Below, piece by piece: positions 1 to 64,000 of a DNA stretch of 64,000 bases. Numbering within the stretch: the first letter of the stretch is position 1; every line of letters begins with the position of its first letter. The DNA is taken from assembly GCA_950295325.1 (NCBI GenBank), contig OX485803.1, positions 59,349,554 to 59,413,553 on the forward strand, written 5' to 3'. The position numbers and the translations under genes were made by a program. The DNA is from Polytrichum commune (lineage: Eukaryota > Streptophyta > Polytrichopsida > Polytrichales > Polytrichaceae). Below the pieces are notes generated by a model. That model ran no database searches. It was not told the origin of the DNA and saw only the letters and a program-made list of their open reading frames with translations.

Positions 1-1762
1 ATCAAAAAGTGCACGTGAAAAATGTACTGGCGGCTCCTCAAGATCGCGCAAGAGTTTTGCAAATGAACCCACCGTGTGGTTTGCATCGCCAGGGTAAAAA
101 TCCAAACCATAATGGGCATACTTAACGTCCACATGGCCATGGGCAATCATACCTAGAAAAAACAAACGATGCGTGAACAACAAAAATGAAATAACCACTA
201 AACTGATGTATGATGTTGGACATTTGCCAAACACACCCAAGAAAAATGGAGAGACTTTGAACACATCGTTGTGATTTCTTACAAACCTGTGACAGCTACG
301 GGCAACTTGAAGAGACCATCCGTGGCCTTTATTTTGCGTGCATAACAAGGGCATGCGGTCTTGGCGTGGTCCATTTTATCATGGATGACTGTGAGAACCT
401 CTGTCGGCCTCATTATAGATAGTGCACGGTTCTTGTAGTAATCTTGGCGGTGTGCCTCTTGATTGTTGACATGCTCAATATTTTTTTTTGGTGTCTAGTA
501 TGGGATTCAGTACCAATGGGGTGGGCGTCTTGAAGACCTTTGTATTTCTCACACGCCGTACACCTAGCGAACTTGTCACCAGGTCTCTTCAAAATGTATT
601 CAGCAAACTGTTGGTTTTTAATCACACTCAACTTGGACAAAGAAATGGGCCCACATCCCGCTCTGCGACCCACTTCGTTGATGTCCGTTAAGATGTTCTT
701 CCATTTTGTGCCTATGGGCAACACCATTTGAACAACTTTCTCCCCTGTTCACAATGTCCTCGTCTTGTGGGGCATTGCATCGGCCAATGGCACTATGATG
801 GTGGAGAGTGTCGCCGAGGCTTGTAGTGTAGCCTCCCTAGGTTTCTTTGTGCCCGAGTTGCCATGAAATCGAGAGCGGCGACCCAACGATGAATACTTCC
901 TAAACCTATAAAAATCAACCTTGGAGACAGCATGGATGATATACCATACCGTACAACACACTTCGACATTTTCAAAGGTCACCACCTTATGACCATGGAT
1001 ATCAAGGTGCAAATTTCTGTGCACCTCGAATTTCTTTGCGGATCTCATACGAAAATCCGCAAGCCACATCTCTTCACGAAGTGACCTAATTTTTTCGCGT
1101 GGGAAGAATTGGCAACATTTCCTCGCGCAACAGTCCTTGGCGGACACGAGACGGATAGAATCGTCTCCCAATATGCGATCCCGTCGTCACTCCTTATCAC
1201 CGCGAGGCACGCGGTTAGAAGCATATCTGCGGAGGCCTTTGCGAGGAGGTAATTTGGCCAACAAAGCTGATTTCGCTTGTTTGTGCCGCCGCCCATGATC
1301 CCACAAGTTTACTTCTTCATGGAGAACACGACGAAGGGGCCATCGACGTAAGGAAAATCTCCACATCACCGGAACCTCGAGTGGAAGCAAAGAATTCAAG
1401 ATGCACACACCAACATCATCGGCACCGAGGGGGTTGGCATCCATACATTCACGGGGATCGGAGTTTCTACATATGCCATTTACCACCGGGACACCAAGAT
1501 CGTTAAGTAGAACGACATCAAGGCCCACCCATTCCTCTCTTCCAAAACCCGCACACAATGGAATGTCATCGTTGTCATCACCGGAATGTAGACATTGTTC
1601 GTGCCCTTCAAAAGAATCATCGGAGGATGCATCCACAAGCACCCCCAGCACATTTGTAATGTCAGTACCGTCCACCGACGTCAACGTTAGTTCGCGTTCA
1701 CTATCGGAAGACGATGCACTAGTTGACAACTCCAATGAAATATATCCCACATGCATCGCCAT
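1..1762 (-). pseudogene. DUF7869-type transposase-like gene, 5' part, broken
   Basis: Read leftward from ATG at 1762. The N-terminus is acidic and Ser-rich. Then come a Cys-paired block (DCCARKCCQFF, near 1105-1140), a second Cys pair (FARCTACEKYKGLQ, near 560), and a block reading VIHDKMDHAKTACP (near 350-400). After a 134-nt intron (153-286) the protein continues with MIAHGHVDVKYAHYGLDFYP and runs off the window. This order resembles the widespread eukaryotic DUF7869 transposon-associated proteins, from my knowledge of the family and not from a search. The rest of the catalytic part would lie left of base 1. Breaks are an in-frame TGA at 1187-1189, another at 749-751, and a one-base shift at the A9 run (T on the plus strand, 481-489). 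Palindromes lie just upstream. It is divergent from the gene at 5644 and is likely the element's transposase. Confidence 0.6.
153..286 (-). other. Intron of the DUF7869-type gene
   Basis: On the minus strand the sequence reads ACAG|GTTTGT at 287/286 and TTTTTCTAG|GT at 153/152. Joining the exons in phase 1 gives a Gly codon and keeps frame, from VAVTG into MIAHGH. The intron is short and has a pyrimidine-rich acceptor. It contains no palindrome, unlike introns of the rightward gene. Confidence 0.65.
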
Positions 1763-1904
1763 TGTTCCTAAACAAACAACCATGGCATGAACAAACAATA
1801 CCCATTCCAATGTTTAAAATAACGCACAAATTATTTGTCAGAATATATGGCCCAGAAATCACAAACAACTCTTGGGGCATCCATGGGAAGGCCTCACACA
1901 TAAA

Positions 1905-2252
1905 GACGAACGCACGTTCGAAAACAATATGAAGACACGGAAAAACTGCATGGGATTCCCACGGCAATTGACACCGGCATCTAGTTATATATCATTCGTG
2001 AAGGGTGTCGATATGAGTTGTTGTCCACCCATGGCAAAATGTTTGAGGCGGTTATGTATACGAACGACCGTTCGTAAGTTTTTGGAAAAACAGTATATGC
2101 AAAAAACACTTTGACAAGTCGACATTGTGATAACTCAAGCAATACGTTTTCTGAAGACATGCCACCCTCTGTCGGGGAACTGATAGGGTGTACCACATCA
2201 CGTCATACCCTAGTAAATAATGGGACGGCATATTTACGAACGACCGTTCGTA
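1905..2252. repeat. Three 20-bp palindromes upstream of the DUF7869-type gene
   Basis: Sites are at 1907-1920 (core CGAACG-CA-CGTTCG, outer bases degenerate), 2059-2076 (TACGAACG-AC-CGTTCGTA) and 2235-2252 (the same site again). They lie 145-490 bp upstream of the ATG at 1762 on the minus strand, so they could act as operators or binding sites in its promoter. They belong to the family that clusters upstream of, and within, the rightward gene. Confidence 0.9.
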
Positions 2253-2348
2253 TCTCTCTGTCATACTTTGGTTATATACAGGAAGGTGTCTGTAAGTGTA
2301 GTGTTGGATGCGATGGAGACCTAATATATGCTATGAATGTATGTAATT

Positions 2349-2412
2349 GTGTGTGTGTGTGTATATATAAATATATAAATATATATATATATATTTACAC
2401 ACACACACACAT
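2349..2412. repeat. Compound (GT)n(AT)n(AC)n microsatellite
   Basis: A GT run grades into an AT-rich run and then an AC run. The whole tract is near-palindromic and could form a hairpin. ORFs read through it are artefacts. Confidence 0.9.
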
Positions 2413-3115
2413 ACACAATAAGCTAAACTCGAGTAAAAACATGTTGTGGAGGCCCCTAAAATTATAGGGATGATCATATGATTCAAATCGAAACATGCCC
2501 GTAATATGCTCACCAAGCGCGTGAAAACCATTAAAAAGTTTGGTTAATCCACAATGAACTAATCATATCTAGATGTAAGTTAGGGCTTAATTCAAATGTA
2601 GCCATACATGTCAAAATAATGCATTAAAATGGCATGTGTGGAAATGTTTAATTAATTTGGAATGGTGAATTTGATAGAGTAATCATAAGAAATGAAACCA
2701 TACTTACGACAAGTCACACTTACAATTATGTGTTTTACATCCTACGAGAAGTATGTGCATGCTCATAGCTGAAAGTGTTGATTTAAACTAAAGTCTTAAG
2801 ACATGCATGTTATAATCATGAGATTAAGTTTGGATTGTGTGATCAAATAGCACTCAATACTATTAAGGGGAGAGATGGAGCATTTCAACACTCACTTTTC
2901 ACCCGAACCAAAGCTTTATCCGAACTCTATTAATTTTGAATCTCAAAATGACAATTATTGGCATGATTCTCAATTATTATAGTTATTGGGAACCAAATAA
3001 AGCAATTTCCAATCCAACCAACATCGATAGACCACTTTGACATGCCCATAGACCACAACATGGACACATATATTAAGAAAGGTTAGTAAGAAGAAGAAAA
3101 AATGTAGGAATGCAA
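2413..3115. other. No gene recognised
   Basis: AT-rich sequence between the divergent promoters. No ORF, RNA or clear repeat is recognised. Confidence 0.5.
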
Positions 3116-3206
3116 GGTTTAGGGTTTAGGGTTTGTGATGGTTGTGTATGTGGTTATAGGGTTTAGGGTTTGTGATAGTTGTGTATGTGGTTTTAGGGTT
3201 TGTGGT
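3116..3206 (+). repeat. Short tandem repeat containing TTTAGGG motifs
   Basis: Two and a half units of about 45 bp. Each has GGTTTAGGGTTT followed by GTGAT(G/A)GTTGTGTATGTGGTT. The embedded TTTAGGG matches the plant telomere repeat. With only two to three motifs it is an interstitial minisatellite and not a telomere. Confidence 0.7.
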
Positions 3207-3315
3207 GTGGTCGTTAATACGTTACATTACACACACAAACAATATTGACTCCTAAAAACCTTGTATCACACTAACTAAACTTATGAAACTGACAGTTGAT
3301 GGTAGCCGTTATCCA

Positions 3316-3824
3316 CAATCTCAAATTGGTCCTTTATGAATGTAATATTTATTTGAGAAACCATGGTTCAAATTGAAAGAAATCTCGTTCCCGAAAACTG
3401 TATAATTGAAAACCTCATATACACATCCTTAGGGGTGGATTCTTCATTGAAAACCTATGATATCATACATTTGATGCTAGCGAAATAATGACCAATATGG
3501 CTCATTGGTTAAATGCAATTACATCATTGTTAAAAATTAAAGTTCAATGCACTATACGATTGTTAGTTCAATTTGACACCTAATTAAATTAATTGTGGTC
3601 CTATTGGAAATTAAATTAATTGACGTCCTCCACCTCTTGCAAGAAACCGAATAGCCCCTCTCAACAATGTCAAATTGGGTCCTTTATGTACTATGTAATA
3701 TATATTTGAAGAACCATGGTTCAACTTGAAAGTTATCTCATTCATGAAAACTCTATACTTCAGAACACCATATCCACATCCTTGGGAGTGGATTCTTCAT
3801 CGAAAACCCACTAAATGACATACA
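3316..3824 (+). repeat. Pair of diverged direct repeats (3316-3480 and 3669-3824)
   Basis: Both segments share in order: TCAAATTGG(G)TCCTTTATG, ACCATGGTTCAA(A/C)TTGAAAG, a GAAAACT(G/C)TATA block, CATCCTT(A/G)GG, GTGGATTCTTCAT(T/C)GAAAACC and a CATACATT end. The GTGGATTCTTCAT string matches the terminal repeat of the elements at 50054 and 51066 (GTGGACTCTTCAT), so these are probably fragments of a related TIR family. Confidence 0.65.
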
Positions 3825-4886
3825 TTGTGCAATACTCATTAACTTAAAGTTGTTTTTTAAAATATGTTTACAAGGAATACAAATGTAAAGGTACTAAGGG
3901 GGCACGGCACACAAAATTCATGTCTTCATATTAAGCTCTTGAAGTTATTGTGATTAATGCTTCCATCCCATATTATACATATACATATGCTTTGTATTGC
4001 CTTCATGATTACTTCTACATCCATCTCCCATCGTATTTCCCCCCATCCCCCGATGTCCCCATCCTATCTCCTCCCATTTCCCCCATCACCCATCTCCACC
4101 CATACCCGCACCCCTTCACATGCCACGTGGAACGACGCCATTGGAAGGGTGCCAATGGACCGTCACCATTGGAACGTCGCCACGTGGCAGCCATGGGGAA
4201 ACCCTAGCGGCGGGGGCGGCTACCACCCCACGCCCCTTCTCTCTCCTCCTCATTGTCATTTGGAACCGAGAGAGGAGGAGCGGAGAGCTTAGCGTATTCG
4301 GAGCGAAGCTCTTGCAGATTTTAGAGCCTTCTTCATTTTTGCATCAAGTTGTGTTTGAGAGTTGCATATTTTGCTTTAGAATTGACTGTTTGTGAGTAGA
4401 GAGCTTGAGGGTTGTAAGAATGTTAGTAGAGCTGAAGAGTTGCAATATTGGGGTTTGAAAGCTTGAAGCTTGAAGCTTGTAGCTGCACCAGAATAGGTGA
4501 TAGGGTTTGCACATAAAGAGTGAGGGCTTGAAACTGTGATAAAGGAGTGAGTGGTGCAAGGGCGCATCTCAACAACCAACATTGTACATTTGTGTGTAGT
4601 TTTGTGTTTTTTCAGCAAGCCAGGAACAGTTTGGGTTTAGAACACTTCAATGTGAGTGGATCAATCCTTCTAAACTCACAACCCACATCCTGAATTGGTT
4701 CATTGTTGATTTCCATTTGTTTTGTTTGTATTATGAGCTTTGGCAGGTTTTGCATGCATTCTGAGCTTTGATATTCATTCTGAAGTTCAATTGTGTTCTG
4801 ATTATTTTTTCTTTTTTCTTCAATTCAATCATTCTGGCCAAGCACTTGCAAGCATTCTTGCGAGCGGAAGGAGTATAGTCCATCGT
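3825..4886. other. Upstream region of the rightward gene, no ORF recognised
   Basis: The 4020-4290 part is C-rich, then G-rich, with repeated CCATTGGAA and CCACGTGG strings. 4290-4860 is GAGAG/TTGAG-rich. It could be promoter or untranslated leader of the gene at 5644, but no core promoter element can be assigned. Confidence 0.35.
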
Positions 4887-4916
4887 ATACGTATTCGTAC
4901 ATATACGAATACGTAT
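4887..4916. repeat. Perfect inverted repeat, 13-bp arms, 4-nt loop
   Basis: Left arm ATACGTATTCGTA (4887-4899), loop CATA, right arm TACGAATACGTAT (4904-4916). It lies 42 bp before the first palindrome of the 5' array. The outer TACGAA and TTCGTA strings are shared with that palindrome, but in a different arrangement. Confidence 0.9.
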
Positions 4917-4958
4917 ATATACGGACAATATGCAAGAAAATATCCAAATTAGCCACAT

Positions 4959-5611
4959 TTACGAACGATCGTTCGTAATTGCGAATACATAGTCTGAGCC
5001 AATTTTACGAACGCTCGTTCGTAAATACCCGCACCCTAAAGCACTAGCCAAGCAATTTACGAACGATAGTTTGTAAATACCCTAAACCCAATGCACAAAT
5101 CCAGAACATTACGAACGCGCGTTCGTAAAGTAAGCTGGGAAAACCAACAATTAAACAATTCAAAATTCAAACCCTCTGTAATATATTTAAACCAAATACA
5201 CAATTACTTAGAAATATTTAAATATGAATACCTACTTACGAACGCGCGTTCGTAAAAGACTGCAATCTTGTTTTGGCGGACCAAAACACATTTATTTACG
5301 AACGATTGTTTGTAAAATAAGATGAAAAGATTCTGAATCAAATAGATGAATGCCTTATTTTATGCAACAAACCCAAAATGCAGATAGTAATGTCGGGCCT
5401 GGTGGGTATCACTCACGAACGAACGTTCGTGTTTACTATTGTAAACATTTATTTTATTGTGAAGATGGTCTGAAATGTGAAAAAACAACCCAGAAAACCA
5501 CCTCCTTTACGAACGATCGTTCGTAAAGATAATCAAAATGTATTGCAACAAATACATTCATAATGTGTAGTATCTTGGATTTGCATGTCGTTTACGAACG
5601 CTCGTTCGTAA
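4959..5611. promoter_or_regulatory. Array of nine 20-bp palindromes upstream of the ParB-like gene
   Basis: Sites start at 4959 (centre AT), 5005 (CT), 5057 (right arm degenerate), 5109 (CG), 5236 (CG), 5296 (right arm degenerate), 5414 (AA, CACGAACG arms), 5507 (AT) and 5592 (CT). The consensus is TTACGAACGNNCGTTCGTAA. The last site ends 32 bp before the ATG at 5644. The distal four are spaced 46, 52 and 52 bp. The eroded second copy also has a series of sites upstream of its start codon. Binding-site or operator function is inferred from symmetry, number and position. Confidence 0.85.
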
Positions 5612-5643
5612 ACTCAACACTAAATGTTTATATTCTGTTGCAG

Positions 5644-6939
5644 ATGGCAAGATCAAGCAGAAGCGCGATTAAGATTTTCGCAGTGCAGGTCGATCGCCTC
5701 CCAGAGTCGGTGTCCGACGATAACGGCAACGACAACTTTGTTCCCAAGGACGACTTCATGGGGGAGTGGACGGCTCTGCCAGAGAAGTCCGTAGACGGCC
5801 TCTTCTGCATGCGATTCATCTACGAGCTGGAGACAAGACCGGACCAGCCCGAACAGTGGGTTCAAATGAAGACGTGGGAGATAGAGTCCATAGAGGCCCA
5901 GGGGGATTATGTAATTCTAGACATGAAGAACAAGAAGGATCATATCAACCTCTTGTTGCATTACCAAAAACATACATTCTCCTACCAATACGCCCAAATG
6001 AACGTAATCGAAGATGCCAAGCACTTCGACCTGGAGGGCCTCTTCTCCAAATATGCGTTGAGCCCATACTGGACAGCAAGGAAACTAACCGCCCTGGCAT
6101 TGAACATCTCCAAATACAATAGTGTGGTCACTGAGGCCAACAAGAAGAAGAAGAGCCCCAGGAAACCATCCACATCAAGGGCAGGAGGCTCTAGAAGTGC
6201 ACCCAGGCCTGTGCCTTCCGCAAGCAGGGCGACGGAGGGCCCTAGCAGACACTCCACGCCATCGAAGAGGACAAGGGACGAGATGGAGAAATCGGGAGTA
6301 ACAGAGACCGCGGAGGTGACCTCGCATGTCGTAATGCCTACCCCCTTGAAAAAGGGCGAGAACCCTGACGTTGTGAAGGCCACGAGGATCCTTCGAGACT
6401 TCAACAACTACTCGAAGGATTGCTAGCCCATGGGACGCCACTTCACATTCAATGTGGACTGCTTCAAGTGCGAGATGTCCCCCAACAAATGGGTGGTTCG
6501 GTCTCGCGAGAGCGGTGGTGTGAAATGGCAGATAAATAATCTAATGAACAACGTCAAGTGGGATAGGCAGACCGTCTGCGTCATGCCGAAGGGGCTGACA
6601 TCCCGTCCGACGGAGAAGGACTGGCCACGGATCCAGAATGGAGAGTTCTGGATCATAGACGGACAACACAGCTTGGAGGCGTCCCAGATAATCCTCAAGG
6701 ATGACAACTTCCAGCATGACTTAAAGGCAGACTTGCGCTACTGGAAGGCGTTCTTGGTGTAGTCGGACGATTGGGACAAGCTGCGGAAGATTTCCACCTT
6801 CCTCAACTCCGGCAACAAGATCAAGGCCTTCGAGGCGTCGTGGGCAGCCAACATAGTGGCTGCAAGGGACGTCTGGGTCGCCCACGGGTGCCCCCCTAAG
6901 GAAAGGGAGAACGCGAAGACGCCGTCTCCACAATGGAAG
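5644..6939 (+). pseudogene. Element gene B exon 1: ParB/DGQHR-like domain, two in-frame TAGs
   Basis: The start is ATG at 5644 (MARSSR). Copy 2 has the same start (MARPNR), and extending upstream would translate a palindrome. The 432-codon exon has a conserved N-terminal region, a basic Ser/Pro/Lys linker (about residues 165-225), and a region with WIIDGQHSLEAS (D339, G340, Q341, H342, S343). DGxH followed by Arg is the signature of ParB/sulfiredoxin-fold and DGQHR proteins. Here Ser replaces Arg, and copy 2 also has HS. TAG codons at 6424-6426 and 6760-6762 interrupt the frame; copy 2 has Trp at both places. The exon ends at AAG|GTGAGT. The protein may bind the palindromes, as ParB binds parS; that is inference. 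Confidence 0.6.
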
Positions 6940-7060
6940 GTGAGTTTACGAACGAACGTTCGTAAACATCTTTGACATTCAAAATTTCAAGTTCTTTGAC
7001 ATTCAAATTTACGAACGTGCGTTCGTATTTTGTACATTACTGATGCCTTTCTTGCTGCAA
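6940..7060 (+). other. Intron 1 of gene B with two palindromes
   Basis: The donor is AAG|GTGAGT and the acceptor region is TTGCTGCAAG/CATTC. Palindromes start at 6946 (centre AA), immediately after the donor, and at 7009 (centre TG), about 33 bp before the acceptor. Copy 2 has the same donor position, the same GCAAGCATTC junction and two eroded palindromes. Canonical GT-AG removal (exon from 7062) puts exon 2 one base out of frame; the conserved frame needs the exon to start at G7061. Confidence 0.55.
6946..7028. repeat. Palindrome pair in intron 1
   Basis: 6946-6965 (perfect 20-mer, centre AA) and 7009-7028 (centre TG, last base T instead of A). The two sites are mutually complementary as well as self-complementary, so in RNA they could pair across the intron. 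Confidence 0.9.
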
Positions 7061-8386
7061 GCATTCTGCGACGCGATGGTGGACAAGTTCTCCTCCATCG
7101 ACATGAAGTCTACAACAACCAAGTCTGTCATGGAGCTCAAGGGTGAGCTCCGCCTCATCTGTTGCAACAGGGACACTTGGGAGTTGTGGACACAATTTTT
7201 TGATGCGCACAGCTCGGGCGATCTGGTCAACCCCGACACCGAGGAGAAATACAGCGCGGAGAAGACCGGGGAGGCCCCTCCATTACTGAGGGAGTTCTTC
7301 AGGTCCCTTCAAGGGTTAACAGAGTCCGAGTTGCAGAGGTGCGCGGTGCATCTTCTTGGGAACACAGTGGGAAGAACCATCCCATACCCGAAGATATTTT
7401 TGAAGAGGCCAAGACACAAGCCCGGCACGTATTCCATCAAGGAATGGTGCGAACACCGCAAGCTAAAGACTGCTGCAATGAGGGAGTTGAGCGCCCTAAT
7501 ACCAGAGTACGCACTCATCCTAGCCGACGGGGAGATTAATTGGGCCAGCCGGAAGATGTTCAAGGTCGACTACAACATCTCCGGAGCCTCAATGCGTTGT
7601 CTTGTCAAGGAGCACGCCTCCATTTTGAAGCAGAAGGGGAACAAAAGGACAAAGAAAACCGAGACTGATCCCCAGGAGGTGGAGCAATACAAAAGGTTTT
7701 TGGCGCGGAAGAGGATGGCCACATTCGAAGGAGTGGCCAGATTTTGTTTGGTGACAACCGGAGTGGAGAGGGTCACATTTTCCAAGTGGGACGGGACCCT
7801 CAACAGGGCCGAGGTGAGGGAGGATCGACGGGGGTGCCCATTTGCCCTGATCGATTTCAGGGGGATCCCCGGTGTGTCGAGGCAGGGGGGAAAGGACATG
7901 CCCTTCTACAACCCCTTCATGGCCAAGTTCAAGGAGCACAAGTCGCCGGACATGAGGGAGCCTCATGTTTGGCTGTGGATAGTGGAGCAGGAGAAGCTCT
8001 CTGCTGTAGTCGACCTGTACGAGAGGTCGATCAAATTCAAGTACAACATCTTCCACAGCACTTACGTGCCCGCCAAGACAGAAGGGATCGTGGCCATCAA
8101 CGAGGCCAGGGGAAATAAACAGGTGGGGGCGGTCAGCCTCGTCTTCTTGACGTACAACGCGCTTCGGAATGGGCGAGCCCCTGTCAGGGCGAATACTACG
8201 TTCAAGAAGATCTACAGCATCCCCCATCCCCCTCCCAAGGATCTGCTACAGGAGACCTTGTACATTCTCCTCCCGGCGCTGGAACTCAGGTTGGAGTTCT
8301 ACGTCTCCGTGTTGCAAAGCGTCGCAATAAGCGGAGAGACCGTGTACAACGTTTGTGGAGGCAGTAAGTTCATGTACGCTGCGATG
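7061..8386 (+). pseudogene. Element gene B exon 2: conserved region with relic methyltransferase-like motif
   Basis: This exon is open for 442 codons. It shares blocks with copy 2 along its length: NTVGR and FLKRPKH-type strings early, EDRRGCPFALIDFRGIPG, DMREPHVWLWIVE, NIFHSTYVPAKTEGI and IPHPPPKDLLQE. It ends in GETVYNVCGGSKFMYAAM (G857 onward if exons are joined), and exon 3 continues with MLGLVVNNF. That junction resembles the C-terminal motif I of beta-class amino-methyltransferases (VLDPFxGSGTT...AAxxLG). ALIDFRGIPG sits where a DPPY motif would be expected but lacks its residues. ParB plus methylase fusions are known in phages, so a catalytically dead relic is possible; this is a weak pattern match. 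The ATG at 7043 is an alternative start. Confidence 0.55.
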
Positions 8387-8527
8387 GTAAGCTCTCCAAC
8401 TGAAATTTACGAGCGCTCGTTCGTAAAGTTCACCTCAACCTGTTTTTGTGTTTGATGAAATTGTTTCTCGTCGTTGATTTTTACGAACGTACGTTCGTAT
8501 ATTCTAACGTATTAGCTTGGATCTCAG
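8387..8527 (+). other. Intron 2 of gene B with two palindromes
   Basis: Donor ATG|GTAAGC and acceptor ATCTCAG|ATG. Removal is in phase 0 and keeps frame. Palindromes start at 8407 (TTACGAGCG-CT, one mismatch) near the donor and at 8481 (centre TA) near the acceptor. Copy 2 has the same donor (CCATG|GTAAGC), the acceptor ATTCAG|ATG and four eroded sites. Confidence 0.8.
8407..8500. repeat. Palindrome pair in intron 2
   Basis: 8407-8426 (A to G in the left arm) and 8481-8500 (last base T). They lie 20 bp after the donor and 28 bp before the exon, repeating the layout of intron 1. Confidence 0.9.
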
Positions 8528-9316
8528 ATGCTGGGCCTGGTCGTCAACAACTTCGTTGACGCCGTCGACGAAGAGGACTTCCAGATGCACAGGGCGAAGG
8601 CGTCCATGATGGACCTGGAGGACATGTCCCTCGCAAGGACGGACATCAACATGCCCGTCGACGAGTGCATGCCCGCCATGGAGACGGACGACGACGAGCC
8701 CGCGCCCTCCTACAACGTCGAGGCGATCCTCCGATCATTGGACGTCACGCCTCTGCGAATTTTGGGGCCGTCGGGAAACCCATCCGACGTGCAGGGGACT
8801 CCGGGTGGATACACGGGGTCGTCCGCGGGGACAACCCAAGATGTCCTCCCCGCGCGAACGTCTGGGGCGGAGGCATTCGGCACTCCCGGGGGATGCTCGA
8901 CATCGGTGTCACCTAGGCCAGTCGTGGTTCCTAAGATGGAGAACCTCGACCTTCTGGACCAACGCTCCCGCCCGTCGTTGGACCACTTCCGCAACACTAG
9001 GCGGAAGATGAAGAAGACCCCCTACGTGGAGCTGCCTCCGGGGGCAATAATCGAGGTCTCCGACGAGGACGAGGGAGATATGGAGATAATGGTCGAGCTA
9101 GGGGTCGACTTCGACAAGAACAAGTGGGTCAAGGAGGAGGCCCTCTCCGTCGCCGAGCTTAACGCCAAGCTCGAGCAGAAGATGAAGGAGGACATGGCGA
9201 AGGCTGTTGAGGAGAATGCGAAGAAGATGAGAGCAATTCAGGAGGAGCTAAGGCAATCCAACGAGAAAACGGACGCCATCCTCACCATGCTCAACAAGAT
9301 GCAGAGTTTCTTGGCG

Positions 9317-9329
9317 CCCCCCCCCCCCC
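9317..9329 (+). repeat. C13 homopolymer at a frame break
   Basis: Thirteen consecutive C residues. The reading frames before and after, both supported by composition and by copy 2, are out of register by one base. Replication slippage or a sequencing error would explain it. Confidence 0.85.
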
Positions 9330-9528
9330 GCCGGCTTACCCCTTCCCTGGAGGATACCCATCGCAATACCCCCAGCCAGGCCAGTACCCCCCGCAGGGCC
9401 ATTTCCCAGGAGGACCATCACACCAATCCGCGCCCCACCCTACGCCTGTTGGGACTCCTCCGCCCCCAGAAGTTCCCTCGACCACCTCCCACGATGCTGT
9501 CGCAGCGGTCATCCAGGAGGACGAAGAT

Positions 9529-9548
9529 TTACGAACGCGCGTTCGTGA
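9529..9548. repeat. Palindrome inside coding exon 3
   Basis: TTACGAACGCGCGTTCGTGA, one base off a perfect palindrome, read in frame as LRTRVRE. Copy 2 has an eroded palindrome at the matching place (25408-25427), flanked by matching residues (IQEDEDL against MQEGQDL). Confidence 0.9.
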
Positions 9549-9904
9549 ATCTTCAGGTCCTGCAGTCCTCACCCCTCCCCCTCCAAGGGTAGGACTGCAC
9601 TCAGACACCGACACAACATCTTTCACCATCGTCCCCAGGGTAGTAGACAAATAGGGCGATGACTCTGCGCGACACACTGACATGGTCATTGTGGAGGACA
9701 CGCAGGGGAGCCCCAATGACGCAGCAGGAGAGCAGGGGATGGACATGGAAGAGACACCTGCCGCGTGGATGGAGGATGTCCAGATGGACGCGCTCGACCT
9801 GGGCGCCGAGGATGACAACGTGCTGCGCATCCAGCCGACACATGCCTCTCAGTCGGAGCGTGAGGCCGACTCCATGGAAACGGAGGCGGCTGCGGCTGTG
9901 GAGG

Positions 9905-9924
9905 TTACGAACGCGCGTTCGTTA
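9905..9924. repeat. Second palindrome inside exon 3
   Basis: TTACGAACGCGCGTTCGTTA, read as VTNARSLI. It lies 60 bp before the exon 3 donor. Copy 2 is not recognisable this far. Confidence 0.9.
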
Positions 9925-10011
9925 ATCGTTGAGGAGGGACCTGCTGCTCGGTCCAACGCCGCTTCCCTTCCCCCCGATGACGAGGTAAATCTCCTCTGAG
10001 AATACCATTTT

Positions 10012-10031
10012 TTGCGAACGCGCGTTCGTAA
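10012..10031. repeat. Palindrome after the exon 3 donor
   Basis: TTGCGAACGCGCGTTCGTAA, one mismatch, 27 bp after the donor. Confidence 0.9.
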
Positions 10032-10312
10032 CCTCACTAACATCGCGGTGTTTTTCTCTTCATCGACACCCCCTTGCCCACGCGAGCCCTCTTCAGCGAC
10101 CCCCCTTATGGGCGACCAATTTTGTAGGACACGGCATCATTTTGCCTTAGGAAAATGTGATAGACTATCACGTGAGAAATGTAAATACTCAACGGATTAA
10201 TATATGGGCCCATGTTATCTGCATCGCATTGCTTCAAATTCTATGCCCTCGACCCCTTCTCGTATATTGTGGATGTTGATGCGATTATGTTCATTCTTGT
10301 GTATCCACCTCA

Positions 10313-10424
10313 TTCACGAACGCTCGTTCGTGAAAGGGTGCGACCCCGTGTCCACCTCCTTCACGAACGACCGCTCGTAAATGCACCGCCCCCGCAGCCT
10401 TCATTCACGAGCGGTCGTTCGCAA
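10313..10424. repeat. Three palindromes before the FCP1-like exon
   Basis: 10313-10334 has the extended form TTCACGAACG-CT-CGTTCGTGAA, a perfect 22-mer. 10360-10380 (TCACGAACG-AC-CGCTCGTAA) and 10404-10424 (TTCACGAGCGGTCGTTCGCAA) have one or two mismatches. Spacing is 46-47 and 44-45 bp. Confidence 0.9.
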
Positions 10425-10558
10425 GTGTGCCCTTGTGCACATTTTCCTTGCACTCTCCTCACTTCCTTGTCTTTTCCCATAATGCATCGTCTTCATTTTC
10501 TACGCAAAAATTTCATTTTTGGATCATAGCATTAAACTAGTCGCGTTGTTCATCACAG

Positions 10559-11326
10559 GACCCCCCGGAGATAGGTCGCAACCCCTTGACCAGTGGACCT
10601 CACACTTGGAACAAGCCTTTCATAGTTTTTGACCTCAACGGGGTCTTGTGTCACACCCAACACATCCCCAGGGTCCCCACGCGTCCCTTCCGTCACCCCG
10701 ACGAAAGGGACTATGACGGCGAGCTCGACACCCTCATAAACCGCAAGGCTGTCCGCGCCCGTCCCGGCTTGCGGGACTTCCTTCGCGAGGTGGTCGAGTT
10801 CGCACACGTCGTTGTGTGGAGCTCCATGGTCATGGAGAACACGGAGCCCATCGTGGATTTCTTGTTCCGTGATCTCCCGAGCCTTTGCCTCGTCCTCGGC
10901 CAAGAGGACTGCGACGAGCTGCTCGACGAGAAAGGCCGACCGGTGCCCAAGTTTGGCGGTCGAGGCGGAGGACAACAGTTCCTCAAGGTCCTCCGCTCCA
11001 GACTCTGGCGAGGCGTCCCCCGGCTGCAGGGGACACCCCACGGGTGGTGGCCGACTCCTGAGAATACCCTCCTCATCGACGACAACCCCACCAAGAGCGT
11101 CTTGAACCCCCCGGGCAACGTCATCTTCCCGGACACATGGACCGGCGATAGGCAAGACACATTTTTGGTCGATAGGCTAGCCCCCTACCTTATAAGGCTC
11201 GTGCTCCACGCCGGTAGCATCCCATTTTTTGTTAGGTCCAACCCCTTCGGCAATGCGGCACTAAGCCCCCGCGGTAATGTATATAAGAGCATCATGAGGC
11301 TCGCCAAATTCAATAAATTGATTTGA
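10559..11326 (+). CDS. FCP1/HAD-like phosphatase domain (gene B exon 4 or separate gene)
   Basis: Open for 255 codons with no internal stop. HAD motif I is FDLNGVLCHT (D25, N27), motif II is VVVWSS (S88/S89), and the motif III/IV region is LLIDDNPTKS (D174, D175), followed by NPPGNVIFP. These are the landmarks of the FCP1/NLI-interacting-factor group. Asn in place of the second Asp of DxDx(T/V) is also seen in some plant FCP1-like proteins, which suggests capture from a host gene. The nucleophile Asp is kept and the acid/base Asp is not, so activity is uncertain. No ATG precedes motif I, and the exon joins the upstream one in phase 0, which favours a fusion over a separate gene. It may end at TGA 11324-11326 or be spliced earlier (GCG|GTAATG near 11272). 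Confidence 0.7.
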   Translation, partial: DPPEIGRNPLTSGPHTWNKPFIVFDLNGVLCHTQHIPRVPTRPFRHPDERDYDGELDTLINRKAVRARPGLRDFLREVVEFAHVVVWSSMVMENTEPIVDFLFRDLPSLCLVLGQEDCDELLDEKGRPVPKFGGRGGGQQFLKVLRSRLWRGVPRLQGTPHGWWPTPENTLLIDDNPTKSVLNPPGNVIFPDTWTGDRQDTFLVDRLAPYLIRLVLHAGSIPFFVRSNPFGNAALSPRGNVYKSIMRLAKFNKLI

Positions 11327-11403
11327 AATTCCTCCATGTCTTTGCTTCTTATCATGTGGTTCACATATCTAATGCTTGCTCTGTTTTTGGATGTCTCTTT
11401 TTG

Positions 11404-11436
11404 TTTTGTTGTTGTTGTTGTTGTTGTTGTTGTTGG
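11404..11436 (+). repeat. (GTT)n microsatellite in a pyrimidine-poor intron
   Basis: About ten GTT units immediately before the acceptor at 11445. Confidence 0.9.
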
Positions 11437-11445
11437 CCTCCTTAG

Positions 11446-11969
11446 TCTGCCCCCATATGTGACGCCCCGGTACTCGACGGCCCTTCCCGTCCCATCTCGC
11501 CCCCTGGCTCCCCTTCCCGCGACGTCACGGACTTCCAAATGCCATCCCTCTACCAGTTCTCGGCGGTGGACGCGGCCTCGGCAGTGGATTACTCCCGCGA
11601 CGTCGGCATCGACGATGGCGTCGTCAACAGCCCGCCCCCGCACTTGTCGCCCGCGCCTACGCCCCGTCGCCCTCCCCCCTCTCCAAGGAGAAACGGACGC
11701 TCGTTCATTTGGGGCACCTCTCGCCCTCTAAGGACGACGCCGTCGCTCGTCGCGGGCCGAGCCGGCGTCTCCGCATGGACTTTGCCCCCGCCGACTCCGT
11801 TCCTCCCCCCGCAACGTCCTCCGCGATCGTGGGCCCTCCAGGCCTCGACTCCCCCCCCCCCCCCCCCCCCCCGCCATCCAACAGTGCAATAGTTCCATCG
11901 GCTCCGGATGCTCCCGTCGACGCCCCCCTAGTTCCCACCGTTCTCCGCATGGACGTCCCCAAAGCCAAG
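11446..11969 (+). pseudogene. Element gene B exon 5: Pro/Ser-rich
   Basis: The exon follows the acceptor GGCCTCCTTAG. It is read as SAPICDAPVL through AVDYSRDVGIDDGVVNSPPP. The part after about 11700 reads better in a second frame (RLRMDFAPADSVPPP, TVLRMDVPKAK), which ends at AAG|GTGCCC in phase 0 with the next exon, so one frame change lies inside. Copy 3 has a matching exon at 58604-58957 (AASIIDYSKG and GVVDSPHPS). A degenerate palindrome (GGACGCTCGTTCA) lies near 11694-11707. No known domain; likely disordered. Confidence 0.5.
11851..11872 (+). repeat. C22 homopolymer
   Basis: Twenty-two consecutive C residues within the Pro-rich exon 5. Its length is probably unreliable. Confidence 0.9.
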
Positions 11970-12121
11970 GTGCCCTCCTCACCCCTAAACCCCTTTCCCG
12001 CTTTTGCTTTCCTTGTCTTCCGTGTGCATGCCGTTCTCTTTACGAGCGCCCATCCCAAACCGCCCTCATTATTTTCCCCACTCCATTCCCATTCTTATCT
12101 TCCTATGACGTTGTTTCGCAG

Positions 12122-12430
12122 GTGGCGACCCGCTCGCTTGGTGCCCGGCCCTCCTCCACGTCCTCCTTGGATAGGCACGCCCTCAAGGCCGCATCTTCCG
12201 AGTCCGATCGTTGTCTGGCCCTCCGGAGAAGCGCAAGACGTTCCCTTTCGCAAACGCCCTCGCATTCTACCTATAATACCACCTCGTACAATTCAGGAGC
12301 GCATCCTGAAACATGCAAGAACGACACATATTCCTGTCCAGGCAACACACAAGGATACAGTCGTGGGCCTGAGATTTTTAGAGCCATGGAGGCCGCCAAA
12401 AAAAAGGACTTAGCCGCCAAAAAAAAATAG
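12122..12430 (+). CDS. Element gene B exon 6: last exon
   Basis: The exon follows acceptor TTTCGCAG and starts in phase 0 (VATRSLGARPSS). It is Ser/Arg-rich, then TTSYNSG, YSRGPEIFRAMEAA and a Lys-rich end (KKKDLAAKKK) before TAG at 12428. Copy 3 at 59079-59349 matches (SSSYNSGG, YGRGVEIFRNVEAM, Lys/Ala-rich end), which supports both acceptor and stop. No domain is recognised; the basic tail could be nuclear-targeting. Confidence 0.6.
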   Translation: MATRSLGARPSSTSSLDRHALKAASSESDRCLALRRSARRSLSQTPSHSTYNTTSYNSGAHPETCKNDTYSCPGNTQGYSRGPEIFRAMEAAKKKDLAAKKK

Positions 12431-13784
12431 TGGGTCGGACTAGTGTGACTAGAAGCGTACCAGTGGGACGGACTCCCTAAATGGGCTTAGGTGTAGAACA
12501 TATTTAAGTGCTTATTTTCTATGCTATTCCAAGTTACTCAAGACATTGATGGTATTTCCATTATAATTGTATTTCAATCCCAATTAATTCATTCAACTTC
12601 CATTCATTCTTCGCATCTTCCCTTCCATTCATAACGAGTTGTCATTTCATACGCAACTATTTTCATGTATGCCTCACATTTTTGTTCACTTCCATGCCTT
12701 TATGTATAATAGTAGTAGCATACCATTATACATATGGGATTTTTAGTCGTCATTACTGGTCCAATTTTGAAATGTGCATCCTTATATAGTCTCATAATCA
12801 ACAAAAAGTCTCCAATTACCGAATATAGTGTTATATAAGTCCTAGGAAATCGTCCTATGTCAGTAACGTAACAATGTAAATCTACCATACTAGTAGATTT
12901 GCATATATTATGGTGACACAGTTGAAGTTTCCAGTGACATAAGTCAATTGTCCATGACGCATATGCTTGTAGTGCAACATATGCGTAACCCATATAACAT
13001 TATTCAACATCATTTCATTGTTATTTGGGCCTAACAAATAAAGTTGTTCGATCATCTAATTAAAAGCCTTCAATACAAATGTTCTGACACTTTCACTCTG
13101 GATATGGGGATTCACTCATGACAATGTACTACATACAACTCACCACCCCAACCCCATTCATTTGTCATTGTAAATGATCCACTTGACAATATTGGACGGA
13201 ACTTGCATACATCTAACATCATATTACATGCCTACTTCTCAACTTTTGCATCATCTCTATTGTGTATGCAACCCCATGATGATGCATCCCATGGTTAGTG
13301 TTTCCTTCATTTGTCCCATAAGCCAAACTTATTCAATTGTCTTCCTTGTGAGCATGTACAAGGTTAATCACTTACAAATTAAAAATGTTGAAACCCAAAC
13401 CCACACTTAGTTCAAAGGCATCACATTATGTAATAATGGCGGCCGCCAAGTGAGACTCATTGGTTTTGTAATACCAATATCTCTGGACATCCAAAGGCCA
13501 CACACAAGTTAGTCCAACTCCCTCAATAAACCTAAGTGCAGATCGCATGATGTACGCCTTGCTATACAAAACACCCTAGTTCCCTTGCCCAATGGGGTCT
13601 CTAGTCGGGAGTCACCCTAACTTGTGATCTTAAGAGCCTCAAACTCCCCGCAAGCTACCATTCCCACTTACTAGCCTTGGGAGCCTCTCAATTCGGAACA
13701 TGCCCTTACTAGAGGAGGAAATCTAAGACATGATTGATAACATGTGAGCTATAACATGTGAGCAATGACATTAGATAGAGTACA
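12431..13784. other. No gene recognised; right end of copy 1 not located
   Basis: AT-rich after about 12500. The right boundary of the element should be here, but its left end is outside the window, so a terminal repeat cannot be matched. Confidence 0.4.
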
Positions 13785-14099
13785 TTATCCATCTATAAGG
13801 GTCATAATCTTCCACCACTCTCCGGGTGGGCACTGCTCCCTCTTAGGATATTTTCCATCTTTGCCAAATCCCTCAACGCGGCCACCATTTTCCACAGGTT
13901 TTTTGATCACTTCTTCATTTGCAACCAAATGATTTCCCAATTGCTCATCACGCTCCTCATTATCATCACACGAAGATGATTTGGAAGATTTGTCCACAAC
14001 AACCTCCATAAGCCTTCATTTCTCCCACTTAGACACATTTTCAAAGTGTTTTTAACTCTCATGCTATCCTCTATGAATATCATGTCTTTATTTTTATTT

Positions 14100-15020
14100 T
14101 ATTTTTTATTTTCAAAAAAATAGCCTATAGGCCTTAGTCCCTTCACAATAATCCAACAATAAACATTTTGTGTCCTCTGCATCAAAATTATCATTTTTTT
14201 CATCCAACACCATTGCGTAGGCGACGCATCTGAACACACGTATGCAATGCAAGGCCTCCTTTCGCTCCACGCTTCCTCAAGCGTTATGGAAACCGACGTC
14301 TTTGTTGGACATCGGTTTCGTGTGTAAACTGCATTAGCCACCGCTTCCGTCCAAAAGGATTTTTTGAGGTTTTAAGCATTAAGCATGCTCCTTGCCATCT
14401 CCACGATGTTACGATTCGCACGCTCCGCCACTCCGTTTGTTGAGGCATATATGAAGTGGATATTTGCTTCTCGATGCCATAATCCTCCCAAAAACGGTTG
14501 AATGCCTTGGAAACGAAGTCCTTGCAATTATACGACCAAAATGCCTTGATTTTGTGCTCTGATTACGTCTCTATGAATGCCTTGAACTCCTTAAACCTCT
14601 CAAAACATTCTCCTTTGAATTTTAACGCATACAATCACACATTCTTTGAGAAATTATCAATGAAGGTCACGAAATACCGTGCACTGCCTATAGATGTGGT
14701 CCTCATAGGGCCACACATGTCGGAAGGCACGATTTCCAAAGGCTTGGTTGTTCGCCTCTCCCCTTGTTTGGAAACGCAACCCTATGTTGTTTGCCTTCGA
14801 TGCACGTTTCGTAAAACAACGAGGATGTGGGGTAAGAAATTTTACCAAGGTTCATGTCAGTCACCATGTTTTGAAATGTATGGACACCTTTCACGTTCAA
14901 ATGGCCAAGACAACAGTGCCAAACTTGAGCACACCATCTCCGGTTGGAGATTGCATCAAATTGGTTGCATTTGTCGCGACCTTTGCTAGCACCTTTAACT
15001 ATGTTGACCATTTCTCAATT
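14100..15020 (-). pseudogene. copia integrase fragment
   Basis: The pre-integrase zinc region (WHCCLGHLNVKGVH...CIEGKQHRVAF) is followed by broken pieces of the core and then TNGVAERANRNIVEMARSML, ANAVYTRNRCPTK and IVKGLRPIGYFF. Several frameshifts and stops. Confidence 0.8.
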
Positions 15021-15041
15021 CTAGCAAGGGTCACGAGCGCT

Positions 15042-15966
15042 AACCCTTTGTATTCCACCATGCGAATGGTTAGCTCCCCATACCGCGGACCTCTTAGCCC
15101 ATAGGTGGAGGACCAGCCCTCCTACTTTGAATTCAAGATTCTCCCCTTAATTGGTATCCAATGATTAGATGTGGATTTCCATCCATGGAAATTCGATCTT
15201 AAGTTGATAAGTGCGTTGCTAGAACAACACTATAACAACCCGAACCATACTATGCAACTATGCCCTCATGTTGGGCCAACACCCGTAGAGGTCATACCGT
15301 TCGGCCTCGGGTGGGTTTGGCTAGCTATGCCACCTCACCCATATAAGCTTCTAGAACTTTGGGCAGGGCCCCTACCCCACTGTCAAGTAATATTTTGTCT
15401 CTCTACAAGGGTTGGCGTCCAGTAGACATTTTTTCTTAGCCGCCAAGGCTAGAAGCCCCTAGCAGCTTTAGACCTCCATAACTTTGTCGTATGGTCTTTG
15501 CTTCTAACAAGCGTTCATTCCACGTAGATGCCAATGGACCCCTCACTTGCTTCATTTAAGCAAGTATTGAGAAAGTTATGGTTGTTCAAACCTTGGCAGT
15601 CCCGGGAGCCACTCCCATGTCAATGTCCCAAGACAACGTCCCACTTAAATTGTCATATCTCCTAGCTCACATATCCGATTGAGGTGTTATTGAGTATTCT
15701 AGAATTCCGACGCCATGAGCTACTTTTAACTTATGGCCTTATCTTTGTGACTCTTAGTTTCCGTAGGTGGGAACACCCGGGGCCCTCACCCACACTATGA
15801 GCACGTGGGCCCTCTCACCAACGGCGCCACAAGTGTCCTCCCGGATATCATACCAGGGTCTCCCTTATGTCCATGGTATTTCAGGCACTCCTCATGGAAA
15901 GGTGCATGATAATATCCGCTTTGTGCTCTTTTATTGAGAAAAAAAATCCTTATAAGTTGCTTTGAC
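15042..15966. mobile_element. About 0.9-kb insertion splitting the copia remnant
   Basis: Alignment with the plus-strand remnant breaks after AIAIA (near 15966) and resumes near 15041 (the TCACGAGCGC region). The inserted part holds an ACAACCCGAA motif and GC-richer blocks, as in some LTRs. It could be a solo LTR; no TG...CA ends or target duplication were established. Confidence 0.45.
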
Positions 15967-16027
15967 ATGGCGCAATCGCAATGGCTTCACCGTTGCAAGA
16001 TTTTACAATGCATTTATTTAGGTTGAA

Positions 16028-16423
16028 TTAGATCTTCAAATTGTTCGATACAAGATTGCTCATAGATAGCAAATTGACATGCAACTTGGACATATTTAAC
16101 ACATCTTTAATATGAATATTGTTGATATAATCTTTCACGATTGTTTCCATTCCATTGGCTTTGACAACACTATCATTTTTCAAATGTACATTTTGTTGAG
16201 CGATTACCTTATACATATCAAATGTGGTCTTATGCAAAGTCATGTGTTTGAATGCTCCCAAATCCATGATCCACTTGCACGCAATTTTAGAATGTGCTAC
16301 ATTATGTATTACAAATGCGTAGTTGACACCGTCCCCCATATTTTTCATATTATCTCGTTCTTTGTTCTTTATTTTGTAGCAAAAATGTGTAACTTGGTCC
16401 GGTTTATTGCAATGGAAACACAA
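16028..16423 (-). pseudogene. copia zinc knuckle and protease fragment
   Basis: A CxxC knuckle (CFHCNKPDQVTHFC) is followed by the protease segment WIMDLGAFKHMT. The active-site DSGAS is changed to DLGAF, so the protease is not functional. LHVNLLSMSNL follows, as in the other remnant. Confidence 0.8.
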
Positions 16424-16439
16424 TTTTACATCTTGGTGC

Positions 16440-17093
16440 GGAAATGAGTTTCCGCCTTTTCTTTGTTACAACGCCATGGCGGTATCCTCATCTTGAAGCT
16501 ACTGTTCTTTGCGCTTTGATATATCATATATCAAACGCGGCGACATGTACTCCATCCTAAGTTTTTTCCATCGGTATTGTTTCTAAGGCGGTAATCAAGT
16601 ATTCATATGACGTCGGCAAACTCTCAAGCAAGGTTATGACAATGTTTTAGTCTCTCACATGTACGTCCAAACAAGTAAGTAGATCTGCAAACGTCTTTAC
16701 CTTGTTGATGTGGTCCAACAAGTCGTCATCTTCTTGCATCTTGCACGTAAAAAACTTGTGGTGAATGAAGAAGATGTTGGATAAACTATTCGTCTTGTGA
16801 ATGTTGCAATGGGTCTTTAACGCTTCCGCGGGTCCTTTGCAACTCTTGATGTGCACAAGTAGATTGTTTGTCAAGTTGAGGCCGATGATGAACATTGCCT
16901 TCTTAATGAGTCTTTGATACTTCTTTAGCACTTTGGGATCTGCATTGGAAGGTGGAGCTTCTTCGGATCCGTCCGCAATGTCCCAAAGATCCATGAATGC
17001 CAACAACATTTTGATTTTGAACTTCCAAAGGTTGAAATTTATTCCATTGAAATTGTCGATGATTCTAGCAGCCTTGCTTTCAAATGATGTCAT
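16440..17093 (-). pseudogene. copia gag fragment
   Basis: Starts MTSFESKAARIIDNFNG, with NLWKFKIKMLLAFMDLWDI, PPSNADPKVLKKYQRLIKKA and FFTCKMQEDDDLLDHINKVK, the usual copia gag landmarks. The frame from 17093 ends at a stop near 16647, then gag continues degraded toward the zinc knuckle. Confidence 0.85.
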
Positions 17094-17220
17094 TGTAGGC
17101 TGAGATATATTCTCAAAACACTCAAATTAGCATTTCTTGGCCTATAATCAATCCAAACCAAACAAAAAAATAAATTCCGGCATTCAAAATATGTATTTGC
17201 ACCTCAATGTAGTGGAAACA

Positions 17221-17405
17221 TACCTATATGTTTTCAAATGGGTCTTTTGGTCTCGAAAATGTTAGATCTTCTACACCTCAAGTTAGATCTTCTACTTCTT
17301 AAGAGAGGTCTTAAGACACTCAAATGACTCAAACAAGATCTTCTTCACTTTAGATGTCTTATACTTTCAAATATCTCAATTTAGATCTTCTACACCTCAA
17401 GAGTG
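17221..17405 (-). repeat. Degenerate repeats in the copia leader
   Basis: Repeated TTAGATCTTCTAC(A/T)CCTCAA and related strings. On the minus strand they correspond to the GAGGTGTAGAAGATCT units of the array at 55430-56150, so this leader array is a family trait. Confidence 0.65.
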
Positions 17406-20029
17406 TCTGCACTGGCGGTAGTTAAGGCAAGGCCAAGATGCCCAAAGAAAGCCAAGACCCCGACAACATCCTCCCAAAAATTTGTTCTTATTTATTTCTC
17501 CCAAAATCCATCTTAAATACAAGCATGATAACCCTAAAAATGAAAAACTGTGTCACCTCAAAAAAAATTGATCTAAATGTCCCCGTGTAGCTCATGATGT
17601 GAGTAGTCGATTGCCACTTTCGTAGAAAGAATCGGAGTTGTGTTGACAGCGCTATAGAGTTTATGCGAGAACTAGGGGCCAATGTGACCCCAGGGTCCTG
17701 CCATATGGTTCATATGGCAAAACCATGTCATGATCCGAGCAACACCTTTTGCATATGAAGGCAAAATCATAAACTTGGAGAAAAGAATACACCATTTGTT
17801 TAATAAAATGAAATTGTAATGCTAGACATCAAATGAGCACTTTTAAAGCTATAGATGTCAAACGATCGAGAGAATTTGGAGAATTAGTTGAATTTATACA
17901 TGGAATTGAATTTTTCTCACCATCTTCTGGATAGGCTCTTCGTCGGAATTAATAGAGGTATCTAAGCCAAAATTCTATTCAAACTAGAAGTTGGTATTGT
18001 ATCACGCAATGGTGAAAGAATGACATTGAATCATGAAGAATTTTTCCTTTACGCGACCAACTAGCGGCCACTACATTTGCAATCATAAATGAAGACACTT
18101 AACAACGAAATGTTGAGAGTGTGAAGGGTTCAATTGATTATTTGATCAATTAACCTCTTCATTATACTAATTAAAAGTTAAAAGATAAATAATGTGGTTG
18201 ATTGGATGATTTTAGGGATAAAAATTAGCTTGCCTAGATGAAAGCCCAAACCATAGATATTTTATTTTTTTAAATTAAAAAAAAAATGATAGGAGATGAC
18301 TAAACTAAAATCAAAGACCATTGTAATAATTAGAAATGAAAAGGTGATGGTTAGGATAATGATGGTTAGGATAGTGATGATGGTTAGGATAAGAGATGAT
18401 GGTCAGTTTAGTGATACGGGTTTCTCAGGCCTAGTTACTATTTAGAAAGTGTAAAAGCATGTGACCAATGCAAGGGAGTGGAGCTTTGTGGTGTACGACC
18501 TTGCTAATGAATGTAATAGTGTTGGTCCTTAGAATATTAGCATTGGGGTTTGAAGGGATTCCTAACTTGTTTGTGATTGTGGTATTGCTTGTCATTTTCT
18601 AAGCAATTAATGTTACAAAGTCTTGGACAGACATGATGTATGCATGTGTTACCTTCAATATCCTTAATAGCGAGAAATATGTACTGCATTAGTGTTAGAG
18701 TTAAGAGGACTAAGTTGGTCAATGCCTTAGTATCACTATTAGCCACGACCCACCCTTTGTAGCATAGTGCGGTAATCTTGGTCGTTATGGACTAAGTTAA
18801 GGAGCTAGAAATAAATATGGTTGACCAATAAGGGCAGAAGTACATAATCATTGGTTGGAGGGTTAGAGTGCTTCCGATATAAGAAGGAATATATTTGTAG
18901 ATATATCATATAACTTGTATAGAGATATGGTTATAAGTAGGTCAAATTATGAGGTAATACACCTATGAGTCTTGACCAATATCAAGAGGTGTGCAGTTTA
19001 TGTACAACCTTCAAGGATAATATTATTGTTAACATGGTAGTAATAAGGTCTAGGTAATAGGGTAGCATAGACTAGAAGAGGTGGCTAACAAGGATAGTAG
19101 AGAGAATTCCAATTGAGCTATCACCTTTCTTCAATCATACTACTACATAAATGCAGATTATGAAAGTAAATGTGTCCTAGAGAGGTGGATGAGAGAATGA
19201 TAAAAAAAAAAATCATTTCTTAAAATAGGTGTTGATTAAATCATGATCAATTATTGATGCTTATGCATCTACACGTGAAATGCTTTTAATGTTGAAATTT
19301 CAGATAATCTCTATGTCTCCGTGGATTGCACCTATATATGTTCTTGCTTATTGGTGTAGTAGCACTACTTTATCTTATTCAAGACATACTTTATCATATT
19401 TGATGTCATTTTGGCACCATCATACAATACTACACCCTCACCTCATAGTGATGGCTCAATGGCGAAGATGATCTCCCTCGGTGATGATGAGGAATTTATT
19501 TGGAAAATTCTCACAAAATCACGATGGAGTACGTACGTTTTCCATTTGTTACATGTTTATTTAATTTTGAAGTCATTCCATATGTTGGTTTCCAATAATT
19601 AGTGGTGACACATTAAGAAAATGAAAAATTCGACATTTCCTCCCATTTGCATTATTCTCCCACTACATGCAGAGACAATCACAAAGTTATGGTTGCAACC
19701 TCGACACCGTCACATCACAATAGGTCGTCAGGTTATGATCCTTGCATCCTAATATTCATAGGTGTTGAGGCGGAGGAATGTACTAAATATGTTAGTGACA
19801 AAAGGGAAGGAGGGAATGGAAGATGATAAGGGTAGTTACGGAGCTTCTATGCATGGTTCTACATTGAATGTGCTCATTACTTTGTGGACATTAATATGTG
19901 TGAGTAATTTCTTCTTATACTTCCATCTATGCTCAAAACTTAAGTTTCTAAATGTTCCGCAATGCCTCCATCAATTCATTTCTCAAACCTACATAAATTC
20001 AAAAAATATAGTCTAGAGGATGCTCAGTA
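17406..20029. other. No gene recognised
   Basis: AT-rich and stop-dense. A short GATGATGGTTAGGATA repeat lies at 18340-18400. No RNA gene or coding similarity was seen. Confidence 0.45.
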
Positions 20030-20330
20030 CTTGGAATGTGCATGTATTTTTTTATTTAAAAAAAAATGAATGTTGAATCTAACAACAATATCAAAAATCC
20101 TATCCAAACCCTCATGCCAAACATGCAGTTGTTGATTTTAAATTATAAAGTTCTAGTAAAATAAAACATCCATTAGGTTGGTTGCACTTTATGTGAACTC
20201 CCCACTCATATTATTTTATACAAAGATGTTATTATTTATACCAAAATACCTCGGTTATAGGATACTAGTGGATGCATCTCCAATAATTTTGACTCCCTCA
20301 TTGATCACATGAGAGCACTCCCCCTTCATA
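20030..20330 (+). repeat. Dispersed repeat, copy 1 of 2
   Basis: Shares CTTGGAATGTGC, AAAGATGTTATTATTTAT, CCAAAATACC and GGTTATAGGAT(A/G)CTAGTGG in the same order with 34848-35160, same strand. No coding content. Probably two copies of an unidentified dispersed element. Confidence 0.7.
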
Positions 20331-23300
20331 AATGAACTTTTGACAGGTAAACAATATATCTAGATGAAGTAAAATTTCTCATCCTCAAAATCTTCAGAAG
20401 GGTACCTCTACTCTAAAATTCATCCAATCTCATTATTTCTACAAAACTAGATGGGACATTATTCATCCCATATGTATATTGTGTAAGCCGAAATCTAAAT
20501 CAATTCCCTAAGTTCGTACACCCATGTGATACCACACAACTCCATGGAGTGCACCCCTTCCCCCTCAAGAGGTCTCACCTCCACACCACCTTTCACTCAT
20601 CTTGCAAGACTCAAACAATTGACATTTGTTCACCCTTGGTAGATGGATGTTCACATATATAGGTTGGTAAGAATGTTGCAAAATACTTGCAGAAGATTTT
20701 ATTTATTTAAAAATAAATAAAAATAAAAATTGCAACACTATCATTGAGAATTAGATATCACAATTTAAGAACTACAATTTATCATCAAGGACTATATTGT
20801 TTTCTAAACTTAGCTAAAAATTGCAAGTGAACGAAGATTCAAGTAAAACATGATTTTTTATTTATTTAAACGATTGGATGAAACTATGTGTTTATGTAAT
20901 TTGTAGTTAAAGACCGAGTATAGAAACTTGTTATATACGTTTAGACTGCCCTTGTAATTGATAAAAGTAGTACCAATCTACAACCAACTTCATAGACATA
21001 TTTACGTATACAAACCTAGTTGCTCCTTTATGAGTCCATCTCATGTCCTTAAATTCTAATATAACTAAGAATGTTGAACATTGCAAGTTACAACTCCTGG
21101 ACTTCCAAAAAATCCAATTTTTCTTGAGTGATTCTTTGTTGCATGAAAGTAAATGTTTTGATTCCCTAAAGATACTTTTATTCTATGAGCAAGGCTTCAA
21201 GTTGTACTAGTGTAGATTTGATATTATAGAAGTTGACTTAGTCTTGGCGGGATGTACACTCACCACTACACTTTGGCTTATGTAAAAGAGGCTTGAGTGC
21301 ACCATGTTCCATAAACTCATGTTGATAGGCGGCAACATGGAGATAAGTGCTATATAATAATAAGGTGGCCTCAAGATGATAAAATCTTGTCCAATAAAGT
21401 CATGTTGCCTATGATTCCAAACTAGATATCGCATTGCTACATGGTCGTTTGGGGGTCGGTTAAGGTAACATGTCATCTATGAGCAATTTGCAATCTATAG
21501 TTACTTACTTGGATTGATGTGTCTAAAGTTCTAGTGAGTGTGTACAAGGTGCTTTTAAGGTATGATGAGAGTATGTAACTAGGACCTACTTTGAAAAATG
21601 TTTAAAGGACATTGAGTTTGTTCTCCCTCAAAGGTAGTGCCAAATGTTATTCTACATGTGAGGAAAGCAACTAGAATGTGAATGGTGTGTTATGTATGAT
21701 GAGCGGTGAGTAGTGAACAATAAGCGGTAACATGTAAGTGGTCATCTCATGATAATGGAAGACTCACGGGCATAGAGTTCATAATGTAAATTTTGCATTT
21801 GGTTTGACCATTGTGTCTTAGGCTCTAGAGCTTATATTCATCTTCACATATGATAGGGTGCCTATTACCACATGCTTTAATGTGTGTAGTGAAATGATGA
21901 AGTGTTTTTTTCAAATCCCAAATTGATTATGGTTTATTATGGTTGAATACAAATATACGGTGTCATATATTGCCAATTAAAAAGCATATGGAACAACCTT
22001 AGTAAGCAATCCCTATGAGTGCGCCACAAGTCTCACGCGCTCAAGAAGGTGCATCATCTCATTGTAGGTGTAGGTTGGGAACATCAAGCACGCATTTGAG
22101 GAAATCAATGTTATTGCCATACAATATGCTATGTCCATAATCCTACACAAAAGGAGAATAGAAAACAATGAGCCACTGCCAATAGATACACAACTACCAT
22201 AATAACCCCAAATACCCGCCAACAAATTAATAATTAAGATGAAAAGAAAAGATTAAATGCCAACGACAACTAAGGAACCACTCCAACCCAAGCTAGGGTT
22301 GTGGGCCATAATCTCATGTCAAGCAAAACCACATAGCACATGCCAAGTCACTAACATTAGAACACAACGTCCATACGAGGCATCCACGTTGATTACCCCG
22401 ATAACTATAGTGCCCACCCCAAGAGGGGTTAGTAGTCCTACACCACTGTTATTATGCCCAGAGGGTATAATACTAAGGGTGGGTCAAACGGGCATTTCAA
22501 TCACGCTGACCTATGGTCCGCGTTTCGTCTCTTCTCTCTGTAGGTTGGGGCATAAATGAACTTGTTGCTATCAAAATTCACCTTGCATAGAAATTTGAAC
22601 ACATGTTTTAGGTGTTTGCAATACATCCATTGTCCTTTCTTCCTTAAAGCTCTAGAGCTATTATGTTGGTAAAGTTAAGGCATGTGCATTGGGAGATATT
22701 GGCAATGGAGACCGTGTAGGACTTGTCCTTCTTTAAAACAATGATGATGATGACTCTATGTCATGGGTATGGAATGATTGTGATATTGACGACATAATAA
22801 CTATCCATAAGTTTTGTTTTGTCCCATTTTTTTTCAAGGATTGTTATGGATATTGTCAGATTTCGCCACAATTTTTTGAATATGAATATGACTTCATGAT
22901 TGCTACCAATAGCTATTGATCTCCATTGTGCGCAATAGCCTTAAGCTTCAAGGATGCATGGTATGGTTGTTTCCCCACGTACCCACCTTTCATTGAATAG
23001 TTCCTATAATTGGTAATCTGAGTGAAGACATGAATCAATTTGTCCATTATAGCTTCACTAAGGTAGAGGGTGCTTAAACCAACACTTTAAGCTATTGCAC
23101 ATACATATGGCTATGTGGTTGGTATATAAAACATATATTAATATTAGCCTTTGGGCTAAACATAGGTATCAAGAAAGGAAAAAAAATAGTCTCAATTGAA
23201 TATTTGATGAATTTTCAAATTCAAAACTATTAGCTTCCTTAAACCAATCCATAGGCCCCTTGTATGGCAACCTCGCACATGATGAGGACCCCCACCTTCA

Positions 23301-25249
23301 TAGTCTAGAACCAACACAACATAGTTGGGTACTAGACCCAAACTACATCAAAGCCCAAGTAGTAATGATATGCAAAGCCACACGGCTACCTCCATGATCC
23401 CACCCGGTTCGCTTGCAAAACCATCACCTTGCATCCCAAGAACCGACCCCCTTGCATCGTGGGAAATGACCCTTTTGTGCTTTTTGGGCCTACCTCCTTG
23501 GCATTATGAATAGAATGGCTACAATTGGCATTGACAAGCCACCCTAATCCCACCTCGAACCAACCCGAGATAGAGTGGAACACACTACCTACCCTACATG
23601 AAGGTGGAGGCTGCTATGAGGTGGCATCATTAATGGCACCTAAAACTGTCACTCTGTGGGCCCAGACACTCCTACACTGTTGGGCACGATTCAAGGTTGT
23701 TGGCAATTGGGAGGCGTTTTATAGGTGTTGGTTTTGGATGGGGTGTTGGTTTTAGCCCCATGTACCTTAGTTGGGTTTGTGCCATCCCGGCCTTTGCAAC
23801 CATGCATATGAATGGGTTGGATAAACATTTTTGTTTCTTATTATTTATCCTTTACTACAAATTCTAACCCTTCATCTCTACCCTCCTATGCCCGTCCCTC
23901 CCATCTATTTTCCCTAGTTTTGGCTTGTGGATATGACTTATGAATCGGGAAGGGTTGCAGAACAAAATGATGTGTGCATTGATTATGGAGAAAGAAATGT
24001 GGGCCAATGTATAGTGTGACTTGCCATGGCAACTACATGCAGTTTGGCCCACATTATACACCGTCCAAGATGAAAATAGTTTACAACCCTAGCATTATTT
24101 TTTATGCAATAGAATATTCTAACATACAACATAATGTACACTTATGATGTTGATGCTATGGATTAGTAAATATTGTGCACCAACAATGTTATCTTTAATA
24201 TTTTGTATAAAATTAAGCTCAATGTTGTGGCCTACAATTCTTTAAAATTTCTTTTTGGAAATTTGAAAAAAAAAAAAAAACCTCATAAGATACACATACT
24301 TGGTATTTTATATATGTGCACTTTTGACAAATAATTCATGGCACCTATTGTTGGTGAGATTTTGTGTAAATTTCAACTTTCCGTAGCTATGCACACAATG
24401 TAAAATCATGAATTTTTATCCTCTCCCATGTGCTTGCTAATATGTGGACCTAGAAACAAAGTGGAAATCATAGAATTCTAACATTCTCCACACCCACTAA
24501 GTTGCCAATGATGCCAATTGCTTAAGCAATGTGCAAGTATGTTGCCTCTAAGTTGGGCTCTACATCCTAAGACTACCTCGTCGTCAATAGTAAGTGGCAT
24601 ATATTCAATGCAGGTGCCACCTACCCCTTCCTAACTACCACTTTCTTATCCAAAAAATATAAAGAAATAATATCAATTGCATAATGTTGGGGAACGGTGG
24701 GAATATACTTTGAAATCAAAGATATTATCTTCCAATTGCCTTGGGAATCAACTACCATGGATGAACTTAAAACTACAATAGTGTCTTTTAGCATTTGATG
24801 ATGCTATCCACATTACCCATCTCACTACAACCAAAGCACTTCAAGCAAGCTACACAAAGTTACAACAATAAAGTGATGCTAGGGTTGTGAACTTGTCAAG
24901 ACACTACTTCAAGGTAGTGACTCTCATTGTTTATAGGCGATTTTAGGTGATAGTCAACTATGATATGTAGATGACATCACAATAGCATAGTTGGGGACTT
25001 GAAAATTTCTTCCATATTTTAAGTTATTTATCAAAGTGCTATCCAAATGCTCCCCACACCCTTGCGCAATGGGGAGGGGGGACACCCTCCCTAATGTTTG
25101 GTACGACATGTGTTAATCAAATAGTAATGTGGGGGATATTATGTTGAATTTGAGGAATTTTTGAGCCCCTTGAAGTAAAAAATATATTTGCATTTTGACC
25201 TAATTTCTTGTACCTTTTGAAAACTTATAAATCTTTTGGCCCTTCTTAT
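20331..25249. other. No gene recognised
   Basis: Short ORFs only, with no family similarity. 22250-22560 and 23280-23760 are somewhat richer in GC. Nothing supports a gene. Confidence 0.4.
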
Positions 25250-26470
25250 TCCAGCATGCTTATCCCTCACGTTGTTAGTGAGTCATGCAATGTCATTGCA
25301 CCGCCCAACTACAACCTTGGGGACAGTCGTGAACATAGTCATGTCCATCTCAATAGATTGTCTTACCCCTAATGAAGGAAGGTGAGGGGCCCTTGGACAT
25401 CAGGATTCATGAACGTATGTTTATAAATCTTGGCCCTCCTGCATGGCTATGGAAACAAGATTATGGGTGTCGACATTGGAGTCGGCAGAGGAGTTGTGAC
25501 TAGTGTGGGGTGGGGTGTCCTAGGGTAAGAAAGGACTCCACAGTTTGGCCCATGTGGAAGGTAAGGGGGAGGGGGTAAGCTCCCGGTGGGGCATGCTCCA
25601 GGAGAAATAAAAATGTGTTGGTGGAGGGACCTGCATGGAACCTGGCAGTTTGTTCAGCATTGCCAAAATTGCATTGTTCTTTGCATTTGAAGCCCTCAAC
25701 TCCTCTTGAATGGCATCGATCTTCATGGTATTCTCCTTGGCCGATGTTGCAATCTTCTCCTTCATCTTAATATGCTCAAACTTAGCATTGAGCTCTGTGA
25801 TGGAGAACACATCCTCTTTGACGTCTTTCTTTCTTCTTCCCTTGGTCCACCCCGAGTTAGGCCACGATGTCCATGTCTCCCTTGTCTTCGTTGAAGACAT
25901 CTATGATGTCACCTTGAGGTAGTTCGTTGTAGGGGGTCTTCTTCATCTTCCTATTTGTGGAAGAGTTCTAAGGATGGATGGGAGCGACGGTTGAGGTCGT
26001 CAAGGGGCTCCACTTTAAGGACCACGAGTTTGGGCCTCAATGATGATGATTTAAAATAGCCACCCAGAATCCCTTGAGGCTTAGCGGTAGAAACTCTCTC
26101 AGGCAAGACAACCTAGGGTCATGCTAGGAGAAGACCATGTGCAGCTACCTGGGGTACCTTGAAGTTCATAGCCCAACCCAGGTGGAGGCAAAACTTTGAA
26201 TGGGGCTATGTTCAGAGGGGGTAAGTCTTTAACGCCCAATTCTTAAATCCATGTCTCGCTCATGGGTGGACGAATTGCATCTCTAGTAATGGGGATTACC
26301 TCGTCGTTGTTCGTTTCCAATTGAGGCATGGGCGCCTTTGTTATCAAATTGAAAACCATCTTTAAATCTAGAGTGTCATTGATGCCCATCATGGATGCTT
26401 TGTCCTTGTAGACCTAATACTCCTCATGGTAGTTGTAATCAATGAATTTGTTCACTATGAAGCCAAACAT
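25250..26470 (-). pseudogene. Gene B exon 3, second copy, truncated
   Basis: After acceptor GATTCAG it starts MFGFIVNKFIDY, then KDKASMMGI, then the coiled coil (SITELNAKFEH, MKIDAIQEELRASNAKNNAI). It continues past the coding palindrome to TTVPKVVVGRCNDIA, which matches copy 1 near 9625-9670. Similarity fades at about 25250. Confidence 0.75.
25408..25427. repeat. Eroded palindrome in exon 3, second copy
   Basis: TCATGAACGTATGTTTATAA, at the position matching 9529-9548 of copy 1. Confidence 0.75.
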
Positions 26471-26505
26471 CTGAATCAAAGCACCAAACAACGATTTAGT
26501 TAAGT

Positions 26506-26696
26506 CCACAAACATGCATTCATAAAAATAAGCAAACATCATTTAAACATGGTTGGTGTTATACAAACGAGCATTCGTAAAGGCTTTGTTTATTTATAAT
26601 GTAGAAATTAACAAGAAACAAAGGGTTACAAACATACATTCATAAGTCAATGTCCAACATTGAGGAAAAATGTGATTTACGGACATTCATTCATAA
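26506..26696. repeat. Four eroded palindromes in intron 2, second copy
   Basis: Sites at 26506-26525, 26562-26580, 26626-26645 and 26677-26696, for example TTACAAACATACATTCATAA. The differences from consensus are mostly CG to CA or TG. The intron spans 26471-26724. Confidence 0.8.
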
Positions 26697-26724
26697 AGCT
26701 TGGTTGCATAATAATCAAGCTTAC

Positions 26725-28046
26725 CATGGCTACACAAATGAATTTGTTGTGCCAGAAACGTTGTATATTGTCTCTTCATTCTTGGGCAGGTCTTGCAATA
26801 TCTTGATGTAAAATTCCATCCACGGTTTATTGCCAAGGAAGACAAAGTACAATGTCTCCTAGAACAACTCCTTTGGAGGAGGATAGGGCATGCTATACAT
26901 CTTGCTGAAATGGCTCACTTTAATGAGAGTCCGCCCATCCCTAAGTTTATTGTACATTAAGAATATTAGGTTGATGACCCCCGCCTGCTTGATACCATGG
27001 GCCTCGTTGATTGCACAAATCCCTTCGGTCTTGCAAGGCACGTATGTGCCGTGGAAGATGTTGTACTCAAACTTTATGTATGCCTTGTACAAGTCTGTCA
27101 CGGTAGCCATCTTCTCATGTTCCACAATCCACAACCAAACATGTAGTTCCCTCATGTCTAGCGACTTGATGGATATGAACTTTGACATGAAGGGTTCGCA
27201 GAAGGGTGTCCTTTTTATTCCTTGCCTTGTGCAACCTGGAATGCATATGATGTCAATGAGTCTAGAGGGGCACCCTCTTTGGTCTTCTGCACCTCCATCC
27301 TCGAGGAGCTTTCGTCCCACCCAGAGAAAGAATGTTGATCATGCCAGGGGTGATCAAACAAAAACAATCAACGCCCTAAAACCAGGCAATTATTTTCCAT
27401 TCCAAGAATATTATGTATTGATGGAGCTCTATGACAATTGTCTTTGTCTTTTTGGCTCATTTGTTTCCCTTGAGTGTAAGCATTGTTGTGTGCTCTTTAA
27501 TCATGCCATGTATTGAGGTTTCCATTGATGTGGTACTCTAACTTGAACTTCCACCACGTCTCCCAATCGATATCATTGTTAGCTTCAAAGAGGTTTTTTC
27601 TTGGAAGGAGGCCGCTCAACTCCCTCTTGGCGTTGGTCTTCATCTTGCAGTGTTTGCACCACTCCTTGATGTAGTAAGTGCCCGGTATGTGCTTTGGCCG
27701 CTTCAAAAATATTTTAGGGAAGGGTTGCTTCCTCCCAACTGTGTTCCTCATGAGATACACTATGCAACGATACAAGTCGGATTTTGTAAGCCTTTGGAAC
27801 GGAATTAGAAACTCTCTTAAAATTGGTGGGGCCTCTTCATCCTTCTCGGCGCTCAATTTATTTCAAATTTTGAATTGACTATGTCTCCCACATTGTGTGC
27901 GTTGAAATATGATGTTCACAACTCCCATGTCTCTTTGGCACAAAAAAAAATAGTATGAGCTCTCCCTTTAGCTCAAGGATTGATTTTGTGATTGCGGACT
28001 TCATGTTGATGGAGGAAAATTTGTCCACCATCACGTTACAGAATGC
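26725..28046 (-). pseudogene. Gene B exon 2, second copy
   Basis: Begins with AFCNVMVDKFSSI at 28046. Conserved blocks include LREFLIPFQRLTKSDLYRC, NTVGRKQPFPKIFLKRPKH, GCPSRLIDIICIPG, ELHVWLWIVEHEKM and YNIFHGTYVPCKTEGI. It ends at GCCATG|GTAAGC (26725). The methylase-like end is eroded (EETIYNVSG, one-base deletion after). Same length as copy 1 within a few bases. Confidence 0.8.
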
Positions 28047-28086
28047 TTGCACATTCCATCAAATAGTGTTAGTGATATCCAATATT

Positions 28087-28146
28087 TTCACGAGCGTTTG
28101 TTCCTAAAAAATAAATATGGTAGTGTTTACAAACGGTCGTTCATAT
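28087..28146. repeat. Two eroded palindromes in intron 1, second copy
   Basis: 28087-28107 (TTCACGAGCGTTTGTTCCTAA) and 28127-28146 (TTACAAACGGTCGTTCATAT). The number and the position near each splice site match intron 1 of copy 1. Confidence 0.8.
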
Positions 28147-28152
28147 ACCTAC

Positions 28153-29452
28153 CTTCCAAGAGGGCGATTGCACCTTGGTGTTCTTCCTTTCCTTTGGAGG
28201 TGATCCATGTGCAATCCAAACATCTCTCGCTGCAACAATGTTGGATGCCCAAGATGCCTCAAATGCCTTGATTTTGTTGGCTTGGTTCAAGAACTTTGAG
28301 ATCTTTCTAAGCCTGATCCAATATTTTAACCAAACAAAAAATGCATTCTAGTATCGGAGGTCTTACTTGAGCTCGTGCACATAGTCAAGGTCCTGAAGGG
28401 TAATCTAAGCCGCCTCCAGACTATGTTGGATGTCTAAGATCAAGGAGTCTCCAATTGAGATCTCTCGCCAATTTGAATTTGTGGGTGGGGCATTTGTCTT
28501 GGGCATGACACACATTGTTTGCTTATCCCATTATAAATTATTTATGAGGTTATTGATTTGCCATTTCACACCCTCATCCCGGCAAGTCCTCACAACCCAC
28601 TTGTCAAAAGATCTCTCGCAATTAAAGCAATTGATTTTGAAAGAGAAATACGGTACCAACGGCCAATAATCCTTGGAGAATTGATTGAACTCGGACATGA
28701 TCCTTGTCGCCTTCACGGCATCTAGGTTCTCTCCCTTCTTCAGTGGCATTGGCATAAGGGGTTCCAAATTCATTTATGCTTCCATTGTGACATGATTTCT
28801 CCATCTATTCTCTTGACCTCTTTGAAGGTGTGGACTTTGGCATACTTGGCCTTTGGCAAGGGGCCCCTAACTATGTACTCAATGCGGACACTTGTCTTGA
28901 AGCTCCCCTGGATCCACTAGCTCCCAATGCAAATTATTTGTTAGGGTTGTTTTCTTCTTGTTGTTCTCTACTACCAAGCTATTATATTTGGATGTGTTAA
29001 TGGAGAGGGCAATGTTTTTTTGGTTGTCCAATAGGCACTAAGGGTGTAGCCAAATAAATGTGTATTGAGGTTGGATGGCTTCGCCTCGCGTGGACTATTG
29101 GTACACACGTACATGTAGGAAAAAATGTGTTTCATATATTGAATTAAAAGGTTCACATGGTCATTCTTCTTGCCTAAGTCCAAGACCACATACTCTGATT
29201 GGCCTCCTGTGCTCCCTATGTCTCATGTCTTTACTTGCACCCACTCCTCATGTAGGTGGGGAGGGGTGTTTAGCTCCTAGGTCAAGGGAAGCAAAATGTT
29301 CCATACTTGTTTCTCTCAGGTATTGTTGTCCACTCCAACATGATGTCTTACTTTGGGATATATGTGTCATTATCGTTGATGTTATTAATAATTACCGAGC
29401 ATGTTAATTGCACTGCGAACTATTCAATTGTGGTTCTATTTGGTCTTGCCAT
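28153..29452 (-). pseudogene. Gene B exon 1, second copy
   Basis: Starts MARPNRTTIE and contains NDNDTYIPK, KKNDHVNLLIQYMKHIFSY, PLKKGENLDAVKATRI, VKWQINNLINN and LDIQHSLEAA, each matching copy 1. Trp codons stand where copy 1 has TAG (KDYWPL; FFVWLKYW). It has its own stops, for instance TAG where copy 1 has RYW. The exon ends at AAG|GTAGGT (28153/28152). The ParB-like Gly is Ile here (DIQHS). Confidence 0.8.
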
Positions 29453-29480
29453 CTCCACATAATGAATTTCAATTCCATGT

Positions 29481-29964
29481 TTATAATCGCTCATTCATGA
29501 TGTTTTATAAAGATACTCATATTACGTGTTTCCCCATAATAAATAAGAAACAAAAATGGAAACATGAGCTCTTGTCTAGAAAATTGTCATGAACGTTACG
29601 TTTCCCTTGTAGTGGGCAATATGAACATTTGTTCGTAAATGTGTACCTTGAGAACATGGTATTTTACAATCGATAATGTATTAGTTGATTCTCTAGTGTA
29701 TATTGTCTCAATAGATTCGAACATGCGTTCGTAACTGGAATACATTTATATTGCTCATTAAAAGCTCATTGCGAAGCACAACGCTTTATTTACAAACATG
29801 CATTCATGAGTTTTATAATATATTGGTCTTTACCACGTAATTTATGAACAAACGTTTAGAAGTTCTATAATATTTTGTTGTCATCGTTGATTACGAATGG
29901 TTGTTCATAAATTCTAAAATATATTTGTCTGTAGTGGGTAATTTATGAACGACCATAGTTTGAA
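29481..29964. promoter_or_regulatory. Eroded palindrome array upstream of gene B, second copy
   Basis: Sites start near 29481, 29619, 29716, 29790, 29842, 29891 and 29943. The first ends 28 bp before the ATG at 29452, as in copy 1 (32 bp). The distal four are spaced 52, 49 and 52 bp, close to the 52-bp spacing in copy 1. Confidence 0.75.
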
Positions 29965-31984
29965 ATGAATTCAAAGGATTGACTGCAACAATTAAAAGAG
30001 TTCGTACTGCTAAGATTGCATATTCTAAAGAACAAGAATTGGGTTTTAGATTTGAAGAACTAAAACAATCGAATTGAAGGGGGTGAATTTAGAATGTTAG
30101 AATTAGTATAAAATATCAATATGAATCATTCCAGACTTGACAAGATGAAACATGTCGGGAAAAAGTCAAAAGATGGGATCTTGGATTTCAAGAAAATTAA
30201 TTTGAAATTTAGTGATGGCAGAAAGTTTGTTCATTAAAACAATAAAAATTTAAAATTTACATATTTATTTTATATTTGAAAAAATACACTACTCTATAAA
30301 GTTCACCCTAAGGCAAGATACAATATGTAATGAATGAAGAAGAATGCTTTTAAAAAACAAAGAATAGATAGTCAATGGAAAGCAATTCAAGATGTGAGAG
30401 AAAATGGTTTGAAGATGCAAAAGAATGGTTTGAATATTAAGAGACAAACTAACTCATATTAATGTGGAAGGTACTAAAAAAATTCTTTGATCTAACCCAC
30501 AACCCCCAATTCATTGTTTATCCTTACAAACCACCCTCCAACCTAGAATGTGCAACACACTCACTCACAACTCAAAAATTCCACTCAAATCCCAACTCTT
30601 ACATTCAAACCTCTCAATATGAAATATCAGATATCATCTCTCAAACCTCACAACTCTCAAGCCTCACAACTATTATATCTCACCTGAGCACTCATAATTT
30701 CAGACAGGCACTCACAATCTCACATAACCTCACATAAGCATTTACAAAAAAAATTGCAAGGCTCCGCCTCCGCCTCTGCTCAATTGATCCTATTATGCAT
30801 ACTAAAATGCAAAACAAGAAAGCATTGTAGAGATGTACACTATGCCATTAGGATTTTTTCCACATTGGCACATGACCATCTCTTAACGGCTGCAAATGGG
30901 GGATGAGGATGGGACGGGGTCAAGGCAAATAGCAATGGAATGGGAAATAAAATGAATGAAAACACATGGGTGTTAAGATGGAAAATTTTATATATAAACA
31001 GCAATATAATCATATTGTGAAGAATTTAATTGATTCCTTGATCAATTATTCTTATCATGATGGTAAATATGGTTTTTAAGAAGTAAATGATTTGGTCAGT
31101 AAAAGAACTTAGAATGGATATTAATTTAGTAGGTAAAATCCTAAAGCAATGAGTATCACAAAATCATTAGTGAATTTTTTTAAATTGACCAAGCTAAAAT
31201 TAAATCAAAAATGATAGATAGGAATGTTATTTTTTATTATACCAAGGATCCAAAGTGATGACGCATCATAATGATCAAACGAGTAGAGCTGAGTGAAGTT
31301 GATCAATGAAAGGTCCTTTTGACTTTGCAAAATCATTTTGGCGTTGTGAGATTATATTCTGAAAAATGTCTTTTGATAATGTTAAGTCAATCATAGATAA
31401 GATTATTAGATGAAAGACAAACAATGGCTAAAGTCTTTAAAGGGATATAAAAAGCAAGTGAAACCTTTGGAGACGAATGTTAAAGAAATCCTCACCTCCA
31501 CCGCTTGAGGCAACTCTATACGGGGTGGACATCAAATTTCATTTGGATGTATGTCATATTTTTCTTTTGTGACTTCAGTCTGAGCCCTTCAGAGGTCTGA
31601 ACTCCTCCATATTTATTTTTTAGCACCCTCAATTTTGGCCTCAATCCCTTTCGAATTCGATCAACCCCATGACTTGATTTTCCTAAATAGTTTGAATGTT
31701 ATTATTACTCCATAAAAAATTTAAATATTTTATTCAAATATTGTAAACCCTTCATAAAAAATAAAAAATCATTTATTGACTAAAGGCTAACTTCCCAACT
31801 TGGAGACACACACAAAACATATCATGTGTTCTCCTCTCACGACTAGATGTATGTTTCTCCATTGCCATGACAACGGCTTGGGAAATTGCATCCTAAATTG
31901 GTTTAGATAACAACTCAGAGTTGGGAACCCCACCGCTTTAATTTTTCTCAAAAGGAGCACTACTGAATGAAAGCATAGCACTCA
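29965..31984. other. No gene recognised
   Basis: AT-rich. 30540-30740 is a CA-rich stretch with repeated CTCACAA/CCTCACA strings. No divergent DUF7869-type gene is visible beyond the array. Confidence 0.45.
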
Positions 31985-32408
31985 AAAAAATCCACAGGGG
32001 GGTCACTCCATTGTCAACTTGAGCACCATGTGTGAACAAAGTTAACTACCCTTGTATTACATACCATAAATAATTTTAAAAATTATGATATTATTCTACA
32101 TATACATAACCATTGATAGATGATTTTTATATATTTTTTGAAATTTTTAGTCATCCTCATTTTTGTAGTAATTTTTTTAGTACAATTCTATGTCATTTGA
32201 GTTAGAAACGGTATGTTATATAAAGAAAAACAAATCACCAAATTTGGTTATCATTTTTACTATGTAATAGATACCGTATATATGTACTCATAAAAAAATT
32301 TGATAAAATTTTGACCCATTTTGGTGATGCTTTATGTAAAAGACAAATTGTTTTTGTTCACACGTGGTGTCCAACCTGATAATGGAGTGACCTACCTGTG
32401 AAAAAATC
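31985..32408. mobile_element. MITE with long TIRs and 8-bp target duplication (hAT-like)
   Basis: The left end CACAGGGGGGTCACTCCATT (31993 on) is the inverted counterpart of AATGGAGTGACCTACCTGTG (ending 32400). The similarity runs about 50 bp, through CACCATGTGTGAACAAAG and its inverse. AAAAAATC flanks both ends (31985-31992 and 32401-32408). An 8-bp duplication and a non-coding 408-bp body fit a hAT-type MITE. Confidence 0.8.
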
Positions 32409-34847
32409 ACAACACTATTTAAAAAAAACATGAGCATAACACAACACAATGCAATTCGACAAAAAACCACGCTATGATATCAAATTCTTGAATTAAATAA
32501 ACATTTTAATTTTGTTTATTAGTCGGTAAATAACAATTGGTTTTTTCTTATATGTTCCATTTTTTAATGATCTTGAATAGATAAAGACAACTGACTTCAA
32601 AAACTTGCCGGAACTTACTCCTAAGCCTAATTCTCATAAATCTTATATGTGTGAATAGATCTTTAAGTATTTAAAAAAAAATTAATCATATAGGCCTCTA
32701 GGGTTTTTCTAGACGTTATGAGTATTCTTACTATAGAGTTTTTTTTTAATATAGCCAACTCTGTAGCTACATCACAACCGGCCACAATCCTACAAGTTTT
32801 ATATTTCTAGGTAAATATTCAACTCTGATTTCTAATCCAATGAGTTTAACTTCATCCTAAAATTCTAGCATAAAGTCATATATACCTCTATGACACAACT
32901 CACCAAATCTTCTATTTTTTTTCTTCTTTAGGATAATGTAGGTTTATAAATAATCATGTTAGAGGTTAGGCCACCTTGGGATGCCTTATAGTAACTAAAT
33001 TCCATTATAATGGTCTAAATTGTTTAAATCTACGACAACTGAGTTTGGGGTTCTCAAATCAATGATAAATCAATGATTTTCAAATCTTTCATGGGCACTA
33101 TCAATTGGTAATTTTCAATGAGAGTCACCAATAGTTGAATTGTAGAATTCTTTTTCTAAGTTCCAGCAATATTGTTGATGAAAAAATATGTCTATATAAT
33201 ATGCAGTGGACACAAGTACACTCACTTGTCCAACACCTCAAATCGACAATCTTAGTACACTATACTTGACCATGTCCTCAACCTCCTCTTTCCATTCTTT
33301 GCAAATTTCTTTCAAATCCACAAACCCAATTAAAACGTGCATATTTTCAACACTTGGACAATCTCCCTTCATCTTTCAATCCTCCTTGGAAAAATAAACA
33401 AAATATCAACATTCACTACATGATGAAAATGTTATGAAGTTTTCGCATTGAAAACTATGAACACCGCATTGAATGTGTCTTTAATATATTATTAAACTAC
33501 ATGTAAATATGTTGCTTACAATAGAGATGAAGTATTCTGATACATATGAGTATTCACCAAATCCGTAATCATATATTTGGAGGAGCCAACGGAATGCTAC
33601 ATTAGAATTAGAAGTTATTTGTTAATCACTTCACCTTAATCAAATCGCCTTGATATTATGATGAATCTCACTCATGTAACATATATGTAATATTTTAACA
33701 ATAAAAAAGTAAAAGTGTACACCAAATCTTCAAAATTTGATGAATCATAAGCATATCAAGTAATTTGTGGTCTAAGGTTCAATATTATGATGGTTGTTAA
33801 CTAAAGATTGGGTTAATTACAACCTCACCTACCTATCGTTTGATATTTATCGAAGGTCGTTACTAATGTGTTACTATATAAATTATATTATTACCAAAAT
33901 TTAGAATATTGTTAAAACTAACTTAATTCTAATTCAATGACACTACTTAATAAGCCAATATGTAATTTTTAGGCACATATTTTATTATATATTTCATATG
34001 ATATTTAGTATTTTATCATATATTATGTCACTATAATATGCTTTCTACATACATTCAAACAATTTTATGCATAATTTTACAAATATTTCCAACTCAATAT
34101 AAATTATATAATTTAAGTTTTTCTACATTATTATAAATTCCAACAAATTTAGAGATTTTAGTTATTTTATTCAAGTAAACCTATGATTATCCAATAAATA
34201 TTGTCACTCTATAATTTTCCAACTACTCATTCTTTAAAGTACACAAAACCTAGATATGACCAAGGCTTGTTTATATTCAAATTGAAATAATACCTTGGTC
34301 TAAACAAGGTTAGGTTCGTATTGGATTAATAATATCTTGGTCTAACTAAGGTTTGGTTCATTCTCCACCATTAATACTTTGGTGTAACGAATATTTGGTT
34401 CATAATATTAAATGTTGATCATTTCTTATTACAAATCTAATTGATTAATAAGGCGTATGTGTTGGGTTAAACCATCCAAAACTTTCACAAACCAAGATGT
34501 GGTTACAATTTTTATCAAAAATTTAGTCATACATTTTTAAGTTCAGTGGAAACCAATGTATTGTCACATATTTATAAGCTACCTTACCTCACATGTCTTA
34601 TACAATTCCTCAATAATAGAAACAAATCTTATGATATTACAGTCATAAGAAAAAACAGAGAAAAACTAAAATTTAAATCTTTTGTATAGGTTTAGATCGA
34701 CAAAATATAAAATATTTTTTAGGTGGAGAAAAGGAGAGTTGCCAAACCTTTATTTGGTGCATAAAAGATCATGAATGAATTAAGAAATTCGTAATAGCAA
34801 AGTACTAGGTGCGCCAAACTTCCAAATGAATGAATCAAATGCTTGGA
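32409..34847. other. No gene recognised
   Basis: Very AT-rich. A GGTTTGGTTCA/TTGGTCTAA motif recurs several times around 34260-34400. Nothing else was seen. Confidence 0.45.
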
Positions 34848-35160
34848 ATGTGCTTGCATTTATTTAAAGAAATTGAAATGTTGAATTTAGTGACAATGTT
34901 AAAAATCATCTCCAAACTTTTATGGCAACCTTGAGGTTGTTGGTTTTAAAAGTAAAGTAAGACATTCATTAGGTTAATTACATTTTTGTGTGAACTTCCC
35001 ACTCATATTATTACAAACAAAGATGTTATTATTTATGCCAAAATACCATGGTTATAGGATGCTAGTGGGTGTATCTCCAAATATTTTGCCAACCTCACTG
35101 CTCAAAAGTTACTGCTCACGCTCACATGTTAGCACTCCCCGGCAATGACCTCACCTTCAT
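34848..35160 (+). repeat. Dispersed repeat, copy 2 of 2
   Basis: Matches 20030-20330 on the same strand, including CTCATATTATT, AAAGATGTTATTATTTATGCC and GGTTATAGGATGCTAGTGG. Diverged by substitutions and small indels. Confidence 0.7.
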
Positions 35161-36140
35161 TAACAACAAATGGGATCCTATAAAAGTTATGCCATTTAAT
35201 ATTTGGCAAGGTTTACTTGAATCTGCCAAAATTGCTTGGGAGAGAGACTTACCCAACGAGGACAAGACCTTCATTTACGACAACATCCTCCTCTTATTCG
35301 ATTGGTCTTGGGGAGATAATAACCAGTGTTGGATTTGTGTTGTCATTTTCCTTATACCAATTTGGTATAAAAAATAAGGTTTTTTATTTTAAAAAATCAA
35401 TAGGATATGGTCAGTTTTTTTTGTTGTTGTTTTGGGTGGTGAAATATAGCCAAAAATGTGTTTTTTTTTAAAATTTCAAAGTTTGTTAGAATTCATACCA
35501 AATTTGGCAAAGGCACCTATTTTGAGCGCTTTTATCTACCTTTAATAAATTTCTTCCATTTATGACAATGTCATTCAAAACATGGATGAAATTGATTCGC
35601 TCTTTATTTTCTCGGTGCTACCTCGCCAAAAACACACAAAAATTGCAGGGAAAAAAAGCTAGTATACATATTTGAGGATATTTTATCTTCAATATCATTT
35701 GGATCTATAAACCGTGCAAGAACCTTCCGTGAAACTTCATACCTAGGTAAAATCCCCTAAGATCGCCCTAGTTTAAACGTGATATCCAATAACATCGATC
35801 CAAATAATAACTCAGGTATACAAAGATCCTTTGATCTTCAGATATTCGCCAAAAATCAATGTTTGACTGCTACTGCGTTTTCGATACCAGTCGGGTAGGC
35901 CCTTAACACTATCATCGATGTTGATTATTGATAACATCCATTCACTTACATAGCCTTTGCGGGTTAAAATACAATTTCTACTAGTAAAGCTTGGAACCCC
36001 ACTAGATCTTTCTCTCTTTGGTGATGCCCACATGGTACTCTCATTATGGGAACATAATGTTGCACTTTTGTGGTGCATTCGGAGGTGTGCAAGCTCTTCC
36101 ATACCTACATTATAGTGGTGACTGGAGGTGTGGCCGGCCT
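35161..36140. other. No gene recognised
   Basis: The short ORF at 35069-35377 overlaps the dispersed repeat and shows no known domain. The rest is AT-rich. Confidence 0.4.
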
Positions 36141-36147
36141 TTCGGGG

Positions 36148-36201
36148 GTTAAGTTAGTACTAGCGGGTAGCCCGTAACGTAACTTAACTTAACTAACCCC
36201 G
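36148..36201. repeat. Imperfect inverted repeat
   Basis: GGGGTTAAGTTAGTACTAG pairs imperfectly with TAACTTAACTTAACTAACCCC across a GC-rich loop. The string CCCGTAACGTA occurs twice here. Confidence 0.6.
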
Positions 36202-36240
36202 GCCCGTAACGTAGTTGGCGTTGCAGGAAGTAAGCTCTGC

Positions 36241-36579
36241 ATGGGTGGGGAGGGGAGGGGAGCCTTGAATGGCCCCGCTCGAGAAGGACGTGATGTTGGG
36301 GTTTCCTTACACGATCAGAGCGGGAAGAGGATGAAGTCTGTACTGTGTAGTTCAAGCAAACTTAATGCTAATTCATGGGAGTGTAAATTATCATGTGATG
36401 GCTCGCCGTGGTCGTGGACTCCTCGTCCTCGATGGACTTTGCGCACAATCTTAAGAATCGTTGAATGCAATTATTGTACCCAGCGGGATGTAAGGGATGC
36501 GATGCGGGATTTAAGAGAGATGGGGAAGGCAGCTGCTGAAGTGTCAAGCTTCGACGGCCATTACGATGATGGCTACTAG
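36241..36579 (+). CDS. Possible small ORF, 112 codons
   Basis: Open in a locally GC-richer stretch. The second half (CTQRDVRDAMRDLREMGKAA, ending FDGHYDDGY) looks protein-like, with helical charge periodicity and an acidic end. A CAG lies just upstream (GTTGCAG), so it could be the last exon of a gene. No family is recognised, no second exon was found, and no other copy exists in the window. Confidence 0.2.
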   Translation: MGGEGRGALNGPAREGRDVGVSLHDQSGKRMKSVLCSSSKLNANSWECKLSCDGSPWSWTPRPRWTLRTILRIVECNYCTQRDVRDAMRDLREMGKAAAEVSSFDGHYDDGY

Positions 36580-39500
36580 CTAATTAATTAACACAATCTC
36601 CAGGTTAAGATTTGGCTAACCGCAGTAGGTACAACCATCCTTGCAAATCAGATTCTCATAAGGACGAACTTACACCGAGTTCGCGGTCAACATTAACTCC
36701 CTCCCCTCCACCACTATTATAGCCTCGAGTCACTGCTGCTGGCCATGGGAGGGAGACTAACTTACTACAATCAAGCCTGGGCTCCATCAAGCCGTGGAGC
36801 TGTAACTTAATTAGTAGTCTATGAAGTTTCGAGAGTTTAGCTTGAGTAGTTATGGTGATAATGGCAGCCCACACGACCCGCTTGACATGCTTTCGCCTGA
36901 CCACGTAAGTTACAAAGACTTATTGAACCTAGCTACAACATCTTAACATGATATCATAAACAAGCTCCGAGACGACGTAAGCTTGATAAAATCATGTTAA
37001 GTCCGTAATCTCATTGGCCTATAATTTATTACCAGCCACAGCTTGCGAGATGTTATTTCAGATGATCAGTCTATTTAGCACAAAGTCTAAAATGACAATC
37101 TAGAGTCCTTTTGACATGTTAAAAAGAAACCATTGAAATGGAGGGAAAATTCAGCAAATTTAGTGCAAATCATGAATTACCATATCACTGATTTGCATCA
37201 CCTTGTATATTACACATTGTACTTACCTAATTAGTTATTGTAGGGGACGCCACACACGCTTAAAAACACCGGTTTGAAAACGGAGTTTGGTAAAGCAAGG
37301 TAACCTAATTTTGGTCTCGACATGTGCCGGACTTTGAGGAGCTCGGTTTCAAAGTCGGTCTCTAGTTATTGTTTTCTTCGTTTAACTGTCCGTTGCCAGC
37401 TCCGCACGGAAACAAAGATTTTGAAAGCCTTGCAAACCCATCGTCTTGGATGAGGGTTGAGAATGAACGTTTATACCCAATAAAAGAGAGACCAACCTTG
37501 AAACCAAGCTCCTTGAAATTAAACACATGTCAAGGCTGAGGTTTTTTTTCTTTTTTTTACCTTGGCTTCGATATCGACGTTTTCAAACAATGTAGGGCTT
37601 CCACAGTGTGGCTTCCACAGTGTGGCTTCACCACCTATGAGCCAGCTATGCCCCCCTCCCCGCCCCTTCCTTCCCTTCCCTTATCCACTCGCCAGGAGAT
37701 CCTCCTCAACATAGAAAACAGAATCAACTTAAAAAGCTGCAATTACAAGTCTGGATTACATCATCAGGTGTCCCTTCTACTTGCAGACATGACGCGAAGG
37801 TCATTTTCTCCAATGCAAGAGTTGACTGCTGTAAGTATGTAATCTCCTCCGTGCACAAACCGCTGCCAGCACTCGAAGATGTTCCTCCCTGCCACGTGGG
37901 AACTTGGAAGTAAGTACTTACACAAGCCTGGTGAAATAAGTTGGTTACTTGCGGTCTGCATAGATGCAGTTCCCAGAATTAGCTACCCGAACTTCAATCC
38001 AACTAAATCTTCCTGGCCGGGAGGAGGACTAGCAGTCAAACACCTAGTAACATGACACACCTCATGCATCCAGTATGCATGACAAAGTGTGGAAGACAAG
38101 CCTGCAGGCAACCTCCTCAGTCTCTGTTAACATTCCACCACACCAACACTTTACCGGTCTGCCACTTTTGGCTACAAAAGTGCCGGAAGCAAGGCACGGA
38201 TGTATTGCATATTGTATTATAAGCGCACCTGTCCTCCGTCCGACCACCATGTCATGCAACCCAAAGAGTTTTGGGAAGTCGACTTGACCTAAAATGAGTT
38301 TAAACTTGTTTGAATTGCTAGTCTATGGAGGCACATGTGAGATAGATTGAGCACAAATCTAAGCGGGTGCTTTTTGGATATGCATGGGTCGTGGAAGAGA
38401 GGCACACTTGTCCCTATAAGGATACGAGACCTAGGCAACTCGTCTTGCGTCGGTGAATTTCTTAGTAAATCTATGATGTGGTAGATTTCCAAATTTTTTA
38501 AGGATTCAAGGCAATTTTTCACCGATGCAAGATGAGTTGCCTAAGTCTCATATGCTTGTAGTGTGTGTTCAACAATTCCCTCTCGTCACAAAGCGGCTCA
38601 AGTACAACTGTTAGTGCAACCACATCAATTTGGACATAAGAACTATAGTGGATGACAAATGGGTGTTGTGTACAAGTTGGTAGACAACACATTTGCTTGA
38701 CTTCAGTTCCTCACACATGCCCATTCTCCATCCATATAAAACATCATCAACATACGTGAAAGTCAGTGAAAAAGGGCAAGATGGTTAGGTTACTCGTATA
38801 ATATGTGGCCCTATTGTGGGGCACTTCCACTGCAAGGATTGAGGATTGTCGCCAACTTGCCACTAGTTCTTTGTCACTACGAGGTAGATTCTAGGGATCC
38901 GAATTGAACACAATAATAACAAATTTGGATACCTAAATCTACCTTGTAGTAGCGACGACCCTTGATTCTTGTAATGTTCCAACCCCACATACAATTATGA
39001 TTGTTGGATCAGATTGGCATTAGTCTCATCCAATGCACAATTGGAAACCAAAAAAAAACCATTTTAACTTTTAGAGTTAGACTATTGAAATCGAGTCGCA
39101 AAAACTATAAGAGGTCAAAGTGAAAAGCCTCTATATTTCCTTAAAACCATCACATGTATACACCCTCCCATTTGTGTTGATTATTGAACTTATGCCCCCT
39201 CCTCATTTGACTTTAGTGAAGCTTAAAAGTTGGTTCTAAAAACACAGCCTACACACCATCGACATTATTTAGTGCCGAGCCTAGTTGGCAAATGATGTGG
39301 CATGGCTTAAAAGTGGAGGTTTTAAGCCTCAAGCACCAACCCTCCCATCGGTACCTAGACATGAGGCAAGAATATAGGACTTTTAAAAGTGTCGCCTCCC
39401 GCCCTTGTGGTTGGTTGCGTTTTAGTCTTAGCTATGAGGGCATGAGGAGCTCCATTAACAAAACCCGATGGTAAGATAGATGAGTAGTAAGGGATTTGGG

Positions 39501-42500
39501 TATGGGACAAAAACTATTCAACATTCATTGCTTGGTAGATAAAACCATGAACATGTGTGAAAGCTACTTAACTAAAACCTACTCAAAAATCTCCGGAGCA
39601 AGTTCTTGTAGGTGCATTGGGATAGCCGGATGCCTCCCCTATAGCTGAGGGAGCTTTACCCGGGTTTTAAGAAAGACTTTGGTTATTTGGTAAAGTCAGG
39701 TGGAAAGGGGGCATTAGAATGATATCTATGTTTTGAAAGCATACACCAATCTCCTCATAACACGTGCCTATTTCATGTCTCTTTCATATCATGTGTTAAC
39801 TACCAGCCTTCCCATACACCACACAACAGCAGATTTCCAACCTTTTTCCAATAAAAGAACAACCACATACCTTAAAATAAGCTTACATATCAAGACAACT
39901 GCATTCTTTTTTTCCCCTTCATCAAACAGCTAAGATAAGTTAAGTGGTGTCCGGAAACTAGGGGCTACCTAGGTGCCATGGCCCATATATCTATTTTACT
40001 AATTGTTTCCTGGATCTCCCTCATTATGGTTAACATTGTCTTAATTGATATTCGGGCACAGCTTTGTCTGGCAAAGAAAATTCACAATCTCAACTGGAAA
40101 CCTGTGACAGTACTACACCATTTATAGTATTTAGTGTCACGTACACTATTGGCAAATAAACCTGAACTAGATGTTTAGAGCTCTCAAAGTGTCACGTCCG
40201 CTAATTGTCAACACAATACTATTCGTTAAAAGAAGTAACTATTTGAAGTGAAAAAAAATATGTGTTGTTATATTTAGCACAACACATTGGGATACTTGAG
40301 ATGATAGTTTGGTGTTTTAATATGCAAGTGTATTGTTAAGCATACTAATGGTAGTGTCATGTGTTTATCTTTAATAGGTAAGAGGAAGATATTCTTGAGC
40401 ATACTAACGTCAAGTGTTATTTGCGTACACTTTTAGTCAACTTGTAAACCATTGTGTAAGATAGGCATACATCTCATAACACTATCACACATACCCATGG
40501 CAAGATATTAGTAAGCGCACTTGAAAGTCGAGTGTCATGAGGTGACACTAATGATGAAGTTGTTGATCATTATTTTAACCTAACCTACATTTCAAAATAG
40601 GGTAAGTGACACTATCACGCATGTAACACCACATACCATAAACGGTCTAAGGAAAACGTGCCTAATTTGATTACTTATCTTAATTGGACATCTATATTGA
40701 GTGGTATGTGGTTTGGTGTGGCTCCAAGAACGGATACCAAAAAGACATGTGTTTAAAAGAAAGTGGACTATGCACTAAAATATGATAACCATTTTAGGTT
40801 CAATAATCAACATAATTGAGGGGACCTATATAACCACTTAATGAGCACAAAATGTTTGATTTGTTGATGAACAAGATATGCATATGAGCTCTAGAAACTA
40901 CGAAGAAAAGTGGCGAGAACCTCAGTTTGGACGTGCTAACCATCTTGTACCAATTGCATGCAATGTTCAAAATTGAAAACCTCATAGGAGTTTCATTTTG
41001 AAGGGCTCTCAAATTTCAGCCCTTCAAGCGAAATCGAAGACTTTAATCCAAGAATATAGAAACAAAATACAAAACTCATATTAAACTTGTGCATGAACTA
41101 TACGGTACATGTTTCCAATACAATGTGAAGAATTAAGGATCAACCATCTAACTCCACTTCTTGTAGTGACAGTGCCCTGCGCTTGTTGGTTCTTGTGGCG
41201 GGCAGATTATAATGAGGACTTCAAATGACGTCTTCATTTTCAATTTGGGGTTGCATTTTGAAGGGTTGTTTTGAGAGGTGTATAGTTTGAAGGGCCAAAT
41301 CGTGTTTGAAGGGCATTGAAGACTTCAATCTTGAACACTGATCGCGTGTTTTGTATACCACGAGAAGTGAGCGCTAGTTGGAAAAAGTAAACCATGTAAG
41401 ACCCATCTAGCTACCTCCTTAGTACTCCTTAGACATAATAATTACTGCTGATGACAGCCAAACAGTGTAGTAGAAGATGTTTTTGCAAGAGTCAAATTGT
41501 AGGCTGTCCATTGTGTGTTCAGCTATTTCCGGTGGCCTATCATGAGTTCCTCCACCCTTGAACTTGACGTCCCCGGTGAGAGGAGGCTAAGTAGCCAGCC
41601 AGCAGGCGGCTGTACACTGCCTGAGTCGCTGAAGTTCACCAACTTTTGCCAAACAATCATGATTATCTTTGTGTAAAAGCACGTCAAATCTGATTATCAC
41701 TACGTATTCTCAGTTCTGACAACCTTAAACCCTGACACTTTGAAACCCATTATTTCTATTATGGGTAAACTCACAGCTCAAATCATGTAAACGGGGAAAA
41801 TAAATATCGAATTAAGACCTTCACGGGAACTCCATTATTTCAACTATGAATTGGAACTCCTTCTTTTCACTAAAGAAAGCGTCAGGCCTCTGAGGTCCCA
41901 ATGCCTCATAATGTACACGAGGTAAGTAGTCAATAACACCTGAGTATTTCTATTTTCATTTTTTTTTGAAAGTAAATGAAACAGTTTAGCTCGTAGCAAA
42001 ATATAATAAAAGGTCATTGGGACTCAGAGAGAGAGAGAGAGAGGCAGCTCTTTCGGGTGTACATAATGGAACCAAACAATTCCAAAGGAGGTCAAGTTCA
42101 ATGTCACTTTTGTAGATTGGACCTTTAACATGAGTGTTAGACCCTTTAAATATCATTAATGAAAACTTGTTTTTCTTTTCTAATTTTTTTCTTCCAAATC
42201 AAGTGAGCGGTGTTGGCTACAATCATAGATGTCATGAAGCCACATATGAACGTCATCAAAACCTTCATCCAAGATTAAACATATTTGACCATATTTTGGC
42301 AATTTCGTATTAAAGCTTTTATGGGTGTTCTCGGGTGATTTCATTCATGACAAAACATGAAAAAAAAAACATTGAAGTAGTTTACGTTTCACTTTTGAGA
42401 ATGAAGACATTGCAACTTGTCATATTTCTATAATCCACTCTCAAAAAGACAACTCTCAATGGGGCTTCAATTATGAGCAAATCAAATCTTCACTTGTGAC

Positions 42501-44035
42501 ACCTTCAATATGTCCTAAAAATAACCACATGGAAGTTTGAAAATTGTTCTTTGATAACTTTCAATCTACATAATTAGATTTCTCATATGTTCTCAATCTC
42601 ACTTCACCCTCACCCCCTATTGTATTATTCTTTTCCTTAGGGTGCAGGAGCATGAGGCTTAGCAATGTTATTTGAAGTAATGCAAGGGTTAGGTACTTTT
42701 ACTCACCAACTTAGAGGTAGATTTATGAGATACCAACAAAAGAATACAAGGTTAGGGCATGTAATATTTTGCACTTCTTTAGGTCATAGGCATTATTATG
42801 ATGGCCTCTAGTTATTAATTCCCCCCCCCCTAGTTTAGAGTTCTATGTGGTCCCCAAAAAAATTTGACAACCTTTCTTGATAGATCATTATTAGACTTTT
42901 ATTCAAGAAGAGTCTTTTGCTTATGTATTCAATGATTACAACCAAATCAATTTCTTAGGTACATTTGAGCATTAACCTATTGGACATCGCAAATGCTGCA
43001 AGATGCCCTTGATTATTTTCTGTTAATGTCAAACAAACCCATAGGTTTCAACCACTATAATGACATGGTTGAAACAATACGTAGATTTCAACCACGACAA
43101 GAATAACATATGACAAAGTCTTTAACATAATCATCAAGTTATTCCAAAATAGACATCAATATAATTGTTAAGACCTAGGAATGATAACCTTTTTGCCTAA
43201 ATGGACAACCTAAGTAAGCTAGCATATTTAGAGTAAGCTTAATTCAAAAAAGAAAGCTAGATCCAATAATAAGGCATATGGAATCAGTCCATTACCTATT
43301 GTTCCTTGATGGCTATTGATTCTTCATATTGGGATGGTCCCATAGAGAGCTTAACAATATTATGAAAGCACCCTTCGAGAGTATACTCCCCATGGTTCAA
43401 TGTCGTTGGGAAACTTTTGAAGGTTGAGAGTGAGGTACTTCTTCTCTTGGAGAAGTACAGTTGCATGCTTGTGACATAGTTGTTACATACTAGAGTGGCT
43501 GGTATCAAAGGTGGCTCTCATGAACTCCAAAAAACTTGGCAATGGACAGATGGCGTCTGAAGTGACTGTAATATTCGACCCATCTCCTGGGGCTTCGCTC
43601 CGTCTGCTCTTTCCAGCCTAATTCTCCGGTGCAATGGCAACACTGCTCTCAAGTCGAGTGCATGGTATTCATTCCCTAAGATTGGCTCCTTTTGGAAAGA
43701 CATTGGATAGGTAACAACGACCACTTGAACGCTGTAGGGCGACCATGCTGTCCATTGCCACAAGGACTTTCCCAACACACTCTAGCTAGTCTCTCAGTCC
43801 CATTCGCTTTATGGACTCAGTTCTGGAGTCTGATGAGACTGAGAGGTTGACAGAGTCATATGTGGGAATGGACCCACTAATTTTGGTTAGGCAATGAATG
43901 GTCCATTTGTGCCTGGGAAATTCACAACAAGGGGGGTGACTTGTACAAATCCCTCATGAAAAGAAGGCCGTGTGTCGAGAGGACACTTAAAAGCCCCATC
44001 ACAAGGTTAGCTGTTGTTTCCCCATGTGTGATCAG
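36580..44035. other. No gene recognised
   Basis: Mixed composition with short ORFs. There is a tandem GCTTCCACAGTGTG pair near 37598-37625, a (GA)n tract near 42027-42042 and a C-run near 42820. No coding similarity was seen. Confidence 0.35.
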
Positions 44036-44370
44036 CAAGAGTTCTAGCTGCAACCCAGTGCCCACTGCTGGGTTAATGGCAATATATCTCATGCTCACAA
44101 ATTCGTTCCAACAAAAACAACTTTAAGTGCACCTGCACGGAAAGGTAGACTTACATTAGGTTTCCTTATAATTTCCATCTATTTTTGTGTAACAACACTT
44201 TGGAGGAAAAACTGGTTCTGGTGCAGCGAAAGTTCCAGCTGCAACCCACTGATGAACTAGGTAAAGGCAAAAACTTCCGACCATGCTCACAAATTCGTTC
44301 CAACCATAGCTAACTTTTAGTGCGCATGTACAGAAAGGTACCTAGTACAGTAGGTTTCCTTCCCTTCCTA
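44036..44370 (+). repeat. Tandem duplication of about 145 bp
   Basis: 44036-44180 and 44225-44370 share AGCTGCAACCCA, ATGCTCACAAATTCGTTCC, a GAAAGGTA block and TAGGTTTCCTT in the same order. Non-coding. Confidence 0.75.
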
Positions 44371-44812
44371 CTACTTACAGTAGCTTCAAAGGATTCCAAA
44401 AGAGAGAGGTACTCTACTCCTGTCAGTCATATACTCTGAACCTACTAAGTTTTCACTGCAGCAATCCTATAACTAGCATGCAGTTGGCTACTAGCTGATG
44501 TAGTATGCAAGTAGGTGGATGGAGTCTTCATAAACTCTCCCTCCATGTAAACAGATAGAAGAAGCTGGAAGGAGCGAATGCCTTTTATGAGGAGCGGGTA
44601 GGACTTTAGGGCTTGCCTGCGGAGACGGCCGACCTGGCGTATCAGTCTCGGGTAAAGAGCCTTGCAAGAGTCTAGGGCATGATATCCTTGTGGCTGCAAC
44701 GCAGACGCCCATCACTCAACTCGTGCAGGCCTTTAAATGCTGCCTTCCAACAACGGCCGCACCCGCTTCGTTGTCTTTGTATAATAACTCACTCGGGAAA
44801 CTTGAAAGCTGG

Positions 44813-46020
44813 TATATTTAAGCCTGGGATGTGTGCGCACATTTCATCTGCAACTCCAGAGTTTGCCGGGACGAGCTCTCTGTTCTTGAAGAGGAAATTT
44901 CTTCCAAGCTTACTGTGGGTGCTTTGAACTTGGATCATACTTTTTCTGAAGTTGATGTTTTCTCAAGCCCATGTTTGATTCCGAGGACGTGGGGGCAAAG
45001 TCAATGTGCATTCACTACTTTCGATCTGTAATCAAGTGCATGGTAGCAAGTTCTCTGTGTGAATGTGTGGTGAAGTAGAATTCATTGCGAGCTGGTGTGC
45101 AGAGTCGTTGTGATGTAGTGGAATATAATGAGGGGATGGGAGACTAGGTTGCGTAGTAATTCATCAGCTCAGGTGGTTTGCGCTTCTGGAGGTGACCCGA
45201 AGTTTGATTTGAGCTGAATGTGAGACAGCTGCGCTTCTAAGATCTGTTGCCCCTATGTTGTGAGCCTGACTTCGCAGACGAATTGCCATCGCTAGACTAG
45301 TAATCCCCCACAGTCCACTGAGCTGGTGGCATATGGGTCGAGACAGGTGTCAAGCTCGATCGATCAGAACCTCATTTGGATTTCGGTGCAGCCGAGTGTT
45401 TAATATTGTCCTGTGGAGTTGTTGTGCAGGGCTGCTGCATGTTGGGAGTCCTTGTTGAGTTATAACTTATAGTCACTTGTTGAGTTATAACATACGCGTG
45501 GTTATGGGGTTGGGGGGAAACGCTCTCGAGGCATGTGATGTTGGTGGTGCTCTATCAGATGACTATGCCAGTGCGTGGTGTTGCCATCAGATTGAGCCGC
45601 GCCAATATCACATCCTTAAAATTCTTTCGTGCTTGTGCAGCCTGGCGACCAGCAACCGAGTCCCCTTTCTGGATAATGGTGCAGCAGAACAAGCAGATTG
45701 TGGTCAGGAGAAGCTGACCAGTCGAGCAAGATTGTTTTTCTTCACTATCAACTTGGCAAGCAGCTCGGGAGTGAATTACGGGAGTCTGATATGTTTCATT
45801 GTCCACGTTTCCGAGTCTACATTTCGACCGATCAGTGTTTGGGACTCGGGAAAGGTCCACTGTTTTGCCGATTAAGGCATTTGCTACAGTCCTCAAATAA
45901 AGGCCCAATGTATGATATTTCATCCGGCGTGACTTCTTATTGTGTATTTATTTCACTGGAATGATTTCTGTACTTTGTTTCACGTATTGTATTTGACCTG
46001 TATGAAACGAATGGCATGTT
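44813..46020 (+). ncRNA. Possible non-coding transcript unit (weak)
   Basis: TATATTTAAG at 44813-44822 lies in a GC-richer block. AATAAA at 45896-45901 is followed by T-rich sequence. Between them are only short ORFs (longest about 130 codons, no domain). The pattern fits a Pol II transcript, but these signals are common by chance. A short direct repeat (TTGTTGAGTTATAAC) occurs at 45450-45495. Confidence 0.2.
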
Positions 46021-49000
46021 GTGATAACTTATAATATGACAGCTTCAGCATATAGTCCTCCTTTTATCACCGAGGTAGCCTTATTAGCCGTCTCGCAATG
46101 TTAATGTCTGGGAGGAGGCATTCTAAGGGTAGCCGTCCTGATGGTGGAGGGACCCTCCGCAAACACGAGCCTCTAGTACAGGTCGAGCTCAGTCAAAAAC
46201 TGTTACCCTCCGTCACTTGTCTACTTTCGGCAATTCGAAGTGTACTGGCAAGCTTGACACCTTCTAACTCTATGCCCTGCAGCTTCTGTAGCTCCTCATT
46301 CCGACTTGTAACTGTTATATCGTCCGGTCCATCTATCCAATTGCAGTCTTTCCACTAGTAGGAAACTGGTAGCTCCAAACAACATGCTTGTCGAATCACG
46401 ATCCCTACGTATCAAGGTATGTGGATGTTATTCGGTTCGTTTTTCATGTTCTCCAACTCCATTAGAATACATAGGTCATCCCATGTGTGGACCAGAAATT
46501 CTATGATGATGCATCAGCAAAAATGGTTCTGAAAATTACAACTCAGGGGAGTTTTTCGCAAGTGCATATTTGGCGGTTCTTTAACTGAATACATAGGTCC
46601 TCCGCAATGTGTTCACTATTGAATGTGGAGTAGGTAATAAAGACGCTAGTCTAATCTCTTTGAACATGATATGTCTTTATGGTTTTTGTTTATCTTTACT
46701 GAACCACACACCAAATAGGTTTCCGATTAGGAAAAGCAACCGAATGAACCCGCATGATAGTGTTCGAATGGAGGAGGTGTGCATGATGCAAGTGTTTGTT
46801 CGATCTCCAACCACTGTGTGTTTGTTTACCTTTCTCACTTGCAACTGATCATGGAAAGCCATGAGCCTCGGAGAGAAGTTGCCTCGGAGCATCTGTGAGG
46901 TCTCCCCGAAAAGAGGTGGGCTATGCATTACGCACGCAGGCACCCGACAACTGGGCCCCAACATACTAAATTAGCATGTGCATTAATCATCACCGCACTC
47001 AGTTTAGAAAGGTGCATGGGCCTACGCAGCTATCTCGTCGGTGATTCTGTCAGCAACATTCCCCTTTCATCTTTCCTAACTGATTTCTTCAAGCACCCCA
47101 TTACATATAACATATGTACAGTCTTCCCCTTGGGCCATAATATGTGATCAATCATGGGGAACGGCGCTAAGAAAATGTTGGAATCTCAAATAAGGCAATT
47201 GCAGCAATGTCAAAGGTTCAAAAATTATATGTTTAAAATCAAAGAATTTTTAATCAAATTACTTGGATTCTTCTTGAAGTTCGGACCTACATATTCCAGT
47301 GAAATTGCAGAGGGAGATAAGATAACCTTCAATTTGTTTATGAGCATTGCAAAGCCTGAATATTTGTGGGTCCCGCAGAATTGAAGTTCGTATTGTGACA
47401 AATAAAAGCCGCAAAATGTTGTTGTGTAAGTGGCTGAGGTAAATGTACACTGTAAAAGTTTGGTTGAAGAAGTTATATCGTAGTAATTGGCTGGGGGTGT
47501 CGTATTCATTTGGGAGACTAAATGCAGTTCGGAAAGCACAATTGGCATTGCGAAGGACACTCCTGAACTTTCCACTAGGTACATTGAATATTTCATGCTC
47601 TCCATTTTGTGCAGTGGGAGCATTCTACTATGCTTATTAGTTCTTGTCTGTAGGGTTCCTTTTAATCAGATTTAACATGCTATAGGTTGCAGACCAGAAT
47701 CTTCTCAAAGGCTGATGCGTTCTGTACTCGTAACTTCGTAAGACAGCGGCTGGGATGTGCATTGCCGTGTGGAGCCATCAATGCTTGACTTGAAACTCAA
47801 ATTAGTTGTGCATGTTTTGTCTAACTAGTGGTTGGTGTCCACTTCCGATTCACAGAACCATGCCCAATTAAAAACTTTCCATGTTCATGCATCATTAATG
47901 AGCTAAGTTACGAGTACAGATTTTAGCATTACTGAAAACACCTCATTTGTCTAGAAAGTTCTGTACCTCAGCAGTCATGACTCATGACTCATGAGCTGTC
48001 TAATGCCCCGGCCAAACCACCAGTTACTGGTTAGTTGTGGTAAAAATTAACTCGAAATTGAGGCTGTACCAACTTTGCTAGAGATAAGCTAAGCAATGTC
48101 TTCTAGCTCTGGAGTAGGCTGATATTTTACAAGAACTTGTTATTTTAGGAGTTGCCGAATTCACAGGTGTGGCCATGAAGCTACTAAACTAAATAAAGGA
48201 TATTTAGTGTCATCAATTCTATTTGTCTTGCTCAATACTAATTGTAAACCTTGGTGTAGTGTCACCAACACTAAATGTTAACCCAACATTATTTGTCATT
48301 CATTATAAATTTTCTGGGGGAATATAGATTCAATGTTGTAATTACTGTCACTTACTACGTGATTTTTAGTAAAATTTCAATCATCCATAACAATATTTCA
48401 TCACATGTTTTTAGGACAGTACTTTGGAAAATTTGTGTGAAATACAAGTTTCTCAAACTTGGAACAGTAGCCAACATAAGTGTGGTTCAAGTCTAATTTT
48501 CTCACTTTGCCTTGCTAATTAACACAATAACTGGGTAGGAGCTTCATAAAGTTGGGATAAGATGCACAGATAAAGGATTAGATATCAGGCTGCAGGAACT
48601 CCTATAGTGAAGGGACAGGATATTATGATCTTTTCAAACCTTGAAACACTTAAAACTTCTAAAGTGGACAGAACAAAGTGAAGAACAAGAACAGTTAAAA
48701 TTTTGCTCCCAGGAAAAGGTTTTGATGGCTCCATGCTAACCAAGCCATGATTTCTAAGTGCATCTTTATCTGTCCGGCTTCCACATTGACTCTAACCACT
48801 TCAAATTGCACATAGACATATGCAATGATGGAAACTAAGATATTCAAGCACTGAAGAAATGTCCAATGAAATCTTATGTGCATTTGTATCATAATGGACA
48901 TACCAATGCAACCAAGAATGAGAAGCAAACTAGCAGGAGCAAAATCTATCCCTGAAGATTTCGACAAATGCCAAACTGCGAGGTTTACACTACAATGATT

Positions 49001-50053
49001 CCACCTAATAATGGTCTGCAAAATAATCATATTCTAGATGGAACTCAGAACACCAAAGATCCCAAAAACTGAACGTTTTTTCAAACACTAGCCTGAAAAT
49101 TTAACAATCAATGTGCATGTGCACCTCCAACAAGTCTTAATGTACTATGCTCTCACCACCAACCTCAACTGCAATGACCTCCATATCTCTGGAACTGCTC
49201 ATGCACCTGATCCTAAATCTGAAGTGCAAATTTATTGACAAATTCATGAAGCTTAAACGACTTAGATCCATCTCTTTTGTTTCTATGCGCTACTTGCAAT
49301 ATGTATCTTCAATGACACTGACACTATATCACACCAACACTAAGCTTAGCCGCATTGCCTGACATGGAGCAAACTCTCTAGCACACAAGGAGTACTTAGG
49401 GTGGAGGCGGAATCAAGAGAAGAGTAGCCGTCAAGAGAAGGTATTACATTGTATTCGTGAAAATGTCACATGGCATGCAAAAATGTCAATAAGGTTGTTT
49501 TCTCGAATACAAGGAAGGCTGGCTTGAATTGGTTTGCGGAGGCAACTTTTGCCAACTACATCTGGATGTATTTACAAAGTGCTAGTAGTATGTGCAAGTG
49601 GTAATGAGGGAAGAACACTTTTATATCATGAATGTTATGTTTTTCACTATTACTTCAAACACTCCTGATAACAATCAAAACATAACATTTTTGATAAAAA
49701 AAAAACCAAGACTTCTTCTTTACTCTATGAACTTGTACCATAGGTGCCCACACTAAATTAGTTTTAAAATGAAATTTTAACAAAGTTGAAGTGCACTACA
49801 CAAGACTAAAAACTAAGGCGGCCTTGGGAAAAAGGAAAAAATCACTTGTGAATGTGACGTTTTCACAAATACTATTAGGACTTTGGCTAATGGATGAAAC
49901 TCATCCATTATCCAAGATAGTTTTTGTTCCCTTATTCATAAGAAGTGTCATCCAAAAAGTTACTATAGTGACATAAACTACCTCCTAACACTAAATATCA
50001 TATTTGGTGTAGTCCATACTGTACATTAAATTATCCTATTATTGTCAATGGAA
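46021..50053. other. No gene recognised
   Basis: Only short ORFs. GAATACATAGGTC occurs twice (about 46466 and 46588). AT-rich from 48200. Confidence 0.4.
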
Positions 50054-50780
50054 CCCGGGGGGTGGACTCTTCATTGGAAACCTAAATGATGGCATGGATC
50101 ATCATGAAATTAAACCATAATAGACAAAGTTTATTATGAGAAGTTTATAGACAAAAAATAATTTATACATACTAATGGCATGCTAAAAAATGGACTCGTG
50201 TATTTATACTAAGATTTTCAAATTAATATGATAAATGCCTCCACTACATATACAAATTATACTTCATGAATGAAATAATCCTTTATTAAAAATATAAAAT
50301 CCACTTTCACTTTCCAAAGATAAAGTCATTGACTATTTTCATCCATAGCATGTAACTTAAACATTTGTATCAAACAAAGAAAGATAAGAGCATAATAACT
50401 TAGTCACAATCTGGAGAGCAAAACTAAAGGAAGCCCATGACGTTCGAAGGCCTCTAGTTTGTAAAAACGTAGAACCCAATTGCAAACACTAACAAGAAGA
50501 GACATGGTAGTCATTGAAGGCTATGACCGTATGAAAATTATGGATGAAAATGTGAAGCGGGTGAAACTAACACATTTATTGTCGAAATTTTCTCTAAACC
50601 TTAAGGCCCCTTTTGTACATCTACCTTTACTTCATAAATTTTAATATCATTTTTAGATGCACAAATTAAAGAAAAACAATACTTCTCCCTTATGTATATT
50701 GTGTATGCTAATGCCTCAAATATTACCCCTTCTTACACTCACATTAGTTTGTATGTGGTATGAAGAGTCCACCCCCTAAG
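50054..50780. mobile_element. TIR element, copy A (about 0.73 kb)
   Basis: Left end GGGGGTGGACTCTTCAT (about 50058-50074) and right end ATGAAGAGTCCACCCCC (50760-50776) are exact inverses. The body is non-coding and aligns throughout with the element at 51066. The superfamily is not assigned because target duplications are not clear. Confidence 0.75.
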
Positions 50781-51065
50781 GAGTGGACATTAATGTGAAA
50801 GTAATTAATGTGGGCCACTTCAGTTGTCTAGCAAGGTAGAAATCATGTGGGGGGCAGGCCTAAGCAAATCCTAACTCTTCTCCTAAGGCTTCCTAGAAAA
50901 ACCAACTCACACTTTAAGTATAAATTCAAGGATGTAAATTACAAAAATAAAACATTCATCTATATTTTTCTAGAAAATATAAATGTGGCAAACCATCCAA
51001 TTTTAGAACATATATTTAATGTGGATTATAGGAGTATTGTGGCCCACACTAACAAGACACTTTTT
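50781..51065. other. Spacer between the two TIR elements
   Basis: An ORF of 113 codons runs through it into copy B and has no recognisable domain; it is probably spurious. Confidence 0.5.
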
Positions 51066-51790
51066 CCTAGGGGTGGACTCTTCATTGGATACCAAAATGA
51101 TGTGCATGGGTCACTGCAAAATCTAACCCCCTATGTGCAAGAAATTTATAGGGAAAAAATCAATATATACATACAAACTGCAGGCTAGAAAATGACCTCA
51201 TACATTTATACTATGTTTTTCATTGTATTGTGATAAATGCATCCACTACATATACAACATATAAATCTTGAATTAAATACACCTTTACTACATATGAAAT
51301 CCAATTTCACTTTCCAAAGAAAAAATCATTGAACATATTTTCAAGCATAGCATGTAACTCAACGATTGCATCAAACAATCAAAGACAAAAGCACATTAAC
51401 TTAGCCACATTTTGGAGAACAAACTTAAGGAAACCCATGGGCACTCCAGGAGCCTCCGGTTTGTTAACACCTAGAATCTAACTATATGAACCCTAACAAG
51501 AATGAATAGGGTAATCATTGGGGATTTTTACCATATGACAACAATGGATGAAAACATGAATTGGATGGCACTTGTATATCTATTGTCATTTCTTCCCTAA
51601 ATCCTAAGGGCCCCCTTTTGTACACCTACCTTTACTCCAAAATCCTTAATAGCCTTTTTAAAAGTACACACTAGGGAAAAATAATACCTCTCCCTTATGT
51701 GTATTATGTACGCTAATGCCTCAAATAATACCCCTTCTTACACTCACATTAGTTCATACGTGGTATGAAAAATGAAGAATCCACCCCCTA
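51066..51790. mobile_element. TIR element, copy B (about 0.73 kb)
   Basis: Left end CCTAGGGGTGGACTCTTCAT (51066-51084) and right end ATGAAGAATCCACCCCCTAG (51772-51790) are inverses with one mismatch. The body matches copy A, for example the TACCCCTTCTTACACTCACA block and the GTACA(T/C)CTACCTTTACT block. It is in the same orientation as copy A, 285 bp away. Confidence 0.75.
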
Positions 51791-54700
51791 GCTCAGGGAG
51801 GTCACTCCCCCTTGTGTTATGTAACCACGTGCGTACAAAAGATATTTTTATGGGGGCTATTTACCTCCTCGTTTGGATTTTAGGGAACTCTTTAACTAGA
51901 AAAAAATCTACTTCATCAAAGATTTGGCACCCTATAGGTAATTATAAAAGAAAACCCATATTATTTCAAGTGATGGTAAATTACTTATAAATTTTTGATT
52001 TACTAGTTCTGTACGAAGGAAAACTTAGAACACCAATATGGCATGGTGTAAATTCATGTTGCTATATATTGGTGAAAGAAGAGTGTACACATCATAACTA
52101 GAGCATGTCATGCATCTAAGTTAAATGTTGGTTTAGGAATTTGTAACCTAAAAGTTAAACCCACAAACAATGCAGTTGAAATGAGGTCAATGACATGAGC
52201 AAGAACATAACCAATGAATGTGGCACAAAGACAACACATGCCAAGAAAACTGAGCCAGAAGTTCAATTACAAAGCTAAAGTGTTAAAAAACACAAAGAAA
52301 AAACGTATTCCACTAAAGTTTTAGCAAACCACAAACACCAATCTCCATAGAGTATTTGTGCAATCCCTAGGACAACCATAGAACTATAAACGAAGATGGA
52401 AGACTAACACAATAATGCATTCATTTGGAGGAGTGCAACCTTTATCACAATGGTTGAGAAGTATTCATGAAGGCAGCGGACGAAGCCGAAGATTGGGCAC
52501 CTCAAGCTGAGGAGAGGGTTGAGGAAGTTGATAGAAGAGTCGAAGAGTTGTTGCTAGAGCTTGAGAATGTCACACGGTGCAACCCACATAAGTATCATGC
52601 AACTCCAGAGTGACTTGCGAAATGCTAAGAGCAAGAGAAGGAGCAAAAGAAAGTAAAGCTAAGCAAAGAAGGGAATGTGAGGCATGGAAGTGCAAAGGCT
52701 AAACCCTAATCCTAAACCCCAATCAATATTAAGTCTTCATCCATAATTCGACCCATCCATTAATACTCAATCAATATTTCTTTCATTCATGTATTATATG
52801 TGAATATATTCATTTTATTTTAATTTCTTTAATCCTCCTTATTTTTTGTCACCCTAATTTCTTTCTACCTCAAACCTAAAGTGGGGGTTTTCCTCTTACA
52901 CTAAATTATATATAATCACATGTTTTGCAATTTAAGGAGGTTATGGTAGATCCAAAGTTTATAGAAATTTTCCTTCTAATGAATAAAAAACACCCTATAG
53001 TTGTTCTCACGTGGTTTCTACTTTTCGGCCGGTGACCCCCCCGATCCCCTAGACCTACATGCAAGGCCTTAGTTGCCCACCATGGATTCACATGTGATAT
53101 CAACGTTCATCGCGTCTTGTCATGTCTTGTGTCAAGGACATGATAGCAAATATCGGACCCAAACATATCACGTCGGGAGGGGGGTTAACCAATTTATCCA
53201 AGAGTAAAATAATGTGGTCAACCCGGTTGGTCAATGACCAAGTACAATATTTACTGCAAAATAACAGTCAAATAGGCAAGTCAACTACTCCATAGCAATC
53301 AACTTACAAAATCAATCCATTATTTATGGCACTTGTCAATTAACTTTCCATTCCATTCCTCTAGAATAGTTGCCCTGATAATCAATTGTAGAAGATGTGT
53401 AGATGACATTGGTAGATCCACCATCACAAGAAGTTGTTGTAGTTATTAACGAGGTGGACTTAGTATTTGTTAGGTAAAGTCAATACGACGTGAATCCACA
53501 AATCCTGAATATATTTGTAATACATAAATAAGCTAGATTAAAAGTTCAAACGTTTTTGGAAATAAAAATAAATCCAATAAATCTTAATAAATGCTTAAAC
53601 ATCCAACCCAATCTTAGTTGCAATGAATGAATAATTCAGAGCCCATGTAATATCTTTTAATTGCCCCAGTATATCTCAATGTGGCTTAAAGTTGGGCACA
53701 AGCATGGTAAAGTGGACCAAAATAATGCTCTAGTATTTTAAAACTTAGATTTGTGGGGTCAAACACTCAAAAGTGGTAGCAAAAATGTTTTTTAATTCAA
53801 ATAAAATTCATGGTAACATTTATTGTTGTATTAAGTACTCAAATATAAAGTACCAAGATGAGATCTTCAAAAACTTATCATTAGAAGTGATGTTGAAAAG
53901 CAAATGGCTAGATATGGCTTTGGACATAAATTTCATGACCTTCCTATTTTTAATTTGATTTTTTTAATAATCATTGATATTTTTCATTATACACTTGAGG
54001 TCACCAACAAGTATTCTTGTACAAATTCATCAACATCCTCATGTTTAGAATATTGTTTTAACAATTACTTGTTCAATATCACCACTTCCACATCACATGC
54101 ATCTATCTTCTAAAATACTTTAAAAACATATTCTTGTCAACTTAAATTTATTGACTTTGTAAATTAATGTTTTTTAATTATTAATATTCTACTAAATACT
54201 AGTAAATTTATTGTTCTAAATCACCTTCAGTGAAACCTATGCAATGATCGATGGTTGTTCACTATACCGTGCTTGTAACCAATCCACTATGATTATCCAT
54301 GAGTATTATAGAATGGGAGAGTGAGAGAAGAAGAAAATGAGGTTTTCAAGTTGCTTCATGAGAACACCTATAACTTCATGTCATAAACTTTTATTGATAT
54401 TAAAAACTTGGATTAAAATTAAAATATAATATAGATTCATAATTATAAAATTTGTAAAATATGAATGTTTTGTCCAACCTTAATAAGCCTTCAAAGTCAA
54501 CTATCTTAAATGGATTGGTATACTTAGCTGCCTTACAAAAACCCTATAACTTTTTTTTATCAACATTTTAAATCGCAATAAATCCAATAGGATTGGAAAT
54601 GAAACTTTAAAATCCGTTTGTTGATATAAGATTTATAAAACATGGACTTCTAAGAACTTTTGATGAGCCTCTAAAGTGAGTTGTTATTAACAAACCAAAA

Positions 54701-55429
54701 AATATCTACAAAATTATTTGTCAATTATTTGCTTTCTATCAACTTAGGAAAATACTCTAATCAAATATCTTTCAACAAATTGAAAATCACCTATATAAAA
54801 TATATTATTAGACATAAATTAAAGTAAAAACTTAGAAAGAATTGAGGCTTTATTTTACAATAAAATACATATCACTATTCATTATAATGTTTTACTATAA
54901 TTATAAGCCTTAATATCATATTTTATTTCTATTGCCATTATAGTTGGAAAAAAAAAACTACCAATCATTATCACCATATCCCACTTAAAAATATAGAGGG
55001 TAGAACATTAGATTGCTCGTAGTCAATAAAAATATCAAAGAAGAAGCATGAGAAAGAATAAGGTTAGAACAAGGCTACCATGCTAGTCTGAAGAGGGGTA
55101 CGAGTTATCCTATATTATTTGTATGAACCAATGTACAGAAGAAAATCAATAAAAGGCAAAGGAAGGAGAGCATGAGACCATCTCACTCCAAGCATTGTTC
55201 ATATGCCTTTGTATAGGTGTCTATGCTTGTATAATCTTATCTCCTATTGATTCCAATAGGTTATTGGCCCACCATGCAAGTGAAATGCCTAGAGATTTGA
55301 TTGTATTTGAGTTTGCGAAGTGGATCTTGAGAAGTTGGCGCTTCAGAGCGTTGGAGGTGTCTGAGGGCGCATTGTGTTGTTGTAAGTATTTTTTTGTTTT
55401 TTTTTTAATGTATGTTTGATGCAAGAGCA
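51791..55429. other. No gene recognised
   Basis: Mostly AT-rich. 52480-52640 has a GAGG/GAAG-rich stretch. No ORF with family similarity. Confidence 0.45.
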
Positions 55430-56150
55430 TGTGATTTGAATTTCTTGAGTGTTGAGAAGTTTATTTTGAGAAGTTTGGAGGTGTTTAGACTTCAAGCATT
55501 TGATTGGAGTGTTTTGAGTGTTCAAGGATTTATTTGAGAGCTTTGAAGGTGTTTAGACTCCAATAGTATATAACTTGAGAGACTTGAGTGTTGAGAGAGT
55601 TATTTGAGAGGTTTGGAGGTGTTTAGACTTTAAAACATTTGACTTGAATGTTTTAAGCGTTCAAGTGTTTCTTTGAGAACTTTGAAGGGTTTCGACTCCA
55701 ATAACACATGACTCAAGAAACTTGAATTTTGAGAAAATTCTTTGAGAGTGTAAAACGCATTTGAATTGAAGATATATCATTTCAGTGATTTGAATGTCCT
55801 AGAACTCTCTTGAAGTGTAGAAAATATTATTTGAATGATTTGAGAATATAAGGCATTTGAGGTGAAGAAGATCTTATTTGAATGATTTGAATATCTTTCG
55901 AACTTTCTTGAGGTGTAGAAAATTTATTTGAATGATTTGAGAGTCATTTGAGGTGAAAATCTTATTTCAGTGATTTGAGTGTTTTTCGAACTCTCTTGAG
56001 GTGTAGACAATCTTATTTGAATGATTTGAGAGTGTCAGACATTTAAGGTGAAGAAAATCTTATGTGAGTGATTTGAATGTCTTAAAACATTTTACGAGGT
56101 GTAGAAGATCTAACTTGAGATATTTGAGAGTGTAAGGCATTTAGGGTGAA
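55430..56150 (+). repeat. Degenerate tandem array in the copia leader, about 65-100 bp units
   Basis: Units carry GAGGTGT(A/T)(T)AGA(C/A), TTGAATGATTTGAGAGT or GGAGGTGTTTAGACT. At least seven units precede gag of the copia remnant. The same unit, inverted, lies upstream of gag in the other remnant (17221-17405). Confidence 0.75.
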
Positions 56151-56190
56151 AGATATATTGTTTGATTGTTTTGAACATAAATTTGAGCGT

Positions 56191-56894
56191 ATGATGACAT
56201 CATTTGAAAACGAGGCCACTAGAATCATTGACAAGTTCAATGGAAGGAAATTCAATATTTGGAAGTTCAAAATTGAAATGTTGTTGGCATCTATGGATCT
56301 TTGGGATATTATGGACGGATTAGAGGAACCTCCTCCTTCCAATGCAAATCCTAAAGTGTTGAAAAAATAACGAAGACGCGTTAAAAAAATAATGTCAACC
56401 ATGGGCCTCAACTTGGCGGACAACGAACTTGTGCACATCAAGGGTTTAAAGGACCGGCGGAGGCGTGGAAGACCCTTTACAACATTCACAAGATAAAGAG
56501 TTTGTTTAACATCATTTTCATTTGCCGCATATTTTTCACGTGCAAAATGCAAGAGGGTAATGACTTGTTGGGCCACTTCAACAAGGTCAAGGCGTTCGCG
56601 GATCAACTTGCTTGTTTGAAGGTACCCATGAGAGACGAAGACATTGTCATGACCTTGCTTGAGAGCTTGCCGGTGTCGTTCCATTACTTGATCACCGCAA
56701 TGAAGACGATGCCAATGAAAGAACTTACGATAGAATACATGACGGCGCGTTTGATGCACGAGATGTCGAAGCGCAATGAGAAGGAGCCTAATGTGATGAT
56801 GACGCCATGGTGTTGCGACAAGGTGAAGACGACAACTCATTTCTACGCCAATGTACAAAATCATTTTTTATTGTGGCAAACCAGACTACATTAA
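56191..56894 (+). pseudogene. copia gag fragment
   Basis: MTSFENEATRIIDKFNG, NIWKFKIEMLLASMDLWDI and PPSNANPKVLKK, then a stop. The frame resumes with FFTCKMQEGNDLLGHFNKVK, DEDIVMTLLESLPVSFHYLI and MTARLMHEMSKR. Two frame breaks. Confidence 0.85.
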
Positions 56895-56971
56895 ATATTT
56901 TTACTACAAAACAAAAAAAGAAGCAAGAATAAGAGAAGAATGCGAAGGACGATGAGAACTACGCATTTGTA

Positions 56972-57250
56972 ATGTGTAATAAAGCACATTCGAATAGCAT
57001 GTGTAAGTGGATCATGGATTCGTGTGCCTCTAAGCGCATAACTTTGCATAAGGCGGTAATTAACACGTATAAGGTAATCACTCCACGCAATTTGCATTTG
57101 GGTAATAATAACGTTGTTCAAGCTATTGGAATAAGATCTATTGTCGTGAAAGCAATATTGGAAGGTAAAATCAACCAAATTTGTGTAAAAAATATGTTCC
57201 ACGTACTTAAATTGCATGTCAATTTATTCTCGGTGAGCAAACTTGTGTAG
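56972..57250 (+). pseudogene. copia protease relic
   Basis: CKWIMDSCASKRITLHKA: the catalytic DSGA is DSCA. KLHVNLFSVSKLV follows, as in the other remnant. Confidence 0.75.
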
Positions 57251-57308
57251 AACAGTTTAAAGTTCCAATTCAACCTAAATGAATGCATTGTCAAATCTTA
57301 TAATGGTT

Positions 57309-58160
57309 AAGCCATTGCGATTGCATCACGCGAACGTCACTTGTATAAAACCGATTTTGTGAAGATGCATGAATCGGAAGCGGCCAATTTGGTACAATCT
57401 CCAACGGAAGATGGCGCCCTTGATCTTTGGCACCGTTGCCTTGGCCATTTGAATGTGAAGGGTGTTTATATCCTCCAAAATATGGTAAGTGGTATAAACC
57501 TTGACAAAAAAATTTGCCCCACATTCTTGTTGTTTTGTGAAGCATGCATTGAAGGCGAACAACATAGGGTTGCATTTTCTAACGAGAGAGAGAAACAAGC
57601 GACCAAGCCTTTGGAAATTGTGCATTCCGATGCATGTGGCCCCATAAGGACTACATCTATGGGCGGTGCAAGATATTTTATAACTTTCATTGATGATTTT
57701 TCAAGGAATGTGTGGTTGTATGTGTTGAAATCCAAAGGGGGTTGCTTTGAGAAGTTTAAGGAGTTCAAGGCACTCGTAAAAACAGAATCGGAGCACAAAA
57801 TCAAAATATTTTGATCGGACAATGACGGAGAGTTCGTTTCCAAGGCATTTAATTCTTTTTTGAAGGATTATGGTATCAAGAAGCAAACATCTATTCCATA
57901 TATGCCTCAACAAAATGAAGTGGCTGAACATGCAAATCGCACCATTGTGGAGATGGTAAGGAGCATGTTTCATGCTCAAAACCTTGACAAATCGTTTTGG
58001 GGGAAACGATAGTTAATGCGGTTTACACAAGAAACCGTTGTCCAACAAGGGCGTTGGATTTTATTACGCCTGAGGAAGTGTGAAGCGGAATGAGGCTTTG
58101 CATTGCACACATGTGTGTGTTTGGGTGTGTGGCCTACGCAATGGTGCTGGATGAACAAAG
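57309..58160 (+). pseudogene. copia integrase relic
   Basis: Zinc region HRCLGHLNVKG...CEACIEGEQHR, then the core with HSDACGP (D), SDNDGEF (D) and QQNEVAEHANR (E). All three catalytic residues are present, but a TGA at 57812-57814 lies just before the second Asp, and another break follows NLDKSFWG. Confidence 0.8.
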
Positions 58161-58603
58161 GAGTAAGTTTGATGCAAAATATATATAATGTTTGTTTTTG
58201 GGTTATTATGAGGGGACTAAGGCCTACATGCTAATGTGTTTACAAACTAAAAAAATCATAAAAAGTAGAGATGTCATATTCATGGAAGATAACACGAGCG
58301 TTAGAACGTTAGAATGTTAGAAACGCTTTGGAGATACGTCCAAATGATAGAAATGAAGGCCCTACGTGGGAAGTGGACTACCCGTGCCCCAATTCTTAAG
58401 TTATAATCTGATAGGCGAAAGATACATGGATCCGAGGACTATATGTACAGAGAGTTGTACGCTCACACAAAATATAATAAACTCATTTGAAATACTACAT
58501 GGTGTGCCATTTATGTAATATATGCCTCAAATGTATATCGATTTTTACATGCTCCACCTCCCCCCCTTCCCTTGGGTTTTGTTTGTTTTTATTTTGGCAT
58601 CAG

Positions 58604-58957
58604 CGTTTGGAGTCGTCGCTTAAGGTCGTCTATGAATCAAACTTGGGAAGCTTCTTCTATGAGACCGTTTACATTGCCGCGTCCATCATCGACTACTCCA
58701 AAGGAGCCTCTTGATGCCGGCGTTGTCGATAGCCCCCACCCTAGCAAATCTTCTGTCAATCTCCGTCTCCGTCGCCACTCAAGGGCATAGATCGCAATTG
58801 CGTCCGAGCGTCCCCCTCTCGGCTTGGCGGCGGTATTACACCTCAACGGCGGTTGCGGATGGACGCTCGGCCTACAAAGAGTGGACCCCTCCCTATTCCT
58901 TTGCGGGACGCTTTGCCCCTCCTCACCAACTCGGACGCGAGCGCCCCCTGTACCAAG
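58604..58957 (+). pseudogene. Gene B exon 5, third copy
   Basis: After acceptor TTGGCATCAG it reads YIAASIIDYSKGAS, then shifts by one base to DAGVVDSPHPSKSS, matching AVDYSRDVGIDDGVVNSPPP of copy 1. It ends at ACCAAG|GTGACC (58957/58958), and the copy 1 donor is GCCAAG|GTGCCC. A T-rich tract precedes it, as in copy 1. Confidence 0.65.
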
Positions 58958-59078
58958 GTGACCCCCCTGCACATGGCTTAACCATACATTATAATCATTC
59001 TGCACTAAAAGGAATGTGTGACATGTTTGGGTCTTTCTCCTCAAACTAACACATGTTTCTTGGTCTAATGCATTGCAG

Positions 59079-59349
59079 GTTGCGTCCAACCCTAAACCTC
59101 CGCGGTCTAGTGCGTCCATCGAGTTGGAGCATATGTACGCCATGTCCAGAAATGCAAGACAAACCACTTCATTGTATTCGAATTCTTCGTCATATAATTC
59201 GGGCGGCTGACGGAATCCAAAATGTGTTATGGAGGGCCCACGTCCCAACCTTGGCTATGGTCGTGGGGTGGAGATTTTCAGGAATGTTGAAGCAATGCGA
59301 GCAAAAGAATCGGTGGCAAAAGAAAAAGATGCAATCTCCAAGGCTAGAT
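59079..59349 (+). pseudogene. Gene B exon 6, third copy
   Basis: After acceptor GCATTGCAG it starts VASNPKPPRSSA and contains SSSYNSGG, then an in-frame TGA (59208-59210), YGRGVEIFRNVEAMRAKE and a Lys/Ala-rich end before TAG at 59347. Copy 1 exon 6 has the same order (TTSYNSG, YSRGPEIFRAMEAA). Confidence 0.75.
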
Positions 59350-59965
59350 AGGCCATCGTAGGCGTAGGGGTTTGGGCCATAGGCAAGATGATTTTGGGTA
59401 GCACTATCCAATGGATGTGTGATGTTAGCATGGTATTCATTTTACATGCCATACATTGTATATTTTATTTGCAATAACATGAGTGTCATACGATTTCCCC
59501 TTCAATATGATCTAATGTTTGGATTGTCCTACCTAAACCATCTCGATATGAGTTCTTTATTGGGTCCTTGATATGAACACCTGCTTCAAAGTGTTTGCAT
59601 CTTACAACAATCTCCAATATTTGTGTCATTTTATCCATGTTCTTCTATTTGTAAATGTCTCAAAATGCCCAAAAAGTCCCACATTAATGAATATAGTGTT
59701 CTAGACTACGTTTTGAACTCAACTGCCATATGTAATGTGTTTTTGCGACCATGACACACATCATTACATTTTAGTACTTTATGCTATCAAACTTTGATTT
59801 GAAAGCAAAGAAACATGATAGCATATCTAACCACTCTAATGAAAATACATACTCCTTGTTAAAAGTTCAAACTACTTCATATGATGTAAAACATAGCACT
59901 ACATCCATAGCTACAATGACGGATACTATGTTTTGGTGAGTAATAGACTTGTGATGAAAGAAAAT
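59350..59965. other. No gene recognised
   Basis: AT-rich. It should include the right end of the third element copy, but no terminal repeat is identified. Confidence 0.4.
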
Positions 59966-60052
59966 CCCACCCACCCACCCTTGCTTTATTTTGATGAAGA
60001 ATAAAAAGAAAAAGGCCTTTGAAAAGTGGAAGATCAAGCTTTGAAAAAAGAC

Positions 60053-60106
<54 letters not shown>

Positions 60107-61209
60107 TGTTCAATACCATGATTTTAAGTTTTATAAATATGAACCTTCAAAATATTCACTTAGCAAAAGTCATCTTTACAAAAAGACGACTATAAGCACA
60201 TGATATCCTTAATATACATGTATGGAAAGTGATCATGCTTACCATACTAAAAAGGTAATAAGGTTATGGAGGAATAGGATAATGTAACCACAGTTACTGA
60301 TGTAACTCACATCTTTAACTCATGGTTAAATAGGGTTTAGAAGAACTTACCGCAGGTAAGAACTCCAATATAAACCCTTAACCCTAAAATGAGCCTCTCT
60401 TCTACCATTCATACAAACGGTGAGGTAACTCTCGGAGTACTCACCAAAGGGGTAGATACGTGAGGAAGGTGAAGGAAACTTGGGCTAATCACCAAGAGGA
60501 GTATTCTACTTGGGGTGACTCAATCATGGCTAAGGAACAGGTTTGAACACCCATTTGTCATTTTGCAATGAGTGTTACATTTTGAAAAACTGCTATGCAT
60601 TTGATGAAACATAAAGGTGTGTGACATGGATAACAATTGGGTCCTGCTGTTATTTACCTCATGTACGTAACTAATCCTCAAATGTTTGTTGGTTGGTTGC
60701 ATGGGCACAGGTGAGGCATGCCCTTCACACTTACAATACGCTGGTGTATTGGGATTATGACATTTTATGCATATCTTGTGGTTGATGTTACTAGGAATGT
60801 TTCCCTTGTAAGCACTCCATATATAGAGCAGATGAGGTATACATACCCTAGGGTAAAAGCATGAGGATAGTAGGTTAAACTTGCAAGGTATGGGGTAGTC
60901 AAGAACAATGGTTTGGTATAGGATACAATTAGATGATAGAAACCCTAAGTATGGCATATACTCTTGCAAAGCAAAATAAGTTGTGGTACAACGAGTCTAT
61001 ACTATACAACATATTGTGTTAGACTTGAGGACAAACAACTTCATCATGCAAAAATGATATTGTGTAAATTAGTAAGGAAATGCATTAGTGGTAGAAAGAG
61101 TTAGTCAAAGTTCCCACCCACCCACCCTTGTATGGCAATAAGGAAGATTTTGAAGGATTTGGCCTCTGAAAAGAGGAAGTTCAAGCTTTGCAAAAAGTTT
61201 TGAAAAGTC

Positions 61210-61276
<67 letters not shown>

Positions 61277-62221
61277 GTTTTTACCTTGCCATGCATAAAT
61301 TATTGAGCTCAGTAAATATAATCTTTAAAGGGTAAGTACCTTAGGGTTAGAAGAGCTCTACTTAACTATTGTCCGCCATAGATTCTGCTCATTGCATCTA
61401 CGGACAAGGTTGGAAACCTAATCTTATAATAAGAGCAAGGGCTTGAGAAAGTGCCCTTTCACTCAAAGGTTAAACTGCACTAGGCGTTCATCTTTGGTAA
61501 ACTCTGTGATTAGGGTAGAGGAAGTTAACTAGTGGGTGATTTAGGCTAAGTGCTTCAATCCGACCCCACAAGAAACTTCAATGGCAAAGGAACAGGTAAA
61601 ATACTCTTTTTTGGAGTATGTGGTAATGCAAAATCAATAGGTGTATTGTTGTATGATTGTGTAACATAGATAACAATTGGGTTTTGTTGTTATTCACCTC
61701 GTGTACGTGACTAATCCTCATTTCTTGTTGGTTGGTTGCATGGGCACAGGTGAGGCAGACCCTTCACAATTTTGAACGACATCCTTAGGTTTTGCTTATC
61801 TTTTTGGGTTCATACACTTAGTGCTCATATATTGTATGTATTCCGTGATGAAGAAAGTGAATACTTACACATATATTGATTATTGGGTTATATTTTGAAG
61901 TGCATATGGTGACAAAGGTCCTTTCAAGTTTTTGACTATAAGTTGTTTAGTACATACAAGGTTATTTCAAACAATGCAAGGTGTGTAGAGTTAGTTGAGT
62001 ATGAGTTGCATACAATAGATGGTGTCAACCCATGGTTACACCATATGATAGAGTTACTAAGACATGCATTGTATTGTAATGAGGAGGGATCCCACCCACC
62101 CACCCGGGTTTTTGTTAATAATACAAAGATATGTATATGAATGGAATGGCCTCTGTATGGAGGATGTTTTCTGAATATGACTATGCTTGAATATAAGCTT
62201 AGTTCTTACCAAGAAATGCCT

Positions 62222-62293
<72 letters not shown>
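59966..62293 (+). repeat. Tandem array of about 1-kb units marked by (CCCA)n and (CT)n
   Basis: (CCCA)n tracts start at 59966, 61113 and 62091. Each is followed by a (CT)n tract: 60055-60101, 61212-61270 and 62224-62293. The first two units also share GATAACAATTGGGT...TTGTTGGTTGGTTGCATGG (60628 and 61666) and ATGGC(T/A)AAGGAACAGG (60526 and 61580). The third unit is incomplete. Non-coding. Confidence 0.8.
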
Positions 62294-62296
<3 letters not shown>

Positions 62297-64000
62297 TGTA
62301 AAGTTCCTAAAATGCTAGCAAAATTAATGTTAAATAAAATAATTTGTAAAGCCTATTGGATAATTGTTGTACGGATATGTGGTTGTTGGAATGAAATTGT
62401 GCGTGGACATGTAGCTGCTGGAGTAAGAACTGCAACAGGTTGTAGTTTTAGGTTTTGTAGGTTATATTGCTTTTGTTGTATTGATTCTAGTTGCGTTATT
62501 GGTTGTTGAAGCTTAGAGGCATGAGGTAGATATAAAAACAAAGTTATTATTTAGTGACAAAGTTAGAGACAAAAGCTATAGCTAAAGCGCTAACTTTAGT
62601 CTTGACTTGGAGGGTGGCAAAAAGTCACAAATTTAAGTATTATTTCTCAGAAGGGTGACTTTATCCTTAATCCTTCTACTACTCAGCCAACCCAACCAAG
62701 GGTGCCCGGTGTGGAATTTGGTGGAAGGTAGGTATCTTGAGTCAATGCCCCCTTACTATAGCAACTACTAGGTGTGATGGATGAATTTTAGTTGAAGTTG
62801 AAATGATTAGGTTGGATGAAGAGTGGTTTTGTGAGGTATGAAATGATGAACTTAGAATGAACTTAAGGTGGTTTGCATAGATGAATGTGGTGCATTTGGA
62901 TGATTGTAGGAGATAGAAAGTCATTGCTTGGAGGTACTAGAATAGTCCATCCATCCCCAATCTTGTAAGTTATTACTTCGATTGGAGTAGCAATTATCAC
63001 CATGCTATTATGCATTCATGATTTGCGAAACCAATGTTTCATGAATTGGCGGCAACAAGATGCCACCTAATGTCAAATAAACAATGGAGGAGTTGAACAA
63101 TGTAAAGACACGTGAACAAGCTGCACATATGCAACTGCAAACATAAATGATACGTGCAACGTGCACAAACGGCTCAAATCTTGCAAGACATGGTGGCTCA
63201 ATAAACTCAAATCATGAATTCGATTCGTGTCATATTTTGTGTTTGCTAAAATAATAATTTAAATTTCACATCCCCCTTAAAAACTAACCCTGAAGTGGAG
63301 GCAATTGGACAATACAAAATGTGAAAAAAAAATGATTTTTTTTTGTGCTTGAATGGTTTCAAGGTTGTAGTCATGCACATAAAACCATATAGGTTATAGG
63401 TAACTTGAACCATTGGACCAAGGTGGATTCTGACTATAGCTATGATGTGGCCAATTCTGCACCCTCGGTGCACCAACATATGCTTCTAGGTCCCGATACC
63501 CATATATTGGGGTCGCCTTAGTATATATATCCCACGGTTGCACTACACCCAATCTCTCCACAACCTGCAAAGACACCAACCAAATTAAGGGTCTATAATT
63601 TTCCGTTTGGTGGAACATGCGTGATCATGATCTTAACATGAGACTCATGTGTTGGTTCTAGATCATATGTGAATAAAACTTTGAACCCTTATATTAAGTA
63701 TTGTATATACACTTCAAACAAGACATTTCATTTTGGTGTGTTGCAAGCCCCTTCAATTATTATCAAGGACTAGTTAATTGTTTGGAACTAATATTTAAAT
63801 TATAATATATGTACTCAGTGTTCAAGTGATAATTTTAGCACCATCTAGTACCTTATGCTTGTTCTTACAAAAAAGGAAAATAATGCTAGTCATCTTCAAC
63901 AATTTCAGCCATGGCGAGTGAATTTTTGTGTGAAAGTTGAATGAAGAAAATGTGGAATCAAAGTGATCGCCACGGGTCCCAACTTGTTGCTGTGATTGAC
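62294..64000. other. No gene recognised
   Basis: AT-rich with short ORFs only. No RNA gene, repeat or domain was seen up to the right edge. Confidence 0.4.

Follow-up and report, generated by a model that had tools for sequence, protein, structure and literature searches.

Element-coded proteins with several sites in their own element include TnpA of En/Spm and MURA of Mutator, whose binding sites, subterminal or terminal, function in recognition of the element ends. In bacterial ParB-parS, a single palindrome is clustered near the gene for a ParB-fold protein, and a dimer reads each palindrome. For the locus analyzed here, the closest precedents appear to be VANC/VANDAL and the ParB-like accessory proteins of algal transposons. 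The passages cited report that VANC21 binds a short motif in noncoding regions of its own VANDAL elements (PMC5735166), that the VANC effect is mostly limited to its own element family (PMC5735166, PMC10398659), and that ParB-like domains occur in accessory proteins of algal transposons (PMC12477816). The original prediction held that no described plant element is known to carry the site found here. The literature searched contained no report of it, and among the matches listed in a string search for TTACGAACG, judged by title and start of abstract, none looked related; the kind of system, by contrast, is known from VANC.

A dispersed palindrome confined to two related units

Matches to TTACGAACGNNCGTTCGTAA with up to 3 mismatches were counted across the window, which is the whole 64-kb stretch of DNA analyzed. 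Twenty-two matches lie at 1904 to 10424 (unit A), of which 7 are perfect and 8, 4, and 3 carry one, two, and three mismatches, respectively. Four further matches, with 3 mismatches each, lie at 26561 to 29910 in a decayed relative (unit B). None was found outside the two units within the window, nor did any appear in 100 versions of the window shuffled by dinucleotide. These counts bear out the prediction of about 22 copies confined to one element plus a related copy, except that the first copy begins at 1904 instead of 1905.

Nearly invariant 9-bp arms around a free center had been proposed. Within the arms, the core ACGAACG is near-fixed: half-site positions C4, A6, and C8 are constant in 44/44 half-sites, and A3, G5, A7, and G9 are constant in 41 to 42 of 44, while the outer positions vary (T1, 38/44; T2, 35/44). 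An extra T stands just outside the arm in 32/44 half-sites. The two central bases are nearly free; half-site position 10 mildly favors A or C (34/44, P = 0.0004, the halves of one site not being independent), and 10 of the 22 centers are self-complementary (P = 0.04). The copies are dispersed and do not form a tandem array. Flank identity averages 0.27 to 0.28 over all 231 copy pairs, which is the random level, so sequence beyond the site is not common to the copies. The exception is a local duplication around 5005 and 5057, where the right flank of copy 6 is 68% like that of copy 5. Helical phasing of the spacings is a weak signal (P = 0.006 at 10.5 bp, phase 0; P = 0.125 with a free period; post hoc).

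The gene carrying the copies and the neighboring open reading frame

Nineteen copies belong to a gene whose exons were predicted as listed here, together with a divergent neighbor.

5644 to 6943, plus strand: exon 1, with a DGQHSLEAS motif, LNSGNKIK, and two in-frame TAG codons (ORF, profile search)
7062 to 8386, plus strand: exon 2, no family match above cutoff (ORF, profile searches)
8528 to 9984, plus strand: exon 3, coiled and proline-rich, one in-frame TAG (ORF)
10559 to 11326, plus strand: exon 4, FCP1/NIF-type phosphatase domain (PF03031, E = 1.3e-16)
1187 to 1783, minus strand: gene 1, 5′ part of a divergent ORF that continues, broken, to base 1 (ORF)

The end of exon 1 was picked by frame continuity. 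A palindrome is not needed as the source of the intron 1 donor; a donor at 6944 keeps the frame, and the relative has GT there. A 3′ splice-like TTCTGTTGCAG adjoins the ATG at 5644. Exon 3 has a probable frameshift at a C run near 9320, and exon 4 is possibly spliced onward before its stop.

Exon 4 scores 61.2 bits against PF03031, above the gathering score of 21.8. We take its DLNGV to be the catalytic DxDx(T/V) motif of FCP1/NIF-like phosphatases, with the second D replaced by N. The DGQH-motif region of exon 1 weakly resembles the ParB/Srx-fold GmrSD_N: IIDGQHSLEA and LNSGN align to GmrSD_N 54 to 108 below threshold (E = 0.071, 13.7 bits versus a cutoff of 33.2), and the R of the DGQ(H/Q)R-type motif is replaced by S. 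Domains of this fold (GmrSD_N, DGQHR) are characterized, in the passage cited, by a DGQ(H/Q)R-type motif followed downstream by FxxxN (PMC4619093). The counterpart in B gave no match to GmrSD_N, exons 1 and 2 matched no ParB family in Pfam or NCBIfam, and profile searches of these two exons revealed no recognizable DNA-binding domain. A DGQH-motif region and an FCP1/NIF phosphatase domain are combined in this one gene.

Several other matches were taken as chance: exon 2 with arginyltransferase NF002341 (E = 0.023) and PDB 2kd2 (E = 0.47) and exon 1 with phrog_7856 (E = 0.19), all below threshold, and the isolated second half of exon 1 with aminopeptidase P chains (E values from 0.65 upward). 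Also taken as chance were the matches of exon 3, in a coiled-coil stretch, to HAUS-augmin3 (E = 0.0018), Prominin (E = 0.0019), and TcdA_TcdB (E = 0.036), all below cutoffs. There was no Pfam match to DUF1985 or DUF287 at E ≤ 1 in exons 1, 2, and 4 and in exon 3 to 9592 (first frame), and no DNA methyltransferase domain in the scanned parts of exons 1 to 4.

The gene resembles part of a mobile element, which we presume to be or to have been mobile. The broken minus-strand ORF at 1 to 1783 (gene 1), which has no Pfam match, may be transposase-like. Of 162 inverted pairs in positions 1 to 14000, the 25 longest included no recognizable terminal inverted repeat; the left end lies beyond the window.

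Placement of the copies

All copies listed below were located by motif scan and have no strand; lines that mention B also draw on the alignment, and copy 6 draws on spacing. The introns are those predicted between the exons above.

1904 to 1923: copy 1, 3 mismatches; upstream of gene 1 (minus-strand ORF, 1187 to 1783), at a distance of 121 bp
2058 to 2077: copy 2, 1 mismatch
2234 to 2253: copy 3, 1 mismatch
4959 to 4978: copy 4, perfect; putative leader intron; B without in-register site
5005 to 5024: copy 5, perfect; putative leader intron
5057 to 5076: copy 6, 2 mismatches; neighbors each 52 bp away
5109 to 5128: copy 7, perfect; in register with B 29891
5236 to 5255: copy 8, perfect
5296 to 5315: copy 9, 2 mismatches; in register with B 29715
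5413 to 5432: copy 10, 3 mismatches, two symmetrical; in register with B 29619
5507 to 5526: copy 11, perfect; B without in-register site
5592 to 5611: copy 12, perfect; separated from the ATG by 32 bp; in register with B 29481
6946 to 6965: copy 13, perfect; starts 2 bp into intron 1; in register with B 28127
7009 to 7028: copy 14, 1 mismatch; intron 1
8407 to 8426: copy 15, 1 mismatch; intron 2; in register with B 26677
8481 to 8500: copy 16, 1 mismatch; intron 2; in register with B 26506
9529 to 9548: copy 17, 1 mismatch; inside exon 3
9905 to 9924: copy 18, 1 mismatch; inside exon 3; aligned stretch of B siteless
10012 to 10031: copy 19, 1 mismatch; intron 3; B unalignable here
10314 to 10333: copy 20, symmetrical change in both arms; intron 3
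10361 to 10380: copy 21, 2 mismatches; intron 3
10405 to 10424: copy 22, 3 mismatches; intron 3
12040 to 12059: half-site remnant TTACGAGCG, 5 mismatches overall; presumed later intron

The predicted introns make up 1,604 of 6,447 bp and hold 17 of the 19 gene copies (P = 5e-9); the motif is thus enriched in noncoding parts of the putative element.

Persistence in a decayed relative

25407 to 29910, minus strand: relative B, exons 1 to 3 and 13 eroded palindromes (scan, alignment)

Eroded copies had been predicted at 25 to 30 kb, and they are real. From 14 places within 3 mismatches of a CpG-decay-tolerant pattern, 13 were kept (starting at 25407, 26506, 26561, 26626, 26677, 28088, 28127, 29481, 29619, 29715, 29790, 29842, and 29891), and 29467 was dropped because it overlaps 29481. 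Twelve of the 13 lie within 2 mismatches of this pattern, which was matched as closely nowhere outside the two units. Six are in the leader, two in intron 1, four in intron 2, and one in exon 3.

The B sites were found by pattern likeness, and the following site comparison is not blind. Eight of the 19 gene sites in A match one of the 13 in B in register; the other 11 do not, including exonic 9905 and four in the unalignable intron 3. The exonic site 9529 has a decayed counterpart at the same coding position (25407), and the second intron 1 site of B, 28088, is near copy 14 but out of register. Matching between A and B was better at sites than in the rest of the leader (102/180 versus 190/521) and of intron 1 (27/40 versus 36/82) and no better at sites in intron 2 (26/40 versus 66/104). 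Site CpGs are intact in 84/88 cases in A and in 15/52 cases in B, whose sites have decayed mostly at CpG. Exon order is identical in both units. In the compared parts of exons 1 and 2, A and B differ by 0.52 at third codon positions versus 0.28 and 0.245 at the others, indicating that the gene was long under protein-level selection.

The possibility that the site came from a prokaryote or a virus was considered and is unsupported. Exact matches numbered 4 in IMG/VR, all single, and 4 in 257 Gb of bacterial and archaeal genomes, where ~3.7 are expected by chance (equal base use); no second copy with ≤4 mismatches was found in the 3 to 14 kb around them. No relative of exon 1 or exon 2 was confirmed in IMG/VR, in a search that detects close relatives only, nor was a relative of exon 1 confirmed in phages or of the leader array in plasmids.

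A candidate recognition site for a dimeric protein

We favor, with a probability of roughly 45%, the reading that the palindrome is the recognition site of a dimeric, sequence-specific DNA-binding protein, in the simplest case one coded by the element and serving self-recognition. A dimeric-protein site had been predicted; the conserved arms, near-free center, random flanks, intron preference, and persistence in the relative are consistent with such a site restricted to a single gene family, and binding itself is a prediction. Each half of a symmetrical dimer would read (T)TTACGAACG(A/C), and the copies would be operator sites scattered over noncoding parts of the putative element's own genes. 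The simplest reader would be a protein coded by the element family, the first candidate being the DGQH/FCP1-domain protein of the gene at 5644 to 11326; given the in-frame stops in A, its sites would be readable only by a protein from another copy. With many sites bound at once, the element might be marked as self and its chromatin kept open; alternatively, binding might regulate the element's own genes, as VANC does for VANDAL. A eukaryotic self-marking system like ParB-parS, in which an element-coded, NTP-switched ParB/Srx-fold protein would load on the intronic palindromes, spread over the element, and use its FCP1-like domain to modify chromatin or the tail of RNA polymerase II, allowing the element a sequence-specific escape from silencing, seems improbable.

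Several observations count against the dimeric-protein reading, among them the lack of a DNA-binding domain match in exons 1 and 2, the below-threshold ParB/Srx match, the A sites with no in-register partner in B, and the intron 2 comparison. In addition, site changes are mostly of a sort that preserves base pairing in the sense transcript, a tendency not predicted for a dimeric DNA site. The main rival, which we judge unlikely, is that the copies are intronic RNA hairpins (8- to 10-bp stem, GNNC loop) read or processed as RNA, as their concentration in predicted introns would also allow. All 22 copies in A fold as RNA, at −2.3 to −11.7 kcal/mol in sense, but DNA palindromes always do so, and 10361 folds far better in antisense (−9.5 versus −2.3). 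Where the two folds are >1 kcal/mol apart, sense is favored at 6/7 A sites and 6/8 B sites, or 12/15 (two-sided P of about 0.035, with a cutoff set post hoc), a result that raised the weight of the hairpins and lowered that of the dimeric protein to the value given above. CpG changes in B sites are, in sense, C-to-T in 28 cases versus G-to-A in 11 (P = 0.009), which keeps G-U pairs, whereas coding CpGs gave 30 TG versus 37 CA (Fisher P = 0.009). However, this strand bias comes from four intron 2 sites of B (13:0), the other nine giving 15:11, and even outside the sites this intron has more T than A in sense (75 versus 53). The primary sequence itself is, moreover, fixed beyond what pairing alone would require.

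A second alternative, similarly unlikely, is that the sites belong to a protein of the host, either a transcription factor or a silencing protein, which the element exploits or which targets the element. Plant enhancers and leader-intron enhancers can sit in such positions as the sites occupy, namely in predicted introns and, at distances of 32 bp and 121 bp, shortly before the two ORF starts. A host factor with so long an exact site would, however, be expected to have occurrences elsewhere too, and within the 64 kb covered, the remaining ~51 kb hold no copy even when CpG decay plus 2 mismatches is allowed.

We consider it improbable that a single palindrome was multiplied without function by duplication within the gene. 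The copies at 5005, 5057, and 5109 are spaced 52 bp apart with partly shared flanks, but the remaining flanks are random, and the sites common to A and B are older than the A/B split (0.52 third-position divergence). Least credible is a tiny mobile or recombining palindromic insertion unit, or a recombinase crossover site with a 2-bp center: serine-recombinase sites do resemble arms around such a center, two copies lie within an exon (9529 and 9905), and the relative is siteless where 9905 aligns, but in-register counterparts in B show that 9529 and seven copies in the leader or introns are old, no recombinase domain was found in the nine protein pieces scanned, and the two units share their exon order.

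Comparison with known systems

The sites differ from those of En/Spm and Mutator in being internal and mostly in predicted introns. Bacterial ParB-parS differs in its site and site length; here the genome is a plant's, and no ParB model matched. The likeness to VANC/VANDAL of Arabidopsis lies in a transposon product that, in the passages cited, binds an exact motif repeated in its own noncoding parts (PMC5735166, PMC10398659). VANC motifs are 8 to 9 bp, nonpalindromic, and in tandem repeats, whereas here a palindrome of 20 to 24 bp is dispersed; the tandem arrangement of VANDAL targets is absent, the flanks being random save for one local duplication. VANC proteins have DUF1985/DUF287, to which the scanned parts here gave no match. 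For Sola1-1_Ec32 and its relatives, the passage cited describes a ParB-like accessory gene on the strand opposite the transposase, with suggested binding to its own transposon, and no site array is described in that passage (PMC12477816). The algal accessory proteins join a ParB-like domain to a DNA methyltransferase; here the partner is FCP1/NIF-like, the scanned parts gave no methyltransferase match, and the ParB/Srx match is weak.

If an element protein does read the palindromes, they would constitute another plant system of mobile-element self-recognition by a repeated exact motif, with a protein architecture unlike that of VANC and a much longer, symmetrical site. Such a system would offer a well-defined DNA target for the study of how transposons evade silencing and would tie ParB-fold proteins, known from algal transposons, to a concrete binding site.

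Distribution and placement of the sites

A search for TTACGAACGNNCGTTCGTAA, the 20-bp palindrome with two 9-bp arms and a 2-bp centre, at ≤3 mismatches returned 26 matches in the window and 0 in each of 100 dinucleotide shuffles of it. Twenty-two lie at 1904 to 10424 in the first unit, A (0 mismatches in 7, 1 in 8, 2 in 4, and 3 in 3), bearing out the original count of about 22 copies in 8.5 kb. The other four (26561 to 29910) lie in B, a decayed relative of A, and no match at ≤4 mismatches was found in the window outside A and B; within this stretch, copies beyond A are confined, as had been proposed, to the related unit at 25 to 30 kb. The sole 5-mismatch match outside the A and B sites is a half-site at 12040, further downstream within the A gene. 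The 7-mers ACGAACG (n = 19) and CGTTCGT (n = 18) have one occurrence in the window outside the 22 A sites, at 29726, within a B site. The features of the window are as follows.

1 to 1783 (minus): broken open reading frame (ORF)
4868 to 4920: second palindrome-rich stretch, of CGTATACGTATTCGTAC type, unrelated to the site and immediately upstream of the array
5644 to 12430 (plus): A gene
16647 to 17093 (minus): Copia-type gag fragment
25.4 to 30 kb (minus): B
45527 to 45621: match to the MIR171_1 microRNA precursor at 49.7 bits, above the gathering score of 48; consistent with a land plant, and retroelement sequences tentatively suggest a bryophyte
57365 to 57814 (plus): Copia-type gag_pre-integrase/integrase fragment, integrase part below cut-off

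Introns of A were deduced from reading frames and splice-like signals, the leader intron because a stretch ending in TTCTGTTGCAG adjoins the ATG (5644). Predicted introns hold 17 sites in 1604 bp (leader counted as 4880 to 5643; borders of introns 1 and 2 a few bases off the final model) compared with 2 in 4843 bp of exon (P = 5e-9). Three more sites (1904 to 2253) precede a minus-strand ORF (1187 to 1783) that runs divergently from the A gene and is broken further left. The broken ORF is similar to moss genes of a family that has a DUF7869-type domain (IHDKMDHAKTACP..., MIAHGHVDVKYAHYGLD); it had no Pfam match, and a literature search found no paper with "DUF7869" together with "transpos."

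Sites by part of the A and B genes
Leader intron: 9 in A, 6 in B
Intron 1: 2 in A, 2 in B
Intron 2: 2 in A, 4 in B
Intron 3: 4 in A (B not alignable to A)
Exon 3: 2 in A, 1 in B

Symmetry of the site and its putative reader

With half-site positions numbered 1 to 10 inward, C4, A6, and C8 are invariant (44/44), G5 and G9 occur in 42/44 each, and A3 and A7 in 41/44 each; the outer T1 (38/44), T2 (35/44), and the T immediately beyond the arm (32/44) vary more. The conservation originally noted in the arms was upheld, but the centre is not wholly free: each strand carries A or C there in 34/44 cases (P = 0.0004, the two halves of a site not being independent), and 10/22 centres are self-complementary (P = 0.04). 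When the 25-bp flanks were compared in all 231 pairs of sites, mean identity was 0.27 on the left and 0.28 on the right; the highest value, 0.68, came from the right flanks of sites 5005 and 5057. The A sites are therefore dispersed except for a single local duplication. Spacing of neighbouring sites shows a weak helical trend at 10.5 bp, phase 0 (P = 0.006, picked post hoc; P = 0.125 with the period left free).

We tentatively read this pattern as recognition sites of a symmetrical dimeric DNA-binding protein, the simplest reader being element encoded (probability about 0.45). A dimer reading both arms would select such sites. Restriction of the sites, within the window, to one gene family suggests that this family itself would supply the reader; a host factor is less likely in our estimation.

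Comparison with the decayed relative

Three segments of A and B match, the longest of them (2166 columns) with 65.7% identical nucleotides, and B has tblastn matches to A exons 1, 2, and 3 but none to exon 4. Divergence at codon positions 1, 2, and 3 is 0.28, 0.245, and 0.52 (6082 to 6939 and 7775 to 8377), so the gene was long under protein-level selection. A CpG-tolerant pattern matched 14 places in B at ≤3 mismatches, of which 13 were kept (29467 was discarded because it overlaps 29481). In a single alignment of both units, 8 of 19 A gene sites (5109, 5296, 5413, 5592, 6946, 8407, 8481, and 9529) are in register with one of these; the other 11 include 9905 and all four intron 3 sites. Matching positions between A and B number 102/180 in sites versus 190/521 in the remainder of the leader and 27/40 versus 36/82 in intron 1, while intron 2 sites are no better matched than their surroundings (26/40 versus 66/104); the comparison is not blind, as B sites were picked for their similarity to the pattern. 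With eight sites in register and an unchanged exon order, the palindromes are unlikely to be insertion units or recombinase sites, even though exon site 9905 lacks a counterpart in B.

Transitions at CpG make up 39/55 changes at B sites, and site CpGs are kept in 84/88 cases in A and 15/52 in B. CpG observed/expected is 0.73 to 1.06 in the A gene exons and 3′ region (5644 to 12430) and about 0.5 in 12431 to 25000, 30000 to 64000, and B; the CpG-rich A gene is young or little methylated. At B site CpGs, sense-strand C-to-T exceeds G-to-A by 28:11 (P = 0.009), as might be expected if the palindromes work as RNA hairpins in the transcript; coding CpGs give 30:37 (Fisher P = 0.009). Among sites whose two strands fold with energies more than 1 kcal/mol apart, the sense fold is the more stable in 6/7 A and 6/8 B sites (12/15 overall; P about 0.035, post hoc). 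However, four B intron 2 sites (26506 to 26696) contribute 13:0 to the bias and the other nine 15:11, and B intron 2 is T-rich in sense outside its sites as well. We regard the hairpin explanation as the main alternative, though less likely than the dimeric DNA-binding reader.

Gene product and known systems

FCP1/NIF phosphatases carry the motif DxDx(T/V). Exon 4 (10559 to 11326) encodes such a domain (PF03031, E = 1.3e-16; a dullard-like TIGR02251 match is below cut-off), with the motif reading DLNGV. Asparagine also replaces the second D in some plant NIF-like proteins, and catalysis may be altered. Exon 1 carries IIDGQHSLEA and, further downstream, LNSGNKIK. Its isolated second half, with TAG read as a residue, gave below-cut-off matches to GmrSD_N across both motifs (E = 0.071) and DUF6551 across the DGQH stretch (E = 0.29). 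Whole exon 1 had no domain match and none in PDB at E ≤ 1, and the B counterpart of the second half had no match at E ≤ 10. PDB hits of the second half (aminopeptidase P chains, E ≥ 0.65) and exon 2 (a single chain, E = 0.47) were judged to be chance. The window copy of the A gene contains three TAG codons in frame and probably a frameshift at a run of C, and is therefore probably nonfunctional, barring assembly errors.

According to a passage of one report, a ParB/Srx fold is predicted for GmrS, whose DGQQR motif is compared with DGQHR (PMC4619093). For the dimeric reader, we infer binding, identity, and mobility of the element alike; the likeliest purpose would be self-recognition by the element for anti-silencing or autoregulation. 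A reader supplied by the element's own family has a precedent in VANC/VANDAL: in passages of two reports, VANC21 binds YAGTATTAY in noncoding regions of VANDAL21, causing loss of methylation (PMC5735166, PMC10398659).
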